Part shown: in pieces, positions 1 to 64,000 of the stretch
Numbering within the stretch: position 1 is the first letter of the stretch
Layout: every line of letters starts with the position of its first letter
Source: Pseudomonas sp. B6002
GTDB taxonomy: Bacteria; Pseudomonadota; Gammaproteobacteria; Pseudomonadales; Pseudomonadaceae
Reading direction: 5' to 3'
Assembly: GCF_013385985.1 (NCBI RefSeq)
Contig: NZ_JACAOY010000004.1
Location: 523,129-587,128 of the forward strand
Length of the DNA stretch: 64,000 bases
The notes under the pieces: generated by a model
Seen by the model: the letters and a program-made list of their open reading frames with translations, nothing else
What the model was told of the DNA's origin: nothing
The model's database searches: none
Program-made: the position numbers and the translations under genes

Positions 1-127
1 GCGCGCCCAGGCCACCGAGGCCGATGATCAGGGCGCGGCCGTTTTTCAGGCGCAACTGGCCGTCGATGTCGACCTGCTGCAACAGGATCTGCCGGCTATA
101 GCGCAACAGCTCCTGATCGGTCAGCAC
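1..127 (-). CDS. moeB: MoeB-type adenylyltransferase (5' part only)
   Basis: Only the first 42 codons are in the window; the gene continues beyond base 1. The GTG start at 127 overlaps the prmC stop codon, so it is translationally coupled to prmC. The N-terminus reads LTDQELLRYSRQILL and then the nucleotide-binding glycine motif GLGGLG at about residues 37-42, typical of the ThiF/MoeB/HesA family that adenylates the C-terminal glycine of MoaD in molybdopterin synthesis. Position downstream of prmC is the usual one in Pseudomonas. A ThiF-like relative cannot be excluded from 42 residues. Confidence 0.8.
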   Translation of the reverse strand, partial: MLTDQELLRYSRQILLQQVDIDGQLRLKNGRALIIGLGGLGA

Positions 128-951
128 GGGCGGCGCCCCAGGGTGATGCGTTCGTGGCTGCCGAGGTCGATACGGCTGTGGACCTCCTCAAAGCCTTCAC
201 CCGACAACAGGTCACGCACGGCCGCAGCCTGGTCATAACCGTGTTCGAGCAACAACCAGCCACCGGCATTCAGGTGCGCTGGCGACTGCGCGATGATCAA
301 ACGCAGGTCGTCCAGGCCGTCATGGCCCGCGACCAGTGCACTGGCCGGCTCAAAGCGCACATCGCCCGCCACCAGGTGCGGGTCGTTGGCGGCAATGTAC
401 GGCGGGTTGCTGATGATCAGGTCGTAAGTACGGCCTTGCAGGGCACTGAACCAATGGCTGTTCAGCACCGTCGCGTTATTGAGGTGCAGCCGCTGGCGGT
501 TGCGCTCGGCGAGGGCCACGGCTTCGAGCACGCGGTCGACCGCCGTTACCTGCCAGGCCGGACGCTCGCTGGCCAGGGCCAGGGCGATGGCGCCACTGCC
601 GGTGCCCAGGTCAAGAACGTGGGTGGGCGTGGCCGGCAACAATTCCAGTGCCGCTTCCACCAGCAATTCGGTGTCCGGGCGCGGGATCAGGGTGTGGGGC
701 GCGACTTCCAGGTCGAGCTTCCAGAAACCTTGCTGGCCGAGAATATAGGCCACCGGCTCACCACCACGGCGGCGCTGCAGGTAACCGGCGAAGGTCAAGG
801 CATCTTCGCTGCTGACGATTTTTTCCGGCCAGGTGTGCAGATAGCTGCGAGGCTTGCCCAGGGCGGCGGCCAGCAACAACTCGGCATCCAGGCGCGCGGT
901 AGGCGAGTCTGGCAGGTCGGCGGCGCGCAACAGGCTGGCGATGATGGTCAT
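121..951 (-). CDS. prmC: Peptide chain release factor N5-glutamine methyltransferase PrmC
   Basis: 276 residues, normal length. It methylates the glutamine of the GGQ motif of release factors RF1 and RF2 using S-adenosylmethionine. Visible motifs are the N-terminal GEPVAYILG (about 64-72), the SAM-binding DLGTGSG (114-120) and the catalytic NPPY (182-185) that holds the substrate glutamine. The gene begins directly after the stop codon of prfA, which encodes its substrate RF1, and its stop overlaps the moeB start, so the four leftward genes hemA-prfA-prmC-moeB look like one operon. Confidence 0.96.
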   Translation of the reverse strand: MTIIASLLRAADLPDSPTARLDAELLLAAALGKPRSYLHTWPEKIVSSEDALTFAGYLQRRRGGEPVAYILGQQGFWKLDLEVAPHTLIPRPDTELLVEAALELLPATPTHVLDLGTGSGAIALALASERPAWQVTAVDRVLEAVALAERNRQRLHLNNATVLNSHWFSALQGRTYDLIISNPPYIAANDPHLVAGDVRFEPASALVAGHDGLDDLRLIIAQSPAHLNAGGWLLLEHGYDQAAAVRDLLSGEGFEEVHSRIDLGSHERITLGRRPC

Positions 952-2034
952 TTATTCACCGATCGCTGCGAGTTGGTCGGCCTGGTATTCGGCGAGCAAC
1001 GGCTCGATCACCGCTTCGACGCCACCGGCGAGGATCTCGTCCAGGGAATAAAGGGTGAGGTTGACCCGGTGGTCGGTGACCCGGCCTTGGGCAAAGTTGT
1101 AGGTACGGATGCGTTCGGAGCGGTCGCCCGAACCCACCAGCAACTTGCGCTCGCTGGCAATCGCATTGGCGGCGGCGCTGGTCTGCTGGTCATTGAGTTT
1201 GGCCGACAACCACGACATCGCCCGCGCACGGTTCTTGTGCTGGGAACGTTCTTCCTGGCACTCCACCACAATGCCCGACGGCAAGTGAGTGATGCGGATG
1301 GCGGAGTCGGTCTTGTTCACGTGCTGACCACCGGCGCCCGACGAGCGGTAAGTGTCGATGCGCAGGTCGGCCGGGTTGATCTCGATGGCTTCCTGTTCAT
1401 CCGGCTCGGGCAACACGGCCACGGTACACGCGGAGGTGTGGATGCGGCCCTGGGATTCAGTCGCCGGCACACGCTGTACGCGGTGTGCGCCGGATTCGAA
1501 CTTCAGCTTGCCGTAGACGTTGTCGCCCTCGACCCGCGCGATGACTTCTTTATAGCCGCCGTGCTCACCCTCGTTTTCCGAGAGGATTTCCACGCGCCAG
1601 CCGCGACGCTCGGCGTAACGCGAATACATGCGGAACAGGTCGCCGGAGAAAATCGCCGCCTCGTCACCACCGGTGCCGGCGCGAATTTCGAGGAACACGT
1701 TGCGCCCGTCGTTAGGGTCCTTGGGCAACAGCATGCGCTGCAGGTCGCCTTCCAGCTCGGCGAGTTTTTCCTTGGCCTCGCGGACTTCTTCCACGGCCAT
1801 TTCGCGCATGTCCGGGTCGCTGTCCTTGAGCAGCGCCTGGGCGCCTTCGAGGTCGGCCTGCACTTTCAGCAGGTTTTTGTAAGTGGCGACAACCGGTTCG
1901 ACTTCGGCGTATTCCTTGGAATAGGCGCGGAACTTGGTCTGATCGGCAATGACTTCGCCGTCGCCGAGCAAGGCGGTCAGTTCTTCGAAACGGTCCTGGA
2001 GCACGTCCAGTTTATTGAGCAGTGACGCTTTCAT
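952..2034 (-). CDS. prfA: Peptide chain release factor 1 (RF1)
   Basis: 360 residues, the standard RF1 length. Recognises UAA and UAG stop codons and triggers peptidyl-tRNA hydrolysis. The stop-codon reading tripeptide PAT is at 190-192 (PxT type of RF1, against SPF in RF2). The catalytic GGQ is at 235-237 within [12 protein letters not shown]. Its ATG overlaps the hemA stop by four bases (ATGA), and prmC, which modifies the GGQ glutamine, follows without a gap. Confidence 0.98.
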
Positions 2035-3320
2035 TGCGGTTTTTTATCCGAAGAGCTATCTGACGCGCCCTCACCGAGGGCAAAGAGTTCCTGGGCCATG
2101 GCCAGCGCATCGAGGCGGCCTTCGGCGGTAAGCTTTTTCAACTGTACGCTGGGGGCGTGGAGCAACTTGTTGGTCAAGCCACGGGCCAGCTGCATCAACA
2201 CCTCTTCGGCGCTGCTGCCGTTGGCCAGCAAGCGCTGGGCCTTGCTCAACTCCTCGTCGCGCAGGCGTTCGCCCTGCTGACGATACGCCTTGAGCACGTC
2301 CACCGCCGCCAGTTCACGCAGGCGCACCATGAAGTCTTCGGCGCCGGTGCTGACCATTTCCTCGGCGGCCTGGGCAGCGCCCTGGCGGCTCTTGAGGTTT
2401 TCGGCGACCACCTCGTGCAGGTCGTCGACGCTGTAGAGGTAAACGTCGTCCAACTCGCCGACTTCTGGCTCGATATCCCGGGGAACGGCAATGTCCACCA
2501 TGAAGATCGGTTTGTGCTTGCGCAGCTTCAGCGCACTCTCCACCGCGCCTTTGCCCAGGATCGGCAACTGGCTGGCGGTGGAGCTGATCACGATATCGCT
2601 GCGCACCAGCTCGGCCGGGATGTCCGACAGCAACACCGCATGGGCACCGAACTGTTCGGCCAGGATGCTCGCGCGCTCCAATGTACGGTTGGCGACCACG
2701 ATGCGCTTCACACCCAGGTCATGCAGGTGACGGGCGACCAGGGTGATGGTTTCACCGGCGCCGATCAGCAGGGCCTGGCTGCGCTGCAGGTCGCTGAAAA
2801 TCTGTTTGGCCAGGCTGACGGCGGCAAACGCCACGGACACCGGGTTCTCACCGATGGCGGTGTCGGTGCGCACTTGCTTGGCGGAATTGAATGTGGCCTG
2901 GAACAGGCGGCCCAGCAACGGCCCCACGGTACCGGCCTCACGGGCCACGGCGTAGGCGGATTTCATCTGGCCCAGGATCTGCGGTTCGCCCAGCACCAGC
3001 GAGTCGAGCCCTGCGGCGACGCGCATCATGTGACGAACTGCCGCATCTTCTTCGTGCACATAAGCGCTGGCGCGCAGGTCGTCGAGGCTCAAATGGTGAT
3101 AATCGGCCAGCCAGCGCAGCACCCCATCCGCTGAAAGATGTTCCTGCTCTATATAAAGCTCGCTGCGATTGCAGGTCGAAAGGATCGCAGCTTCGCGGCT
3201 GTCGGTGAGCCGGCAGAGCTGCTGCAAGGCCTCAACCAACTGCTCTGGCGTGAACGCAACGCGCTCGCGCACGTCTACGGTAGCAGTCTTGTGGTTAATA
3301 CCGAGTGCGAGGAAGGCCAT
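2031..3320 (-). CDS. hemA: Glutamyl-tRNA reductase
   Basis: 429 residues. Reduces glutamyl-tRNA(Glu) to glutamate-1-semialdehyde, the first committed step of C5-pathway haem synthesis. The active-site cysteine is Cys50 in STCNRSE, the N-terminal GINHKTA motif is present, and an NADPH-binding segment (LLIGAGE) begins near residue 189. The C-terminal dimerisation helices are complete. First gene of the leftward operon and divergent from the TPR lipoprotein gene at 3503, so promoters for both directions should lie in 3321-3502. Confidence 0.97.
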
Positions 3321-3502
3321 TCAATATCGCTGATGATGTCGGGAAGCCGACAATTGTCCTACTTCGAATGATTCAGAACAACCACCGTAGGCTATTGTCC
3401 TAATGCCTTGTGTCTATAAAGGCACCAACTGAGACTCGGTTATGTTTGGCCGAAGGCTTGTGTCATGATGATCCGACCGCAGGTTAGTCGTCCTCTTCCT
3501 AT

Positions 3503-5227
3503 ATGAATAGATCTTCCGCGTTGCTCCTTGCTTTTGTCTTCCTCAGCGGCTGCCAGGCCTTGGCCCCCGTGTCGCCGGACGGTACGCCGCCGGTCGAAGA
3601 CAGCACCCCCGCCCCTGAAAAGCCCAAGGTTTATTCCTCGTTCAAGGAAGAAACGATCTACAGCCTGCTGACCGCGGAACTCGCCGGCCAGCGCAATCGT
3701 TTCGATATTGCCCTGGATAACTACGTGACCCAGGCCATCAATACCCAGGACCCGGGCATTTCGGAGCGCGCGTTTCGCATTGCCGAATACCTGGGAGCCG
3801 ACCAGGCCGCGCTGGATACCTCGCTGATCTGGTCAAAAAACGCCCCGGACGACCTGGAAGCGCAGCGGGCGGCGGCGGTACAACTGGCACGTGCCGGGCG
3901 GTATGACGACTCCATGGTCTATATGGAGAAAGTCCTGCAGGGCAAGGGCGACACCCATTTCGATTTCCTCGCGCTGTCGGCCGCCGACACTGACCAGGAC
4001 ACACGCAATGGCCTGATGAAGAGTTTCGACCGCCTGCTGCAAAAGCATCCGAAGAACAGCCAGCTGATTTTCGGCAAAGCATTGCTGCTGCAACAGGATG
4101 ACGAGGCCGACGCAGCACTGAAACTGTTGGAGCAGAACCCGCCGGAAGACGGCGAGATCGCGCCGATCCTGCTGCGTGCTCGCCTGCTGCAGAACCTCAA
4201 TCGCGGCAAGGAAGCGGTGCCACTGCTGGAAAAAAGCATCAAGAAGTACCCCGATGACAAACGCCTGCGCCTGACGTACGCGCGCACGCTGGTCGAGCAG
4301 GACCGCATGGAGGACGCCAAAGTGCAGTTCGCCAACCTGGTCCAGCAATACCCGGACGACGACGAGCTGCGCTATTCCCTGGCACTGGTGTGCCTGGAAG
4401 CCAAGGCCTGGGACGAGGCCAAGGGGTACCTGGAAGAGTTGATCCAACGCGAAAGCCATGTGGACTCGGCGCACCTGAACCTCGGTCGTATCGCTGAAGA
4501 GCGTAATGACCCGCAGGCGGCCTTGCTCGAATACGCCCAGGTCGGCCCCGGCAATGACTATCTGCCGGCCCAGTTGCGTCAAGCCGACATTTTGATGAGC
4601 AACGGCCGCACCGACGAGGCGGAAAAACGCCTGGCCGCTGCACGCGATGCCGAACCGGATTACGCGATTCAGCTGTACCTGATCCAGGCCGAAACGTTGT
4701 CGGCCAATAATCAGGGCGAACGCGCCTGGAAATTGCTGCAACAAGCCTTGCTGCAATACCCGGACGATTTGAACCTGCTCTATACCCGTGCCATGCAGGC
4801 GGAAAAGCGCAATGACCTGGCGCAGATGGAAAAAGACCTGCGCCTGATCATCAAGCGCGACCCGGACAACGCCATGGCGCTCAATGCCCTGGGCTACACG
4901 CTGTCGGATCGCACGACGCGCTACGACGAAGCCAAGGTGCTGATCGAACAAGCCCACAAGCTGAACCCGGAAGACCCGGCCGTGCTCGACAGCCTGGGCT
5001 GGGTGAATTACCGCCTGGGCAACCTGGATGAAGCCGAACGTTTGCTGCGCCAGGCGCTGGAGCGCTTCCCCGACCAGGAAGTCGCCGCCCACCTGGGCGA
5101 AGTGCTGTGGGCCAACGGCAAGCAGCGCGAAGCACGCCAAATCTGGGAAAAATTCCTCAAGGAACAACCCGAAAGCCCCATCCTGCGCGGCACCATCAAG
5201 CGCTTGACCGGATCCGAGACCCTTTAA
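3503..5227 (+). CDS. TPR-repeat outer-membrane lipoprotein
   Basis: 574 residues. A lipoprotein signal ends in the lipobox LSGC with the acylated cysteine at residue 17, followed by a proline/acid-rich linker. The rest is built of tetratricopeptide-like helical repeats; the clearest have the LGYTL and [15 protein letters not shown] patterns in the last third. It probably acts as a periplasmic-face scaffold in the outer membrane. It sits four bases before lolB, the order known in other Pseudomonas, which suggests a link to envelope biogenesis. No enzymatic motif was seen. No good ribosome binding site precedes the ATG, but the lipobox supports this start. Confidence 0.85.
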
Positions 5228-5231
5228 GCTT

Positions 5232-5849
5232 ATGTTCTTGCGCCACGTTGTAGTCTTCAGTTTTATCGCCCTGCTCGCCGGTTGCGCGGGCATAGGCAGC
5301 CGTGAATCCGTTGAAGGCCAGGGCAACCCGGCGCAATGGAAACAGCACAAGGACCAGCTCAGCAGCATTGACGGCTGGCAGATCGAAGGCAAGGTCGGGG
5401 TTCGTGCGCCGAAGGATTCCGGCAGCGGCACCTTGTTCTGGCTGCAACGCCAGGACTACTACGACATTCGCCTGTCCGGCCCGCTGGGTCGGGGTGCAGC
5501 ACGCCTGACCGGGCGCCCGGGGCAGGTGAGCCTTGAAGTGGCCAACCAGGGGCGCTACGAAGCGGCCTCGCCGGAAGCGTTGCTGGAAGAACAGATGGGC
5601 TGGAAGTTGCCGGTGTCTCACCTGGTCTGGTGGGTGCGCGGCTTGCCTGCGCCGGATAGCAAAAGTCGCCTTAGCCTCAACGGCGACAGTCGCCTGGCTA
5701 CCCTGGAGCAGGATGGCTGGCAGGTCGAATACCTGAGCTACGTCGAGCAAGGCGGTTACTGGCTGCCCGAGCGTATCAAGCTGCATGGTACTGACCTTGA
5801 CGTCACGCTGGTGATCAAGGACTGGCAACCACGCAAGCTGGGGCAATAA
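5232..5849 (+). CDS. lolB: Outer-membrane lipoprotein receptor LolB
   Basis: 205 residues, normal for LolB. Accepts lipoproteins from the periplasmic carrier LolA and inserts them in the outer membrane. It is itself a lipoprotein: the hydrophobic signal ends in LLAGC with Cys18. The body has the LolB pattern [11 protein letters not shown] and then a long beta-strand-rich region with [14 protein letters not shown]. It lies between the TPR lipoprotein gene and ispE with almost no spacing, the usual Pseudomonas order. Confidence 0.93.
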
Positions 5850-5850
5850 C

Positions 5851-6702
5851 GTGACTGTAGAACGCCTGACCCTGCCCTCCCCCGCAAAACTCAATTTGAT
5901 GCTGCACATTCTGGGTCGCCGTGAAGACGGCTACCACGAGTTGCAGACGCTGTTTCAGTTTCTCGACTACGGCGATGAATTGACCTTCGCCGTGCGCGAC
6001 GACGGCGTCATCAAGCTGCACACCGAATTCGAAGGCGTGCCTCACGACAGTAATCTGATTGTGAGGGCGGCGAAAAAACTTCAGGCGCAATCCGGTTGCG
6101 CCCTCGGTATCGACATCTGGATCGATAAAATCTTGCCCATGGGCGGTGGCATCGGTGGTGGCAGCTCGAATGCCGCGACCACCTTGCTGGGTCTGAACCA
6201 TCTGTGGAAGCTGGGCTGGGACGCTGATCGCCTTGCGGCGCTGGGCCTTACGCTAGGGGCGGACGTCCCGGTTTTCGTGCGTGGGCACGCGGCTTTCGCC
6301 GAGGGCGTTGGGGAGAAACTCACCCCCGAATACCCCGAAGAGCCTTGGTATGTCGTGCTTGTGCCGCAAGTCTCTGTAAGTACAGCAGAAATTTTTTCAG
6401 ATCCGTTGTTGACACGTAACTCTTCTCCCATTAAAGTGCGCCCCGTTCCCAAGGGAAACAGTCGAAATGACTGCTTACCGGTTGTAGCAAGGCGTTATCC
6501 AGAGGTACGTAACGCATTGAATTTGTTAGGTAAATTTACCGAAGCAAAATTAACCGGAACTGGAAGTTGTGTGTTTGGGGGCTTCCCAAGCAAAGCTGAA
6601 GCTGATAAAGTCTCGGCCCTTCTTACAGAGACCCTTACAGGGTTTGTAGCAAAGGGAAGCAACGTTTCGATGTTGCATCGCAAGCTGCAAAGTCTGCTCT
6701 AA
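5851..6702 (+). CDS. ispE: 4-diphosphocytidyl-2-C-methyl-D-erythritol kinase
   Basis: 283 residues, GHMP kinase family. Phosphorylates CDP-methylerythritol in the MEP pathway of isoprenoid synthesis. The N-terminal [10 protein letters not shown] substrate motif and the glycine-rich ATP loop [15 protein letters not shown] (about 92-106) are both present. GTG start one base after the lolB stop, so translation is likely coupled. The last third of the gene is less GC-rich than the first part. Followed by tRNA-Gln and prs, the conserved gammaproteobacterial order. Confidence 0.96.
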
Positions 6703-6739
6703 AAGGAACCGAGTGTTAGGCACTCGTTGCAACAGATAC

Positions 6740-6814
6740 AGGGGCGTCGCCAAGCGGTAAGGCAGCAGGTTTTGATCCTGCCATGCGTTGGTTCGAATCC
6801 AGCCGCCCCTGCCA
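6740..6814 (+). tRNA. tRNA-Gln (anticodon TTG)
   Basis: 75 bases including an encoded CCA. The acceptor stem AGGGGCG pairs with CGCCCCT at 6804-6810, the discriminator is G and CCA is at 6812-6814. The anticodon stem GCAGG/CCTGC closes the seven-base loop TTTTGAT with anticodon TTG at 6772-6774. The T-arm contains GGTTCGAATCC. It lies 37 bases after ispE and 46 before prs. Confidence 0.97.
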
Positions 6815-6860
6815 TTTTCTAATACTCATCCAGGTTACCCTCAGCCTCTAGGTACTGCGC

Positions 6861-7802
6861 GTGTCCAAGATGATGGTCTTTACGGGGAATGCTAACCCCG
6901 ATCTGGCTCGGCGTGTCGTACGTCAGCTGCATATCCCTCTCGGTGACATCTCTGTCGGTAAATTCTCCGACGGCGAAATTACAGCCGAGATCAATGAAAA
7001 CGTCCGCGGTAAAGATGTCTTCATTATTCAGCCGACCTGCGCTCCGACCAACGATAACCTGATGGAACTCGTCGTGATGGCTGATGCCTTCCGCCGCTCC
7101 TCAGCGACTCGAATCACAGCTGTAATCCCTTACTTTGGTTATGCCCGTCAGGATCGCCGTCCGCGTTCCGCACGTGTGGCTATCAGCGCGAAAGTCGTTG
7201 CTGACATGCTGACCGTGGTAGGTATCGACCGTGTTCTCACGGTTGACCTGCACGCTGACCAAATCCAGGGATTCTTCGATATTCCGGTAGATAACATCTA
7301 CGGCTCCCCAGTATTGGTGGATGACATCGAAGACCAGCGCTTTGAAAACCTGATGATCGTGTCCCCGGACATTGGTGGCGTCGTGCGTGCACGGGCTGTT
7401 GCCAAATCCCTGGGCGTGGACCTCGGGATCATCGACAAACGCCGTGAAAAAGCCAATCACTCTGAAGTGATGCATATCATCGGTGATGTCGAAGGGCGTA
7501 CCTGTATTCTGGTTGATGACATGGTCGACACCGCCGGCACCCTGTGCCACGCGGCAAAAGCCTTGAAAGAGCACGGTGCAGCAAAAGTCTTCGCCTACTG
7601 CACACACCCTGTGCTGTCGGGCCGAGCGATCGAGAACATCGAGAACTCCATGCTGGACGAACTGGTGGTGACCAACACCATCCCGTTGTCCGCAGCCGCT
7701 CAAGCCTGTTCGCGTATCCGTCAACTGGATATCGCACCGGTAGTTGCCGAGGCGGTCCGCCGCATCAGCAATGAAGAATCGATCAGCGCGATGTTCCGTT
7801 AA
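6861..7802 (+). CDS. prs: Ribose-phosphate pyrophosphokinase (PRPP synthetase)
   Basis: 313 residues, class I PRPP synthetase length. Makes 5-phosphoribosyl-1-pyrophosphate from ribose-5-phosphate and ATP for nucleotide, histidine and tryptophan synthesis. Visible are the flexible-loop region [16 protein letters not shown], the metal-site [12 protein letters not shown] and the PRPP-binding loop [10 protein letters not shown] near residues 218-227. GTG start chosen because [10 protein letters not shown] aligns with the usual N-terminus. A strong terminator follows at 7839. Confidence 0.97.
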
Positions 7803-7838
7803 GGGTCAAACCTTCGGTACACCTCACTGACGAAAAGC

Positions 7839-7876
7839 GCCCCGCCCCAGCATTCTGTTGGGGCGGGGCTTTTTTG
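7839..7876 (+). terminator. Rho-independent terminator after prs
   Basis: Perfect 11-bp GC-rich stem (GCCCCGCCCCA at 7839-7849 with TGGGGCGGGGC at 7859-7869), nine-base loop, then six T. Separates prs from rplY. Confidence 0.93.
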
Positions 7877-7939
7877 CCCATGTCGAGTACGGCGCTGGTC
7901 GCAAACGCCCCTCGATGATGGCTATTTTGGAGATACAAA

Positions 7940-8536
7940 ATGACTGACTTTACTCTGAACGCCCAAGCGCGTACTGACCTGGGGAAAGGTGCGAGCCGCC
8001 GCCTGCGTCACGCCGCCAACATCCCAGCCGTTGTTTACGGTGGTAACAAGCCTGCTGAGTCCGTGACCATCCTGGCCAAGGAAATCGCCAAGCTGTTCGA
8101 AAACGAAGCTGCCTACAGCCACGTTATCGAGCTGAACGTCGACGGCACCAAGCAGAACGTCATCGTTAAAGCGATGCAGCGCCACCCGTCCAAGCAGTTC
8201 ATCATGCACGCTGACTTCGTTCGCGTTGTTGCTGGCCAGAAGCTGACCGCTATCGTCCCTGTACACTTCATCGGTGAAGAAGCACCGATCAAGAAAGGCG
8301 GCGAGATTTCTCACGTTGTGAACGAAATCGAAGTGACCTGCCTGCCGAAAGACCTGCCTGAGTTCATCGAAGTCGACCTGTCGGCCGCTGAAGTTGGCGC
8401 CATCATCCACCTGTCCGACCTCAAGGCCCCTAAAGGCGTTGAGTTTGTTGCACTGGCTCACGGTGATGACAAAGCTGTTGCAAACGTACACGCTCCACGC
8501 GTTGCACCAGAAGCTGAAGAAGGCGCTGCAGAGTAA
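7940..8536 (+). CDS. rplY: 50S ribosomal protein L25, long CTC/TL5 form
   Basis: 198 residues. The N-terminal ~95 residues form the L25 domain that binds 5S rRNA ([14 protein letters not shown] near the start). The remainder is the extra C-terminal beta domain of the general-stress protein CTC/TL5 family, so this is the long version rather than the ~94-residue E. coli type. The C-terminus is acidic ([10 protein letters not shown]). The ATG is preceded by GGAG at a good distance. pth follows, the conserved partner. Confidence 0.95.
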
Positions 8537-8703
8537 TTCACTCTGTATTGCCGGAGCTTGAGGAAACATCGCGGACCGGAACGTAGCGAGAAAGCGGGCG
8601 ATAACGCGACGTTTACTCTTGAGTAAATGAGCTACTGTTGTCCACTTTCGCCGCACCAAGATCAGGCGATGTTATCCACAACTCCAAAGGAAGGGCCCCT
8701 GTC

Positions 8704-9288
8704 GTGACTGCCATTAAACTGATCGTTGGCCTGGGAAATCCAGGCGCCGAATACGAACAGACCCGGCATAACGCGGGGGCCCTTTTTGTTGAGCGTATCG
8801 CCCACGCGCAAGGTGTGAACCTTGCGGCCGATCGCAAATATTTTGGCCTGACCGGACGCTTCTCGCATCAGGGTCAGGATGTTCGTCTGCTGATTCCCAC
8901 CACCTACATGAACCGCAGCGGCCAGGCTGTCGCGGCGCTTGCGGGCTTCTTCCGGATAAAGCCTGAAGAAATCCTGGTGGCCCATGACGAACTCGACCTG
9001 CCACCCGGTGTTGCCAAGCTCAAGCTCGGCGGCGGCCATGGTGGGCACAACGGATTGCGCGACATCATCGCGCAGCTGGGTAATCAGAATAATTTCTACC
9101 GTCTGCGGCTTGGCATTGGCCACCCGGGCGTTGCCAGTATGGTTTCAAATTTCGTCCTGGGTCGTGCGCCACGCGCCGAACAGGAAAAACTCGATGCCAG
9201 CATCGACTTTGCCCTCGGCGTGCTGCCGGATATCTTCGCCGGTGAATGGAACCGCGCGATGAAAAACCTGCACAGCCAGAAGGCCTGA
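8704..9288 (+). CDS. pth: Peptidyl-tRNA hydrolase
   Basis: 194 residues from the GTG at 8704. Recycles peptidyl-tRNA released prematurely from ribosomes. Active-site residues are Asn12 and His22 in [16 protein letters not shown], with the substrate-binding [12 protein letters not shown] region further on. The reading frame stays open upstream to 8638, but the extra residues do not look like Pth; the GTG with AAGGA at about 8690 gives the family N-terminus [14 protein letters not shown]. Confidence 0.95.
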
Positions 9289-9309
9289 CTCTTACCGAGG
9301 GGAAACACC

Positions 9310-10410
9310 ATGGGATTCAATTGCGGCATCGTCGGCCTGCCCAACGTCGGCAAATCCACCCTGTTCAACGCCCTGACCAAGTCCGGTATTGCGGCGGAGA
9401 ACTTCCCCTTCTGCACCATCGAACCCAACAGCGGTATCGTGCCGATGCCGGATCCACGCCTGGACGCCCTGGCGGCCATCGTCAATCCGAAGCGCATCCT
9501 GCCGACCACCATGGAATTCGTCGACATCGCAGGCCTGGTCGCCGGCGCGTCCAAAGGTGAAGGCCTGGGCAACAAGTTCCTGGCCAACATCCGTGAGACC
9601 GATGCCATCGCTCACGTGGTCCGCTGCTTTGAAGACGAGAACGTGATTCACGTCTCCAACAGCGTCGACCCAAAACGCGACATCGAGATCATCGACCTGG
9701 AACTGATCTTCGCCGACCTCGACAGCTGCGAAAAACAACTGCAGAAAGTCGCGCGTAACGCCAAGGGCGGCGACAAGGACGCAGTGGTCCAGAAAGGCCT
9801 GCTGGAGCAACTGATCGCGCACTTCACCGAAGGCAAGCCTGCGCGCAGCCTGATGAAGAACATGGGCGCCGACGAGAAGGCCGTGATCAAGGGCTTCCAC
9901 CTGCTGACCACCAAGCCGGTGATGTACATCGCCAACGTGGCCGAAGACGGCTTCGAGAACAATCCGCTGCTCGACGTGGTCAAGGCCATTGCCGATGAAG
10001 AAGGCGCGATCGTGGTGCCGGTGTGCAACAAAATCGAAGCGGAAATCGCCGAGCTCGAAGACGGCGAAGAAAAGGACATGTTCCTCGAAGCCCTGGGCCT
10101 GGAAGAGCCTGGCCTGAACCGTGTGATCCGCGCCGGTTACGAAATGCTCAACCTGCAGACCTACTTCACCGCCGGTGTGGAAGAAGTCCGTGCATGGACC
10201 GTCAAGGTCGGCGCAACCGCGCCACAAGCTGCCGGCGTAATCCACACCGACTTCGAAAAAGGCTTTATCCGTGCCGAAGTGATCGCATATAACGACTTCA
10301 TTCAGTACAAGGGTGAAGCCGGTGCCAAGGAAGCCGGTAAATGGCGCTTGGAAGGTAAGGACTACATCGTTAAAGATGGCGATGTAATGCACTTCCGCTT
10401 CAACGTATAA
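9310..10410 (+). CDS. ychF: Redox-regulated ATPase YchF (Obg-family)
   Basis: 366 residues, standard length. A P-loop protein of the Obg/OLA1 group that prefers ATP to GTP and binds ribosomes. The P-loop GLPNVGKST lies at about residues 8-16, the switch II region is [18 protein letters not shown], and the altered G4-like segment reads NVAEDG instead of NKxD. A TGS domain closes the C-terminus. It follows pth closely, the usual pair. It marks the left boundary of the T3SS locus. Confidence 0.96.
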
Positions 10411-10442
10411 GTGCCTTCTGCGGGTTTTCCGCAAACAAAAAG

Positions 10443-10467
10443 CCGATGCATTGCATCGGTTTTTTTG
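10443..10467 (+). terminator. Rho-independent terminator after ychF
   Basis: Stem CCGATG/CATCGG with loop CATTG, then seven T, 32 bases after the ychF stop. It insulates the following T3SS regulator from core transcription. Confidence 0.85.
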
Positions 10468-10730
10468 TGGGCGCTCGCCCCGCAAATAACCGTCAGCACA
10501 GCCATTACGACCATCACTTCAGATTAATCCTGTTTTCTTCCGCGCTTTTTTACGCCCCTCTTACATATACATCTCATCCCTCCGGGAATAACTCTTACTT
10601 TTCTTACAGAATACTGCTCATTCCTCTCTTACAACCTCAACGAGAAACTTGGTAAGTTACCTTTATCGGCTGATATTGACAGAGCATCAGGCCAACAATG
10701 AAGTGACAGCGACAGTGGAGCACCCGCACT
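10468..10730. other. Gene-free leader before the HrpS-like gene
   Basis: No coding region recognised. The stretch is richer in A+T than either flank, with many TTAC and CTTAC runs. It must hold the promoter and leader of the activator gene at 10731. No hrp box or GG-N10-GC sigma-54 site was found by eye. GGAG at about 10714 is the nearest ribosome binding site and is rather distant from the ATG. Confidence 0.4.
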
Positions 10731-11654
10731 ATGTCGGCCTTGTTTCAAATAGACACGCCAGTAGATCCACTCTTTATTGAAGGATCTGACATTGAAGAAA
10801 CCATCAATACTACTGCCGCCCTCAATATTGACATCCTCTTGATGGGCGAGACCGGTACCGGCAAGGACACCTTGGCGCAACGGGTTCATCATTTGTCGGG
10901 ACGGCGCGGTAGCTTCATTGCTGTGAATTGCGCAGCCATCCCGGAAAGCCTTGCGGAAAGCCAACTGTTCGGCGTCAACAGCGGCGCCTTTACCGGTGCG
11001 ATGCAATCACGGGCCGGTTTTGTGGAAGCTGCTCATCTGGGGACGCTGTACCTTGATGAAATCGACAGCATGCCGCTGACTCTGCAAGCCAAGCTATTGC
11101 GGGTGCTGGAATCCCGCGGCGTAGAGCGCCTGGGCTCAACCCGCTTTATCCCCGTCGATATGCGAGTCATTGCATCAGCCCAACACTCGTTGCACACGAT
11201 GGTCGAACTAGGCACCTTCAGGCGCGATCTGTACTTTCGCCTGAATGTCGTCAACATCCAACTCCCGGCCTTGCGGGACCGGCGCGAACGCATCATTCCG
11301 TTATTCCTGGAAATGATCCGGCAAGAAGCTGCCCATTTCGGTTGTTCGACCCCGCCGCCGCCTAGCGGACTGCTGCAGCAATTGCTAAGCCATCCCTGGC
11401 AGGGCAACGTTCGCGAACTGCGTTCGACAGCCAAACGCTTCGTCCTGGGCTTACCGCTACTCTCCACCTCCTTGAACGTCAGGCAGGAATCCGTGATGAG
11501 CCTGAAAGGACGCCTGCGGCAGCTGGAAAAGGCACTGATCGAAGAGTCGTTGCTACGCCACGATTACTGTGTCGATAGCGCCGCAGCGGAGCTAAGCGTG
11601 GCCAAGCGCACGCTTTACTACAGAATGAAACAGCTGGATATATCCCTGGCTTAA
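10731..11654 (+). CDS. HrpS/HrpR-like sigma-54 enhancer-binding protein
   Basis: 307 residues. An AAA+ activator of sigma-54 RNA polymerase without a receiver or other sensory N-terminal domain, the HrpR/HrpS layout. Walker A GETGTGKD is at 39-46, the sigma-54 contact loop GAFTGA at 85-90, Walker B LYLDE at 106-110, and a Fis-type helix-turn-helix ends the protein (AAAELSVAKRTLYYRMKQL). It probably activates the GG-N10-GC promoter before hrpL at 27864. P. syringae needs two such proteins, HrpR and HrpS; only one is present here. The SBW25 counterpart is called RspR, as far as I recall. Function is inferred from family and location. Confidence 0.9.
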   Translation: MSALFQIDTPVDPLFIEGSDIEETINTTAALNIDILLMGETGTGKDTLAQRVHHLSGRRGSFIAVNCAAIPESLAESQLFGVNSGAFTGAMQSRAGFVEAAHLGTLYLDEIDSMPLTLQAKLLRVLESRGVERLGSTRFIPVDMRVIASAQHSLHTMVELGTFRRDLYFRLNVVNIQLPALRDRRERIIPLFLEMIRQEAAHFGCSTPPPPSGLLQQLLSHPWQGNVRELRSTAKRFVLGLPLLSTSLNVRQESVMSLKGRLRQLEKALIEESLLRHDYCVDSAAAELSVAKRTLYYRMKQLDISLA

Positions 11655-11696
11655 TGCGCTTTCAAACATTTAGAAACATCTGCCACTGAAACATTT

Positions 11697-11724
11697 GGAA
11701 CGCCTTGTTGCTAAACACCACACA
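11697..11724 (+). promoter_or_regulatory. hrp box before the candidate pilin operon
   Basis: GGAACG-N15-CCACACA, against the HrpL consensus GGAACC-N15/16-CCACNNA: one mismatch in the -35 element and a perfect -10 element. About 100 bases before the ATG at 11827. It should drive the pilin-hrpB-hrcJ-hrpD-hrpE transcript. Confidence 0.82.
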
Positions 11725-11826
11725 ACTGGAGCCAGGCTCAAGGCGTTATTGAAATGCCAAGGCATAAATATGGCTTGGCCGACGGCGAACGTGTATCCCC
11801 TTCAAACATTGCAGCTGGAGTTTATT

Positions 11827-12018
11827 ATGTCCATTCAAGGTTTATCCCCCCTCAATACCAACAGCTTCCTGCCCGGCTCTGGAACAAAACCTGGCACAGG
11901 AAATAGCAGTGATGATCTGCTGGATAAAGCGGAGGCCATTGCTCGGGAGGGTTTCGAGCTGAGCCTGAAAGCCAAACAAATCACCAACAAATATGCGGCA
12001 GCTAAAGAAGTTCGCTAA
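11827..12018 (+). CDS. Small T3SS protein, candidate Hrp pilin (HrpA position)
   Basis: 63 residues, no signal peptide. The N-terminal half is rich in Ser, Gly, Pro, Thr and Asn (MSIQGLSPLNTNSF). The C-terminal half is a predicted amphipathic helix rich in Ala, Lys and Glu (about 28-63). This unstructured-plus-helix layout, the hrp box upstream and the location as first gene before hrpB match hrpA, which encodes the Hrp pilus subunit. P. syringae HrpA is about 110 residues and I see no convincing identity to it, so the assignment rests on position and composition. It could be another small secreted protein. Confidence 0.55.
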   Translation: MSIQGLSPLNTNSFLPGSGTKPGTGNSSDDLLDKAEAIAREGFELSLKAKQITNKYAAAKEVR

Positions 12019-12028
12019 TACAACCGCC

Positions 12029-12061
12029 TCCCCGATTTATCCGTCGGGGATGGCTTTCTTG
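12029..12061 (+). terminator. Stem-loop after the candidate pilin gene
   Basis: TCCCCGA (12029-12035) pairs with TCGGGGA (12044-12050) around an eight-base loop, then TGGCTTTCTTG, a weak T tract. Probably a leaky terminator or mRNA-stabilising hairpin that keeps pilin mRNA more abundant than the downstream genes, as expected for a major filament subunit. Confidence 0.55.
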
Positions 12062-12135
12062 TTCGCTGAAATAGCAACTTTTTATATCAGCCGCCCCAGG
12101 CAGGCTGCGTCAAATATCGACATAGCAGGCTTTAC

Positions 12136-12504
12136 ATGAAGATAGAAAAACTTGACTTTTCAGTGCGACAAAACGGCCTTGAAGAAGCCGTTAACACACC
12201 AAGTCATTCAGCGTCCAATACAGACGTCGACTTTTTCACCGCATCGCTGAACCGCTCAGGAGCGACTACCACTCGGGTAGACAATCCTCCAGGACCTTCG
12301 CTGCTGACAGAGGCCGGACAACACGTCAAGGCCTTGGAAACCCGTCTTGCGCACGCACTCAAGTCAACCAACAAAGGCTCCGATCCAGACGATTTCAAGC
12401 AGTACCCACGTGAACTATCCAACGTCATACTGACCTCCCAACTGCTGGTAAAAAGCCTGGGCAAAGCCACTCAATGCCTCGACAAAATCTGCAACTTGCA
12501 ATAA
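12136..12504 (+). CDS. hrpB: T3SS inner-rod protein HrpB
   Basis: 122 residues, close to P. syringae HrpB. SctI/YscI family: forms the short inner rod linking the export gate to the extracellular filament. The N-terminus is polar and low in complexity; the C-terminal ~40 residues are helical and end LVKSLGKATQCLDKICNLQ, like the conserved rod C-terminus. Its TAA overlaps the hrcJ ATG (TAATG). In P. syringae the harpin gene hrpZ lies between hrpA and hrpB; here only 117 bases separate them. Confidence 0.8.
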   Translation: MKIEKLDFSVRQNGLEEAVNTPSHSASNTDVDFFTASLNRSGATTTRVDNPPGPSLLTEAGQHVKALETRLAHALKSTNKGSDPDDFKQYPRELSNVILTSQLLVKSLGKATQCLDKICNLQ

Positions 12505-13310
12505 TGGCCATGAATAATTTCCTGCCTGTCGTGTTACTCCTGGCGGCTGCACTGATGTTGGGTGGCTGCAGCGATCGTGTCGAACTTCATCGCCAACTTT
12601 CCGAGCAAGAGGCCAATGAGGTCATCGCAGAGTTGGCCGACAAACACATTCGCGCGCAGAAAATCCCGGCCAAGGATGGCGTCACCGTCGCCGTCAATGC
12701 CGTCGACATCGGGCGCGCCGTACGCACGCTGGAAGCCGCCGGATTGCCTCGAGCGGCACGCACTACACTGGGTGACACGTTTCGCAAGGAGGGCGTCATT
12801 TCCACGCCGCTGGAAGAGCGCGCGCGCTACATCTATGCCCTGTCCCAAGAGCTTGAGGCCACCCTGTCCAATATTGACGGTGTGATCGTTGCGCGTGTGC
12901 ACGTGGTGCTGCCGGAACGTATAGCACCGGGTGAACCGGTCCAACCCGCGTCCGCGTCGGTATTCATCAAACATGACCCGCGCCTGGACCCCGATAACAT
13001 CCGTGCCCGCGTACGCAGGATGGTCGCGAGCAGTATCCCGGGCATGACCGCTGCGGTGGACAACCCGCAAAAGCTAAGCGTGATTTTCGTGACCGCCACT
13101 GCCTATCAGGAACAGCAACGCCTGACTTACTTCGGCCCGTTCCTGGTGCCCAACGATGACCTCCAGTTCTGGCGAACCAGCGCAACCCTTTTTCTGCTCA
13201 GCCTAGTGGCCGTCACCCTCGCGGCATCATTCCTGTTTGCACGACGCCAGCGCGCGCGGCAAGGGAGGCCTGTAGCAGGCGAATCAATCGGCCCTGCCCA
13301 TGACGCCTAG
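12504..13310 (+). CDS. hrcJ: T3SS inner-membrane ring lipoprotein HrcJ
   Basis: 268 residues. SctJ/YscJ family: forms the periplasmic ring of the basal body with SctD. A lipoprotein signal ends MLGGC (Cys22). The two ring-building domains follow, with the family segment RARYIYALSQELEATLSNI and VARVHVVLPER. A C-terminal membrane helix (about 228-246) is followed by an Arg-rich cytoplasmic tail. The start overlaps the hrpB stop and the end overlaps the hrpD ATG, so translation is tightly coupled. Confidence 0.95.
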   Translation: MAMNNFLPVVLLLAAALMLGGCSDRVELHRQLSEQEANEVIAELADKHIRAQKIPAKDGVTVAVNAVDIGRAVRTLEAAGLPRAARTTLGDTFRKEGVISTPLEERARYIYALSQELEATLSNIDGVIVARVHVVLPERIAPGEPVQPASASVFIKHDPRLDPDNIRARVRRMVASSIPGMTAAVDNPQKLSVIFVTATAYQEQQRLTYFGPFLVPNDDLQFWRTSATLFLLSLVAVTLAASFLFARRQRARQGRPVAGESIGPAHDA

Positions 13311-13870
13311 CATCGATCAGTCGGCGAGCGAGCATTTGGCCTGGGCCCAATGGTGGGCGTTCCCCTGGAAGTACGCCCACGAAGACTGGCGAGATGACGC
13401 TCATCGTGCGATGGATGCGCTCCACTGTAGCGGGGGATGGGCCTCCTGCACGCTCCACGGTGTTGTCGCCTGCCTGCCTCCGGAGCCTCACACCACCGTG
13501 CTCCGTCTGGCCCTCGCGTCCACGGAACAACTCGATTTGGCGCTGACACTGGTTCACGACACCTTCAACCCGCAAGCCTCGTCAGTCTTGAGCGACAGTC
13601 ATCAGCTGTGGTGCACACGACTTTCCAAGGCCCTGCCTCCTGCGCTGCCACTGCGCGATGCCGACCCGTTGCAATTGCTCTACAGCTGGGTAGCGACCTC
13701 CACCTGGCAGCGCCTGCGATTGCGCTTTCCCCGTGGGCGCGTGCAAGAAGCAGAAAAAAAAAATCTCCGTCGAGGGAGCAACCAGCCAACTGAACACACT
13801 CTGGCAAGCCGTCGTCTGGCGGGTGACGACAACGGCAACCGACGCCATCCCCCTCGGCTCGAACGTGTAA
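13300..13870 (+). CDS. hrpD: T3SS protein HrpD, frame interrupted at an A10 run
   Basis: The ATG at 13300 lies inside the 3' end of hrcJ. The first ~151 codons look like HrpD (SctK-like sorting-platform accessory protein). At 13754-13763 there are ten A in a row. In the annotated frame, translation then runs through an Arg-rich stretch without family features and continues in frame into hrpE, giving a 400-residue joined product. With one A fewer the frame instead reads KKISVEGATSQLNTLWQAVV and on to DAIPLGSNV, stopping at the TAA at 13868-13870, for a 189-residue HrpD ending just before the hrpE ribosome binding site. The second reading is far more protein-like. Coordinates given are for that reading. 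Confidence 0.7.
13754..13763 (+). other. A10 homopolymer, probable slippage or frameshift site in hrpD
   Basis: Ten consecutive A within the codons GAA AAA AAA AAT. Loss of one A restores the natural HrpD C-terminus. Runs of 9-10 A in bacterial coding regions are known to support RNA polymerase slippage, including in Shigella T3SS genes. A sequencing or assembly error, or a true mutation, would look the same here. Confidence 0.6.
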
Positions 13871-13881
13871 GGAGAACGCCG

Positions 13882-14502
13882 ATGCTATGCCGACACTCCC
13901 TTGAATTGCCCAGCGGCGCCTCTGGTTTGCCACGCAACCTGATCCTCCGTGAAGAGCTTAAGGACTGGGACCAGGCCAACCATATTTTACGCCACGCCAG
14001 TGCCCAGGCCGGCGAGCTGATAAGCCAGGCCGAAAGAAAATGTGAAGCGCTGCAGCAAGAGGCCTCGCTGCAGATCTGGCAGCGCGCAGATACCCAACTC
14101 AAGCAGTGGGATCTCGACCGTCAGGCGATGTGTGACAGCCTCGAACACTATGCGACCCGCATCACCCAGCAAGCGATGCGCAGCCTGCTTGACGACATCG
14201 CGCCTCCTCAAAGGCTGGCAGCCTTGCTCAAGCAACTACTGGCCAGCCAAGTTCAGGAAATCAACGCGACGCTGCTGTGTCATCCCCATGACGTTGAAGA
14301 GATCAAACAGTGCCTCAGCCTTCGCAATGCCACGTATTGGAAGCTTCACACCGACGAAGCAGTCCGGCCTCAGACACTCGTTTTGCAAACCGACGAGGGC
14401 GACTTCCGAATCAGTTGGAACTCACTGCTCGAAGCGTTCTTCAACACCAGTAAAGAGTACTTGGATTACGACCTGAAAGTACGCGAGCCAGCGTTTTCAT
14501 AA
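13882..14502 (+). CDS. hrpE: T3SS ATPase stator protein HrpE
   Basis: 206 residues from the ATG at 13882, preceded by AGGAG at a normal distance. SctL/YscL/FliH family: a dimeric stator that binds the HrcN ATPase and couples it to the C-ring sorting platform. The N-terminal half is rich in Ala, Glu and Gln and predicted coiled coil (ILRHASAQAGELISQAERK). The C-terminal part resembles the V-ATPase E-subunit fold. Because hrpD and hrpE share a frame, an interrupted hrpD runs directly into this gene, but the internal start should still give free HrpE. Confidence 0.82.
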   Translation: MLCRHSLELPSGASGLPRNLILREELKDWDQANHILRHASAQAGELISQAERKCEALQQEASLQIWQRADTQLKQWDLDRQAMCDSLEHYATRITQQAMRSLLDDIAPPQRLAALLKQLLASQVQEINATLLCHPHDVEEIKQCLSLRNATYWKLHTDEAVRPQTLVLQTDEGDFRISWNSLLEAFFNTSKEYLDYDLKVREPAFS

Positions 14503-14514
14503 CGTCTTGCAAGC

Positions 14515-14542
14515 GGAGCTATCGCGCATTCAAACCCACCGG
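14515..14542 (+). promoter_or_regulatory. Weak candidate hrp box before hrpF
   Basis: GGAGCT-N15-CCACCGG, two mismatches in the -35 hexamer and G instead of A at the last -10 position. The hrpF operon has its own hrp box in P. syringae, and this is in the right place, 16 bases before the ATG, which is short. Treat as tentative. Confidence 0.35.
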
Positions 14543-14557
14543 CATGAAGGAAAAACC

Positions 14558-14773
14558 ATGGATTTTTTTAATGATCTGTCTCGCCAGTTGTTAAGGAACA
14601 GCGACGTCGCCCATAAGGCCTACACAGCGAATATCGCTGAAGTTTCAGCCAATGGTTCAGACACAGAGTTCTTCGAACTGGCCATGAAAAAAGCCACGAC
14701 ACAGATGGCCTACCTGGAACACAACCGGGTGAATCACTTGCTGCTCAAAAGTGCCTTTGAGAGTTTCCAGTAA
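14558..14773 (+). CDS. hrpF: T3SS protein HrpF
   Basis: 71 residues, matching the short HrpF of group I Hrp systems, which is a probable SctE/YscE-like co-chaperone for the filament subunit. It is nearly all helical and begins MDFFNDLSRQLLRNSD. It starts at the ATG with AAGGA upstream, 55 bases after hrpE. In P. syringae hrpG and hrcC follow; here no intact hrpG is found. Confidence 0.75.
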   Translation: MDFFNDLSRQLLRNSDVAHKAYTANIAEVSANGSDTEFFELAMKKATTQMAYLEHNRVNHLLLKSAFESFQ

Positions 14774-14781
14774 AAACGAAA

Positions 14782-14954
14782 ACGCTGGTCGGTGAGTGGC
14801 TCAGAGCCTGCGCGGGTCGTGCGATCAGGCCACTCTCTTCGGTTGCCTCCAGGCGCTGCTCAACCAACGCGACACCTGGCGCTCCACTGCCGCGCGCCCT
14901 GTTCGGCCGGCCCTGAACCTCAAACCTATCTCGCTTCGCTCGCCGTCTTACTAA
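14782..14954 (+). pseudogene. Possible decayed hrpG between hrpF and hrcC
   Basis: Group I clusters carry hrpG (about 140 codons) here. Only 195 bases separate hrpF from hrcC. Protein-like pieces occur in three different frames in order: TLVGEWLRACAGRA (from 14782), then TLFGCLQALLNQRDTW, then EPQTYLASLAVLLI near 14920-14960. The succession looks like a small helical protein broken by frameshifts and shortened. A 52-codon GTG reading frame (14796-14954) also exists. The evidence is position and composition only. Confidence 0.35.
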
Positions 14955-14968
14955 TAAGAGAACCCCTC

Positions 14969-17107
14969 ATGTTTAACCCCCCCTCCCAGCACACAGGCTT
15001 GCGCGTTGACTCAACGCGCTTATCGTCAAAACGAACGGGATGGCGGTGCCTGGTCGCACTGCCCTGCTTGCTGATGCCCGTAGTCAGTACCTACGCCGCC
15101 ATTCCTTCCGAATGGAAAAATACCGCTTACGCCTACGAGGCCCAACATAAACCGCTGCGAGAAGTGCTCGAAGACTTTGCGCAGACCTTTGGCACGCAAC
15201 TGCAAGTGGAGGGGCTACTGGAGGGCAACGTCAACGGAAAGATTCGCGCCAACACCCCACAGTCATTGCTTGATCGGCTGGGGGTCGAACATCGCTTCCA
15301 GTGGTATCTGTACAACAACACGCTCTATATCAGCTCTCTGGATCAACAGGAATCTGCACGTTTGGAGGTTTCTTCCGAAACCATCGCGGACCTCAAAAAA
15401 GCACTCACGGATATTGGCCTGCTCGACAGCCGCTTCGGCTGGGGCGAACTCCCCGAAGATGGCGTCGTCCTGGTCTCCGGCCCGAGGAGCTATATCGAAC
15501 AGATCAGGCATTTCAGCAGCCAACGCCGCTCACCGGAAGAAAAGCAAAGCGTGCTCAGCTACCCGCTGAAGTTTGCCAACGCAACGGATCGCCAAGTGGA
15601 ATATCGCGGTGAAAAGCATGCCATTCCCGGCGTTGCTAGCATTTTACGCGGGTTGTTGGAGCCCCGCTCCACCTCGGCCCTTTCGGGGCTTGGCCAACGG
15701 CCCCCTGCACAACCCTCCCCCCTTGCGCCAAACATTCCCCGACTGAACAACCCACTGCTCGGGCAGATGATTGGTGTAAACGGCAACCCTGCGCAATTGG
15801 AGACAGGCGGCACGCTCACCCCACGCGCACCAGCCCCCTCCAGCCGGATTCGCGTCGAAGCTGACGTGCGCAACAACGCGGTGCTGATCTACGATTTGCC
15901 GGAGCGCCAAGCCCTGTACCGCGAGTTGATCGCTCAGCTCGATGTCGCCAGCAAGCTGATAGAGATCGATGCCATTATCCTCGACATCGAGCGTACGCAA
16001 TTACGCGAGTTCGGCGTGAACTGGGGTTTCCAGAACAGTCGTTTCCGTGGCCTCGGCACCAACCAGGCTCCCGGCACCAGCTCTCAGTTATCGATTGAAA
16101 ATCGTGATCGCTTCTACGCGGATATACGCGCACTTGAAGCCAAGGGACTGGCAACCATGGTCTCCAACCCCTCGGTCCTCACCCTGGAAAACCAGCCGGC
16201 GGTCATCGACTTCAACCGCACTCAGTACCTGACGCCCGGCAGAGAAAACGCAACCATTCTGCCGGTCACCGTGGGGACCAGCTTCCAGGTCGTACCGCGT
16301 GTCATCACCAGTCGCGGTGGTCACCAGATCCACTTGGCGGTGGATATTGAAGATGGGAATTTCGACGAGACCAACCCCACGCCAGGCCAGCTGGATGTGC
16401 GCCGAGGCAAGGTCAGCACCCAGGCAGTAATAGCCGAAAAACGCTCGCTGGTGGTGGGTGGATTCCATGTCACCGAAAGCACCGACAAGCAGAACAAGGT
16501 GCCTCTGCTGGGGGACATTCCGCTGCTGGGCAAGGCGTTGTTTTCCTCGACCGAACGACAAAACAATCGACGTGAGCGCCTGTTTATCCTCACCCCGCGC
16601 GTCATCGGCGACCAGTCCGACCCCTCGCGCTATTTGCCCCAGGCCGACCAAGCCGATCTGCAAGCGGCGCTCACACCGCTCGCCAGGCGCTACAGCTCTC
16701 ATCAGCCGGTGATCAATCGCAACGACGTTATCAGCACCCTGGCGCACCTGGTCAGCGGGCAAGTCCCCCAGGCCTTCAAAGCGGCACCGATGCCACTAGG
16801 GCTGCGGACATTATGCAACACGCGCGAATTGCTGGCGCTGAACGAAAATCGCAGCCAATGGTATGCCGGCCCCGAGTACAACGTGGCAGTCGTGGTGCTG
16901 CGTAACCAGTTCAACCGCAATGTGCGTATAGACGAAAAAGAATGCAGCAACTCGCAGACACTGGCAGTCAGCGCGTGGCCGCGTGCCTGGCTCAAGCCCG
17001 GTGAGGAAGCCGAAGTCTTTATCGCGATGCGCCCGGTGGTAAAGGACGAACACCTCAGCGTACCCCGTCCTTCCTTGATCACTCCAGCTCAGAAGGCCAA
17101 GCCATGA
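14969..17107 (+). CDS. hrcC: T3SS outer-membrane secretin HrcC
   Basis: 712 residues from the ATG at 14969. SctC family: forms the gated outer-membrane ring. A long positively charged signal region ends near VSTYA, followed by N-terminal ring domains (NTAYAYEAQHKPLREVLEDFA, the usual SctC start of N0). The C-terminal secretin core contains EIDAIILDIERTQLREFGVNWG and the conserved VPLLGDIPLLGKALF. After the core comes an extra C-terminal region of about 150 residues, probably the pilotin-binding part. The frame is open further upstream but that part encodes no signal peptide. Confidence 0.95.
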   Translation: MFNPPSQHTGLRVDSTRLSSKRTGWRCLVALPCLLMPVVSTYAAIPSEWKNTAYAYEAQHKPLREVLEDFAQTFGTQLQVEGLLEGNVNGKIRANTPQSLLDRLGVEHRFQWYLYNNTLYISSLDQQESARLEVSSETIADLKKALTDIGLLDSRFGWGELPEDGVVLVSGPRSYIEQIRHFSSQRRSPEEKQSVLSYPLKFANATDRQVEYRGEKHAIPGVASILRGLLEPRSTSALSGLGQRPPAQPSPLAPNIPRLNNPLLGQMIGVNGNPAQLETGGTLTPRAPAPSSRIRVEADVRNNAVLIYDLPERQALYRELIAQLDVASKLIEIDAIILDIERTQLREFGVNWGFQNSRFRGLGTNQAPGTSSQLSIENRDRFYADIRALEAKGLATMVSNPSVLTLENQPAVIDFNRTQYLTPGRENATILPVTVGTSFQVVPRVITSRGGHQIHLAVDIEDGNFDETNPTPGQLDVRRGKVSTQAVIAEKRSLVVGGFHVTESTDKQNKVPLLGDIPLLGKALFSSTERQNNRRERLFILTPRVIGDQSDPSRYLPQADQADLQAALTPLARRYSSHQPVINRNDVISTLAHLVSGQVPQAFKAAPMPLGLRTLCNTRELLALNENRSQWYAGPEYNVAVVVLRNQFNRNVRIDEKECSNSQTLAVSAWPRAWLKPGEEAEVFIAMRPVVKDEHLSVPRPSLITPAQKAKP

Positions 17108-17307
17108 ATCGCCGCTTGTTGTGCATCACACTGATCAGCGCAGCGTTGTTCGTCACCGGTTGTACCCCCACGTGCAAGGGCGACTCCTGCTCACGCCCAC
17201 AATCGACCAAGGACCAAATGGTGATCTGGTGGCCGCCACAGATGCGCGTCGAACCCGGCCCCAGTGGTGAGCGGGCGGACTACCAGACCATCTCGCTGGA
17301 GCGCTGA
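17104..17307 (+). CDS. hrpT: T3SS lipoprotein HrpT
   Basis: 67 residues; ATG overlaps the hrcC stop (ATGA). Lipoprotein signal with lipobox VTGC (Cys20), then a short Cys- and Pro-containing mature part with the segment DQMVIWWPPQ. HrpT of P. syringae is a small outer-membrane lipoprotein acting as the likely pilotin for HrcC, and it is encoded directly after hrcC as here. Confidence 0.85.
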   Translation: MNRRLLCITLISAALFVTGCTPTCKGDSCSRPQSTKDQMVIWWPPQMRVEPGPSGERADYQTISLER

Positions 17308-17317
17308 GCGCTCGCCA

Positions 17318-17446
17318 ATGCCCGATGATCAACGCCAGGTAATCTTGAAAACTCGGGTGAGCGGCGCGGCCGCTCACCTGTCACTCGCCCCCGCTATCAC
17401 GGTGTGCGCACCTCACACCTCTCGCGCAGCCTTGCAAACCGGGTAA
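17318..17446 (+). CDS. Small ORF at the hrpV position
   Basis: 42 codons from an ATG 11 bases after hrpT. In P. syringae hrpV (about 115 codons, a negative regulator that binds HrpS) follows hrpT. Here only 220 bases remain before the end of hrcU, and no full-length hrpV frame exists. The peptide shows no recognised motif. A second frame after it reads FDGCFAYLDAHGAQV, so a decayed hrpV is possible. It could equally be untranslated convergent spacer. Confidence 0.25.
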   Translation: MPDDQRQVILKTRVSGAAAHLSLAPAITVCAPHTSRAALQTG

Positions 17447-17527
17447 TCACAACGCGTGTTGGAGCGGCGTTTCGCCCCTTGGCATTCGATGGCTGTTTTG
17501 CCTATCTGGATGCCCATGGCGCCCAGG

Positions 17528-18625
17528 TCAGCGCTGATCAAGCTCGGGGATTTCCAGCGTCTCACGCTTGGCCTCATCGTCCAGCTCACGCAAGGTGCGA
17601 TAGATCAGCGCCACCGCCTGCAAGGTTTCGCGGGGAATGCTCGCACCCAACTCTTTTGTATAGATCGTGCGCGCCAGCCATATACACTGGATCACTGGCA
17701 CCTCAGCGGCCTTGGCACGATCGATCAGCCTGCGAGCCTCGTCGTCCGTGCCCTTGCTCACCAGCAGCGGAAGCGGTGTTTTACCAGGGCGGTAATACAA
17801 GGCGACCGCATAGTGCGTCGGGTTGACCACCAGCATGTCCGCCTCCTCCAGCTTGGGCAGCTTTACCTTCGGTTCTTCCTGGGCCAATTGCTGCGCCAAT
17901 GCGCGGCGCTGGCCCTTCACATGCGGGTCGCCCTCCATGTCCTTGTACTCTTTGACGACCTCAACCTGGGTCATACGCATGCGCTTGGCAAAAAAATGCC
18001 TCACCATCATCAGGTCGATAAGCGCCAGTATCAACAACAGGCCGAGGCAGGCATGCAGCAAGTGCCGAAACAGCACGATCAACGCCAGGATGTAACTTTG
18101 CAGGTCACTGTTGGCCAAGTTGATCAACGCCCCCAAAGAGGGCCAGACCACCAAATACACAGTCATCCCTATCAGAAACGCCTTGGCGATACTCATCAAC
18201 AGGTTCATCAGCGACTGAGCAGAAAACATCTGCTTGATCTGGCTGACCGGGTTCAGGCGATTGAAGTCGGGCTTGAGGCTTTCTGGCGCAAACAATAATC
18301 CGAACTGCATCCAGCTGCTGATGAGCTTCACAGCAATCGCCACCCCTGCCATCAACACAGAGAATGAGAAAAACACAATCAGGCTTTCAACCAGCACCTC
18401 CTCCAGAGCCCGTGCAAACGGCTGATTCAGGTCCGAGATCGGCAATATCATCAACTGCTGGAACCGTTGCAGGCTGCTCTCGGCCGTGAACAGAGCGATT
18501 TCACTGATCGACGTCAGCACCAGTAACTTACCGACGTCCTGACTTTGGGCGACTTGGCCTTTCTTGCGTTGATCACGCAGCTTCTTGGCTGACGCCGGGT
18601 GCTTCTTTTCCCCTGAATCACTCAC
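17528..18625 (-). CDS. hrcU: T3SS export apparatus switch protein HrcU
   Basis: 365 residues from the GTG at 18625, which overlaps the hrcT stop (GTGA). SctU/FlhB family: four membrane helices, then a cytoplasmic autoprotease domain that sets substrate order. The N-terminus has the typical EKKHPASAKKLRDQRKKGQ. The self-cleavage motif NPTH is at 268-271 and intact. Last gene of the leftward arm, converging on hrpT. Confidence 0.96.
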   Translation of the reverse strand: MSDSGEKKHPASAKKLRDQRKKGQVAQSQDVGKLLVLTSISEIALFTAESSLQRFQQLMILPISDLNQPFARALEEVLVESLIVFFSFSVLMAGVAIAVKLISSWMQFGLLFAPESLKPDFNRLNPVSQIKQMFSAQSLMNLLMSIAKAFLIGMTVYLVVWPSLGALINLANSDLQSYILALIVLFRHLLHACLGLLLILALIDLMMVRHFFAKRMRMTQVEVVKEYKDMEGDPHVKGQRRALAQQLAQEEPKVKLPKLEEADMLVVNPTHYAVALYYRPGKTPLPLLVSKGTDDEARRLIDRAKAAEVPVIQCIWLARTIYTKELGASIPRETLQAVALIYRTLRELDDEAKRETLEIPELDQR

Positions 18626-19416
18626 GGCAGTGACGCCTTGAAGAGCAGCCCCAGCGAATGCCTGAGGTCGCCCAGTTGGCTCATGCGCCCGACGATGAGG
18701 TCCTGCAACAACGCAAAGTACACCAGTAAAATGCCGATACCCGCCAGGCACTTGACGGGGGGCGCCAGCGTACTCACCTGTAGCTGCTGGCTGTAAACCC
18801 CCAGCAGCGCGATACCGAACTCCAGCAACAGCAGCACCGCGATAAAAGGCGCGGCGTAGAGCATCATGTGGGTGAAGGTGTCGCCCAGCAATCCGACGAA
18901 TACGCCCATACCATTCGGTGCCGGCAGCGGAAACCATACGGTGGGCGGCCAGATCAGGTAGCTGTCCCAGATCACCTGAGTCAACGTCCCCAGTCCTAGC
19001 GTGACGATCAGAAGGAAAATCGCCAACTGCTTGAACAAGTGCCCGATCGGCGTCGCATCCGGGCCCAGTGAAGGATTAAGCTGCCCCCCCGCCAAGGCTC
19101 CACGCTGGTTATCGAGCAGCGCTCCCACCGATTCGAACATCCAGAACGGCATCGACAGCAGCACGCCCAACAGGAGACCCAGGGCCACTTCCTTGAGCAC
19201 CAGTGCACCAAGCATCAAAGCGGAGTATTCCTCGACCGCCAATACGGCATGAATACCCGGCGCAGGCATCAACGCCATGACCATCACGATGGTGTGCCGG
19301 AGCATGCCGCGTATGTGTTGAAAGCAGAACGCTGCCACCAAAATGGCACAGGGGTAGATGCGCGCCATGCCGATCACCAGGCTGGGCAGGTACTCAAGAT
19401 AAAGCAGCACAGGCAA
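18622..19416 (-). CDS. hrcT: T3SS export apparatus protein HrcT
   Basis: 264 residues, SctT/FliR family, a polytopic inner-membrane part of the export gate complex with R and S. About six hydrophobic helices are visible. Starts with TTG at 19416, four bases after the hrcS stop, so translation is probably coupled. Its end overlaps the hrcU GTG. Confidence 0.94.
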   Translation of the reverse strand: MPVLLYLEYLPSLVIGMARIYPCAILVAAFCFQHIRGMLRHTIVMVMALMPAPGIHAVLAVEEYSALMLGALVLKEVALGLLLGVLLSMPFWMFESVGALLDNQRGALAGGQLNPSLGPDATPIGHLFKQLAIFLLIVTLGLGTLTQVIWDSYLIWPPTVWFPLPAPNGMGVFVGLLGDTFTHMMLYAAPFIAVLLLLEFGIALLGVYSQQLQVSTLAPPVKCLAGIGILLVYFALLQDLIVGRMSQLGDLRHSLGLLFKASLP

Positions 19417-19420
19417 CGCC

Positions 19421-19684
19421 TCAGTTCAGGGCCGAGCGGCCAATCATGTCGAAGGTCAGGTTGATCAACTGGATCAACTCGACCCCAATCCAGCGACCGG
19501 TCAGGATCAGCGTGATGCCCACGGCAACCAACTTGATGCCAAAGGGCAGCGTCTGGTCCTGTATCTGCATCAACGCCTGCACCAGGGACGTCAGTACACC
19601 CACCACCACCGCCACAATCAGCGGCGGCGCCGACAGGACGACCACCAACAGCATGCCCTGCTTGAACAACACGATCGGTTCCAT
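19421..19684 (-). CDS. hrcS: T3SS export apparatus protein HrcS
   Basis: 87 residues, the normal SctS/FliQ size, with two membrane helices (about 13-37 and 50-70) separated by the conserved polar segment ALMQIQDQTLPFGIKL. Member of the SctRST export gate. Seven bases after hrcR. Confidence 0.95.
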   Translation of the reverse strand: MEPIVLFKQGMLLVVVLSAPPLIVAVVVGVLTSLVQALMQIQDQTLPFGIKLVAVGITLILTGRWIGVELIQLINLTFDMIGRSALN

Positions 19685-19691
19685 AGGGCAC

Positions 19692-20345
19692 TCAGAGGTA
19701 GGAAAGGAACAGGCTGTCGAGCAAGCGCGACCACCCCGACACCAGCACGAACAACAGCAACTTGAGCGGCAGTGAAATGGTCATCGGCGAGACCATTTGC
19801 ATCCCCAGCGCCAGCAGCAGATTGGAGACAATCAGATCAATTACGATGAAGGGAATGTAGATCAGAAAACCGATCTCAAATCCCGCCTGCAATTGTGACA
19901 ACACAAACGCCGGCACCAACAGGATCAAGTCCTCGCGCTGCACGTCCTGCGCCATTTGTGCAGGCCACAGGCGTGCGGTGTTGTCCAGCAAGTGCGTCAA
20001 CGTGTCCGGGTCCACATTGCGCAACATGAAGGCACGCAGCGGTTTGATGGCCTCGCTTCCCGTCTGCAAAAACGTTTGCACATTGCTCATGTCCAGGGGC
20101 GAGACCTTGATGCTTTCGGCAATCTCGTAGCCCACTGGAGCCATGATAAAGAGAGTTGCCGCAAGCGCGATGCCGTTGATGGCCATGCTCGGCGGCACCT
20201 GCTGCACACCGATGGCGTTGCGGGTAATCATCAGCACAATGACAATTTTCAAGAACGATGTGCAGACGATCAACAACAGGGGCATCAACGAAAGCGCCCC
20301 CAGAAACACCGCAAGAATGAGGGGATCCAGCCCCTGGATATTCAT
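19692..20345 (-). CDS. hrcR: T3SS export apparatus protein HrcR
   Basis: 217 residues, SctR/FliP family, the pentameric core of the export gate. Hydrophobic segments lie near residues 10-35, 50-70, 155-180 and 185-210. Family signatures are [14 protein letters not shown] and [23 protein letters not shown] overlaps the hrcQ stop. Confidence 0.96.
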
Positions 20346-20644
20346 CGACCGAACATCACACGGGACAACTGCAACCCCAGGCGCCCATCAACTTCCACCA
20401 GTTGCCCCTGAGCAATCGAGCGGTCGCCATAATAGAGACCTGCCATGCCCGGGGCGTAGCCGGCAATACCCAGCACCGCACCGGGCGCAAGGTTACGCAG
20501 CTCACCCAAGGTGAGGTTGAGCGTTCCGCAGCGTACCGTCAGAGCCATGCTCAACTCATCGAAAGGCTCGTCACCGAATACATCCACCACCGGTTCATCC
20601 TTCTCATGCCCCGAGTAGTGGGGAGCAGTAAAATTGTCGTCCAC
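20342..20644 (-). CDS. Predicted internal HrcQ C-terminal product (HrcQB-like)
   Basis: In-frame GTG at 20644, residue 238 of HrcQ, with GAGGAG (complement of 20651-20656) six bases upstream, an ideal ribosome binding site. The product would be 100 residues: an acidic linker and the whole SpoA domain. YscQ, SpaO and SsaQ are known to make such C-terminal fragments from internal starts, needed to build the C-ring, and P. syringae has a separate HrcQB. Prediction from sequence only. Confidence 0.55.
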
Positions 20645-21355
20645 GGACGTCTCCTCGATAGCAGTAAGGGTCATGCACACCGCGCCATTGGCATCGTCAA
20701 TACACCCTCGCAAGCACCGTCTGCCGGCGCGTACATAGCCCGTCCCGCAGGCCTGAAAAAAGCGCTGTTCAAGCAACAACACATCACCGGTGCGTAGCGC
20801 TTGTGCCTGCCTTACCGGCAATTGCAAACGCCCGAGCGTCACGGCAATCGCCAACTGAAACGACGCCGTCATCGGCTCTGCAGTCGGGCGCCACGGGCCG
20901 GACGCGTGTAACGCCAGGAAGCTTTCGGCAGCAAGCCACAGGTAGCCCACGACGCGAGATGCCCCCAGGCTCACAGTGATCTGGCAGCCGAACCCGACCG
21001 GGCGATCAACCTCCAGCAGTCGCACTGTGCCCAGCAGCGTTCGTACCTGCGGGCTCAGGTGGTGCTGGAATAACGCCCAAAACCAGGGATTTGAATCGTT
21101 ACCCGCCTGGGCCAACGTGACCGGGCATTCGCCCAGCAAGCTGAGCAGCGGTCCGGCCTGCGCAAGCGCGAGCACACCACACTGGGTTTCAAGGCAGACG
21201 ACGTCGCCTCCGGTGGGCGGCCGCCCGGGTTCCAGGCGCAGCTCACCGTCTTGCCCAGCCACTTGAAAGGGCATGCACAAGCCACGGCCCAATCGACGGC
21301 GAGCAGCAACGATGTCGCTCTTAATCCAAGGCAACACCAGCGACGGCACTATCAT
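20342..21355 (-). CDS. hrcQ: T3SS C-ring protein HrcQ, single-gene form
   Basis: 337 residues from the ATG at 21355, which overlaps the hrpP stop (ATGA); an ATG five codons upstream is also possible. SctQ/YscQ/FliN family, cytoplasmic sorting platform under the export gate. The C-terminal ~70 residues form the SpoA domain ([20 protein letters not shown] and then [14 protein letters not shown]). In P. syringae this protein is split into HrcQA (~240) and HrcQB (~135); here the two are in one frame. An in-frame GTG with a strong ribosome binding site at 20644 could still give the short form. Confidence 0.93.
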
Positions 21356-21810
21356 GTCAACCTTATGCAAGGTAAATGCAGGCTGACCGGCAGCCCCAGC
21401 GCCGCTGCCAAGCGGCCTTCACATCGTTGCCGTACACCACTGAGCCAGCGTGCCGTTGCGTCTTGCTCAGGTTCCAGCTCAATGGCCCAGGCGCCTTGCT
21501 CACGACGCACGCTGGCGTTGATCCGCCCAAGCCTGGGCAGGTACAACACCGCCTGAAGCGGCCACTGCGCCCCCATTTGCATACGAGGGAGCAATAGGTC
21601 TGTGAGGGCGCCAATCAAGGTGGCATCGGCAATCGGTTTCGCCTTCAGCAGAGAGGGTCCCCTCCCTGCGCCATCGTCCCGGCCCGCGAACAGCTGGGCG
21701 AATAATCGCCCTTGCTCCCAAGGCACGACACCGGCGCCGATGGGCTCACGGTCCTCGCGTATTTCACGTAGCCGTGGGTACTCAGTGGGCTTATTGGAAA
21801 TCTGTTTCAC
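21352..21810 (-). CDS. hrpP: T3SS substrate-specificity protein HrpP
   Basis: 152 residues. Located between hrpO and hrcQ, as in P. syringae, where HrpP is a secreted ruler/switch protein of the SctP/YscP family that works with HrcU. The C-terminal half (about 80-150) has the predicted T3S4 globular fold with LPRLGRINASVRREQGAWAIEL. The N-terminus is polar and disordered. Somewhat shorter than P. syringae HrpP. Overlaps both neighbours by four bases. Confidence 0.78.
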   Translation of the reverse strand: MKQISNKPTEYPRLREIREDREPIGAGVVPWEQGRLFAQLFAGRDDGAGRGPSLLKAKPIADATLIGALTDLLLPRMQMGAQWPLQAVLYLPRLGRINASVRREQGAWAIELEPEQDATARWLSGVRQRCEGRLAAALGLPVSLHLPCIRLT

Positions 21811-22235
21811 GTTGGCTCCTGCGCCAGTAAAAGGGACAGCTCCTGGAGTTTTTCAACCTGCCGCAGGCACTCGGTGACCTGCTTCTGGGCGCTGCCAACG
21901 CGGGTTGCCTTTTCTTCCTGCTGGCTTTGCAACGCTTCCAGCCGGGCTTTGTCTCGACGGGTATTGGCCGACAAAACGCGCTCCTGCGCGCCCCAGGTTT
22001 TCAGGGCTTGTAAGGTCATCACCTGGCCCTGGTATTGGCTGAGCAGTTGAGCACTTTCCCGGGCCTCGTCCTGCCGGCTTTCTTCAAGCGTGCCGTTGGC
22101 CTGCTCTATATGGGCAAGCAGCGTTTGCTGGGCTCGCTTCGCCTCACGCAGACTACGTTCGGCCCGGTCTGCCCGGTGCCTGCGCAGGCGTCGAAGTGTC
22201 TCCACATCGCCTGGCAGCACGTCAGAATGGGACAT
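21807..22235 (-). CDS. hrpO: T3SS ATPase stalk protein HrpO
   Basis: 142 residues, almost entirely coiled coil (Glu, Gln, Arg, Ala and Leu heptads), as in the SctO/YscO/FliJ stalk that enters the HrcN hexamer. Its ATG lies 14 bases inside the end of hrcN. Assignment rests on composition, size and the conserved order hrcN-hrpO-hrpP. Confidence 0.82.
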   Translation of the reverse strand: MSHSDVLPGDVETLRRLRRHRADRAERSLREAKRAQQTLLAHIEQANGTLEESRQDEARESAQLLSQYQGQVMTLQALKTWGAQERVLSANTRRDKARLEALQSQQEEKATRVGSAQKQVTECLRQVEKLQELSLLLAQEPT

Positions 22236-23580
22236 GTGCGGTCAGCTCCTGAATGTGCTCCAGCGTCATCGCCATGGGCGTGGGCTCACGCAAGTCCTGG
22301 CGCAGAAAAGCATCGACCGCCTGGCGGCTGTCCACCGCCAGGTCGGTCAGGGCATCAGTGCCAGGCTGGTATTCCCCCAGCTTGAGCATCAACTCGATCT
22401 GCTGGTAAGCCGACAACAAGCGTCGCAATGCGGTGCCGGCGCGAATATCTGCCGGTGAGACAACGTTACTCAAGATTCGCGACAGGCTCGCCAGCACGTC
22501 CACTGCCGGATAGTGCCCACGCTCGGCCAACTTGCGAGACAACACGATATGACCATCCAGCAGTGAGCGAACCTCATCGGCGACCGGATCGTTCATGGAG
22601 TCCTGTTCGATCAGTACCGTGTAGATCGCCGTGATCACCCCCTCACGGGTCAACCCGGCGCGCTCCACTAAACGGGGTAACAGGCTGTAGACTGACGGCG
22701 GAAGACCACCGCGGCCCAACGGTTCACCCGCCGCCAGACCGATTTCACGCTGCGCCCTGGCGAAACGGGTCAGTGAGTCGATCAGCAGCAACACCCGCAG
22801 CCCCTTGCGTCGAAAACCTTCAGCCAGGGCCGTAGCGGTGAATGCCGCACGCGCACGCTCCATGCTTGAGCGATCGGAGGTAGCGCACACCAATACCGCT
22901 TTGGCACGCAGTTGCTCATCCAACTCATGGTCCAGAAACTCACGCAACTCACGGCCCCGTTCACCGATCAGGCCGAACACGATCACATCGCACTCAACGT
23001 TACGGGCGATTTCGGCCAGCAAGGTGGTCTTCCCGCAACCCGCCCCGGCAAACAGCCCGACACGCTGGCCTTCACCCAACGTCAACAAGCCATCGATCGA
23101 ACGGACTCCGGTGGCCAGCGCGCGGTGGATCCTCGGACGTTCAGTGGGCAACGGTGCTTCACACAGCACTGCACTCGTATCCGGCAAGTCCGTCTCGACA
23201 AAGGCACTGGCGCCCTCCCCCGTGATGGGCCGGCCGAAACCGTCCAACACCTGGCCCAGCAACGCATCGCTGACCTTTACCCGATGCGCCACACCCAGGC
23301 GTTCAACGCTGGCCCCCACCCGCACGCCTTCCAGGTTACCCAGGGCACTGAGCACCGCATCCTGCTGATCGAAGCCAATGATCTCGGCGAGCATGCAATC
23401 ACCCGGGGTTTTCTCGACCTGGCACAAGTCTCCAATACGCGCCAGGGGCAGACGGCACTGCAGCAGCATGCCATTGACGCGCTGGATGCGACCGCGCATC
23501 GTCACCGGCGCAAAAGCCGCCAGTGACTGAGCCTGGCGTTGCTGCCAGGCCTCTAGACGCGCTTGCAGTTCCAGGCTCAC
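22222..23580 (-). CDS. hrcN: T3SS ATPase HrcN
   Basis: 452 residues. SctN/FliI family, a hexameric F1-beta-like ATPase that unfolds and releases substrates from chaperones. Walker A GAGCGKTT is at 179-186; the Walker B region reads RVLLLIDSLTRFARAQREIGLAAGEP, a T3SS/flagellar signature. Overlaps hrpQ by four bases upstream and hrpO by 14 downstream. All catalytic motifs intact. Confidence 0.97.
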   Translation of the reverse strand: MSLELQARLEAWQQRQAQSLAAFAPVTMRGRIQRVNGMLLQCRLPLARIGDLCQVEKTPGDCMLAEIIGFDQQDAVLSALGNLEGVRVGASVERLGVAHRVKVSDALLGQVLDGFGRPITGEGASAFVETDLPDTSAVLCEAPLPTERPRIHRALATGVRSIDGLLTLGEGQRVGLFAGAGCGKTTLLAEIARNVECDVIVFGLIGERGRELREFLDHELDEQLRAKAVLVCATSDRSSMERARAAFTATALAEGFRRKGLRVLLLIDSLTRFARAQREIGLAAGEPLGRGGLPPSVYSLLPRLVERAGLTREGVITAIYTVLIEQDSMNDPVADEVRSLLDGHIVLSRKLAERGHYPAVDVLASLSRILSNVVSPADIRAGTALRRLLSAYQQIELMLKLGEYQPGTDALTDLAVDSRQAVDAFLRQDLREPTPMAMTLEHIQELTAHVPF

Positions 23581-24479
23581 CAGCGCACCTCATACCGCTG
23601 AGCACCGTCAAATATCACTTTGCTGTTATCGATCGACACCAGGCGCAGTCCTTCCACCTCATCGCCCACGAACAACCGGGTCCCCTCTTCCAGAACCACA
23701 TGGCCATTCGGCCCGCCGACGATCTGAACGATCTTGAATGGCAACGCGCTGTCGCGCGCACGTACACGACTGAGTACCGGTACAGCGCTTTCGAACTGTT
23801 CTCCAAAACGGCTGAGCATCCGTGCCACCAGGTCCACATCGTCTTGGGAGACATCCCCACTGAGCGTCACCTGGCCATTGATGACTTGCAGGGAAACGCG
23901 CTGGCCCAGCTCACGCTCGCCCAGCATCTTCAACAACTGCTCGCGCACTTCAAACGGCGAGGCCAGCTCACGTTTCTGGACGGCCTGCGGCATCAGGGAA
24001 GCCTGGGCCTCGGGCTCCCCTGTAGAGGCCATGCCCACCAGAATGAAGATCACCGTTATCACCAGCACCACAGTAATCAGGCGCTTTTGTTGTGGAGGGG
24101 AAATGGACGATAAATTGAGGGTTGGCGTCGGCTCAGTGGCAGGAGCTGACGCCACGGGAGCCTGGGTAGGTGCCGGCGGCCAAGGCTCATCAGCCAAGGT
24201 GACACAGAGCCGTACACACCCCACGCAAAACACAGCGTTCGGTGCCAGGCTCGCAATCTGCGCCAAAACCTGCCCATCGGCGCCTTGCAACAGCCCCGCT
24301 TCAGCCTGTACCGACCAGTTCGCTCCGACCAGCAGCAGCCGAGCATGCTGCTGGGCAACACCAGGATCATTGAGCATCAGGTCGGCATCGGCATGGGCAC
24401 CGATGCTCCACTGCTCACCGAACAGCGGCAGTGCAGCCCCTTGACACAAACCGTCCAAAACACGCAGTTCAAACATCAC
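23577..24479 (-). CDS. hrpQ: T3SS inner-membrane ring protein HrpQ (SctD)
   Basis: 300 residues. SctD/YscD family, outer of the two inner-membrane rings. The N-terminal ~95 residues form a cytoplasmic FHA-like domain (GEQWSIGAHADADLMLNDPGV), followed by a Pro/Ala linker, one membrane helix near residues 130-150 and periplasmic ring domains with the BON-like VQKRELASPFEVREQL segment. Directly follows hrcV with a 34-base gap. Confidence 0.88.
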   Translation of the reverse strand: MMFELRVLDGLCQGAALPLFGEQWSIGAHADADLMLNDPGVAQQHARLLLVGANWSVQAEAGLLQGADGQVLAQIASLAPNAVFCVGCVRLCVTLADEPWPPAPTQAPVASAPATEPTPTLNLSSISPPQQKRLITVVLVITVIFILVGMASTGEPEAQASLMPQAVQKRELASPFEVREQLLKMLGERELGQRVSLQVINGQVTLSGDVSQDDVDLVARMLSRFGEQFESAVPVLSRVRARDSALPFKIVQIVGGPNGHVVLEEGTRLFVGDEVEGLRLVSIDNSKVIFDGAQRYEVRW

Positions 24480-24513
24480 CGGCGCCTCGATCGATTAGTA
24501 AATACCCACCGGC

Positions 24514-26607
24514 TCATGCCTGTGCCCCACGCATCAAATCAACCTGAGCAAGGTCAAAACGCCCCAGTACTTTTACCTTGGAGCTGCTTCCCAGCTCCGC
24601 GAACGACAGCACCGGCACGTAGTTGAATTCTTCGAGCAGCAATGTCCGCAGCGGGCTGCGCAAGTCCTGGGCGACCAGCATCACACTTTTGAGTTTGGGC
24701 CGAACGGTAAAAGCCTGGTTGAGCAGGTTGATCAGGGCTGAGCTGTGCTCGTCGTCGAGCGCAAAGAAGACACCGGTCTGGGTCTGGCGCAGCGCGTCAC
24801 GCAACGTGCTTTCGGTTTGAGGCGAGAGCAACCAGGCATGGAGGCCATCCGCTTCACTGTACTGATGCATGATCTGCGCTTTGAGGGCGATACGCGCGTA
24901 ATCAGCCAGTGCCTCGGGTTCGCGCTCATGCTGGCCAAACTCGATCAGCGACTCCACGATCAGGCGCACGGCACGCAGTGGAACGCCTTCACTCGCCAGG
25001 CGTTGCAACACCGCCGAGAACCTCGAGAGAGGCATAATGCGCTGCAGCTCCTGAACGAGTTCCGGCTGGTTATGCTCCAGCCAACTGAGGATCGATTTGC
25101 TTTCCTGGATACCCAGGAACTGCGGCCCACTGAGCATCATGGCCTGCTTCATGCGTTGGAGTATCAGGTCCGTTGCAGTGAAGCGCTCCAACTGCGGGTC
25201 ATCGAGCAGTGGATCATCCGGCGCCAGCCAGAGCCAGCCCTGCTCGTCACGTTCCGCCAGCCCAGGCACGCCGTGTTCGGGTACGACGGTGAACGCGTTA
25301 CGGTCCACGGCCACCCGAGAAACGACCGAGGCTTTCACCATCGGCACCTCATGGACGCAAAAACGCATTTCATCATCCGCCAGCGCGGCATCGAGCTCGA
25401 CCTCGAACGGGGGTAGCGTCAGACCAATGTTGGCCACTAGCGCGTTACGGGACTGGCGGATCCCGTGAATCAGGTCCGTCACCTCGGGGGTGCCTCGCAA
25501 CACCGGCGAAAACTGCAACAGATAAGGCCGCGACGGATCGAACCCGCGCAAATCTTCGCTACCGTTCTCCTCGGGACGAACCGCCTCGGAAGCCTCGTTT
25601 GCCGGGCGCTCCTGGCGCTGACGTTGGCGTACCAGGTAATAGCCGAGCGTGCCGGTGATCAGCGAGATAAAGATGAACACTCCCGTTGGCATGCCAGGCA
25701 CGGCCGCGAACGCGAGCATGCCCACCGAGGCGATGATCCAGCTCTTGGGCTCACTGGTCATTTGCCGGGCGATTTCGGCGCCCATGTTGGTAATGCCCTT
25801 GCGCCCATCCGGCGCCACGCGGGTGATGATCATGCCCGCAGTCAGGGAAATCAGCAGCGCCGGAATCTGGGCAATCAAGCTATCACCGATGGTCAGTACC
25901 GAGTACAAGGCCATAGACTCGCCAGCGCTCAGGCCGTGCTGGAACATGCCCGTGGAGAAGCCGCCCAGCAGGTTGACCACCACAATGATCAAGCCGGCGA
26001 TGGCATCCCCTTTGACGAATTTCATAGCCCCGTCCATAGCCCCGAACAACTGGCTTTCCCGAGACAATTGCTCACGCTTGTCCCGCGCCTGAATGCCGTC
26101 GATCAGGCCGGCACGCAAGTCGCTGTCGATGGACATCTGCTTGCCGGGCATCGCATCGAGGCTGAAACGCGCCGCGACTTCCGCGACCCGCTCCGAGCCC
26201 TTGGTAATCACCAGAAAGTTGACCAGGGTGAGGATCAGAAAGATCACCATCCCTACCGCCAGATTGCCACCCACCACGAAATTGCCAAACGCTTCGACGA
26301 TATCACCCGCGTCTTGCTCCAGCAGGATCAGGCGCGTGGTCGCAATCGAAAGCGCCAGGCGAAACATGGTGGTCAACAGCAGAATCGACGGAAACGACGA
26401 GAAAGCCAGCGGCCCGGGCAGGTACAACGCCAGCACGATCAACAGGCAGGAGATGCAGATGTTGAGCGCGATCAGGATATCCACCAGCCAGGTGGGCAAC
26501 GGTACGATAAAAATGAAAACGATCGCCATGACCACCACGGCGCCCAAGACTTCGGCGCGCTGTGCGACTTTGAGCAGCACTGCATTGATGGTCGACAGCA
26601 CGGTCAC
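24514..26607 (-). CDS. hrcV: T3SS major export apparatus protein HrcV
   Basis: 697 residues. SctV/FlhA family, nonameric export gate. About eight membrane helices occupy the first ~320 residues, including the FHIPEP-family type segment AARFSLDAMPGKQMSIDSDLR. The large cytoplasmic domain (about 360-697) docks chaperone-substrate complexes. Overlaps hrpJ by four bases. Complete and normal in length. Confidence 0.97.
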   Translation of the reverse strand: MTVLSTINAVLLKVAQRAEVLGAVVVMAIVFIFIVPLPTWLVDILIALNICISCLLIVLALYLPGPLAFSSFPSILLLTTMFRLALSIATTRLILLEQDAGDIVEAFGNFVVGGNLAVGMVIFLILTLVNFLVITKGSERVAEVAARFSLDAMPGKQMSIDSDLRAGLIDGIQARDKREQLSRESQLFGAMDGAMKFVKGDAIAGLIIVVVNLLGGFSTGMFQHGLSAGESMALYSVLTIGDSLIAQIPALLISLTAGMIITRVAPDGRKGITNMGAEIARQMTSEPKSWIIASVGMLAFAAVPGMPTGVFIFISLITGTLGYYLVRQRQRQERPANEASEAVRPEENGSEDLRGFDPSRPYLLQFSPVLRGTPEVTDLIHGIRQSRNALVANIGLTLPPFEVELDAALADDEMRFCVHEVPMVKASVVSRVAVDRNAFTVVPEHGVPGLAERDEQGWLWLAPDDPLLDDPQLERFTATDLILQRMKQAMMLSGPQFLGIQESKSILSWLEHNQPELVQELQRIMPLSRFSAVLQRLASEGVPLRAVRLIVESLIEFGQHEREPEALADYARIALKAQIMHQYSEADGLHAWLLSPQTESTLRDALRQTQTGVFFALDDEHSSALINLLNQAFTVRPKLKSVMLVAQDLRSPLRTLLLEEFNYVPVLSFAELGSSSKVKVLGRFDLAQVDLMRGAQA

Positions 26608-27668
26608 GCCAGCGCCCCTGCGCCGAAACGCTGGTTCTCCAAGCGCTCGCTCTGGGTCAGTTGGTCCATGACGATCAGCAGGAGTTTCACGCTGTCCTTA
26701 CGCACGCCCTCATCTGGCCAAACAGCCAGGGGCAACTGTCGGAAAGCAGGGTAAAGACTATTGAGGACCATCAGCCTCTGCGAAGGTTGCTCGCATCGAA
26801 GCTCACTCAGCAGGTCCGGGATTTCGTTCCCACCGAGGCCGGTGCTGGTACAGGCCAACAAGCGCTTGAGCAGAGTGACGGGGTCAAACTCGTCATTCAA
26901 ACGCTGGACCAGGGCCTGGCAACTGGAAAATACGCCGCCCAATTGACTGCAACTTCCCAACCCCTTCAACAGCGAGCGCAACGCCGCCGGGGAAATCGAA
27001 GAGGCGCGGGCGGCCATGTCGTCGGCCAATGCCCCGCGCATCACATTCAAGCCGTTCAGGAACCGCTCGCCACCATATGCGTCCAGCAGCGCATGCAACA
27101 TCACGGTCAGGGATTGGCGATTGACCACGCTGTTGTAATACAACTCGCGCATCGCCTGACGCTCCTTCGGGTCATCGGTGGCAGCCAGCAACGCCACAGC
27201 AATGTTGAGGCCCGCCTGGATTTCGCCTTTGAAGCCTTTCTCCAGATCGGCGAGGATCGTCCGCGCCATTTTGGTCTCGGCGGTGTGCACCTGCGCATCC
27301 GCCTGTTCGATCACATGCTTGAGCACCACGAATGCACGCGCCGGATCCCCGTCGGTGAGGTCGATCAATTTGCCGACGCTCAATTGCTGCTTCAGCAATT
27401 CTGCCCAGATGCGTCGGGAAACAGAGGTCAGTGACGCGTTGGCCGGGTGCCCCAGCTGGTCATACAGCTGGGCAATATGCTGGACAGCCGGAATTTGCAC
27501 GCCGTTCGACCGCCTGCTCAACTCCCGCGCGGTATCCGCCAACGCCTGGCCAAAGATCGGAATCGACTCATTGCCTCCCGCAGGGGCAGACGGCGCGTGA
27601 GCATCTCGAAGACCCGGCTGATCCAGGTGCTGGATCGGTTGCACATCGTTGGAAGATTCGATTTTCAT
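26604..27668 (-). CDS. hrpJ: T3SS gatekeeper HrpJ
   Basis: 354 residues from the ATG at 27668. SctW/YopN-InvE family: controls the switch from early to late substrates and in P. syringae is itself secreted. The N-terminus is polar; the rest is helical repeats. The frame is open upstream to a GTG at 27713, but that start lies inside the hrp box, so translation from it is excluded if the box is the promoter. No strong Shine-Dalgarno precedes the ATG. First gene of the eleven-gene leftward operon. Confidence 0.88.
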   Translation of the reverse strand: MKIESSNDVQPIQHLDQPGLRDAHAPSAPAGGNESIPIFGQALADTARELSRRSNGVQIPAVQHIAQLYDQLGHPANASLTSVSRRIWAELLKQQLSVGKLIDLTDGDPARAFVVLKHVIEQADAQVHTAETKMARTILADLEKGFKGEIQAGLNIAVALLAATDDPKERQAMRELYYNSVVNRQSLTVMLHALLDAYGGERFLNGLNVMRGALADDMAARASSISPAALRSLLKGLGSCSQLGGVFSSCQALVQRLNDEFDPVTLLKRLLACTSTGLGGNEIPDLLSELRCEQPSQRLMVLNSLYPAFRQLPLAVWPDEGVRKDSVKLLLIVMDQLTQSERLENQRFGAGALA

Positions 27669-27698
27669 CGGCAGACCCGAACAGGAAGAGTGTGTCCC

Positions 27699-27727
27699 TG
27701 TGTGGCAAGCCACTGTGACCTGGTTCC
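27699..27727 (-). promoter_or_regulatory. hrp box before hrpJ
   Basis: On the minus strand GGAACC-N16-CCACACA, a perfect match to the HrpL consensus. It ends 31 bases before the hrpJ ATG. Expected to drive hrpJ through hrcU. Confidence 0.93.
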
Positions 27728-27863
27728 ATCAAAACTTGATGACCCACCACAGTTGAAAAAACTTGCATGAGCCGTACGCGCCGATTGCAACGCCTTGCAC
27801 AAATACGCGTCAATTCAAGATATATATGCATGTAAATCAATAGGTTATTCATTAATTCCGCTT

Positions 27864-27877
27864 GGCATAGCCAGTGC
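27864..27877 (+). promoter_or_regulatory. Sigma-54 promoter (-24/-12) before hrpL
   Basis: TTGGCATAGCCAGTGCA, with GG at 27864-27865 and GC at 27876-27877 separated by exactly ten bases. 54 bases before the hrpL start. In P. syringae hrpL is transcribed by sigma-54 with HrpR/HrpS, so the HrpS-like protein at 10731 is the natural activator. Confidence 0.85.
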
Positions 27878-27931
27878 AAAAGGGGTTCCCGACGAAACCA
27901 TTTCGTCAGCGTTCACCCAGAGGAATAAATC

Positions 27932-28483
27932 GTGAATATCCCTATTGAAGATTTAGCCCACCTTGTTGGCAGCTCGCCTCAATTCATGCTCCACCTGACA
28001 GACGACCAACAAAAAAAGCTGCGCCGCTTCATTCACAAACGCGTGCTCAACCCGGAAGATGCGGACGATCTTCTGCAACTGACCTACCTGGAAGCCTGGC
28101 GCAACCGCGAGCGCTTCTGCGGTAATGCCACCCTCAGCACCTGGATGTGCGGTATTGCGCAAAACTTGATCCGCAACCATTTCCGGCGCATGTATGCCAA
28201 ACCCGTGCATTGCGAATTCGACGAAGCGTTGTGGCACGGCCAGGAGGACAGCCGGAATCTGGACTGGGAATTCGAGGTCAACCGACGCCTGGAAAAAACC
28301 CTGAGCGCCATCGACCATCTGCCGGCAGAGATGCGCAGGACGTTGTACGCCTCGCTGGAAACCGACGGCAGCTATCAGGACACTGCGGACGTACTGGACA
28401 TTCCGATCGGCACCGTGCGCTCACGCCTGTCGCGGGCACGTGAACAACTTAAGCGCGCCACCCACAACACCATGAACCGATAA
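27932..28483 (+). CDS. hrpL: ECF sigma factor HrpL
   Basis: 183 residues, GTG start with GAGGAAT upstream. An extracytoplasmic-function sigma factor that recognises hrp boxes and turns on the T3SS regulon. Region 2 lies at about 25-95 (NPEDADDLLQLTYLEAWRNR) and region 4 at about 130-178, ending in the helix-turn-helix IPIGTVRSRLSRAREQLKR. Divergent from hrpJ. Probably the counterpart of SBW25 rspL. Confidence 0.94.
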   Translation: MNIPIEDLAHLVGSSPQFMLHLTDDQQKKLRRFIHKRVLNPEDADDLLQLTYLEAWRNRERFCGNATLSTWMCGIAQNLIRNHFRRMYAKPVHCEFDEALWHGQEDSRNLDWEFEVNRRLEKTLSAIDHLPAEMRRTLYASLETDGSYQDTADVLDIPIGTVRSRLSRAREQLKRATHNTMNR

Positions 28484-28491
28484 GCCGGACA

Positions 28492-28527
28492 ACGCGCTGG
28501 GCGGCAGGGATATCTGCCCAAGCGCGT
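28492..28527 (+). terminator. Hairpin after hrpL
   Basis: ACGCGCTGGGC (28492-28502) pairs with GCCCAAGCGCGT (28516-28527) with one bulged A. No T tract follows, so either a weak terminator or a 3' stabilising hairpin. Confidence 0.35.
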
Positions 28528-28639
28528 CACGCTATCGCAAACGTGCATAAAACCAATGCGAGAGCAGCGCCGCTCGTCGCTGTTTCGCCCGATTTTGCTT
28601 AAACAGTTGAAAGCGTAGATAAAAATTCAAAATAAACGC

Positions 28640-28668
28640 TTGACGCATTGTCGTTCTACGCGAATAAT
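28640..28668 (+). promoter_or_regulatory. Sigma-70 promoter of tRNA-Met
   Basis: TTGACG, 17-base spacer, AATAAT, ending 11 bases before the tRNA. Near-consensus spacing and position. Confidence 0.75.
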
Positions 28669-28679
28669 GCGCGCCACTT

Positions 28680-28756
28680 GGCTACATAGCTCAGTTGGTT
28701 AGAGCATAGCATTCATAATGCTGGGGTCCGGGGTTCAAGTCCCTGTGTAGCCACCA
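28680..28756 (+). tRNA. tRNA-Met (elongator, anticodon CAT)
   Basis: 77 bases with encoded CCA. Acceptor GGCTACA pairs with TGTAGCC (28746-28752), discriminator A, CCA at 28754-28756. Anticodon stem TAGCA/TGCTG closes loop TTCATAA with anticodon CAT. In P. aeruginosa, as I recall, a tRNA-Met follows ychF directly; here the T3SS locus lies between the two. Confidence 0.96.
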
Positions 28757-28762
28757 AGTACT

Positions 28763-28797
28763 AAAAACGGCTTACCGAAAGGTAAGCCGTTTTTTTA
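28763..28797 (+). terminator. Terminator after tRNA-Met
   Basis: AACGGCTTACC and GGTAAGCCGTT form an 11-bp stem with a GAAA tetraloop, flanked by A and T runs, so it may act in both directions. Confidence 0.92.
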
Positions 28798-28879
28798 TGC
28801 CTGGAGAAAAGTGCTGGGGCATACTCGCAGCGGTCCACTCCCCACGACGCTGACTTGAGTCCCACAGGAAACCCGATTC

Positions 28880-29713
28880 ATGAGCCTTGATGTGTTCGCC
28901 GTCATCATGCTGGGCGCTTTACTTCACGCCACCTGGAACGCGGTGGTCAAGGGTGGCGGCGACAAGCTGCTGACCACCTGCATGATCACTTCCATCGCAT
29001 CACTGATCGCTCTGACGGCCCTTCCGCTTCTGCCACTGCCGGCACGGGAAAGCTGGCCGTTCATTGGCGCCTCGGTGATCCTGCAAGTCGCGTACTTCGT
29101 CCTGGTCGCCGCGACCTACCGCATTGCCGACATGAGCCAGACCTACCCGATCATGCGAGGCACCGCGCCCTTGCTGGTGGCCATCATCAGTGTATTCCTG
29201 CTGGCGGAATCACTGTCAGTGCCGGCTTGGGTCGGCATCGCGATCATTTCCTCCGGCATCTTGAGCATGGCCGTCGCCCCTTCGGCCGGGCATGGCAAAG
29301 GGTTGATGCTGGCGCTGGTCAACGCCGGTGTAATTGCCGGCTACACCCTCATCGACGGCTTGGGCGTGCGCAAGTCCGGAGCGCCGGCGGCGTACACACT
29401 GTGGATCTTCCTGCTGACCGGCATCCCCCTCGCCGCCTGGGCCCTGGCCGCCAGGCGAACGGCGTTCTGCGAATATTGCGTGCGCCACTGGCGCCAAGGC
29501 GTGGTCGGCGGCCTGGGCACCGTGGCGTCCTATGGCCTGGCACTCTGGGCGATGACAGCGGCCCCCATCGCCACCGTCTCAGCCCTTCGGGAAACATCCA
29601 TCCTGTTTGGCGTAGTGATCTCGGCCCTGGTGCTCAAGGAACACCTGACGCGGGTGCGCGTGATTGCGGCCTGCATCATCGCCGCCGGGGCGATGGTGTT
29701 GCGACTGGGCTGA
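28880..29713 (+). CDS. EamA/DMT-family transporter
   Basis: 277 residues with about ten hydrophobic helices in two EamA repeats (roughly 5-135 and 145-275). Drug/metabolite exporter superfamily; the second repeat contains the typical ALRETSILFGVVISALVLKEHL. Substrate unknown; relatives export amino acids or small metabolites. ATG preceded by CAGGAAAC. A short gap separates it from the PhzF-like gene, and the two may be cotranscribed. Confidence 0.85.
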   Translation: MSLDVFAVIMLGALLHATWNAVVKGGGDKLLTTCMITSIASLIALTALPLLPLPARESWPFIGASVILQVAYFVLVAATYRIADMSQTYPIMRGTAPLLVAIISVFLLAESLSVPAWVGIAIISSGILSMAVAPSAGHGKGLMLALVNAGVIAGYTLIDGLGVRKSGAPAAYTLWIFLLTGIPLAAWALAARRTAFCEYCVRHWRQGVVGGLGTVASYGLALWAMTAAPIATVSALRETSILFGVVISALVLKEHLTRVRVIAACIIAAGAMVLRLG

Positions 29714-29811
29714 GCCTGCGCACCTGCGCCCGAAAAAAGACCCCATCTGTACGGCGACGCTCCGGAGTACCGCTGTTAGTGTCCAACCTCCCCCTACACG
29801 GAGTGCCCCCG

Positions 29812-30591
29812 ATGAAACTGGACATCTACCAAGTCGACGCTTTCAGCAGCCACGCTTTCGGCGGCAACCCGGCAGCCGTCTGCCCGCTCACCGAGTGGCT
29901 GCCCAACGAACAACTGCACAACATCGCCGCCGAGAACAATCTCTCGGAAACCGCCTTCTTTGTGCCTCGCGGTGACGTCTACGAACTGCGCTGGTTCACC
30001 CCGGAAGTGGAAGTGGACCTGTGCGGCCACGCCACGCTCGCCGCCGCCTGGGTGCTGATCCACAAGCTGGCCGATGCGCCCGAGGTGCTGCGCTTTGCCA
30101 CCCGCAGCGGCGAACTTCGGGTCACGCGCAATGGCGACGAACTGGCCATGGATTTCCCGGCCAAGCAGCACCAACCGTGTGAACCACCCGCCGGCCTGTT
30201 GAGCGCACTGGGGATTGAGAACGCCGACGTCTTCGCCACCGATGACTACATCGTGCTGCTCGACGATGAAGCACAGGTCGCCGCGTTGACGCCGGACTTC
30301 GCCCGCCTCAAGGGCTTGCCCAAGCGCGGGATCGCCGTGACCGCCAAAAGCACGCGATTCGATTTCATTTCCCGCTGGTTCGGCCCGAACGTGGGTGTCA
30401 ATGAAGACCCGGTGACGGGCTCGGCCCACACCTCCCTCGCGCCATTCTGGGCCGAGCGCCTGGGCAAGCAGCAACTCACGGCTGAACAAGGCGGCCGGCG
30501 CCGTGGTCAACTGCGTTGCGCGCTCCAGGGCGACCGCGTGATTATCTCGGGCCATGCCGTGCTCTTCCTGCAAGGCACGATTTACCTGTAA
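29812..30591 (+). CDS. PhzF-family isomerase-like protein
   Basis: 259 residues from the ATG at 29812. Diaminopimelate-epimerase-like fold. Family motifs: DAFSSHAFGGNPAAVC near the start, the catalytic Glu46 in LSETAFF, GHATLAAAW, and the C-terminal NEDPVTGSAHTSLAPFW. PhzF itself isomerises dihydro-hydroxyanthranilate in phenazine synthesis, but no phenazine genes are nearby, so this is one of the widespread paralogues of unknown substrate. The frame is open further upstream but that overlaps the transporter gene. Confidence 0.88.
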   Translation: MKLDIYQVDAFSSHAFGGNPAAVCPLTEWLPNEQLHNIAAENNLSETAFFVPRGDVYELRWFTPEVEVDLCGHATLAAAWVLIHKLADAPEVLRFATRSGELRVTRNGDELAMDFPAKQHQPCEPPAGLLSALGIENADVFATDDYIVLLDDEAQVAALTPDFARLKGLPKRGIAVTAKSTRFDFISRWFGPNVGVNEDPVTGSAHTSLAPFWAERLGKQQLTAEQGGRRRGQLRCALQGDRVIISGHAVLFLQGTIYL

Positions 30592-30627
30592 AAGGCAGTA
30601 CCCCAAGGACAACAGATCATTCTCAAA

Positions 30628-32457
30628 ATGAACGGAGTTCAGCGCGTGTTTTCGATTTCTCGCCGGCAGTTGTCGGTCATTGCAGCCGCCCTCACCCTGG
30701 TAGCCTGCCATACCCCTGTCAACGAACAGCCACCGGCACCGGAACTGGGTTCGGGCTATCGCACCGACCTCACCACCCGCCATGCCGAGCGCCACATGGC
30801 CGCCGCCGCCAACCCGCTGGCGGCCGAAGCCGGGCGTGAAATGCTGCGCCAGGGCGGCTCGGCGATTGACGCCGCCATCGCGATGCAGGCGGTGTTGACC
30901 CTGGTGGAGCCACAGTCGTCCGGTATCGGTGGTGGCGCGTTCATCATGCTGTGGGACGGGAAAGCCGTGCACGCCTACGACGGCCGCGAAACCGCACCCG
31001 CCGGCGCAACGGAACGTTTGTTCCTGAAGGCGGACGGCACGCCCATGGCGTTTCCCGACGCACAGATCGGCGGGCGTTCAGTGGGCACCCCCGGCGTACT
31101 GCGCGCGCTGGAAATGGCGCACCAGAAAACCGGGCACCTGCAATGGGCCAAACTGTTTGAGCCGGCGATTCGTTTGTCGGAACAGGGCTTTGCCATTTCG
31201 CCGCGCTTGCACGCGCTGATCGCCGCTGACCGCTACATTCCCCAGTCGCCAGAGATGGCGGCGTATTTTCTGAACGCCGATGGCACACCCAAGGCCACCG
31301 GTACGCTGCTGAAAAACCCGGCGCTGGCCGCCGTGTTCAGGCGCATTGCCGAAGAAGGACCGGACGCGCTGTACCACGGGCCGATTGCCGATGAGATCGC
31401 GCGCAAGGTCCAGGGCCATCGCAACGCGGGCAGCCTGTCCCAGGCGGACCTCAAGGGCTACACCGCCAAGGAACGCACGCCGCTGTGCACCGATTACAAA
31501 CAGTGGAAGGTCTGCGGCATGCCGCCTCCGTCCTCCGGCGGGATCGCAGTCGCGCAAATCCTGGGCACCCTGCAGGCACTGGAAGCCCGCGACCCGCGCC
31601 TGGCCATCGCGCCGATGACGCCCGTCAAGAGCCCATCACCTGCCGGCCTTGAACCGACGCCTGAGGCCGTTCACCTGCTGGCCGAGGCCGGTCGCCTGGC
31701 GTTTGCCGACCGGGGCTTGTACGTGGCCGATGCTGACTTCGTGCCCGTGCCGGTCGCCGGACTCGTCGCACCGGGCTACCTGGCCCAGCGCGCCAGCCTG
31801 ATCGGCGAACGCAGCATGGGTATCGCCAAGCCGGGCACACCTGCCGGCATCCAGGTGGCCTATGCACCCGACCGCTCGCCGCTGCGCATCTCCACCTCGC
31901 AAGTGGTGGCCGTGGATGACGAGGGCGGCGCCGTGTCGATGACCACCACAGTGGAAGCAGCGTTCGGCTCCCATGTGATGGTCCAGGGCTTTTTGCTCAA
32001 CAACCAGATGACCGACTTTTCCTTCATCCCGCAAGAAAACGGCCAGCCGGTGGCCAACCGAGTCGAACCCGGCAAGCGCCCGCGTTCAGCCATGGCGCCG
32101 ACGCTGGTGTTCGACCGCAAGAGTGGCGAGCTGCTGGCCACGGTGGGCTCACCCGGTGGTTCGCAGATCATCGAATACGTCAGCAAATCCCTGGTGGCGA
32201 TGCTTGACTGGAAGCTCGACCCGCAAGCCGCCATCAGCCTGCCCAACTTCGGCAGTCGCAATGGGGCGACCGAGCTGGAACAAGGCCTGTTCAGTCCCGC
32301 ACTGAAACAGACGCTCAAGGACAAGGGGCACGCGTTGAGCGAGATCGACATGACCAGTGGCATTCAGGCCATCGTTCGCACCCGTGATGCCCAGGGCAAG
32401 GCAACGCTGAGCGGCGGTGCCGACCCTCGGCGTGAAGGCGAAGCGGTCGGCGACTGA
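30628..32457 (+). CDS. ggt: Gamma-glutamyltranspeptidase (lipoprotein form)
   Basis: 609 residues. N-terminal nucleophile hydrolase made as one chain and self-cleaved to large and small subunits; acts on glutathione and gamma-glutamyl compounds. A signal with lipobox LVAC predicts lipid anchoring. Large-subunit motif SGIGGGAFIMLWDG is present. The predicted cleavage threonine is in RISTSQVVAVD, followed by the AVSMTTTVEAAFGS oxyanion segment, and the binding loop PGGSQI near the end. The residue after Thr-Ser is Gln where many relatives have His. Periplasmic or outer-membrane location inferred. Confidence 0.9.
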   Translation: MNGVQRVFSISRRQLSVIAAALTLVACHTPVNEQPPAPELGSGYRTDLTTRHAERHMAAAANPLAAEAGREMLRQGGSAIDAAIAMQAVLTLVEPQSSGIGGGAFIMLWDGKAVHAYDGRETAPAGATERLFLKADGTPMAFPDAQIGGRSVGTPGVLRALEMAHQKTGHLQWAKLFEPAIRLSEQGFAISPRLHALIAADRYIPQSPEMAAYFLNADGTPKATGTLLKNPALAAVFRRIAEEGPDALYHGPIADEIARKVQGHRNAGSLSQADLKGYTAKERTPLCTDYKQWKVCGMPPPSSGGIAVAQILGTLQALEARDPRLAIAPMTPVKSPSPAGLEPTPEAVHLLAEAGRLAFADRGLYVADADFVPVPVAGLVAPGYLAQRASLIGERSMGIAKPGTPAGIQVAYAPDRSPLRISTSQVVAVDDEGGAVSMTTTVEAAFGSHVMVQGFLLNNQMTDFSFIPQENGQPVANRVEPGKRPRSAMAPTLVFDRKSGELLATVGSPGGSQIIEYVSKSLVAMLDWKLDPQAAISLPNFGSRNGATELEQGLFSPALKQTLKDKGHALSEIDMTSGIQAIVRTRDAQGKATLSGGADPRREGEAVGD

Positions 32458-32482
32458 CGGGTTAATCAACGGAGAACGTAAC

Positions 32483-33208
32483 GTGCAGCACGCTACTAAT
32501 CTCGGCGCCATCCCGGGTGTCGATCACGGTTTTTGTACGATCAATGACCCGCTGCGCCCGGAGGATGTGTTCATCTGCAAACAGATGCACAGTGCCTCGG
32601 TGATCGAGTGGCAGGCGGGCCTGGAGGCCAACACGGTGGAAGCCGACGGCGTGTTTACCCGCGAGCATCCTGCCATCGCGGTGATCACGGCCGACTGCCT
32701 GCCGATCCTGATCGCCTCGAACAACGGAGAAAGGGTTGCGGCGGTGCATGGCGGCTGGAAGGGCCTGCGGGCCGGGATCATCGCCAATGCCGTACAGCGT
32801 TTTGTCGCCGAGGGGATTGCCGCTGGCCAGTTGCAGGTGGCCATTGGGCCTTCGATCAAACCGTGTTGCTATGAGGTGAGCGAAGGGTTCATTGCACAGT
32901 TACAGGCGAACCAAGGGCATTTGTGGCAGGACCGGAAGGCGCCATGGTGCGTTGAGCAGCCGACACCATTACTGTCACCCGAAATCACTCCACCGTCGGC
33001 GCAACAGACGGGCAGTGCCTGGTTTGATTTGAGTGGGTATGGGTTGATCCTGCTGCAGGCAGCCGGGGTTTCCCGTGCGCAAATTGACGTGAGCGAGGTG
33101 TGTACCTACTGCACATCACCGGCATTCGCCAGCTACCGCCGAAGGACCCATCACCCGCAAGAGGCAAAGACATTGCTGTATTCGTGGATCGCTCGGACGG
33201 GCCGATGA
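32483..33208 (+). CDS. PgeF/YfiH-type laccase-domain protein
   Basis: 241 residues from GTG at 32483, with GGAG eight bases upstream. Multicopper-polyphenol-oxidase fold family, now associated with peptidoglycan precursor editing or purine nucleoside phosphorolysis. Metal-site residues are visible in QMHSA, TADCLPIL, HGGWKGLRAG and the C-terminal CTYC-SYRR segment. In many genomes pgeF follows rluD; here it stands after ggt, which suggests a second, accessory copy. Confidence 0.85.
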   Translation: MQHATNLGAIPGVDHGFCTINDPLRPEDVFICKQMHSASVIEWQAGLEANTVEADGVFTREHPAIAVITADCLPILIASNNGERVAAVHGGWKGLRAGIIANAVQRFVAEGIAAGQLQVAIGPSIKPCCYEVSEGFIAQLQANQGHLWQDRKAPWCVEQPTPLLSPEITPPSAQQTGSAWFDLSGYGLILLQAAGVSRAQIDVSEVCTYCTSPAFASYRRRTHHPQEAKTLLYSWIARTGR

Positions 33209-33347
33209 AAGAGGGCTTACGGGCAACTGAGACAGGTCCTACTCATACCACCCGTACTCACGCGCCCTGTCATTTTTTGCGATGAAACGCCTCTTGAATA
33301 CCTCCATCGCGCCTGCGACTTTCTAGCCCGCCCTTACTTGCCAGAGG

Positions 33348-33364
33348 CTACGTCATAGACGTAG
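33348..33364. promoter_or_regulatory. Inverted repeat, probable HigBA operator
   Basis: CTACGTC-ATA-GACGTAG, a perfect 7-bp inverted repeat nine bases before the toxin GTG. It overlaps a possible -10 (TAGAAT, 33362-33367) with TTGCCA 18 bases upstream. Fits autorepression by the XRE antitoxin. Confidence 0.6.
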
Positions 33365-33372
33365 AATTTCGC

Positions 33373-33693
33373 GTGCTAACGATCATCGAATCCCCGCTGT
33401 TCAGCAGACTATGGCCTGATTACTGGACAGAGGAGGAAAGAGGAATGTTCATGGCTTTTCTAGCCAATCATCCAGAGGCCGGAAAAGTCGTGCCAGGCTC
33501 CGGTGGTTGCCGAAAAGTACGCTGGAGCTTGGATGGCCGAGGCAAGAGCGGATCTGTGCGGGTGATCTATACCACACAGTTGGCATGCGGGGCCCTGGTG
33601 GTACTACTGATTTATGGCAAAGGCGCAGCCGAGACTATTCCAGCGCACATCCTGTACAGAATCGCGAAGGAAATGAACCATGCCACTCACTGA
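33373..33693 (+). CDS. RelE/HigB-family toxin
   Basis: 106 residues, GTG start without a clear ribosome binding site. Type II toxin of the RelE superfamily, expected to cleave mRNA on the ribosome. The C-terminal part has the RelE-like GRGKSGSVRVIYTTQ, LLIYGKGAAETIP and a final helix. Toxin-first order and 14-base overlap with the antitoxin gene are typical of the HigBA group. P. aeruginosa, as I recall, carries higBA near this tRNA-Met, but this pair is about 4.6 kb further on. Confidence 0.85.
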   Translation: MLTIIESPLFSRLWPDYWTEEERGMFMAFLANHPEAGKVVPGSGGCRKVRWSLDGRGKSGSVRVIYTTQLACGALVVLLIYGKGAAETIPAHILYRIAKEMNHATH

Positions 33694-33994
33694 AAAACAA
33701 CTTAAGGAACGAGACGCCAAACGCAATATCGGCGAAGAATTACTGGCGGCCGTTCAGGATGTCAAAGCAGGACATTTCGGTGCTGCACACAAGGTTGAGA
33801 TCACACAAGCTGCAGAAGCGAGAAGCAAAACAGGGCTGTCGCAACCCAAGTTTGCCGAGCTTCTAGGGGTCTCGGTCAGAACGCTTCAAGAATGGGAACA
33901 AGGGCGCCGCTCTCCCTCTGGAGCGGCGCGCTCACTGCTGCACATTGCGGCCAGCAGGCCGGATATTTTTCGAGAAGTCCTCGGTAACCCCTGA
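33680..33994 (+). CDS. HigA-type XRE antitoxin
   Basis: 104 residues. N-terminal ~55 residues are helical and probably wrap the toxin; the C-terminal half is an XRE helix-turn-helix (LSQPKFAELLGVSVRTLQEWEQGRRSPSG). Starts inside the toxin gene. Expected to bind the inverted repeat at 33348 and repress the operon. Confidence 0.87.
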   Translation: MPLTEKQLKERDAKRNIGEELLAAVQDVKAGHFGAAHKVEITQAAEARSKTGLSQPKFAELLGVSVRTLQEWEQGRRSPSGAARSLLHIAASRPDIFREVLGNP

Positions 33995-34018
33995 CGACAT
34001 ATCGGGACTTCGGAAAAC

Positions 34019-35113
34019 TCAGCGGCTAATCTTCAGGCCCTTGCGCCCCGCATGTCGCTCCAGCGCCAGCTCGATCAACCGGCTGACCAACTCGCTGTAG
34101 CTCATCCCCGCTGCCTGCCACAGCTTGGGGTACATGCTGATGCGGGTGAAGCCGGGCAACGAGTTGATTTCGTTGATCAACACTTCACCGTCTTCGGTGA
34201 GGAACACGTCCACCCGCGCCAGGCCGGAACAGCCCAGCACTTCAAATGCCTCAATGGCGAGGCGACGGATTCGCTCACTGGCTTGCTGGCTGATGTCCGC
34301 CGGCACCACCACCTGGGCGGCCTGGGCGTCGATGTATTTACTGTCGTAGGAATAGAAACCGCTGCTCACCACGATCTCGCCGCAGCCACTGGCGATGGGG
34401 TTGTCGTTGCCCAGTACGGCGCATTCGATTTCACGGCCCTGCACGGCCGACTCCACCAGCACTTTTTCATCAAAGCCCAACGCCAGTTCAACGGCAGCGA
34501 GGTATTCGGTTTCGGTGCCGACTTTGCTCACGCCTACCGACGAACCCTGGTTGGCGGGTTTGACGAACATCGGCAAACCGAGCGTATCCACCGCCCTGTC
34601 AAAGGACGTGCGCGCCGCGTTGCCACGGGTCAGGGTGATGAACGGCGTGACGGCAATACCCGCATCGCGCAGCAGGCGCTTGCTGATGTCCTTGTCCATG
34701 CACACTGCCGAGCCCAGCACATCGGAGCCCACGAATGGCAGGTCGGCCATGCGCAGCAAACCTTGCAGGCAACCGTCTTCGCCCAGAGTGCCGTGGACGA
34801 TCGGGAAGATCACGTCGATATGTTCGAGCAAGCCGTTGCCGGTGGTTTCCACCACCTGCTGGCTGGGCTTGCCGGGCACCACCGCCAATTCACGGTTGGA
34901 CTGGTTGAGGGCGATCAAGGCCGGGTTTTCCTGGTTGATCAGGAAGTTCGAGGTGTCGTTGAGGTGCCAGTGGCCGGCCTTGTCGATACCGATCAGCACC
35001 GGCTCGAAACGTGTGCGGTCGAGGGCGTCGACAATGTTGCGCGCCGATTGCAGCGAGACTTCGTGCTCGGCCGAACGGCCACCAAAAATAATACCTACCC
35101 GCACCTTGCTCAT
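34019..35113 (-). CDS. ddlA: D-alanine--D-alanine ligase (DdlA type)
   Basis: 364 residues, ATP-grasp family. Joins two D-alanines for peptidoglycan precursors. The N-terminal [21 protein letters not shown] and the ATP-binding QGSSVGVSK loop are typical, with the metal-binding [21 protein letters not shown] near the end. The length and HEVS motif fit DdlA; the ddlB of the dcw cluster would be a second copy elsewhere. Stands alone between the toxin-antitoxin pair and a LysE gene. Confidence 0.93.
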
Positions 35114-35157
35114 GACCCGGCCTCACTGTTGAAAGTAAGGCTTCTTACCATGGCAGG

Positions 35158-35796
35158 TCAGCGGCTCGCTACCAGGTGTGCGCCGAACAACACGTAACAG
35201 CCACCGGCGAAGCGGTCGAGCCACTTGCGCGAACGGCTGTAGAGGCTGGCCATGCGCTCGCTGGAAAACACCAACGCCACGGCGCAGTACCAACTGAACG
35301 ACAGGGTGGCCATGACGGTCACCGCCAGAGTCAACAACATCGGCGACGGCGAGGGCGGCATGGTCGATGCAAAAATTGTCGCGACAAACAACGCCGACTT
35401 GGGGTTGGACACGTTGCCGAGCAGCCCCAGGCGCCAGGCTGAAAACATCGAGCGCCGAGGCTCAACCGGCTGCTGGTCCGGGCCGGCGGCAGGCGCCGAG
35501 CGTTTGAAAAGCTTGAGTCCCAGGTAGATCAGGTAACAGCCGCCGACAATCTTGAAGGCCAGGTACAGCATGGGCGCGGCGGTGAACAGCGACTTGATCC
35601 CCAAGCCCCCTGCCAGCCCCCACAGGATCGTTCCAGAAGCCACGCCAGCCGAAGCCGCCACACCATGGCGACGCGAACCGTTGGCGGCCAGTTGGGCAAT
35701 ATTGAAAAAGTTCGGCCCGGGGGTGACGACGGCAACGATCCAGAGCAAGCCCAGTGAAACCAGTGGGGCCAGGTAGGCAAGCTTGAAAAAATCCAT
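35158..35796 (-). CDS. LysE/RhtB-family amino-acid exporter
   Basis: 212 residues with about six hydrophobic helices. The RhtB-type N-terminal signature TPGPNFFNIAQLAANGSRRHG and the middle GNVSNPKSALFVATIFAS are clear. Exports amino acids such as homoserine, threonine or lysine; the substrate cannot be told. Divergent AraC regulator at 35935 is its likely controller, a common pairing. Confidence 0.9.
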   Translation of the reverse strand: MDFFKLAYLAPLVSLGLLWIVAVVTPGPNFFNIAQLAANGSRRHGVAASAGVASGTILWGLAGGLGIKSLFTAAPMLYLAFKIVGGCYLIYLGLKLFKRSAPAAGPDQQPVEPRRSMFSAWRLGLLGNVSNPKSALFVATIFASTMPPSPSPMLLTLAVTVMATLSFSWYCAVALVFSSERMASLYSRSRKWLDRFAGGCYVLFGAHLVASR

Positions 35797-35934
35797 GGGG
35801 CAGCTCCGTCAACGCAACACATAAGCGGTGATCATAGGCCCCGCCCCCACCCTGCACAATCGTACAAGACCCCGGCAGACAAGGAATGCAGACTGGGTTA
35901 ACGTGTTTCCACCTCTATTTTGTGACAAGCCACC

Positions 35935-36744
35935 ATGGGCACTCCCACTCGCACCCTCGACTGGCTGCACCGCGCGCCGCATGCCAGCGGCCTGGACCGC
36001 ATCGAGGCGTACTTTGCCGGCTTCGCCTTCGACCCGCATCGCCATGACACCTACGCCATTGGGCGAACCTTGTCCGGCGTGCAGAGCTTTCACTACCGTG
36101 GTGACATGATCCACAGCGTGCCGGGCACCACCATGGTGCTTCACCCGGATGAAACCCACGACGGCCACGCCGGCAGCGAGGACGGTTTCAAGTACCGGAT
36201 GATTTACGTCGAGCCGTCGCTGATCCAGCAGATCCTCGGCGGAAAGCCGTTGCCGTTCATCCCCAATGGCTTGTCCACCGACCCGAGGCTGTTTCGCGCC
36301 AGCGAAGTGCTGCTGCAAAACCTGGACAGCCCCATCGACCCCTTGCAGGAACAGGACGCCCTGTTTGACCTGGCCCATGCACTGAGCAATGTCTCGGGAG
36401 GGATCGTCAGCCGCAAGAGTTTCGACTACGTGGCTGCCGAACGCGCCCGGGAATTTATCCACAGCGCCCTGGGCCGCAGCATCACCCTGGAAGAAATGGC
36501 CGACCACGCCGGCCGCGACCGCTGGGCCTTGTCGCGGGATTTTCGCCTGCTGTTCGGCACCAGCCCCTACCGTTACCTGACGATGCGTCGCCTGGACCTG
36601 GTGCGCAGCCTGTTGGCCCAAGGCCAATCGTTGGTGGATGCGGCGATGACGGCCGGCTTTACCGACCAGAGCCACATGACCCGGCAATTTCGCAGCACCT
36701 ACGGCATGCCGCCGTCGCGCTGGGTAAAGATGCTCGGACGCTGA
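35935..36744 (+). CDS. AraC-family transcriptional regulator
   Basis: 269 residues. N-terminal cupin ligand domain (about 20-120, with FDPHRHDTYAIG and SVPGTTMVLHPDETHDG) and two helix-turn-helix motifs at the C-terminus (ITLEEMADHAGRDRWALSRDFR, then AAMTAGFTDQSHMTRQFRSTYG). Divergent from the LysE exporter and probably its activator in response to an amino acid. Confidence 0.9.
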   Translation: MGTPTRTLDWLHRAPHASGLDRIEAYFAGFAFDPHRHDTYAIGRTLSGVQSFHYRGDMIHSVPGTTMVLHPDETHDGHAGSEDGFKYRMIYVEPSLIQQILGGKPLPFIPNGLSTDPRLFRASEVLLQNLDSPIDPLQEQDALFDLAHALSNVSGGIVSRKSFDYVAAERAREFIHSALGRSITLEEMADHAGRDRWALSRDFRLLFGTSPYRYLTMRRLDLVRSLLAQGQSLVDAAMTAGFTDQSHMTRQFRSTYGMPPSRWVKMLGR

Positions 36745-36755
36745 AACACGCCCTC

Positions 36756-36837
36756 GTAGGCGCCGGCTTGCCGGCGATGAGGCCCGCGAAATGAGCGCTT
36801 GTCTCAAAGCTGCTATCGCCGGCAAGCCGGCTCCTAC
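36756..36837. repeat. REPIN-type palindromic repeat
   Basis: Two inverted copies of the ~22-base REP unit (GTAGGCGCCGGCTTGCCGGC and the reverse ending GCTCCTAC) around a 38-base spacer. Sits between AraC and MFS genes. Confidence 0.9.
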
Positions 36838-38201
36838 AATTGCGCTATCGGGATGGGTTTGGGACTGCGGGTCTGGAGCCTCAACGCCAACACCGCTCCC
36901 GTCAGGGCAATCGCCGCACTCCACCACAACGCGTGCTCGATCCCACCGGCATTGGCCACCGACACCAGCACCGCCAGCCCCAGCGCGCCGCCGATCTGCT
37001 GACTGGTAGACGCCATCCCCGCCGCCACGCCCTGCTCTCCCGGGCGAATGCCCAAACCGGCTGCCACCCACATCGCCGTCCATGTCATGCCTTGGCCAAT
37101 GCTCAGGATAAAAATCCCTGGCAGCAGCGACCAGAACCCTACCCCCGTCGGCAACGCCCAGCACACCCAGGCGATGCCCACCGCGCCAGCCAGCTGCCCG
37201 CTCACCAGTGTGTTACGCAACCCCAGCGTTGCCAGCGAACGCTCCGCCAGCCAGATCCCGAACGTGCACACCAAGGTGGCTGGCAAGAACGCCAAGCCCG
37301 CCTGCAACACGCTGTAGCCATAGACCTGCTGGTAGTACAGCGCCAGGAAGTAGTACTGCACGCCAAAACTGCTCATGAACACCGCCGTCAGCACCATCGC
37401 CATGCGCAGTTCGCGATAGGCGAGCAAACGCAGCGGCATCAACGGGTCGTGCCCACGATGTTCGATCCAGGCGAACAGCCCCAGCAGCGCTACCGCCAAG
37501 GCCATGCAGCCCAGCGTCGACGGCGACGTCCAGCCCCACTCCGGGCCTTGCACCAGAGAGAACACCAACAAGGTGCCACCGAGCGTGACCGTCAGCGCGC
37601 CGCTGATATCGAAGTTGCGCCCAGGGGCGCGCTCGCCATCTGCCGGGATCCAATAACGCGCCGCCCATGCGCAACCACCCGCCAACGGCACGTTCACCAG
37701 AAACACCGCCTCCCAGCCCCACACCTGAGTGAGCACGCCACCCAACAACGCACCCAACGCCAAGCCGGCCGCCGATGCCGCGCTCCACACCGCGAACGCA
37801 CGGTTACGCACAGGCCCTTCGGCATAGTGCGTGTTGATCAACGCCAAGGTCGCCGGAAACAGCAACGCCCCGCCGACGCCCTGCACCGCCCGCGCCAGCA
37901 CCAGCAACATCGCGCTGCCGCCGAGCACCGCTGCCAGGGATGACAGCGCGTACAACGACTGCCCAACACGGTACAGCCGGCGCTTGCCCAGCAAGTCGGT
38001 AGCCCTGCCACCCAGCAGCAGAAACCCGCCAAACGCGACGGTGTAGGCACTCACCACCCACTGCAATTGTTGAGAAGAAAAGCCCAAGTGCGTGCCGATC
38101 TGCGGCAAGGCGACAAACACGATGGTGGCGTCGAGGGCGATGATCAGTTGCGCAGTGGCCAACAGCATCAGCATCCAGCCAGAGGGTTTAGAGGGCGACA
38201 T
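36834..38201 (-). CDS. MFS multidrug exporter, 14-helix EmrB/QacA type
   Basis: 455 residues from the ATG at 38201, chosen because AGGA precedes it; a start 16 codons upstream lacks one. Helix 1 contains the DHA2 motif ALDATIVFVALPQIG; motif A reads GRATDLLGKRR. Proton-driven export of drugs or dyes. The 3' end overlaps the flanking palindromic repeat by a few bases. The divergent LysR gene probably regulates it. Confidence 0.9.
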   Translation of the reverse strand: MSPSKPSGWMLMLLATAQLIIALDATIVFVALPQIGTHLGFSSQQLQWVVSAYTVAFGGFLLLGGRATDLLGKRRLYRVGQSLYALSSLAAVLGGSAMLLVLARAVQGVGGALLFPATLALINTHYAEGPVRNRAFAVWSAASAAGLALGALLGGVLTQVWGWEAVFLVNVPLAGGCAWAARYWIPADGERAPGRNFDISGALTVTLGGTLLVFSLVQGPEWGWTSPSTLGCMALAVALLGLFAWIEHRGHDPLMPLRLLAYRELRMAMVLTAVFMSSFGVQYYFLALYYQQVYGYSVLQAGLAFLPATLVCTFGIWLAERSLATLGLRNTLVSGQLAGAVGIAWVCWALPTGVGFWSLLPGIFILSIGQGMTWTAMWVAAGLGIRPGEQGVAAGMASTSQQIGGALGLAVLVSVANAGGIEHALWWSAAIALTGAVLALRLQTRSPKPIPIAQL

Positions 38202-38296
38202 CACAGCGTCCTGCCAGTTAATTAAGTGCGGCCAGTGTCTTTTATGCACCTCAGATGATAAATAGCGCTTTCACTCTTTCAGTAATGACTTAAATC

Positions 38297-39181
38297 ATGG
38301 ATCTGAATGCTGTTCGCCTATTAATCCGCGTGGCCGAAACCCGCAGCTTCACGCGCGCGGCGGGTGACCTGGGGTTGACCCAGTCGGGTTTGTCCCGCGC
38401 CATTTCACGCCTGGAAAGCGAGCTGGGCGTGCGCTTGCTGCAACGCAACACCCGCAGCGTCAGCCTCACCCCCGACGGGCAACTGCTCTACGAGCGAAGC
38501 GCACCGCTATTGGCAGAACTGGCGGAAGCCGAGAAGCTGTTGCTCGACCGGCGCAGCAACCCGTCCGGCCTGTTGAAGATCAGCACGCCATCGTTGTTCG
38601 GGCGCAAGGTGGTGATGCCGGTGATCGGCGAGTTGACCTTGCGTTACCCCGAACTGCGCATCGAAGCGGTGATGACCGACCGCCTGGTCGACATCGTTGA
38701 CGAAGGCTTCGACGCACTGTTGCGCACCGGCGAAATCCAGGACCAGCGCCTGATCGCCCGCACCCTGGCGCCGCTGCGTTGGATCACCGTCGCAGCCCCG
38801 TCCTACCTGGCGCGTTTTGGCACGCCGCACAGTGTTGGCGACCTGAAAGACCATCACTGCCTCACCGTGCGTAATTTACGCAGCGGGCGCATGGTGGACT
38901 GGCAGTTCATGCTGGAGAACAAGGTGCAGGACGTGAGCGTCGAAGGGCGTTTGATCTTTGATCTTGGTGACGCGCTGGTGGACGCTGCCGTAGGCGGTTT
39001 CGGTATCGCCCAAGTCATGGATTTCGCGGTGCGCGATGACCTGGACGCCGGCCGCCTGGTGCCCGTACTGGAAGACGTTGCCGGACGTAGCCGGGCCATA
39101 TCACTGGTTTATCCGCCGTCGCGGCAATACTCGCCGAAGCTGATGGCATTTGCCGACGCCCTCAGCCAGGCACGCTGGTAA
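38297..39181 (+). CDS. LysR-family transcriptional regulator
   Basis: 294 residues. N-terminal winged helix-turn-helix (about 1-60, RSFTRAAGDLGLTQSGLSRAISRLESELG) and a periplasmic-binding-like effector domain. Belongs to the CrgA/YafC-like subgroup with MDLNAVRLLIRVAETRSF at the start. Divergent from the MFS exporter with 95 bases between them, so it likely controls that gene. Confidence 0.92.
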   Translation: MDLNAVRLLIRVAETRSFTRAAGDLGLTQSGLSRAISRLESELGVRLLQRNTRSVSLTPDGQLLYERSAPLLAELAEAEKLLLDRRSNPSGLLKISTPSLFGRKVVMPVIGELTLRYPELRIEAVMTDRLVDIVDEGFDALLRTGEIQDQRLIARTLAPLRWITVAAPSYLARFGTPHSVGDLKDHHCLTVRNLRSGRMVDWQFMLENKVQDVSVEGRLIFDLGDALVDAAVGGFGIAQVMDFAVRDDLDAGRLVPVLEDVAGRSRAISLVYPPSRQYSPKLMAFADALSQARW

Positions 39182-39185
39182 CCCT

Positions 39186-39270
39186 GTAGGAGCCGGCTTG
39201 CCGGCGATGACGTCACTGGAGGGCACCTGATACACCGAGGTACCTGCATCGCCGGCAAGCCGGCTCCTAC
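39186..39270. repeat. REPIN-type palindromic repeat
   Basis: GTAGGAGCCGGCTTGCCGGC and its inverted copy around a 41-base spacer containing TGATACACCGAGG, a spacer shared with the two copies at 45.6-45.8 kb. Confidence 0.92.
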
Positions 39271-39279
39271 AAAATGGGG

Positions 39280-39858
39280 TTAGGCTAGGGTTTTGCCGGT
39301 GATGGGCTCACCGATGCTCAGGAAATTTCCGCCTGCGATGTGGTGCAAGGTGCGTAACGGGTCCTGCCCTTCGAAATGCCAATGCCCCTCGCTGAACACG
39401 CGCTCGTCGGCATAGGCCGCGACCACTTCGCCCAGGAACAAGTCATAGGTCTGCTGGTTGTGGGGTTCAGGCAGCAGGCGGCATTCCAGCCAGGCCACGC
39501 AGCCTTCCAACAATGGGGCTTCAATGTGTTCCCCCTGGAAGGTCTGCAAGCCGTAGGCGGCGAACTTGTCGAGCTCGGCCCCGTTGGTATTGCCGACCGT
39601 CTGCACCAGGTCGGCCTGGGCCACGCACGGCACTTGCAGCACAAAGGTGCCGGCGCCTTCGAGCAATTGGCGGGTCCAGGTGGACTTGTCCAGCACCACC
39701 GCGACTTTGGGCGGCTCGAAATCCAGCGGCATGGCCCAGGCGGCGGCCATGATATTGCGCCGGCCCTCGTGCGCAGCGCTCACCAGCACGGTCGGCCCGT
39801 GGTTGAGCAAGCGGTAGGCCTTGGACAGCGGAACGGGGCGACGGTGGGTAGGGCTCAT
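39280..39858 (-). CDS. Flavin reductase-like FMN-binding protein
   Basis: 192 residues from the ATG at 39858; a TTG six codons upstream has no ribosome binding site. Flavin reductase-like split-barrel fold: GPTVLVSAAHEGRRNIMAAAW and PPKVAVVLDKSTWTRQL bind FMN. Role unknown; such proteins reduce flavins or serve as NADPH-dependent oxidoreductases. No operon partner. Confidence 0.87.
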   Translation of the reverse strand: MSPTHRRPVPLSKAYRLLNHGPTVLVSAAHEGRRNIMAAAWAMPLDFEPPKVAVVLDKSTWTRQLLEGAGTFVLQVPCVAQADLVQTVGNTNGAELDKFAAYGLQTFQGEHIEAPLLEGCVAWLECRLLPEPHNQQTYDLFLGEVVAAYADERVFSEGHWHFEGQDPLRTLHHIAGGNFLSIGEPITGKTLA

Positions 39859-39911
39859 GGACGGTCGGCTCTTCAAGCAGGAAAGAAACCTACGATACCT
39901 GAGCCCTACGC

Positions 39912-41228
39912 TCAGCTCGACAGCTGATTGGCGAATTGCCCCACGGCGCTGACCACCTTTTGCGCACCGTCCTGGATCTCCACGATCACCGTGCCCGCTT
40001 CGGCCGCCAGGGCCAGACCCTGCTCGGCTTGCAAGCGGCCATCGGTCATCAGGGCCACGGCATCGCGGGCCATGTCCTGGTTCTGGCGCACCACACCGAC
40101 AATCTCCTCGGTGGCTTTGCTGGTGCGCGAGGCCAACTGGCGAACCTCATCGGCCACCACCGCAAAACCGCGCCCCTGTTCACCGGCGCGGGCCGCTTCG
40201 ATGGCCGCGTTGAGCGCCAGCAGGTTGGTCTGCTCGGCGATGCCGCTGATGGTCTTGACGATGGTGCCGATCACCTGGGATTGGTCGTTGAGCGCCTCGA
40301 TCCCTTCGCCCGCCTGTTGCATATGCTTGGCCAGGTCACGCATCACATCCACCGCCTGGGTCACCACGGTGGTGCCGCGCTGGGCGCTGTTGTCGGTTTG
40401 CAACGAGGTGCTGTAGGCGATATTGGCGGCCTCGGCAACCGCTTGTTCCCGGTTGACCTGGTCGGTGATCACCGTGGCGAACTTGACCACTTTGTACAAC
40501 CGATCAGTCGCATCCATCACCGGGTTGTAGGTGGCTTCCAACCATACCGTGTGGCCACGGCTGTCGACACGCTTGAAACGCGCCGCCACGAACTCACCGG
40601 CGTTCAGGCGTTTCCAGAAGTTCTGGTACTCAACGCTGTTGGACTCTTCCGGATCGCAGAACATGCGGTGATGTTTGCCCTGGATCTGCGCCAGGCTGTA
40701 ACCCATTCCGCCCAGGAAGCGATCATTGGCAGTCAGCACGTGACCACCCAGGTCGAACTCGATGACGGCGGTAGAGCGCACCAGCGCGGTGATCAGGTTT
40801 TCATGCTCGCGCGACGCCTCGATGGTGCGGGTCAGGTCGCTGGAGTAGATCGAGAAGTGCTTGATGCGCCCATCCGAGCTGCGCACCGGCTGTACGATCG
40901 AGCGTAACCAGGCTTCCTGGCCGTTGCCACGCATCAGGCGCACGGTGCCGGCGAAGTGTTCACCGCGCACCAGGGCATTCTTGAAGCGCTTCTGGAATTC
41001 GTCCTGGCGCACGTGCGCCGGCACGAGGTCTTCGATGGGGCGCCCCACAATGCTGCCGGACGGGTAAGCCAGCTCCTGCAGGAAATTGGCATTGGCCCAC
41101 TCAACACGGCCATCGGCATCCAGCGTCAGGCACAGCATTTCGCTTTCCAGGCTCTCCTTGACCTGTTGCAAGCTGGACAACTCTTCGCGAAGAGCCGACA
41201 GCTCCTGCTTCAAACGGGTGTTGAACAT
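39912..41228 (-). CDS. Soluble PAS-PAS methyl-accepting chemotaxis protein (BdlA/Aer-like)
   Basis: 438 residues with no membrane helix. A short coiled coil (5-30) is followed by two PAS domains (about 30-135 and 150-255, the second with the [13 protein letters not shown] and [20 protein letters not shown] motifs) and a chemoreceptor signalling domain with the hairpin tip [32 protein letters not shown] split across residues ~325-360. This layout matches BdlA, which controls biofilm dispersal in P. aeruginosa. Likely senses oxygen or redox through PAS-bound haem or flavin. Confidence 0.88.
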
Positions 41229-41333
41229 GGGGCACCGATGGGTCTAATAGGGAGAAGGATCTGACCTGCATCGGCGCTGCCGGCGTTTTCTGAAGCGCTT
41301 TTTTTGCTGTATTCCACTGATTTTTTGGATCCA

Positions 41334-41666
41334 TTAACCGCCGTTGTTTCGGCATACCCCCATCACTTGATATTCAAGGGTATTGAGCTTGCCGCTGGAG
41401 TCTTCGTAGGTCATGCGCGACGGCACTGGATTGCACGAACGGATCGGCGGCGTGACGTTGACCACCTTGGCAATGTCCAGTTTCATGCCGTAGCGATACG
41501 CCTGCACCTCGGGCGCAGGCTTGCCGACCCGGTTGGCATAGTCGGCCATCGCTTTTTCATTGCGCTCCATCATAAACGCAAAGGTGCGGTCCCCACCGCC
41601 CTCGGCCATTGCGCCAAATGACAACACTGCAGCCAGTACACCCAGGCCAAGTTTATAAAAGTTCAT
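41334..41666 (-). CDS. DUF2790 exported protein
   Basis: 110 residues with signal peptide (FGAMA cleavage near 22). Mature part has the family pattern YRYGMKLDIAKVV and then YEDSSGKLNTLEYQVMG-CRNN. DUF2790 proteins are small periplasmic Pseudomonas proteins of unknown function, often induced by metals. Divergent from the OprD-like porin; both start regions flank the inverted repeat at 41733-41783. Confidence 0.88.
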   Translation of the reverse strand: MNFYKLGLGVLAAVLSFGAMAEGGGDRTFAFMMERNEKAMADYANRVGKPAPEVQAYRYGMKLDIAKVVNVTPPIRSCNPVPSRMTYEDSSGKLNTLEYQVMGVCRNNGG

Positions 41667-41732
41667 TGCTGGTTCCTCGTCTGAAAGTTCAGTGCCGAGC
41701 GTAACCAGCGAACCCTGACGCGATGTTCACCA

Positions 41733-41783
41733 GAACATTACTTATTTGTTAGATGGACGTTAGTTTCCAGAATTGTAATGTTC
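41733..41783. promoter_or_regulatory. Inverted repeat GAACATTAC / GTAATGTTC between divergent genes
   Basis: GAACATTAC (41733-41741) and its exact reverse complement GTAATGTTC (41775-41783) lie 33 bases apart between the DUF2790 and porin genes. A related CAAAACTGTAATATT occurs at 43265-43279 before the response regulator gene. Fits the spaced sites of a CopR/CzcR-type regulator, but the regulator is inferred. Confidence 0.5.
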
Positions 41784-41891
41784 GCGCCACTTCGCCGTTA
41801 TCTGCAGTTTGCAACTATCAGCCCGGGCCAGATCAATAAAAACGCCCACCTCAATAAGAAGCTGAACACTGCCACTACCGAGGAGCGAAAC

Positions 41892-43211
41892 ATGAGCACT
41901 GTGTATTACACCCTTCCCTTTTCATTGATTGCCGCACTGCCCCTGGCCGCCGTGGCTGTGGAAGGCAAGCCAGAAGGCTTTATCGAAGGCAGCAGCCTGA
42001 ATGTGCTGGCGCGCAATTTTTACTTCAACCGCGATGACCGCAAGGGCCAGTCCAGCCCTACCGGCAATGGCTATTCCGAAGCCTGGGCGCAGGGGTTGAT
42101 CGGCAAGTTCGAGTCCGGTTTTACCCAAGGCACCGTGGGGTTTGGCCTGGACGCATTTGCCATGTACGGCCTCAAACTCGATTCGGGTACCGGCCGCAGC
42201 GGCGGCAAGGGCTCGTTCGGCGTGTTACCGGTGGACAGCGAAGACCATCCGGAAACCGGCTACAGCAAGGTCGGCGGCGCCGCGAAACTGCGCGTGCTCG
42301 ACACCGTGATCAAGGCTGGCGACGTGTTCCCAGTTACGCCGGTGGTGGCCTACGGCGACTCGCGCCTATTGCCCGAAAGCTTTCGTGGCGTGACCGCGCA
42401 AAACACCAGCATCGAAGGCTTGAGCCTGCAAGGCGGGCGTTTGAGCGGCATGAGCCAGCCCAATGAAAGTGGCATGAACAACGGCTTTGCAACGTTCTAC
42501 GCAGGCAAGGTCGACTCGCCCTGGATCGGCTATTTCGGCGGCGATTACACGGTGAACAAGCACCTCAGCCTGAGCCTTTACAGCAGCCGTCTCAAGGACG
42601 CCTGGGATCAGTACTACCTGGGCAGCGCCGCCAACTACCCCCTGAACGAAGACATCTCGCTGTTCGGCGACATCAACTATTACAAGGCCGTGGATGAGGG
42701 CAAGAAGCGGCTGGGCGAGTTCGACAACAGCATCTGGAGCGCCAGGGTCGGGGTGAAGGTCGGTGCCCACAGCGTGGCCGTGTCGCACCAGCGCAACAAC
42801 GGCGATGACGACTTCGATTACCTGCGCCAGTCCGACTCGATCTTCCTCAACAACTCGATCCAGTACAGCGACTTCAACTCGCCCAAGGAACGTTCGTGGA
42901 TGGTGCGCTATGACCTGGACATGCAGGCATTCGGCATTCCCGGCCTGTCGTTCATGACCCGCTACGGCAAGGGCACCGGCGCCGACTACAGCAACGCCAA
43001 CGCCGTGTACATGCGCCGCGACGGGGCGGGCAACCCGTTGACCGATCAACGTCGTTGGGAACGTGATATCGAAGCCAGGTACGTGGTGCAAAGTGGCAAC
43101 TTGAAAGACTTGTCGCTGCGTTTGCGCCAGGCCACGGTGCGTTCCAGTGCATTCGAGTCAGACCTGGAAGAAGTGCGCGTGATTGCCGAATACCCCATGA
43201 CTATTCTCTGA
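41892..43211 (+). CDS. OprD-family outer-membrane porin
   Basis: 439 residues from the ATG at 41892, preceded by GAGGAGCG. Signal peptide cleaved near VAVEG. The mature N-terminus FIEGSSLNVLARNFYFNRDD is a hallmark of OprD porins, which take up basic amino acids, carboxylates or other small solutes. 18-strand barrel expected. Substrate unknown. In P. aeruginosa, metal-response regulators CzcR and CopR repress oprD, and here the gene stands next to such a system. Confidence 0.93.
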   Translation: MSTVYYTLPFSLIAALPLAAVAVEGKPEGFIEGSSLNVLARNFYFNRDDRKGQSSPTGNGYSEAWAQGLIGKFESGFTQGTVGFGLDAFAMYGLKLDSGTGRSGGKGSFGVLPVDSEDHPETGYSKVGGAAKLRVLDTVIKAGDVFPVTPVVAYGDSRLLPESFRGVTAQNTSIEGLSLQGGRLSGMSQPNESGMNNGFATFYAGKVDSPWIGYFGGDYTVNKHLSLSLYSSRLKDAWDQYYLGSAANYPLNEDISLFGDINYYKAVDEGKKRLGEFDNSIWSARVGVKVGAHSVAVSHQRNNGDDDFDYLRQSDSIFLNNSIQYSDFNSPKERSWMVRYDLDMQAFGIPGLSFMTRYGKGTGADYSNANAVYMRRDGAGNPLTDQRRWERDIEARYVVQSGNLKDLSLRLRQATVRSSAFESDLEEVRVIAEYPMTIL

Positions 43212-43551
43212 GTCATTACATTCGTTCGCGCTTGACTAACATCTGTTCACAAATAGCCAGTTATCAAAACTGTAATATTGGCCTCACCTTCTCGTTAAGT
43301 TGAACTTCGTAGACTGGCGTCAAGTTGCAACACCGAGCACATTCATCTCTGAAGCTTTTGTGTAGCTCCTTTGGAAAGAGATGGATTTTTAACGCCCCAC
43401 TGGGGCGTTTTTTTTGGCTGTTCACTTTAGTTGCGACCGATGGTCGCAGTTGACCCTGAAGTGACTTCACGGTTCAGAGTCTGCGGCTCCCCGGCAACAC
43501 CCTCCATAAGGAAATGGATCCCCCTTCTCATTGCGAAAAAGGTCAACCCCC
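43212..43551. other. Intergenic region with orphan terminator
   Basis: 340 bases without a gene. It holds a CAAAACTGTAATATT element (43265-43279) and a terminator hairpin at 43391. About 180 bases separate the porin stop from that terminator, enough for a long 3' UTR or a separate small RNA. The promoter of the response regulator should lie after 43420. Confidence 0.45.
43391..43416 (+). terminator. Rho-independent terminator
   Basis: AACGCCCC (43391-43398) pairs with GGGGCGTT (43402-43409) around ACT, then a run of T. Confidence 0.9.
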
Positions 43552-44226
43552 ATGCGTATCCTTGTGGTTGAGGACGAGCAAAAAACCGCTGCCTACCTGC
43601 AGCAGGGTCTCAGTGAAAGCGGCTACGTGGTCGACTGCGCCGCCAACGGTATCGACGGCCTGCACCTGGCCGGACAGCACGCTTACGAACTGGTGATTCT
43701 CGACGTCAACCTGCCCGGCAAGGATGGCTGGCACGTGCTGGAACAATTGCGCCGCAACGGCACCCAGCGCGTGATGATGCTCACCGCCCGTGGCCGCCTG
43801 GACGACAAGATCAAAGGCCTGGACATGGGCGCCGACGATTACCTGGTCAAGCCCTTCGAATTTCCCGAGTTGCTCGCGCGGGTGCGCACGCTGCTACGGC
43901 GCAGCGAACACATCCCGCAGCCGGAAGTGTTTTGCGTGTCGGACCTGGAACTGGACCCGCGCCGCCACCGCGCCTATCGCGGCACCCGGCGCATCGACCT
44001 GACCACCAAGGAGTTCGCCCTGCTCCAGGTGTTGATGCGCCAGGCCGGAGAAGTGCTGACCCGCACACAGATCATCTCGCTGGTGTGGGACATGAATTTC
44101 GACTGCGACACCAACGTGGTCGAAGTCTCCATCAGCCGCCTACGGGCCAAGGTGGACGACCAGAGCGAGGTCAAGCTGATCCACACCATCCGCGGCGTGG
44201 GTTACGTGCTGGAGGCGCGACCATGA
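43552..44226 (+). CDS. czcR: Heavy-metal response regulator (CzcR/CopR type)
   Basis: 224 residues from the ATG at 43552. OmpR/PhoB family: receiver domain with phospho-acceptor Asp51 (VILDVNLPG) and the lysine in DDYLVKPFEF, then a winged helix ending HTIRGVGYVLEAR. Close to the CzcR/CopR/IrlR group controlling metal efflux. ATGA overlap with the kinase gene. Named czcR because czcCBA and czcD are adjacent; CopR remains possible. Confidence 0.85.
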   Translation: MRILVVEDEQKTAAYLQQGLSESGYVVDCAANGIDGLHLAGQHAYELVILDVNLPGKDGWHVLEQLRRNGTQRVMMLTARGRLDDKIKGLDMGADDYLVKPFEFPELLARVRTLLRRSEHIPQPEVFCVSDLELDPRRHRAYRGTRRIDLTTKEFALLQVLMRQAGEVLTRTQIISLVWDMNFDCDTNVVEVSISRLRAKVDDQSEVKLIHTIRGVGYVLEARP

Positions 44227-45605
44227 GGACCGGCAGCCTGTCGATGCGCCTGGGGCTGACCGTCAGCGTGATGGGCGCAGGCCTGGTGTTGCTGTTGGCG
44301 ACCCTGGCTTACCTGGCCCTCACCTTCGAGCTGGAAAAACTCGCGCGCAAGGGCCTGGAGAGCAAGATGGAGCAGATCCAGCACAGCCTCTCCCAGGGCC
44401 TGGACACCCGCGCCATCCGCGCCCGCCCCCATTCGCTGATGGACCTGGTGATGGGCCATGACAATTTTTACCTGACCATCGTCGGCACCGCGCCGGATAA
44501 CAGCGTGCTGCTAAGCATCGGGGCCAAGCCCCAGGAGCCGTTGCTGACGGACTATGCGCACCGCGAAACCCTCGGCTATCTCAACTGGGAAGACAGTTAC
44601 GGCAACCAGGTGCTCAGCGCCTCCAGCCTGATGCGCCTGGCCAGCGGTGAACGGGTGCGCGTGGTGCTGTCCCTGGACCGCATGGACGACCAGGCGTTGC
44701 TCAGTGCCTACCTGCGCGCCACGGTGATCGCCCTGCCGATGCTGCTAATCCTGATCGGCATGGGCGCCTGGTGGCTGGTACAACGGGGATTGGCGCCGTT
44801 GAAGCAATTCAGCCAGATCGCGGCCAAGGTCACCACCCAGGACCTGACCCATCGCCTGTCCGTCGACAACCTGCCGCAGGAGCTGGGTGAGTTGGCGCAA
44901 GGCTTCAACGTGATGCTCAAGCGCCTCGACGCCGGAGTGCAGCAACTCTCGCAATTCTCCGATGACCTCGCCCACGAATTGCGCGCGCCGCTGACCAACC
45001 TGATGGGCAAGGCCCAGGTGACCCTCTCACGCCAGCGGCCACCGGACGAATACAAAGCGGTGCTCGAATCCAACACCGAAGAGCTGGAGCGCTTGGCGCG
45101 CATCGTCTCCGACATGCTGTTCCTGGCCCAGGTGAGCCACCCCGCCGCGCGGGCTTCGTTCGCCACCGTGTCACTGGCCGACGAAGCCCACCGGGTGATG
45201 GAGTTGTTCGCCCTGAGCGCCGAGGACAAGCAGCTGACCCTGACCTTGAGCGGTGACGCCCAGGTGCAAGGCGACCGCCTGATGATCCAGCGCGCCCTTT
45301 CCAACCTGTTGTCCAATGCTATCCGCCACACTCCGCAAGGCTCGAACATTTCCTTGTTGGTGGAAGCCTATGGCAACCACGCGTCGGTGTCAGTGAGCAA
45401 CCCGGGCCCGGGGATCGAAGCGCAACATTTGCCTCACCTGTTCGAGCGCTTCTACCGTGTCGACAGCAGCCGCGCCCGCACCGAAGGCGGTACCGGTCTG
45501 GGACTGGCCATCGTGCGTTCGATCATGAGCCTGCATCAGGGCCAGGCTGACGTGCGCAGCCTGCCCGGTGGCTTCACTTTGTTTCGGCTGGTCTTCCCCC
45601 TATAA
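44223..45605 (+). CDS. czcS: Heavy-metal sensor histidine kinase (CzcS/CopS type)
   Basis: 460 residues. Two membrane helices (about 12-34 and 164-186) bracket a periplasmic sensor domain; a HAMP domain follows, then the H-box DDLAHELRAPLTN with His251 and ATP-binding motifs NAIRHTP and GTGLGLAIV. Class I kinase of the heavy-metal family. Partner of the preceding regulator. Converges on czcA. Confidence 0.88.
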   Translation: MRTGSLSMRLGLTVSVMGAGLVLLLATLAYLALTFELEKLARKGLESKMEQIQHSLSQGLDTRAIRARPHSLMDLVMGHDNFYLTIVGTAPDNSVLLSIGAKPQEPLLTDYAHRETLGYLNWEDSYGNQVLSASSLMRLASGERVRVVLSLDRMDDQALLSAYLRATVIALPMLLILIGMGAWWLVQRGLAPLKQFSQIAAKVTTQDLTHRLSVDNLPQELGELAQGFNVMLKRLDAGVQQLSQFSDDLAHELRAPLTNLMGKAQVTLSRQRPPDEYKAVLESNTEELERLARIVSDMLFLAQVSHPAARASFATVSLADEAHRVMELFALSAEDKQLTLTLSGDAQVQGDRLMIQRALSNLLSNAIRHTPQGSNISLLVEAYGNHASVSVSNPGPGIEAQHLPHLFERFYRVDSSRARTEGGTGLGLAIVRSIMSLHQGQADVRSLPGGFTLFRLVFPL

Positions 45606-45621
45606 ATCAGACGCGCATCCT

Positions 45622-45706
45622 GTAGGAGCTGGCTTGCCAGCGATAGCATCACTGCGCTGCCACTGATACACCGAGGCGCCTGCATCGCCGGCAAGCCGGC
45701 TCCTAC
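45622..45706. repeat. REPIN-type palindromic repeat (tandem copy 1)
   Basis: 85 bases, GTAGGAGCTGGCTTGCCAGC to GCTCCTAC, spacer with GATAGCATCACTGCGCTGCC. Between the convergent czcS and czcA genes. Confidence 0.92.
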
Positions 45707-45727
45707 ACAAGAACAACGCAATTCCCT

Positions 45728-45812
45728 GTGGGAGCTGGCTTGCCTGCGATGGCATCACTGCGCTGCCACTGATACACCGAGGCGCCTGCATCGCCGGCAA
45801 GCCAGCTCCTAC
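45728..45812. repeat. REPIN-type palindromic repeat (tandem copy 2)
   Basis: 85 bases, nearly identical to the preceding copy including the spacer, 21 bases away. Indicates recent duplication. Confidence 0.92.
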
Positions 45813-45829
45813 ATGTTGTCTGTGGTGTT

Positions 45830-48800
45830 TCATGACTCTTCTTTGCGATGGGCCCATTGGTAGAGGGCCGGCAGCACCAGCAAGGTCAGCAAGGTGGAGG
45901 AGATGATGCCGCCGATCACCACCGTCGCCAACGGGCGCTGCACTTCGGCGCCGGTGCCAGTGGCCAGTGCCATGGGGATGAAGCCGAGGGACGCCACCAG
46001 CGCGGTCATCAACACCGGGCGCAAGCGTGTCAGCGCGCCTTCGTGGATCGCGACCGACAACGAACGCCCCTCCTCGCGCAGGTTGCGGATAAACGCAATC
46101 ATCACCAGCCCGTTGAGCACTGCCACACCAGACAACGCGATAAACCCCACTCCCGCCGAGATCGACAGCGGAATATCACGCAGCCACAGCGCCATGATCC
46201 CACCGGTCAACGCGAACGGAATCCCGGTGAACACCAGCAACCCATCCTTGAGGTTGTTGAACATCATGAACAGCAACCCGAACACCAGCAGCAAGGCCAC
46301 CGGCACCACGATGCGCAAACGCTCGGAGGCTTCTTTCAATTGTTCGAACTGGCCACCCCAGGTGGTCCAGTAACCGGCTGGCACCTTGACTTGCGCGGTA
46401 ATGGCCGCCTCGGCCTCATCCACAAACGAGCCAATGTCACGCCCACGCACATTGGCACTGACGATCACCAAGCGCTTGCCGTTCTCGCGGCTGATTTGAT
46501 TGGGGCCAAGCACCAGGTCCAGGCTGGCCACCTGGGACAACGCAATAAACCCCAGTTGCCCCGAGGCATTGCTGGCCAACGCCGGCACCGGGATCAACAA
46601 CCGTGACAAGCCGTCGATGTCGGTGCGCAACGCGTCGGACAAACGCACGACCATGTCAAAACGGCGGTCGCCTTCGTACAGCGTGCCGGCCTGGCGCCCG
46701 CCAACGGCGACGGCAATGGTGTCCTGCACATCGCCCACATTCAGGCCAAAACGCGCGGCCTTGTCGCGGTCGATATTGATGGTCAGTACCGGCAGGCCGG
46801 ACGTCTGCTCCACCTTTACCTCCGAGGCACCGTTGAGGGTTTGCAAGGTCTCGGCGATTTCAGCGGCGGTCCTGTTCAGCACCGCCATGTCATCGCCAAA
46901 CACCTTCACCGCCACATCGCTGCGCACGCCCGAAATCAGCTCGTTGAAGCGCAGCTGGATCGGTTGCGACAGTTCATACGCGCTGCCCGGCACAATCGCA
47001 CTGGCACGCTGGATATCGGCGATCAGGGCTTCGCGGGACTTTTTCGGGTCCGGCCACTGGTCCTTCGGCTTGAGCATCACGTAGCTGTCGGAAATGTTCG
47101 GCGGCATGGGGTCTGAGGCGATTTCCGCCGTGCCGGTGCGTGCAAACACCCGCTCGATTTCCGGCACCTGGGCCATCAAGGTTTTTTCCAATTGCTGCTG
47201 CATCTGCACCGATTGCGTGAGGCTGGTGCCGGGTACGCGCAGGGCTTGCTGGGCGAAGTCGCCTTCGCTGAGGCTGGGGATAAACTCGCTGCCCATGCGG
47301 CTGGCGACCCAGCCCGAACCCACGATGGTCAACACCGCCAAGCCAAACACCAGCGGACGGCGCGCCATCACCCAATCGAGCACCGGCGCATAGGCGCGGC
47401 GTGCGGTGCGCATCACCAGGTTTTCTTCTTCCTTGACCTTGCCGGTGACGAACAGCGCGATGGCCGCCGGCACGAAGGTCACCGACAAGATCATCGCGCC
47501 GAACAAGGCGATCACTACGGTGAACGCCATCGGGTGGAACATCTTCCCGGCCACCCCGGTGAGGGCGAAGATCGGCAGGTACACCACCATGATGATCAAC
47601 TGCCCGAAGATCAGCGCACGCCGCGCTTCCTTGGCGGCAGCGAACACTTCGTGCAGGCGTTCGCTGCGCGTGAGCAATCGCCCGTGACGCTGTTGCGCAT
47701 GGGCCAGGCGGCGAATGGCGTTTTCGACAATCACCACCGCGCCGTCGACGATGATGCCGAAGTCCAGCGCGCCAAGGCTCATCAGGTTGGCGCTGACCTT
47801 GTTGGTGAACATCCCGGTAAAGGTGAACAGCATCGCCAGCGGAATCACCATCGCGGTGATCAGTGCCGCACGAATGTTGCCCAGGAACAGGAACAGCACG
47901 GCCACCACCAGCAGCGCCCCTTCGAAGAGGTTTTTCTTCACGGTGGCGATGGCTTTTTCCACCAGGTTGGTGCGGTCGTAGACCGTGGCCGCGACCACGC
48001 CTGCGGGCAACGAACGGTTGATCTCTTCAAGCTTTTTGGCCACTGACTGGGACACCGTACGGCTGTTCTCACCGATCAGCATGAACACCGTGCCCAGCAC
48101 TACTTCCCGTCCGTTTTCGGTGGCCGCCCCCGTGCGCAACTCGCGGCCAATGTCGACCTGCGCCACGTTGCGCACGCGAATCGGCGTGCCGTCCGAGGTG
48201 GTGATCACGATATTGGCAATGTCGTCGACAGACGCCACCTGGCCCGGCGCGCGGATCAACAACTGCTCACCGCTGCGCTCGATGTACCCGGCGCCGACGT
48301 TGGCGTTGTTGCGCTCCAGCGCTGTGACCAGATCGCCCAAGGTCAGGTTGTAGGCGGCCAGGCGCTTAGGGTCGGGGGCGATCTGATACTCCTTGGCGAA
48401 TCCACCGATGGTGTTGATCTCGGCCACACCCGGCACGTTGCGCAGTTGCGGCTTGATGATCCAGTCCTGGATCACCCGCAGGTCGGTCGGGGTGTAGGGC
48501 GTGCCGTCGTCCTTGAGTGCGCCGTCCTTGGCCTCCACGGTCCACAGGAAAATTTCCCCCAGGCCCGTAGAGATCGGCCCCATGGCGGTTTCGATACCGT
48601 CGGGCAACTGCTCGCGGGCCACTTGCAGGCGTTCGTTGACCAACTGACGGGCGAAGAACAGGTCGGTGCCGTCTTTGAAAATCACCGTCACCTGGGACAG
48701 CCCGGAGCGCGACAGCGAACGGGTCTGCTGCAACCCCGGCAGCCCGGCCATGGCGGTTTCGATGGGAAAGGTGATGCGCTGTTCGGTTTCCAGCGGCGAG

Positions 48801-48967
48801 TAACCGGCCGCTGCGGAGTTGATCTGCACCTGCACGTTGGTGATGTCGGGCACCGCGTCGATGGGCAACTTCTGATAGCTGGCGATGCCGACACCGGCCA
48901 TCAACAGCACCGCCAGCAGCACGATGATGCGTTGCTCGATGGCGAATTGGATAAGGCGTTCAAACAT
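45830..48967 (-). CDS. czcA: Heavy-metal RND efflux pump CzcA
   Basis: 1045 residues. HME-type RND proton antiporter that pumps zinc, cobalt or cadmium with CzcB and CzcC. Twelve membrane helices expected in two halves. The proton-path segment in helix 4 reads LDFGIIVDGAVVIVEN with the Asp and Glu residues essential in CzcA; the start YQKLPIDAVPDITNVQVQ is typical. Third gene of the leftward czcCBA operon. Confidence 0.94.
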   Translation of the reverse strand: MFERLIQFAIEQRIIVLLAVLLMAGVGIASYQKLPIDAVPDITNVQVQINSAAAGYSPLETEQRITFPIETAMAGLPGLQQTRSLSRSGLSQVTVIFKDGTDLFFARQLVNERLQVAREQLPDGIETAMGPISTGLGEIFLWTVEAKDGALKDDGTPYTPTDLRVIQDWIIKPQLRNVPGVAEINTIGGFAKEYQIAPDPKRLAAYNLTLGDLVTALERNNANVGAGYIERSGEQLLIRAPGQVASVDDIANIVITTSDGTPIRVRNVAQVDIGRELRTGAATENGREVVLGTVFMLIGENSRTVSQSVAKKLEEINRSLPAGVVAATVYDRTNLVEKAIATVKKNLFEGALLVVAVLFLFLGNIRAALITAMVIPLAMLFTFTGMFTNKVSANLMSLGALDFGIIVDGAVVIVENAIRRLAHAQQRHGRLLTRSERLHEVFAAAKEARRALIFGQLIIMVVYLPIFALTGVAGKMFHPMAFTVVIALFGAMILSVTFVPAAIALFVTGKVKEEENLVMRTARRAYAPVLDWVMARRPLVFGLAVLTIVGSGWVASRMGSEFIPSLSEGDFAQQALRVPGTSLTQSVQMQQQLEKTLMAQVPEIERVFARTGTAEIASDPMPPNISDSYVMLKPKDQWPDPKKSREALIADIQRASAIVPGSAYELSQPIQLRFNELISGVRSDVAVKVFGDDMAVLNRTAAEIAETLQTLNGASEVKVEQTSGLPVLTINIDRDKAARFGLNVGDVQDTIAVAVGGRQAGTLYEGDRRFDMVVRLSDALRTDIDGLSRLLIPVPALASNASGQLGFIALSQVASLDLVLGPNQISRENGKRLVIVSANVRGRDIGSFVDEAEAAITAQVKVPAGYWTTWGGQFEQLKEASERLRIVVPVALLLVFGLLFMMFNNLKDGLLVFTGIPFALTGGIMALWLRDIPLSISAGVGFIALSGVAVLNGLVMIAFIRNLREEGRSLSVAIHEGALTRLRPVLMTALVASLGFIPMALATGTGAEVQRPLATVVIGGIISSTLLTLLVLPALYQWAHRKEES

Positions 48968-48985
48968 GGGGAATCACTCGCAGGA

Positions 48986-50092
48986 TCAATGGGCGTGTTC
49001 GGCCGAGCCTTTGCCCAGTTCGGACTTGAGGATGAAGCTGCCGACGGTGGCCACCTGCGCCCCGGCGTCGAGGCCCTGGCGCACTTCGACATAACCGTTT
49101 TCGCTGACGCCCAGTTCCAGATGGCGAGTGATAAAACCGTCGGGCGTGCGCACGAATACCGAGGGTTTGTCCTCCACGGTCTGGATCGCGGCCTGCGGCA
49201 CGGTGACCTTGGCCTGGTAGGTGTCGGTCGCCACCTGCACCGACACAAACAGGCCCGGGCGCCAGGCGTCATCGGGGTTGGGCACGGTCACGCGCACGGT
49301 GGCGGTGCGGGTTTGCTCACCGAGCAGATTACCGACGTAGGCCACGGTGCCTTGCACGTCGGTGCCCATCTCCGTGGAGCTGACGGTCACCGGTTTACCG
49401 ACACGCACCTTGTTCAAGTCCTTGGGAAACACGCCGAAGGTGACCCACACCTGGGACAGGTCCGAGAGGGTAAAGGCGTTGCTGGTTTCGCTGACCACCT
49501 CGCCCACGCCCAGGTGTTTTTCCACCACGGTGCCGGCGAACGGCGCACGCAACTCATAGCGATTGCCGCCCACCAACACCGCGCTGCCGCTGAGGGCGTT
49601 CATCTTCTGGCGCGCATTGTTCAGGGCGATTTCAGCTTCCTGCAGGGCCTGGCGCGCCAGCAGGTAATCCTGCTCGGCGGAGATTTTGTCCTGCCACAAC
49701 TGGCGCTCACGCTGGAAGGTGGTGCGCGCCAGTTCGACACGACGCTCGCTGGCCGCCAACTCGCTGCGCTGATCGGAAATCTGCTGGCTGGCGATCACCG
49801 CCAACAGCTCGCCCTTCTTTACTGACTGGCCAAGATTGACTTTCACCGACTCCACCACGCCTGCCGCACGGGGCACGATGTGCGAGGTACGGTCTTCGTC
49901 GAAACGCACTTCGCCGGGCAGCGTGAGCATCGTGCTGATCGCACGGGGCTGCGCCTGAGCCAGCTGAATGCCGGCCGCCTGGATCTGCTGTTCGGTGAGT
50001 TCAAGTGCGCCTTCTTCTTCGTCGGCCTTGGCAAAACCGGACAGCATCAGGCCGAGGGCGACGGCAAGCGCCACGCCATGTTTAGGGTTCAT
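48986..50092 (-). CDS. czcB: Periplasmic adaptor CzcB
   Basis: 368 residues. Membrane fusion protein linking CzcA and CzcC. Signal peptide ends near FAKA. Barrel-sandwich motif SVKVNLGQSVKKGELLAVI, a coiled-coil hairpin (about 105-180) and the second half GNRYELRAPFAGTVVEKHLGVGE. 18 bases before czcA. An acidic DEEE stretch follows the signal, perhaps a metal-binding patch. Confidence 0.92.
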   Translation of the reverse strand: MNPKHGVALAVALGLMLSGFAKADEEEGALELTEQQIQAAGIQLAQAQPRAISTMLTLPGEVRFDEDRTSHIVPRAAGVVESVKVNLGQSVKKGELLAVIASQQISDQRSELAASERRVELARTTFQRERQLWQDKISAEQDYLLARQALQEAEIALNNARQKMNALSGSAVLVGGNRYELRAPFAGTVVEKHLGVGEVVSETSNAFTLSDLSQVWVTFGVFPKDLNKVRVGKPVTVSSTEMGTDVQGTVAYVGNLLGEQTRTATVRVTVPNPDDAWRPGLFVSVQVATDTYQAKVTVPQAAIQTVEDKPSVFVRTPDGFITRHLELGVSENGYVEVRQGLDAGAQVATVGSFILKSELGKGSAEHAH

Positions 50093-50108
50093 AGAGGACT
50101 CCAGAAAA

Positions 50109-51329
50109 TCAAAACCGGGCGAGGTCGCCGTAGATTCGTTCGATGCGCACCCAGGCGTCGGTGGCCTGGGCGGTGGCCGCGAGGTATTGGGTGCGGGCTG
50201 CGATCAAGGTGCGCTGGGCGTCGAGCACGTCGAGGAAGTTGAACTTGCCCATCTCGAAACCACGGGTGGCGCTGTCCACTGCGCTCTGGGCAGCGGGCAG
50301 GATCTGTTGGTTGAACGCACGCACTTCGGTGTTCGCGGTTTGCCACAGGTCCAGGGCCTGGCGGGTTTCGGTGCGCAGGCGCAGTTCAGTGGCGTTGCGC
50401 AGGTCGCGGGCCTGGTCGGCACGACGGCTGGCGGCGAGTACGTTGCCCTGGTTGCGGTTGAACAATGGGATCGGCATCGACACGCCGATCAGGTTCACCC
50501 GTTCGCGCACACTGGCGTCGTATTGGCTGCCGATGGACAGGTCGAGGTCGGGAATGCGCTGGGCTTTTTCCAGGCCGACGCTGGCTTCGCTTTGCAGGAT
50601 CTGCAATTCGGCCAGGCGCAGTTCGGTGGTGTGTTCCAGGCGCGCCAGCAACTGCGCCGAGGCTGGTAATTGCGGCGCCACTTGGGTTGGCGCAGCAACG
50701 GCCTGGAAGTCGGTGGCGGCGCTGCCGGTGCTGGCGGCCAGGCGACGGTAGGCGTCAGTGAGGCCGACCTCGGCGCGGTTCAGTTCCAGGCGTATTTCCG
50801 ACAATTGCACCTGGGCGCGGGTGGCTTCTACCGGCGACGATTTACCTGCGGTCACGCGCCCATTGGCGACCACCAGGCCGCGCTCGGCCAGGGCCAGCGA
50901 GCGCTGCGCCAGGTCAAGGCGTTCCTGAGCGCGCAGGGCGCTGTAATAGCTGTCGATCACCTCGGCGCGCAGGCCGTTGCGCCGCTGCTCCAGGGTCAGC
51001 GCCGCCGCGTCCTGGGCCCGCGTCGCCACGTCGATACGCGCGCCACGCTTGCCACCCAGTTCCAGGGTCTGGCTGAGCTTGAGGGTGGTGGTGCGGGTAT
51101 CGCGACGGGTGTCTTCGGCATCCAGCGAAGCGACCGGGTTGGGGATCAATCCCGCTTGCTGGCGACCGCCCCTGGCGATGTCGATTTCCCATTGCGCCGC
51201 CGCCAGGTCCGGGTTGTTGGCGAAGGCGGTTTGCAGGGCCGAGTCGAGGGTGAGGGTTTGTGCCTGGACGGCACTGGCGGCGGCCCACAAGGCGGCCGCC
51301 CCCAACAGTGTTCTAAGCGAAAGTGCCAT
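50109..51329 (-). CDS. czcC: Outer-membrane channel CzcC
   Basis: 406 residues. TolC-like outer membrane factor with signal peptide (SAVQA) and no lipobox. Long helices with the repeats typical of the family, for example LLEQRRNGLRAEV-like segments in each half. First gene of czcCBA; czcD lies 100 bases upstream on the same strand. Confidence 0.9.
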   Translation of the reverse strand: MALSLRTLLGAAALWAAASAVQAQTLTLDSALQTAFANNPDLAAAQWEIDIARGGRQQAGLIPNPVASLDAEDTRRDTRTTTLKLSQTLELGGKRGARIDVATRAQDAAALTLEQRRNGLRAEVIDSYYSALRAQERLDLAQRSLALAERGLVVANGRVTAGKSSPVEATRAQVQLSEIRLELNRAEVGLTDAYRRLAASTGSAATDFQAVAAPTQVAPQLPASAQLLARLEHTTELRLAELQILQSEASVGLEKAQRIPDLDLSIGSQYDASVRERVNLIGVSMPIPLFNRNQGNVLAASRRADQARDLRNATELRLRTETRQALDLWQTANTEVRAFNQQILPAAQSAVDSATRGFEMGKFNFLDVLDAQRTLIAARTQYLAATAQATDAWVRIERIYGDLARF

Positions 51330-51428
51330 AACGAGAGTTCCACGCCCATGAAGTTGCTGAGGTTTCCCAGCGGGGGCAATGTAGCGTTCAGCACTTATCG
51401 CGGCGGTGGAGCAAAGATTACAAATCCG

Positions 51429-52334
51429 TCAGGCATGCACCTCGTCATGCTCATCGTGCTGAAACCCTTCGCCCTCGACCTGAATGGTGGCGTGGGAAAT
51501 ATCGAATTGTTCGTGCAGCAACTCCGTCACTCGACTGAGGATCTGTTGCTCGGAGCCTTGGGACGCATCGGCGACCAAGTGCGTGCTCAGCACATTCTTG
51601 CCGCTGGTCAGGGCCCAGATGTGCAAGTCGTGCACGTCCCTCACCCCAGGCACGCTACGAATGCCCTGCTCGACCTGATCGATATCAACGCCGTCCGGCA
51701 CACCTTGCAGCAGCACGTTCATGCTTTCCTTGAGCAGCGTCCAGGTGCGTGGCAACACCCAGAAACCGATGGCGGCCGCCACCAGCGAGTCGACCCAGCC
51801 CCAGCCGGTGAGCATGATCACCACCGCCGCGATGATCACGCCGATGGAGCCGAGCATGTCACTCCACACTTCCAGGTAGGCGCCCTTGACGTTGAGACTC
51901 TCGCCGCTGGCGGCGCTGAGCAGGCGCATGGAGATCAGGTTGACGATCAGCCCCAGCACTGCAATCACCAACATGCCGGTGGACTGGATCTCGGCCGGCG
52001 CCTGCAACCGTTGGTACGCCTCATACAGGATGTAGAACGCCACGGCGAACAACAGCAACGCATTGAACGCCGCTGCCAGTATCTCGAAGCGCGCATAACC
52101 GAAAGTGCGCTTGCGGTCGGCCGGGCGCTTGGCGACCTGGATGGCCACCAGGGAGATCGCCAGGGCCAGGGCGTCGGTCATCATGTGCGCGGCGTCGGAC
52201 AACAGTGCCAGGCTGCCGGTGACGAAGGCGCCGATCACTTCAGCGATCATGAAGCTGCCCGTCAGGCCCAGGGCCATCCATAACTTGCGCTCGTGGCCGG
52301 CGCGTACCTGGGCGTGGTTGTGTCCTGCGCTCAT
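51429..52334 (-). CDS. czcD: Cation diffusion facilitator CzcD
   Basis: 301 residues from the ATG at 52334, which has AGGAG upstream; the ATG at 52358 lies next to a palindromic repeat and lacks one. CDF antiporter of zinc, cobalt and cadmium. Six helices; metal-site residues in LLSDAAHMMTDALAL and later YLEVWSDMLGSIGV. A cytoplasmic C-terminal domain ends His/Glu-rich (HDEHDEVHA). Same strand as czcCBA, possibly in the same transcript. Confidence 0.93.
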   Translation of the reverse strand: MSAGHNHAQVRAGHERKLWMALGLTGSFMIAEVIGAFVTGSLALLSDAAHMMTDALALAISLVAIQVAKRPADRKRTFGYARFEILAAAFNALLLFAVAFYILYEAYQRLQAPAEIQSTGMLVIAVLGLIVNLISMRLLSAASGESLNVKGAYLEVWSDMLGSIGVIIAAVVIMLTGWGWVDSLVAAAIGFWVLPRTWTLLKESMNVLLQGVPDGVDIDQVEQGIRSVPGVRDVHDLHIWALTSGKNVLSTHLVADASQGSEQQILSRVTELLHEQFDISHATIQVEGEGFQHDEHDEVHA

Positions 52335-52358
52335 GGGGCGGTACTCCTGATTCGTCAT

Positions 52359-52440
52359 GTAGGAGCCGGCTTGCCGGCGATAACGGTTTTGGCCGTTGCG
52401 CCGACCTTGCGGGCGTCATCGCCGGCAAGCCGGCTCCTAC
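52359..52440. repeat. REPIN-type palindromic repeat
   Basis: GTAGGAGCCGGCTTGCCGGC to GCTCCTAC with a spacer unlike the other copies. Between divergent czcD and the GntP gene. Confidence 0.92.
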
Positions 52441-52628
52441 AAAGATAGAGTCCTGATGCAAAAAAGTGGCATGCCTTGCGGATTTATCATCCGGCCGCCA
52501 GTCCGGCGTTATTTTTTGGCGCACCAAAATCGCACACGGGCGCTCTGCCACGGTTCTATCAGGTATGCTTTTCGTGCAGGAAACAAAAAGAAACAAATTA
52601 GCCAACCTGTTCGATAAGGAGTCCCGTT

Positions 52629-53999
52629 TTGGAGTTATCGACTGCCGCGTGGATGGTTCACGACACCCGCCTCATGTTTTGTGTACTGCTGGCCATCGCC
52701 AGCATCATCGTGCTGATCAGCGCGACCAAGCTGCCGCCGTTCCTGTCGATCCTGATCGGCACCTTCATCGCCGGTGTCGGCGCCGGGCTGCCACCGGAGG
52801 AGGTCGCCAAGGCGTTCAGCAAGGGTGCCGGTGCAATCCTCGGTGAAGCCGGCATCATCATTGCCCTGGGCTCGATGCTCGGCGCGCTGATGGCGGAATC
52901 CGGCGCCGCCGACCGCATCGCCACCACCCTGCTTGGCCTGGGCAAGGGCAAGTCATTGCCCTGGGTGATGGCGCTGGTGGCCATGGTGATCGGCTTGCCG
53001 CTGTTCTTCGAAGTGGGCCTGGTGATGATGGTGCCGATCATCTTCGTGATGGCTAAACGTTCGAACCTGCCGCTGCTGAAAATCGCCATCCCGGCGCTGG
53101 CAGGCATGACCACCCTGCACGCCCTGATGCCACCGCACCCGGGCCCACTGATTGCAGTGGGTGCGTTGCACGCGGACCTGGGCCTGACCATGTTGCTGGG
53201 CTTCTGCCTGGCGGTGCCGGCGGTGATCCTCGCCGGCCCGATTTACGGCAACTGGCTGTCCAAGCGCCTGCACGTGGATGAACCGGCCGACATCGGCGCG
53301 CTGTTCAGCGCACCGCCCAAGGCGCCGCGTCAGCCGAGCTTCGGCGTGTCGTTGCTGATTATTTTGTTGCCGGTGATCCTGATGCTCGGCAGCACCCTGG
53401 CCAAGGTCGCCATGTCACCGGAGAGCCCGGTGGCGTTGACCTTGAAGTTCCTCGGTGAACCGCTGATCGCCCTCGGCCTGGCGGTGATTGCGGCCGTGAT
53501 CTGCCTGGGCTGGGCGGCCGGCATGCCGCGTGCCGAAGTCGGCAACACCCTGCGCAAGGCCCTGGCGCCGATCGCCGTGTTGCTGCTGACCATCGGCGCC
53601 GGTGGCGGCCTCAAGCAAACCTTGCTGGACGCGGGCGTCAGCCAGACCATCAGCAAGGTCGCCGAAGGCGCGCACATGCCGTACCTGCTGCTGGCGTGGT
53701 TGATCGCCGTGGCCTTGCGCCAGGCCACCGGCTCGGCCACCGTCGCCACCACCACGACGGCGGGCATCCTCGCGCCGATGATGGCCGGGCTGGCGGCCAC
53801 GCAAAGCTCACTGGTGGCCCTGGCGATTGGCGCCGGCTCGGTGTTCTTCTGCCACGTCAACGACGCCGGGTTCTGGATGGTGCGCGAGTATTTCGGCCTG
53901 CAGTTGAAGCAGACGATCTGGGTGTGGTCGGTGTTGCAGACCATCGTTTCAGTCGTCGGCTTGATCGGTACGTTGTTGCTCTGGCATTTCCTGACCTGA
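52629..53999 (+). CDS. gntP: GntP-family gluconate:proton symporter
   Basis: 456 residues, TTG start with AAGGAG upstream. About 12-14 membrane helices. GntP-family segments include IGLPLFFEVGLVMMVPII and HALMPPHPGPLIAVGAL and GSATVATTTTAGILAP. Takes up gluconate or related sugar acids. No kinase or GntR regulator is next to it. Convergent with the following MFS gene with three bases between stops. Confidence 0.9.
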   Translation: MELSTAAWMVHDTRLMFCVLLAIASIIVLISATKLPPFLSILIGTFIAGVGAGLPPEEVAKAFSKGAGAILGEAGIIIALGSMLGALMAESGAADRIATTLLGLGKGKSLPWVMALVAMVIGLPLFFEVGLVMMVPIIFVMAKRSNLPLLKIAIPALAGMTTLHALMPPHPGPLIAVGALHADLGLTMLLGFCLAVPAVILAGPIYGNWLSKRLHVDEPADIGALFSAPPKAPRQPSFGVSLLIILLPVILMLGSTLAKVAMSPESPVALTLKFLGEPLIALGLAVIAAVICLGWAAGMPRAEVGNTLRKALAPIAVLLLTIGAGGGLKQTLLDAGVSQTISKVAEGAHMPYLLLAWLIAVALRQATGSATVATTTTAGILAPMMAGLAATQSSLVALAIGAGSVFFCHVNDAGFWMVREYFGLQLKQTIWVWSVLQTIVSVVGLIGTLLLWHFLT

Positions 54000-54002
54000 G
54001 CC

Positions 54003-55292
54003 CTAGGCGGCCAAGGTGTGGCGCTTGCCAAATAGCGCCACACTCACCACGCCCACCGCCCCCATCACCACGCAATAGCCCACGCAGATCCACGGGCTGG
54101 TCGGCATCAGCGCGATCAACAGCAACGGCGTGGTGCTCGCCCACAGTGCATAGGCAATGTTGTAGGTGAAGGAAATGCCCGACACCCGCACCTGCGCCGG
54201 AAACAGGCCGACCATCACCGACGGCACCGCGCCCACCACCCCGCAACTCAAGCCCGCCACGGCATACGCCGCGCCCAGCCAGACGCCACCGGCGATGAGG
54301 CTGGCGTACAGCACAGCAACCCCCACCGGTAACAGCAGGCTGTAGACCAGCACCGCGCGCCAGGCGCCGATGCGGTCCACCAACAGGCCGGCAAGCACAC
54401 AGCCGATGTTCAGGAACACGATGCCCAAGGCGCTCAAGGCGAAGGTGTGGCTGGGGCTCATGCCGAAGGTTTTCTGCATCATGGTTGGGGTGATGACCAC
54501 CAGCACTACCACGGCGGAGGTGAGCACGCAGGTGAGGATCATTGCCGGCAGCAGCACGGCGCGGTGGTCGCGCAATACGGTGCGCAGCGGCAGTTCGGCG
54601 GCGGCCTGGCGGCGGGCCTGCATTTCGAGGAACACCGGGGTTTCGCTGAGCCAGCGGCGCAGCCACACGCCGATCACGCCGAACACACCGCCGAGCAGGA
54701 AGGGGAAGCGCCAGGCGTAGTCGAGGATTTCGGCGGGGGTGAAGACTTGCGCCAGCAAGGTGGCGGTCAGCGCGCCGAGCAGGTAGCCAAAGGTCAGGCC
54801 GGCTTGCAGGAAGCCCAGGGCGTAGCCGCGATGGTTTCTCGGCGCGTGTTCGGCGACGAAGGTCCAGGCGCTCGGCACTTCACCGCCCACGGCGGCGCCT
54901 TGCAGCACGCGCAGCGCCAGCAGAATCAATGGGGCGAAATAGCCGATTTGCGCATAGGTTGGCATGACGCCAATCAGCAGGCAGGGCAACGCCATCATCA
55001 GGATGCTGAGGCTGAACACCCGTTTGCGCCCCAGATGATCGGCAAAATGTGCCATCAGGATGCCGCCCAGCGGCCGCGCCAGGTAGCCGGTGACGAAGAT
55101 GCCGAAGCTTTGCAGCAGGCGCAGCCATTCGGGCATTTCCGGCGGGAAGAACAGTTGGCTGAGGGTCAGTGCGAAGAACACGAAGATGATGAAGTCGTAG
55201 ATTTCCAGGGCGCCGCCCAGGGCGGCCAGGCCCAGGGTTTTGTAGTCGGAGCGGGAAAAACGCTGCGCCCGTGGGAAAGAGGTGGCAGTCAT
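54003..55292 (-). CDS. MHS-family MFS carboxylate transporter
   Basis: 429 residues, 12 helices. Metabolite:proton symporter (citrate, alpha-ketoglutarate or similar) group: FGIFVTGYLARPLGGILMAHFADHLGRKR carries the family motif A near residues 65-95 and QGAAVGGEVPSAWTFVAEHAP is typical. Substrate unknown. Divergent from the fatty acid transporter at 55479. Confidence 0.88.
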   Translation of the reverse strand: MTATSFPRAQRFSRSDYKTLGLAALGGALEIYDFIIFVFFALTLSQLFFPPEMPEWLRLLQSFGIFVTGYLARPLGGILMAHFADHLGRKRVFSLSILMMALPCLLIGVMPTYAQIGYFAPLILLALRVLQGAAVGGEVPSAWTFVAEHAPRNHRGYALGFLQAGLTFGYLLGALTATLLAQVFTPAEILDYAWRFPFLLGGVFGVIGVWLRRWLSETPVFLEMQARRQAAAELPLRTVLRDHRAVLLPAMILTCVLTSAVVVLVVITPTMMQKTFGMSPSHTFALSALGIVFLNIGCVLAGLLVDRIGAWRAVLVYSLLLPVGVAVLYASLIAGGVWLGAAYAVAGLSCGVVGAVPSVMVGLFPAQVRVSGISFTYNIAYALWASTTPLLLIALMPTSPWICVGYCVVMGAVGVVSVALFGKRHTLAA

Positions 55293-55478
55293 GACAAGGC
55301 TCGGCAGACAAACAAAATGGCGTGCAGGTTATGAGTTGGGCCGAGTGATGGCAATCACGACAGATATATTTGTTTTCCTCATTGATCGATGAAGATAACT
55401 GCATTCCCATATCAATGGCCGTAGCGGAACATGCCGTAAAACTGCCAACACCCATAATAAATACAAGAGGAATGACTC

Positions 55479-56897
55479 GTGGCCGATGCTATCGAAGAAA
55501 GCCGCTATGCCCGATTTGCCCTGCGTTGTTCCAACTTCGCCGAACGCTGGTTTCCTGACTCCTGGGTGTTCGCCGCCCTCGCCGTGATCATTGTCGCCGT
55601 GGCGACCCTGGGCATGGGCGCTGCGCCGGCCGAAGCCGCCAAGGCCTTTGGTGACGGGTTCTGGAGCCTGATTCCGTTCACCATGCAGATGGCCTTTGTG
55701 GTGATCGGCGGTTACGTAGTCGCCAGCTCCCCGCCTGCGGTGAAACTGATTGACCGCCTGGCGCGCATCCCGAAAAACGGCCGCACGGCCGTGGCGTGGG
55801 TGGCGTTGATCTCCATGGTTGCCTCCCTGCTGAACTGGGGCCTGTCCCTGGTGTTCGGCGGTTTGCTGGTGCGTGCGCTGGCCCGTCGCACCGATTTGCG
55901 CATGGATTACCGTGCTGCCGGCGCTGCGGCCTACTTGGGTCTTGGGGCCGTGTGGGCCTTGGGGCTGTCGTCGTCGGCCGCGCAACTGCAGGCCAACCCG
56001 GCCAGCCTGCCGCCGTCGATTTTGTCGATTACCGGGGTGATCCCGTTCACCGACACCATCTTCCTGTGGCAATCGGGCGTGCTGCTGTTGGCGCTGATTG
56101 TGGTCTCGCTGATTATTGCCTACGCCACCGCACCTGGGCCGAACAGCGCCCGTGATGCCAAGGCTTGCGGCGTCGACCCGGCGTTCAATCTGCCCAAGGT
56201 ACAAGCACCGACTCGCCCGGGCGAATGGCTGGAACACAGCCCGTTGCTGACCATTCTGCTGGCGTTGCTGGCGGCCGGTTGGTTGTTCCACGAGTTTTCG
56301 ACCAAGCCGGCGATCAGCGCCATCTCGGGGCTGAACACCTACAACTTCCTGTTCATCATGGTCGGTGCACTGCTGCACTGGCGCCCGCGCAGCTTCCTTG
56401 ATGCCGTGGCCCGTGCGGTGCCGACCACCACGGGCGTGCTGATCCAGTTCCCGCTGTATGGCTCGATTGCGGCGCTGATGACCGTGGTCAAGGGCGGCGA
56501 CGGCCAGACCCTTGCGCACCATATCTCGCTGTTCTTCACCTCCATTGCCTCCCACGACACCTATGCCTTGTTGATGGGCGTGTACTCGGCGGTGCTCGGC
56601 TTCTTTATCCCGTCGGGCGGCGGCAAGTGGATCATCGAAGCGCCTTACGTGATGCAAGTGGCCAATGACCTGCAATACCACCTGGGCTGGGCGGTGCAGA
56701 TCTACAACGCTGCCGAGGCGCTGCCGAACCTGATCAACCCGTTCTATATGTTGCCGCTGCTGGGCGTACTGGGGTTGAAGGCACGGGACCTGATTGGGTT
56801 CTCATTTGTGCAGTTGCTGGTGCACACGCCGTTGGTGCTGTTCCTGTTGTGGGCACTGGGGACTACATTGAAATATCTGCCACCGGTTATGCCTTGA
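55479..56897 (+). CDS. atoE: Short-chain fatty acid transporter (AtoE family)
   Basis: 472 residues, GTG start with GAGGAATG upstream. Around 12 helices. AtoE-type segments: FPDSWVFAALAVIIV near the start, MVASLLNWGLSLVFGGLLVRALARR and the C-terminal IPSGGGKWIIEAPYVMQVA. Imports acetoacetate, butyrate or other short-chain acids. No ato CoA-transferase genes are nearby. Confidence 0.9.
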   Translation: MADAIEESRYARFALRCSNFAERWFPDSWVFAALAVIIVAVATLGMGAAPAEAAKAFGDGFWSLIPFTMQMAFVVIGGYVVASSPPAVKLIDRLARIPKNGRTAVAWVALISMVASLLNWGLSLVFGGLLVRALARRTDLRMDYRAAGAAAYLGLGAVWALGLSSSAAQLQANPASLPPSILSITGVIPFTDTIFLWQSGVLLLALIVVSLIIAYATAPGPNSARDAKACGVDPAFNLPKVQAPTRPGEWLEHSPLLTILLALLAAGWLFHEFSTKPAISAISGLNTYNFLFIMVGALLHWRPRSFLDAVARAVPTTTGVLIQFPLYGSIAALMTVVKGGDGQTLAHHISLFFTSIASHDTYALLMGVYSAVLGFFIPSGGGKWIIEAPYVMQVANDLQYHLGWAVQIYNAAEALPNLINPFYMLPLLGVLGLKARDLIGFSFVQLLVHTPLVLFLLWALGTTLKYLPPVMP

Positions 56898-57024
56898 TAG
56901 CAACATCTCATTGATCACGTGGGGTTGTCGTACACCCGGCAACGACAACCCCTGACTCCTTCCGCCAGGGCCTTTGATTAATCTGATTCGGATTCCTCCC
57001 TCACCCAACACCAAGGAAAATCCG

Positions 57025-57345
57025 ATGACGCCCCTATCCAAATCACTGGAAGAGTTGATCACTGATATCTACCAGGACGACACCGTCTCGGTCACTGAGT
57101 ACAGGGCCTTGCGTGACGACGCTGATCGCCGCATGGCCACCGTCATCAAGGAGTTTGGCCTGCATAACAACGTGACCGCGCTCCAGAAATCGATCGACGT
57201 GGCCATGCAGCTGTTGCAGACCAGTGTCATCGATGCAAAAAAAGCCAAGCTGACTGACACCGGCGAAGCCATCGTCAAGGATGCGGTGACGGCACAGGTG
57301 GAGTACTTGCGCGCTGGTGCCCAATTGGCCCTGCGCCTGCTCTGA
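57025..57345 (+). CDS. Hypothetical small helical protein
   Basis: 106 residues from the ATG at 57025 with AAGGA upstream. Not recognised. No signal peptide or membrane segment. Almost all predicted helix, with SLEELITDIYQDDTVSVTEYRALRDDADRRM near the start (positions 6-36) and a Leu/Ala-rich C-terminus. Cytoplasmic. Gaps of over 90 bases on either side suggest its own transcript. Confidence 0.65.
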   Translation: MTPLSKSLEELITDIYQDDTVSVTEYRALRDDADRRMATVIKEFGLHNNVTALQKSIDVAMQLLQTSVIDAKKAKLTDTGEAIVKDAVTAQVEYLRAGAQLALRLL

Positions 57346-57438
57346 TCCTCTGATTCAAACCGCTGTCTTCTTTCCGTCACATTGCGTTGTTACCGTCCTG
57401 CGAAATATCTTGCAACACCTCGACAGGGACTCCCAACA

Positions 57439-59139
57439 ATGAGTGATGAGCACGAAGACCGCCCTTCCCCCGATTCCGCAGACCAGGCGCCGGTAGACAC
57501 CAGTCGCCGGCGCTTCCTGGGAGGCGCGGCAGTGCTGGGGGTCGGCGCAACCTTGAGTGCGTGCGGCAATACCAGCGAAGCACCGGGCAAGCCGGTGGCG
57601 CGACCGCTCACTCCGCAAGAGCTGGACAAGGCCCTGCACGACCAGGTGAAAACCGTGGTGGTGATCTACGCCGAGAACCGCAGTTTCAACAACCTGTTTG
57701 CTGACTTCCCTGGCGTCGAGAAGCCACTGTCCGCCCTCTCTGCGGCCGACGTGCAGCAACGCGACCGTGACGGCAGCCTGCTGACCACCCTGCCGCCCGC
57801 CTGGGGCGGTGTGCTGCAAGTCGGCACGCAAAGCGTTGACGGGGTGACCTACCCCAGCGAAGTGCAGTTCCAGGAAAACCTGCCCAACGCGCCTTTCGCC
57901 CTCAAGGGCCCGAACGCTGAAGACCTGCCCCTGAGCCTGGTGACCCGCGACTTGTGGCACGTGTTTTATCAGAACCAGATGCAGATCAACGGCGGCAAGA
58001 ACGACAACTTTGTCGCCTGGGCTGACTCCGGTGGCCTGGTGATGGGGTATTACGCCCAGAGCCGGTACTCCCTGCGGTTGTGGGATGTGGCCAAGGAATT
58101 TGTGCTCTGCGATAACTTCTTCCAGGGTGCATTTGGTGGCTCGTTCCTCAACCACCAGTACCTGATCAGCGCCACGGCACCGTTTTATCCGAATGCCGCA
58201 CAATCGGTGGCCAAGGCCCAGATCGCCACGCTGCAAAGCGATGACCCGACCGACCCGCGTCTCAAGCCCCTGGACAAATCCCCGGCCAGCGCCATGACCG
58301 GCCCGCCGCAGTTCGGCCCCAGCGCGCTGACCCCGGACGGCTACGGCGTAAATACCCTGGCCCCGCCTTACTGGCCAACGTGGATTCGCGACCCGGAAAA
58401 CCCGGACTACTCCAAACCCGACCTGCCCAACGTGCTGGTGCCGCAAACCCACGAGCACATTGGCGACAAGCTGTCGAAAAAGAACGTCGACTGGGCGTGG
58501 TACGCCGGGGCATGGCAGGCCACGCTGGATCAGTTCAAGGACTCGGGCGGCATCCCCAAGATCCCGAACTTCCAGTACCACCACCAGCCGTTCAACTACT
58601 TCAAGAAACAGGGGCCGGAAAACCGCGCCGAGCGGGACAAGCGCCTGCGCGACGGCGGTTTGGGCGATGAGTCGAGCACCAACAAGTTCTTCGCCGATGC
58701 CCAGGCCGGCAAGCTGCCTGCCGTGAGCTTCTACAAGCCCCAGGGCAACCTGAACATGCACGCAGGCTACGCCGACGTGGCCTCGGGCGACCGCCATATC
58801 GCCCGCGCCCTGAAGGTGCTGCAAGAAAGCCCGCAGTGGAAAAACATGGTGGTGGTGGTGACCGTCGATGAAAACGGCGGCTGGTGGGACCACGTGGCAC
58901 CGCCAAAAGGCGACCGTTGGGGCCCTGGCACCCGGATTCCGGCGCTGGTGGTGTCGCCATTCGCACGCAAAGGCACTGTGGACCACACGGTTTACGACAC
59001 GGCGTCGATCCTGCGCCTGATCACCCGTGTGTTCCAGCTGGAGACCCTGGACGGCCTCAAACAGCGTGATGACGCGATGATCGCCCGTGGCCAGAAGCCG
59101 ATGGGTGATCTGAGCAACGCATTGCAGTTCACCCTGTAG
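57439..59139 (+). CDS. Tat-exported acid phosphatase/phosphoesterase (AcpA/PLC family)
   Basis: 566 residues from the ATG at 57439. A Tat signal with RRRFLGGAAVLGVG and then LSAC suggests export folded and possibly lipid-anchored. Alkaline-phosphatase-fold motifs: the nucleophile-region YAENRSFNNLFADFPG near residues 75-92, the DENGGWWDHVAPPKGDRWGPGTRIP segment near 475-500 with metal-site Asp and His. Family members are AcpA-type acid phosphatases and phospholipases C; overall pattern favours AcpA. The substrate is unknown. Likely a phosphate-scavenging enzyme. Confidence 0.85.
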   Translation: MSDEHEDRPSPDSADQAPVDTSRRRFLGGAAVLGVGATLSACGNTSEAPGKPVARPLTPQELDKALHDQVKTVVVIYAENRSFNNLFADFPGVEKPLSALSAADVQQRDRDGSLLTTLPPAWGGVLQVGTQSVDGVTYPSEVQFQENLPNAPFALKGPNAEDLPLSLVTRDLWHVFYQNQMQINGGKNDNFVAWADSGGLVMGYYAQSRYSLRLWDVAKEFVLCDNFFQGAFGGSFLNHQYLISATAPFYPNAAQSVAKAQIATLQSDDPTDPRLKPLDKSPASAMTGPPQFGPSALTPDGYGVNTLAPPYWPTWIRDPENPDYSKPDLPNVLVPQTHEHIGDKLSKKNVDWAWYAGAWQATLDQFKDSGGIPKIPNFQYHHQPFNYFKKQGPENRAERDKRLRDGGLGDESSTNKFFADAQAGKLPAVSFYKPQGNLNMHAGYADVASGDRHIARALKVLQESPQWKNMVVVVTVDENGGWWDHVAPPKGDRWGPGTRIPALVVSPFARKGTVDHTVYDTASILRLITRVFQLETLDGLKQRDDAMIARGQKPMGDLSNALQFTL

Positions 59140-59261
59140 GTTTTCTTATCCAATAGCGACACAGCTGGCGATTTAGCACGCGGTTTTCCTGGTCAACCGC
59201 TACTGTGTGCACGTGGGCTTTCACCCCGCGCAGACGGGCTTTCGCTGACAAGGAACAGACA

Positions 59262-60431
59262 ATGTTTAAACCGACCAGGTTGTCCTTCACCCTGGCCGCA
59301 CTGATGGCCAGTGCGGTCGTACAGGCCGACATCGAAGTACCGCTGGGCAGCACGCAACGTGTGACCCAGCTGTTCGCTTTTCCCAATAACTGCAACGTGA
59401 TCTGCTTCCGCCCGTGGACGCTGGAGCAGACCGCCGAGCATTATTTGAACCAGAGCCTGCAGCGAGACGGTTACAGCCGGGCCAAAGTCAGTGTGAAGAC
59501 CCATGATGGGCAGGTGTCGGCCACCTTCAGTGGCGTGCCCGACAACTACGGCCAACCGCTGACCACGCTACTCAACACCGCCGACCTGGCCTACCAGGGC
59601 GCAAGCAAGCTCAATACCGACGGCAAGTGGGCCTATAACTGGTACCTGTTCCTGCCGCTGGGCATGGCCCTGGAAAACCGCAAAAGCATCGAGCTGCTGC
59701 ACTTCCCACCGGATTATTCGCTGACCCAGGCCCAGGACTACCTGGAGTCGGCGACCACCGACCGCTGGGCGACACTGCTGACCGACAATGGCATCCCGGC
59801 CACCGAAACACCGGCGTACCAGACCATCATCGATATCGCCCCGATTGCCGCGCCGTCCAACGCCGGCAAGGACCTGGAAAACGTCTACAGCTACTTCGCT
59901 GACTACCAGACGCGCATGGTCAAGGAGTTGAGCCTGCAGCCCAACGGCTCATTGCCGATGGTGGCATTCGGCGCGCCGGTGCGCAGCTGGATCAAACAGC
60001 AATATGGCCAGACCGTGGGCGTGCTGGGCCTGGCGCAGATCAGCCCGGCGACAGGTAAAACCGTGTCGGTGCTGGGCGCCAACCACCCCAGTTACATCTG
60101 GTACGCGGCCGATCCGGCCACCTATGATGGCAACGAACAAAAGGCCGATGAAGCCGGTTTGAAAGTGATGGGCCAGGACCTGAGCGCAGCGTGCTGGCAG
60201 GCCGGGATGGGACAGAAACCGGCGAGCGATCCGAATGTATTGCTCAAAGCGTGCATGAATACCTGGCAGGTCACCCGCAAGGAACAGACCTGTGAACTGT
60301 TCTACACCTCGGTGCGCAACTTGCCGCCGGAGCAAGCCAACGCCAAATGCGCCACGCCGCCGGTCAAAGCCCAGCTTAAACAGCTGAAAAGCGCCGCTCC
60401 CGCCCCTTCCGTCACTGCCCCAGCGCTGTAG
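59262..60431 (+). CDS. Unrecognised exported protein
   Basis: 389 residues from the ATG at 59262, with AAGGAAC upstream. Signal peptide ends near VVQA, so periplasmic. I do not recognise the family. The mature protein has several cysteines (CNVICFRPW near the N-terminus; C-W, CMNTW and TCELF near the C-terminus), suggesting disulfides, and a Pro/Ala/Lys-rich tail. It follows the phosphatase by 122 bases on the same strand and may be coexpressed. Confidence 0.75.
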   Translation: MFKPTRLSFTLAALMASAVVQADIEVPLGSTQRVTQLFAFPNNCNVICFRPWTLEQTAEHYLNQSLQRDGYSRAKVSVKTHDGQVSATFSGVPDNYGQPLTTLLNTADLAYQGASKLNTDGKWAYNWYLFLPLGMALENRKSIELLHFPPDYSLTQAQDYLESATTDRWATLLTDNGIPATETPAYQTIIDIAPIAAPSNAGKDLENVYSYFADYQTRMVKELSLQPNGSLPMVAFGAPVRSWIKQQYGQTVGVLGLAQISPATGKTVSVLGANHPSYIWYAADPATYDGNEQKADEAGLKVMGQDLSAACWQAGMGQKPASDPNVLLKACMNTWQVTRKEQTCELFYTSVRNLPPEQANAKCATPPVKAQLKQLKSAAPAPSVTAPAL

Positions 60432-60444
60432 GGCGCACAAAAAA

Positions 60445-60484
60445 AACCAATTTCTACTGTCAGATTTGACAGTAGAAATTGGTT
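60445..60484. terminator. Perfect 18-bp hairpin
   Basis: AACCAATTTCTACTGTCA (60445-60462) pairs exactly with 60467-60484 around GATT. It is preceded by a run of A and not followed by T, so it has terminator form only for leftward transcription, though it ends the rightward gene. Confidence 0.6.
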
Positions 60485-60577
60485 GTAACTTGAGCAAGTC
60501 TTGAAGTGCGCCCATTCGCTGCAAGACTGGCAGTCAGACACTCTCCGCAGGTCGATGCAGCCTAAGCCAGGAGAGTC

Positions 60578-61087
60578 ATGAACACTCAAGCCAAGGACAA
60601 GGCCAAAAAAGCCAAGAGCAATTACCTTTATCCCTTCAAGCTGTTACTGGGCCTGGGTTACCCCACGACCGAGCATTTTGAAGTGATGCAAATGGCCAAT
60701 GGCATGCAAACCGGTATCCGAACGCGCGTCGCCTTCGACAGCCGCGTGTGCATCGCCAAGATCTCCGGCTATGCACTGAGCGAACGACGCGTGCACACGT
60801 TGCGGTTATCCCCACGCATCCACCTGTACGACTGCTGGTTCACAGGCCTGGTCATGCATTCGTGCAATCCGAACGTGTTCCTCGACTTGCATTACCTGGA
60901 GGCCTGGACCGTACGTCATATCCCGGCAGGCGAACAGCTGACCATGGATTACGCCACCACCGAGGACGTGCTGTTCCGGCAATTCGCCTGCCAGTGCGGC
61001 GAGCCGAACTGCCGGGGCTGGATCACCGGCAACGCGGAAGCCCCGAACGCCGAAGGCAGGCAATGGTACGAACGTAACCGGCCTTAA
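60578..61087 (+). CDS. SET-domain protein methyltransferase-like
   Basis: 169 residues, mostly SET domain. The SAM/pseudoknot motif is MHSCNPNVFLD (near 90-100) where eukaryotic enzymes have NHSC-PN. AGEQLTMDY follows, then a post-SET CQCGEPNCRGWITG with Cys residues placed to bind zinc. The N-terminus is Lys-rich. Expected lysine methyltransferase; substrate unknown. No obvious partner; overlaps the end of the convergent can gene by four bases. Confidence 0.8.
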   Translation: MNTQAKDKAKKAKSNYLYPFKLLLGLGYPTTEHFEVMQMANGMQTGIRTRVAFDSRVCIAKISGYALSERRVHTLRLSPRIHLYDCWFTGLVMHSCNPNVFLDLHYLEAWTVRHIPAGEQLTMDYATTEDVLFRQFACQCGEPNCRGWITGNAEAPNAEGRQWYERNRP

Positions 61088-61728
61088 GCTTCGCCCAGCG
61101 GGCGCAGACGATATTGCGGCGGTAGCTGCTCGAAACCACTGATGGTGGTGTTCAGACTCTTCCAGCGGCCGTCCTTGATGCCATAGATGCAGCCATGGAT
61201 CGACAGGCTCTGCCCACGGTGCCAGGCGTTTTGCACAATGCTGGTATGCCCGACGTTGGCCACCTGCTGGATCACGTTCAGCTCGCACATCCGGTCGACG
61301 CGCTCTTCTTCGGTTGGCAGCTGGGCCAACAGATCACGGTTTTCGTAGTAGAGGTCACGAATGGTGCGCAACCAGCCGTCGATCAGGCCGAACTGACGGT
61401 CCTGCATCGAGGCACGTACGCCGCCGCAGCCATAGTGGCCAGTGACCAGGATGTGTTTGACCTTGAGCACGTCCACCGCGTACTGGATGACCGACAGGCA
61501 GTTGAGGTCGGTGTGCAGCACCACGTTGGCCACGTTGCGGTGCACGAACAGATCACCCGGCAGCATGCCGACGATCTCGTTGGCCGGTACCCGGGCGTCG
61601 GAGCAGCCGATCCACAGGTATTCCGGGGTTTGCTGGCGGGCAAGCTTGGCGAAGAATTCGGGATCTTCCTGTTTGATCGCGTCCGCCCAGCGTTCGTTGT
61701 TATCAAGCAGGTCTTGTAGTTCGTTCAT
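61084..61728 (-). CDS. can: Beta-class carbonic anhydrase
   Basis: 214 residues from the ATG at 61728. Interconverts CO2 and bicarbonate. Zinc ligands Cys42 and Asp44 (GCSDARVP), His98 and Cys101 (GHYGCGG) match the E. coli Can positions. The frame is open upstream to 61884, but that extension does not resemble the family. Conserved neighbour of rimI-holD in Pseudomonas. Confidence 0.95.
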   Translation of the reverse strand: MNELQDLLDNNERWADAIKQEDPEFFAKLARQQTPEYLWIGCSDARVPANEIVGMLPGDLFVHRNVANVVLHTDLNCLSVIQYAVDVLKVKHILVTGHYGCGGVRASMQDRQFGLIDGWLRTIRDLYYENRDLLAQLPTEEERVDRMCELNVIQQVANVGHTSIVQNAWHRGQSLSIHGCIYGIKDGRWKSLNTTISGFEQLPPQYRLRPLGEA

Positions 61729-61882
61729 CAGGGAAAGCCTCAGGAATGATGCGCAGTTTTGTGACTGACAACCCCACGTCCAGGTCACGCCCTGCCGGTG
61801 AATAACAAGCGTGAATCCGCTTGAATCTTTGGGGCGTGCAGCCTGTCCACACACTATAAGCCCCACAGTATGAGGATTGGCC

Positions 61883-62287
61883 ATGACTGAATCACGACGT
61901 CCCTACGGTGCAACGCAGCCGGAACCCATCGATGACAATGAAGACCGCATGGGTTCGATGCGCGAACTGGACTTTGACGAAGAGGAACCCACGGCGGAGA
62001 TCGGCGATGAGATCCCGCGGCGTGAACGTGAACACCGGATGCCCGACGAACGGGTGCGTGAGGCCGGGCTTACCGGCGCATCCACAGAGGATCACGAGCC
62101 GACGGACGATGACATGAGCCCGGAAACGCTGATCCATGAAGACGGTGCACGGGATGCCCGCGAGCTGGGCGAGGGTGACCAGGCGGATTGGGATTTGAGC
62201 ATCGTGGGTGAAGATGAGATTGGCGGCGGGAATGGGTTGGATGAGGCGGAATTGGCTGATGTCGACCCGATAGACGGTAAGCCCTGA
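61883..62287 (+). CDS. Acidic conserved hypothetical protein
   Basis: 134 residues from the ATG at 61883 with GAGGA upstream. Very acidic throughout (many Asp and Glu), Pro- and Gly-containing and probably disordered, without signal or membrane segment. Starts MTESRRPYGATQPEP. Related Pseudomonas proteins are sometimes labelled as kinase/phosphatase- or HPr-related, but I see no catalytic motif. Divergent from can. Confidence 0.75.
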   Translation: MTESRRPYGATQPEPIDDNEDRMGSMRELDFDEEEPTAEIGDEIPRREREHRMPDERVREAGLTGASTEDHEPTDDDMSPETLIHEDGARDARELGEGDQADWDLSIVGEDEIGGGNGLDEAELADVDPIDGKP

Positions 62288-62319
62288 CACGCCTTCATAC
62301 CGACTATCCACCACGACCT

Positions 62320-62384
62320 GTAGGAGCCGGCTTGCCGGCGATGGCGATCTTGAGGGCGCTATCGCCGGCAAGCCGGGCTCCTAC
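62320..62384. repeat. REPIN-type palindromic repeat, short spacer
   Basis: GTAGGAGCCGGCTTGCCGGC and inverted copy around a 21-base spacer; one arm has an extra G (GCCGGGCTCCTAC). Confidence 0.9.
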
Positions 62385-62397
62385 AGGGGTGTGTTGG

Positions 62398-62850
62398 TTA
62401 GTCGACCAGGGTGCAGGCCATGACGACGGCGTCTTCGCGGCCACCCACGGCGGGGTAGTAATCCCGGCGGCGGCCGATTTCGTTGAAGCCGTAGCGCTCG
62501 TACAGGCGGAAGGCGCCGGTGTTGCTGTCGCGCACTTCCAGGAAGCACTCCCGGGCACTGGCGGCGTAGGCGCGGGACATCAGGTGCTCCAGCAACGCCA
62601 GGCCAAGGCCACGGCCCTGGTTTTCGGGTTTGACGGTGATGTTCAGCAGATGCGCTTCATCGAGGATGATCTGCACTACGCCGTGGCCCACCTGCTGCTC
62701 GCCTTCGAACATCAGCCAGATCTGGTACTTGCCCAGCCCATCGAGAAAGATTCCGCGGGTCCAGGGGTGGCTGAACGCCGCGTATTCGATTTTCAGCACG
62801 GCGTCGAGGTCAGCCTCGGTCATCGGGCGGAAGGATAAAGCCTCACTCAT
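62398..62850 (-). CDS. rimI: Ribosomal protein S18 alanine N-acetyltransferase RimI
   Basis: 150 residues, GNAT fold. Acetylates the N-terminal alanine of S18. The acetyl-CoA loop ENQGRGLGLALLEHL (about 75-90) and YERYGFNEIGRRRDYYP near the C-terminus are typical. Overlaps the holD-like gene by eight bases, the same pairing as holD-rimI in E. coli. Confidence 0.93.
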   Translation of the reverse strand: MSEALSFRPMTEADLDAVLKIEYAAFSHPWTRGIFLDGLGKYQIWLMFEGEQQVGHGVVQIILDEAHLLNITVKPENQGRGLGLALLEHLMSRAYAASARECFLEVRDSNTGAFRLYERYGFNEIGRRRDYYPAVGGREDAVVMACTLVD

Positions 62851-63628
62851 CAGTTGTTTTCCAGCGCGCCATCAGCCGGCGCATGGCTTGCCAGACATCA
62901 GCCTTACGCTGTGGCTCTTCCATTAATAGTTCCAGGCCCGGCAGGGCCCATACCGAGCCCAGGCCTTCGACCTGCAGCTCGCGGTACCACGCTTCGGCAT
63001 TGGCCTCGCCGGCGAAGCGTACGGCAGGCAGGCCGATCAGCCACAGGCACACGCAGGGTTCGTCTTCCAGGCGTGCCGACACAAAACCTTGCACAAAATC
63101 CCGTGCGGCTTCGGGGCCCTGGTCCATGTTGCCACGTACCAGGAGCGGCCAGCGCACCGGGTCGCCGACGATTTGCGGGCTGTCGGGCAGGCCGGCGGCG
63201 CGCAGCATGTCCTTGAGCAGCATGTAGGCCGGGTCGCGGGTCTGGAAGCGTTCGCCGGTGGGCAGTTCCACCAGCAGCAGGCAGCGCCCGGCGCGCAGCA
63301 ATTGCAGGGCAAAACGCGGCGGTGGCACGACCGGGGCCTTGACCACTGGGGCAGCCTCCTCGGCTACCACGGGCGCCTTGGCCGCCGTCGAAGGGCGTGG
63401 CACTTCGATCTTGGCGCGTTCCACCACCGGACGTACGGGCGCAGGCGGCTTGGTCACAGCGACCGGCGCCGCTGCCTCCTCTCCCGACGCCTCGAATGCG
63501 TCATAGGGCTCAAGCGCTTCCAGCAGCTCGGGCCGCGACGGCGCGGCAAACGGCAGTTCGGTGCGGGGCAGCCAGTTGACCACCTGCATGGCGGTCAAGT
63601 AAGCGCGACGTCGGGACTCGATAAGCAC
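62843..63628 (-). CDS. holD: DNA polymerase III psi subunit (HolD) candidate
   Basis: 261 residues, GTG start. Gene order holD-rimI is conserved with E. coli and the pseudomonad psi subunit is known to be a longer, divergent protein. The N-terminus AYLTAMQVVNWLPRTELPFA resembles the psi segment that contacts the clamp loader. A Pro/Ala/Val-rich linker (about 50-110) leads to a globular C-terminal domain (about 110-250) that should bind chi. Sequence identity to E. coli psi is too low to see directly; the call leans on synteny. Confidence 0.7.
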   Translation of the reverse strand: MLIESRRRAYLTAMQVVNWLPRTELPFAAPSRPELLEALEPYDAFEASGEEAAAPVAVTKPPAPVRPVVERAKIEVPRPSTAAKAPVVAEEAAPVVKAPVVPPPRFALQLLRAGRCLLLVELPTGERFQTRDPAYMLLKDMLRAAGLPDSPQIVGDPVRWPLLVRGNMDQGPEAARDFVQGFVSARLEDEPCVCLWLIGLPAVRFAGEANAEAWYRELQVEGLGSVWALPGLELLMEEPQRKADVWQAMRRLMARWKTTDE

Positions 63629-63775
63629 AGCTCGGCCACTTGTGGATAACTAAAGAGCGGGGATTCTACCGCTGTTCGGCAACAATCGCCCACTGCGCAC
63701 TGACCGGCTGTGGATAAATCCCCCGCCCGATGCAGTACAATCGCGACTTTTCATCGCCAACCAGCGGCCTTTCCC

Positions 63776-64000
63776 ATGATCGAACCCAAGCGCGTCCTGC
63801 GCGCCCTCGCCGAACACTGGGCCTTACTTGAGCCACTGTGCGAACACTTCGACCAAGGCACCTTGAGCCTGGGCGAGCTGCGCGCACAATTGGCCGCCCA
63901 ACAACTGGACAGCACGCCTCAGGACATTACCAGCCTGTTGGACGTGTGGATTCGCCTGGATATCCTGGTGCCTGTCGCCAAGAGCCCGAACCGTTTCGAG
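63776..64000 (+). CDS. Truncated gene at right edge, unknown
   Basis: First 75 codons only, running off the window. N-terminus MIEPKRVLRALAEHWALLEPL is helical and Leu-rich with no signal peptide. It may be the first gene of an Mks-type chromosome-condensin operon found near here in other Pseudomonas, but 75 residues do not settle that. Divergent from holD. Confidence 0.55.
   Translation, partial: MIEPKRVLRALAEHWALLEPLCEHFDQGTLSLGELRAQLAAQQLDSTPQDITSLLDVWIRLDILVPVAKSPNRFE

What the first reader, a model, noticed from the sequence alone, without database searches (positions are those of the whole stretch)
13754..13763. Ten-A run in hrpD: possible transcriptional slippage controlling HrpD and an HrpD-HrpE fusion
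Read as written, hrpD passes the A10 run and continues in frame into hrpE, with an Arg-rich junction lacking family features. Removing one A gives a natural HrpD C-terminus that stops at 13870, next to the hrpE ribosome binding site. Since hrpD's start and hrpE share a frame, one DNA sequence could yield HrpD, HrpE and a fusion. Slippage at A9-A10 is established for Shigella T3SS genes; for an Hrp system it is an inference here.
Basis: partly seen in the sequence, partly recalled or inferred. Interest (0 to 1): 0.75.

Follow-up and report, generated by a model that had tools for sequence, protein, structure and literature searches.

The report
Secretion gene split at slippery A-run
A gene for one part of a bacterial protein-injection machine is broken at a run of ten A's in this bacterium and, by a different offset, in the closest relative found, which suggests that RNA polymerase stuttering on the run may still make some of the normal protein, though no experiment here shows it.

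Summary
A10 lies at 13754-13763 in hrpD, the SctK gene of an Hrp-type secretion cluster in a Pseudomonas-like genome. As written, hrpD runs on into hrpE (400 aa), while HrpD's conserved C-terminal helix is encoded in another frame ending at 13870. A profile of intact HrpD finds the two pieces apart, in two frames, meeting at the run. The nearest relative found (Pseudomonas sp. P7548, 91% aa) has A10 at the same place and is also broken, but by a different offset: its as-written product is a 164-aa truncation, not a fusion. Of 57 relatives' loci, 56 keep the C-terminal motif in frame; P7548 is the exception. Other secretion genes look intact, and hrpD is still constrained. Best reading: a real slippery site with mixed-frame transcripts, so some HrpD is still made (inferred); the HrpD-HrpE fusion looks like a by-product. 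Rivals: real loss or DNA-level switching of hrpD, or run-length errors in both drafts. Slippage at such runs is established in Shigella and Citrobacter secretion genes, so this is a new member of a known kind; my searches showed no earlier Hrp case.

The parts
13300..13752 (+). hrpD (SctK) N-terminal part, 151 codons
   Evidence: protein matches in 58 of 200 genus genomes, the own genome included; profile of intact HrpD matches model positions 2-152 here; a relative's fold matches PscK; no Pfam or NCBIfam match
13754..13763 (+). A10 run, candidate slippery site
   Evidence: sequence; one of 3 sites of A10 or longer in the genome; same run at the same place in P7548
13763..13870 (+). HrpD C-terminal piece in another frame, carrying the conserved LxTLW helix
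   Evidence: separate profile match E 3.5e-6, model positions 137-179; the motif lies in the same ORF as the N-part in 56 of 57 relatives' loci
13300..14502 (+). 400-aa ORF as written: HrpD N-part, junction, HrpE
   Evidence: hrpD and hrpE in one ORF in 0 of 57 relatives' loci
13869..13874 (+). hrpE ribosome-binding site AAGGAG, overlapping the TAA of the HrpD C-terminal frame
   Evidence: sequence
13882..14502 (+). hrpE (SctL)
   Evidence: TIGR02499 E 5.2e-32; PF06188 E 2.7e-33
12474..13310 (+). hrcJ (SctJ), overlapping the hrpD start
   Evidence: TIGR02544 E 1.9e-60
14792..17107 (+). hrcC (SctC)
   Evidence: TIGR02516 E 5.5e-123
17528..27713 (-). rest of the T3SS cluster: SctU, T, S, R, Q, O, N, D, V, W
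   Evidence: SctQ below its NCBIfam cut-off, FliMN_C above Pfam's; ORF 21352-21810 between Q and O unassigned

Best explanation
hrpD (SctK, the linker between the inner ring and the sorting platform) is really out of frame at the A10 run, and the run is a slippery site. RNA polymerase stuttering there gives a mixed pool of transcripts. Most follow the DNA and yield the HrpD-HrpE read-through (a truncated HrpD in the sister species), while a minority carry a run of another length and yield normal HrpD with its last helix. HrpE is also made from its own start, whose ribosome-binding site overlaps the normal hrpD stop, so the slip would also tune hrpE translation. Because slippage samples all frames, small insertions or deletions beside the run are nearly tolerated, which explains why two sister species keep A10 but differ in net frame. 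Shown: the run, the frames, the two profile-matched pieces, the sister species, constraint on the N-part. Inferred: slippage, HrpD production, any effect on secretion.
Against: No RNA or protein data. Only one sister genome carries the run, so conservation is thin. dN/dS of hrpD (0.30) is slightly above all 13 intact pairs compared (0.13-0.29), so mild relaxation is possible. All 3 substitutions in the C-terminal piece change the HrpD amino acid, though they lie in the variable tail. No stimulatory hairpin stands out: z -1.59 for 40 nt upstream, -0.13 for 60 nt, +0.22 for 70 nt downstream, and P7548's upstream 60 nt fold differently. In E. coli, A-runs slip less than T-runs; insertions mostly outweigh deletions, but direction varies with the run and its context (PMC6260861 passages), so the yield of the slip that the window needs is uncertain. 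Both genomes are drafts.
Confidence: 0.52

Rival explanations
1. hrpD is genuinely broken and slippage restores too little to matter: a recent loss in each lineage, or a DNA-level on/off switch (phase variation by replication slippage at the run).
For: Two species are broken at the same run with different offsets, as a mutation hotspot would give. hrpD dN/dS is the highest of the 14 pairs compared, by a small margin. [quoted passage not shown] Another genus genome (L030) has an hrpD remnant and no hrpE in the fetched flank, so clusters do decay.
Against: Both lineages keep A10 and an unbroken C-terminal piece without a change in the conserved helix. Most of the T3SS is intact (16 of 18 ORFs). 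A10 should slip at some level if it is really in the DNA (precedents).
Confidence: 0.27
2. Sequence or assembly error: one or both drafts miscount the A's and hrpD is intact in the cell.
For: Homopolymers are a common place for such errors (recalled). Both are drafts (window genome 51 contigs; the P7548 study used Illumina reads and CLC assembly, PMC7374911 passages).
Against: Assemblies of two different genomes break at the same gene. They differ by a C beside the run, not only by the number of A's. An ORF with an M23 peptidase domain spans an A9 run unbroken in both. In the aligned blocks of the window I found no other frame-changing indel inside the body of a recognisable gene; the indel-bearing ORFs checked match one P7548 ORF each over their bodies.
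Confidence: 0.13
3. Ribosomal rather than transcriptional frameshifting at the run.
For: In P7548 the run ends in an in-frame A-AAA-AAC heptamer, a classic ribosomal shift site (recalled).
Against: The same kind of shift in the window would not reach the HrpD C-terminal frame. No downstream structure stands out.
Confidence: 0.05
4. The HrpD-HrpE (SctK-SctL) fusion is itself the working product.
For: It is the as-written product in the window; both proteins belong to the cytoplasmic side of the machine (recalled). In the frame that leads into hrpE, 2 of the 3 substitutions between the run and hrpE's start region are synonymous, a very small count.
Against: 0 of 57 relatives' loci have a fusion; P7548's as-written product is a truncation; the fusion lacks the last SctK helix.
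Confidence: 0.03

Closest known systems
Shigella flexneri spa13, mxiE, spa33, mxiA (T3SS genes expressed through transcriptional slippage)
   Same: T3SS genes read through transcriptional slippage; spa13 has A10 and mxiE T9, and slippage there gives an extended product and affects the next gene (PMC5009743 passages; PMC6260861 passages)
   Different: Other genes; there slippage was measured, here it is inferred; here two species have different offsets
Citrobacter rodentium tssM1 (T6SS), A11
   Same: Secretion-machine gene whose C-terminal domain is out of frame behind a poly-A run (PMC4256274 abstract and passages)
   Different: Type VI system; both forms shown to be needed; here no function test
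Buchnera and Blochmannia genes with frameshifts in poly-A tracts
   Same: Frameshift kept between species without visible decay, read as corrected by slippage (PMC3017870 passages)
   Different: AT-rich symbionts with many such runs; here a GC-rich genome with 3 sites of A10 or longer
Yersinia YopN-TyeA fusion
   Same: Frameshift fuses two T3SS proteins (PMC5009743 passages)
   Different: At the ribosomal level; here the fusion is what the DNA spells as written

Membership tests
Genes expressed through transcriptional slippage | Run of 9 or more A or T in the coding sequence | tested here: met
   A10 at 13754-13763
Genes expressed through transcriptional slippage | Conserved coding sequence continues in a shifted frame behind the run | tested here: met
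   Separate profile matches in two frames, in both genomes
Genes expressed through transcriptional slippage | Run conserved among homologues | tested here: inconclusive
   Kept in P7548 only; in the other 56 of 57 loci the longest A-run between the hrpD and hrpE matches is A8 or shorter
Genes expressed through transcriptional slippage | Heterogeneous mRNA and two or more protein products | not testable with these tools
   Needs cDNA sequencing and immunoblots
SctK (HrpD, PscK) | Gene between SctJ and SctL | tested here: met
   HrpD = SctK in the table of PMC3574062 (passages)
SctK (HrpD, PscK) | SctK fold | tested here: met
SctK (HrpD, PscK) | C-terminal helix in the same reading frame | tested here: not met
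   Out of frame in window and P7548; in frame in 56 of 57 loci
Phase-variable genes | Run length differs among cells or strains of one species | not testable with these tools
   The genome collections hold one genome per species

The most novel reading that the evidence does not exclude
A frame-agnostic secretion gene: once A10 arose in the Glu-Lys-rich stretch of hrpD, slippage supplied enough HrpD whatever the DNA frame, so sister species drifted into different default products (fusion in one, truncation in the other). HrpD dose, and through the overlapping hrpE start also HrpE dose, is set by polymerase slippage, limiting how many sorting platforms a cell can build.
Probability: 0.3. Interest if true: 0.7.

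Novelty: new member of a known kind. Interest (0 to 1): 0.5.

Why it matters
If true, it extends slippage-controlled expression of secretion machines from Shigella (T3SS) and Citrobacter (T6SS) to the Hrp systems of Pseudomonas, at a different component (SctK). It would be a natural pair of species in which the same run sits in two different net frames. It would also mean that gene callers report a fused or truncated hrpD in such genomes where a normal product exists.

Tried and rejected
Nearer relatives: a further draw of 400 genus genomes, largely overlapping the earlier one, gave nothing closer than 74% DNA identity besides the own genome; the one near relative (P7548) came from genome contigs. 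Plasmids: no match. Phages: one unannotated faecal contig that looks like bacterial T3SS DNA. RNA structure around the run: not significant. A separate start for the C-terminal piece: its frame opens at 13694 with GTG at 13733, 13823 and 13865 and no ATG or TTG; the one ahead of the piece, 13733, is not convincing. Sequence search against solved structures with the N-part: none; the fold of an intact relative did identify PscK. The fusion as product: rejected as main reading. P. gingeri type strain LMG 5327 as source: 7.64 Mb in 192 contigs (PMC5876480, whole text) does not fit 6.68 Mb in 51 contigs. P7548 carries a P. gingeri label in its record title but was placed close to P. fluorescens (PMC7374911 passages). 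PMC7696170 (passages) and PMC3711429 (passages) did not mention an hrpD break in what I saw.

Full report
What is there. The window lies in a 6.68-Mb, 51-contig genome whose ten hrpD relatives from named genomes are all Pseudomonas. It carries an Hrp-type T3SS cluster at about 10.7-28.5 kb: a sigma-54 activator, SctI, SctJ, hrpD, SctL (hrpE), a small HrpF-like ORF (name recalled), SctC, then on the other strand SctU, T, S, R, Q, O, N, D, V, W, and an ORF with sigma-70 domains at 27932-28483. A10 is at 13754-13763. The frame of hrpD's start stays open through the run to the end of hrpE (400 aa). The frame from 13763 encodes the family's LxTLW helix and stops at 13868-13870, on the hrpE ribosome-binding site.

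Is the break real as annotation? Matches to the N-part occur in 58 of 200 genus genomes, the own genome included. Among the loci fetched by then, after leaving out the own-genome and run-only loci and removing duplicates by the first 300 nt of the profile hit, 57 had hrpD and hrpE, and one more (L030) had an hrpD remnant without hrpE. 56 of the 57 have the C-terminal LW motif in the same ORF as the N-part; the exception is P7548. None of the 57 has hrpD and hrpE in one ORF. Two loci fetched later (L132, L133) also have hrpD and hrpE as separate ORFs, of 198-211 and 202-205 codons stop to stop. A profile from 30 intact HrpD finds exactly two matches in the window genome and two in P7548: an N-part (model 2-152 and 2-153 of 184) and a C-part (137-179, E 3.5e-6; 146-182, E 1.4e-5), in different frames, meeting at the run. 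So no second hrpD copy was found to take over.

The sister species. P7548's hrpD is 91% identical in its N-part. It has A10 at the same place but one extra C after it. The nine other loci in that alignment (L046-L054) have two more bases than the window there. So both species are out of frame, by different offsets: the window reads on into hrpE, P7548 stops after 164 aa. A10 is rare in both genomes: 3 sites of A10 or longer in the window genome, 2 in P7548. In the other 56 loci the longest A-run between the hrpD and hrpE matches is A2 to A8; several have Glu-Lys codons with shorter A-runs at this very place, two of them A8 in frame, so A10 can arise from ordinary codons. Over the 6.4 kb compared this is the only one-base indel inside an assigned gene. 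In the aligned blocks of the 64 kb (69 indels; blocks do not cover the whole window) other frame-changing indels fall between genes, cancel within a gene, or lie at gene edges: six indel-bearing or neighbouring ORFs checked match one P7548 ORF over their bodies, with the N-terminal edges of two ORFs near 62.3 kb and the non-PhzF part of ORF 29227-30591 excepted. Of 18 other ORFs of the cluster compared, 16 match a single ORF in P7548; the exceptions are an unassigned ORF (11695-12018) and the over-extended start of SctU, whose domain matches in one ORF.

Selection. Between window and P7548 the hrpD N-part has dN/dS 0.29 or 0.30, hrpE 0.16-0.17. Thirteen pairs of intact hrpD give 0.13-0.29. So hrpD is constrained, but at the top of the range. 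From 13753 to 13843 there is no substitution (chance about 0.01 at the average rate), and the three substitutions in the C-part lie in its variable tail, all non-synonymous in the HrpD frame. In the frame that leads into hrpE, two of the three are synonymous, a small count that leans, if anything, towards the fusion.

Mechanism. Runs of 9 or more A or T make bacterial RNA polymerase stutter: spa13 in Shigella gives 25-30% shifted product and affects the next gene (PMC5009743 passages) with an A10 run (PMC6260861 passages); Citrobacter tssM1, A11, gives 20-25% and RT-PCR products with 10-15 A (PMC4256274 passages). Selection against such runs in coding sequence becomes evident at nine bases in a large proportion of genomes (PMC1088944 passages). 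Symbiont genes keep poly-A frameshifts between species without decay (PMC3017870 passages). The same process would yield some HrpD here. The two species need different slips, and the direction of slippage varies with run and context, so the yield may differ. A ribosomal shift would suit P7548 but not the window. No helper hairpin was found.

What remains open. No reads, RNA or protein could be examined. Error in both drafts, or real loss or switching of hrpD, is not excluded. My searches for slippage in Pseudomonas T3SS (9 papers listed, 12 of 37 listed) and for hrpD with frameshift (4 listed) showed no such report in titles and abstract starts; I opened passages of only some of these papers, and most subscription papers are not in the library.

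Noticed in passing
window 26604-27713: SctW (HrpJ) is only 51% identical to P7548's while SctV beside it is 92% and SctD, SctN are 97-99% identical: it looks like an allele replacement at the gatekeeper gene.
   Followed up: partly
L132 (MT835794.1, 11088-18019): A GenBank record named Bacteriophage sp. from human faeces holds hrpD and hrpE of a Pseudomonas-like T3SS; it looks like bacterial DNA filed as phage.
   Followed up: partly
L108 and L113: An ORF with an M23 peptidase domain spans an A9 run in frame in both the window genome and P7548; a second candidate for slippage.
   Followed up: partly
L030: A genus genome with an hrpD remnant and no hrpE within the fetched flank: a decayed T3SS.
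   Followed up: no
L069 and L070: Two genomes carry A8 at the same place of hrpD, in frame: a possible earlier stage.
   Followed up: no
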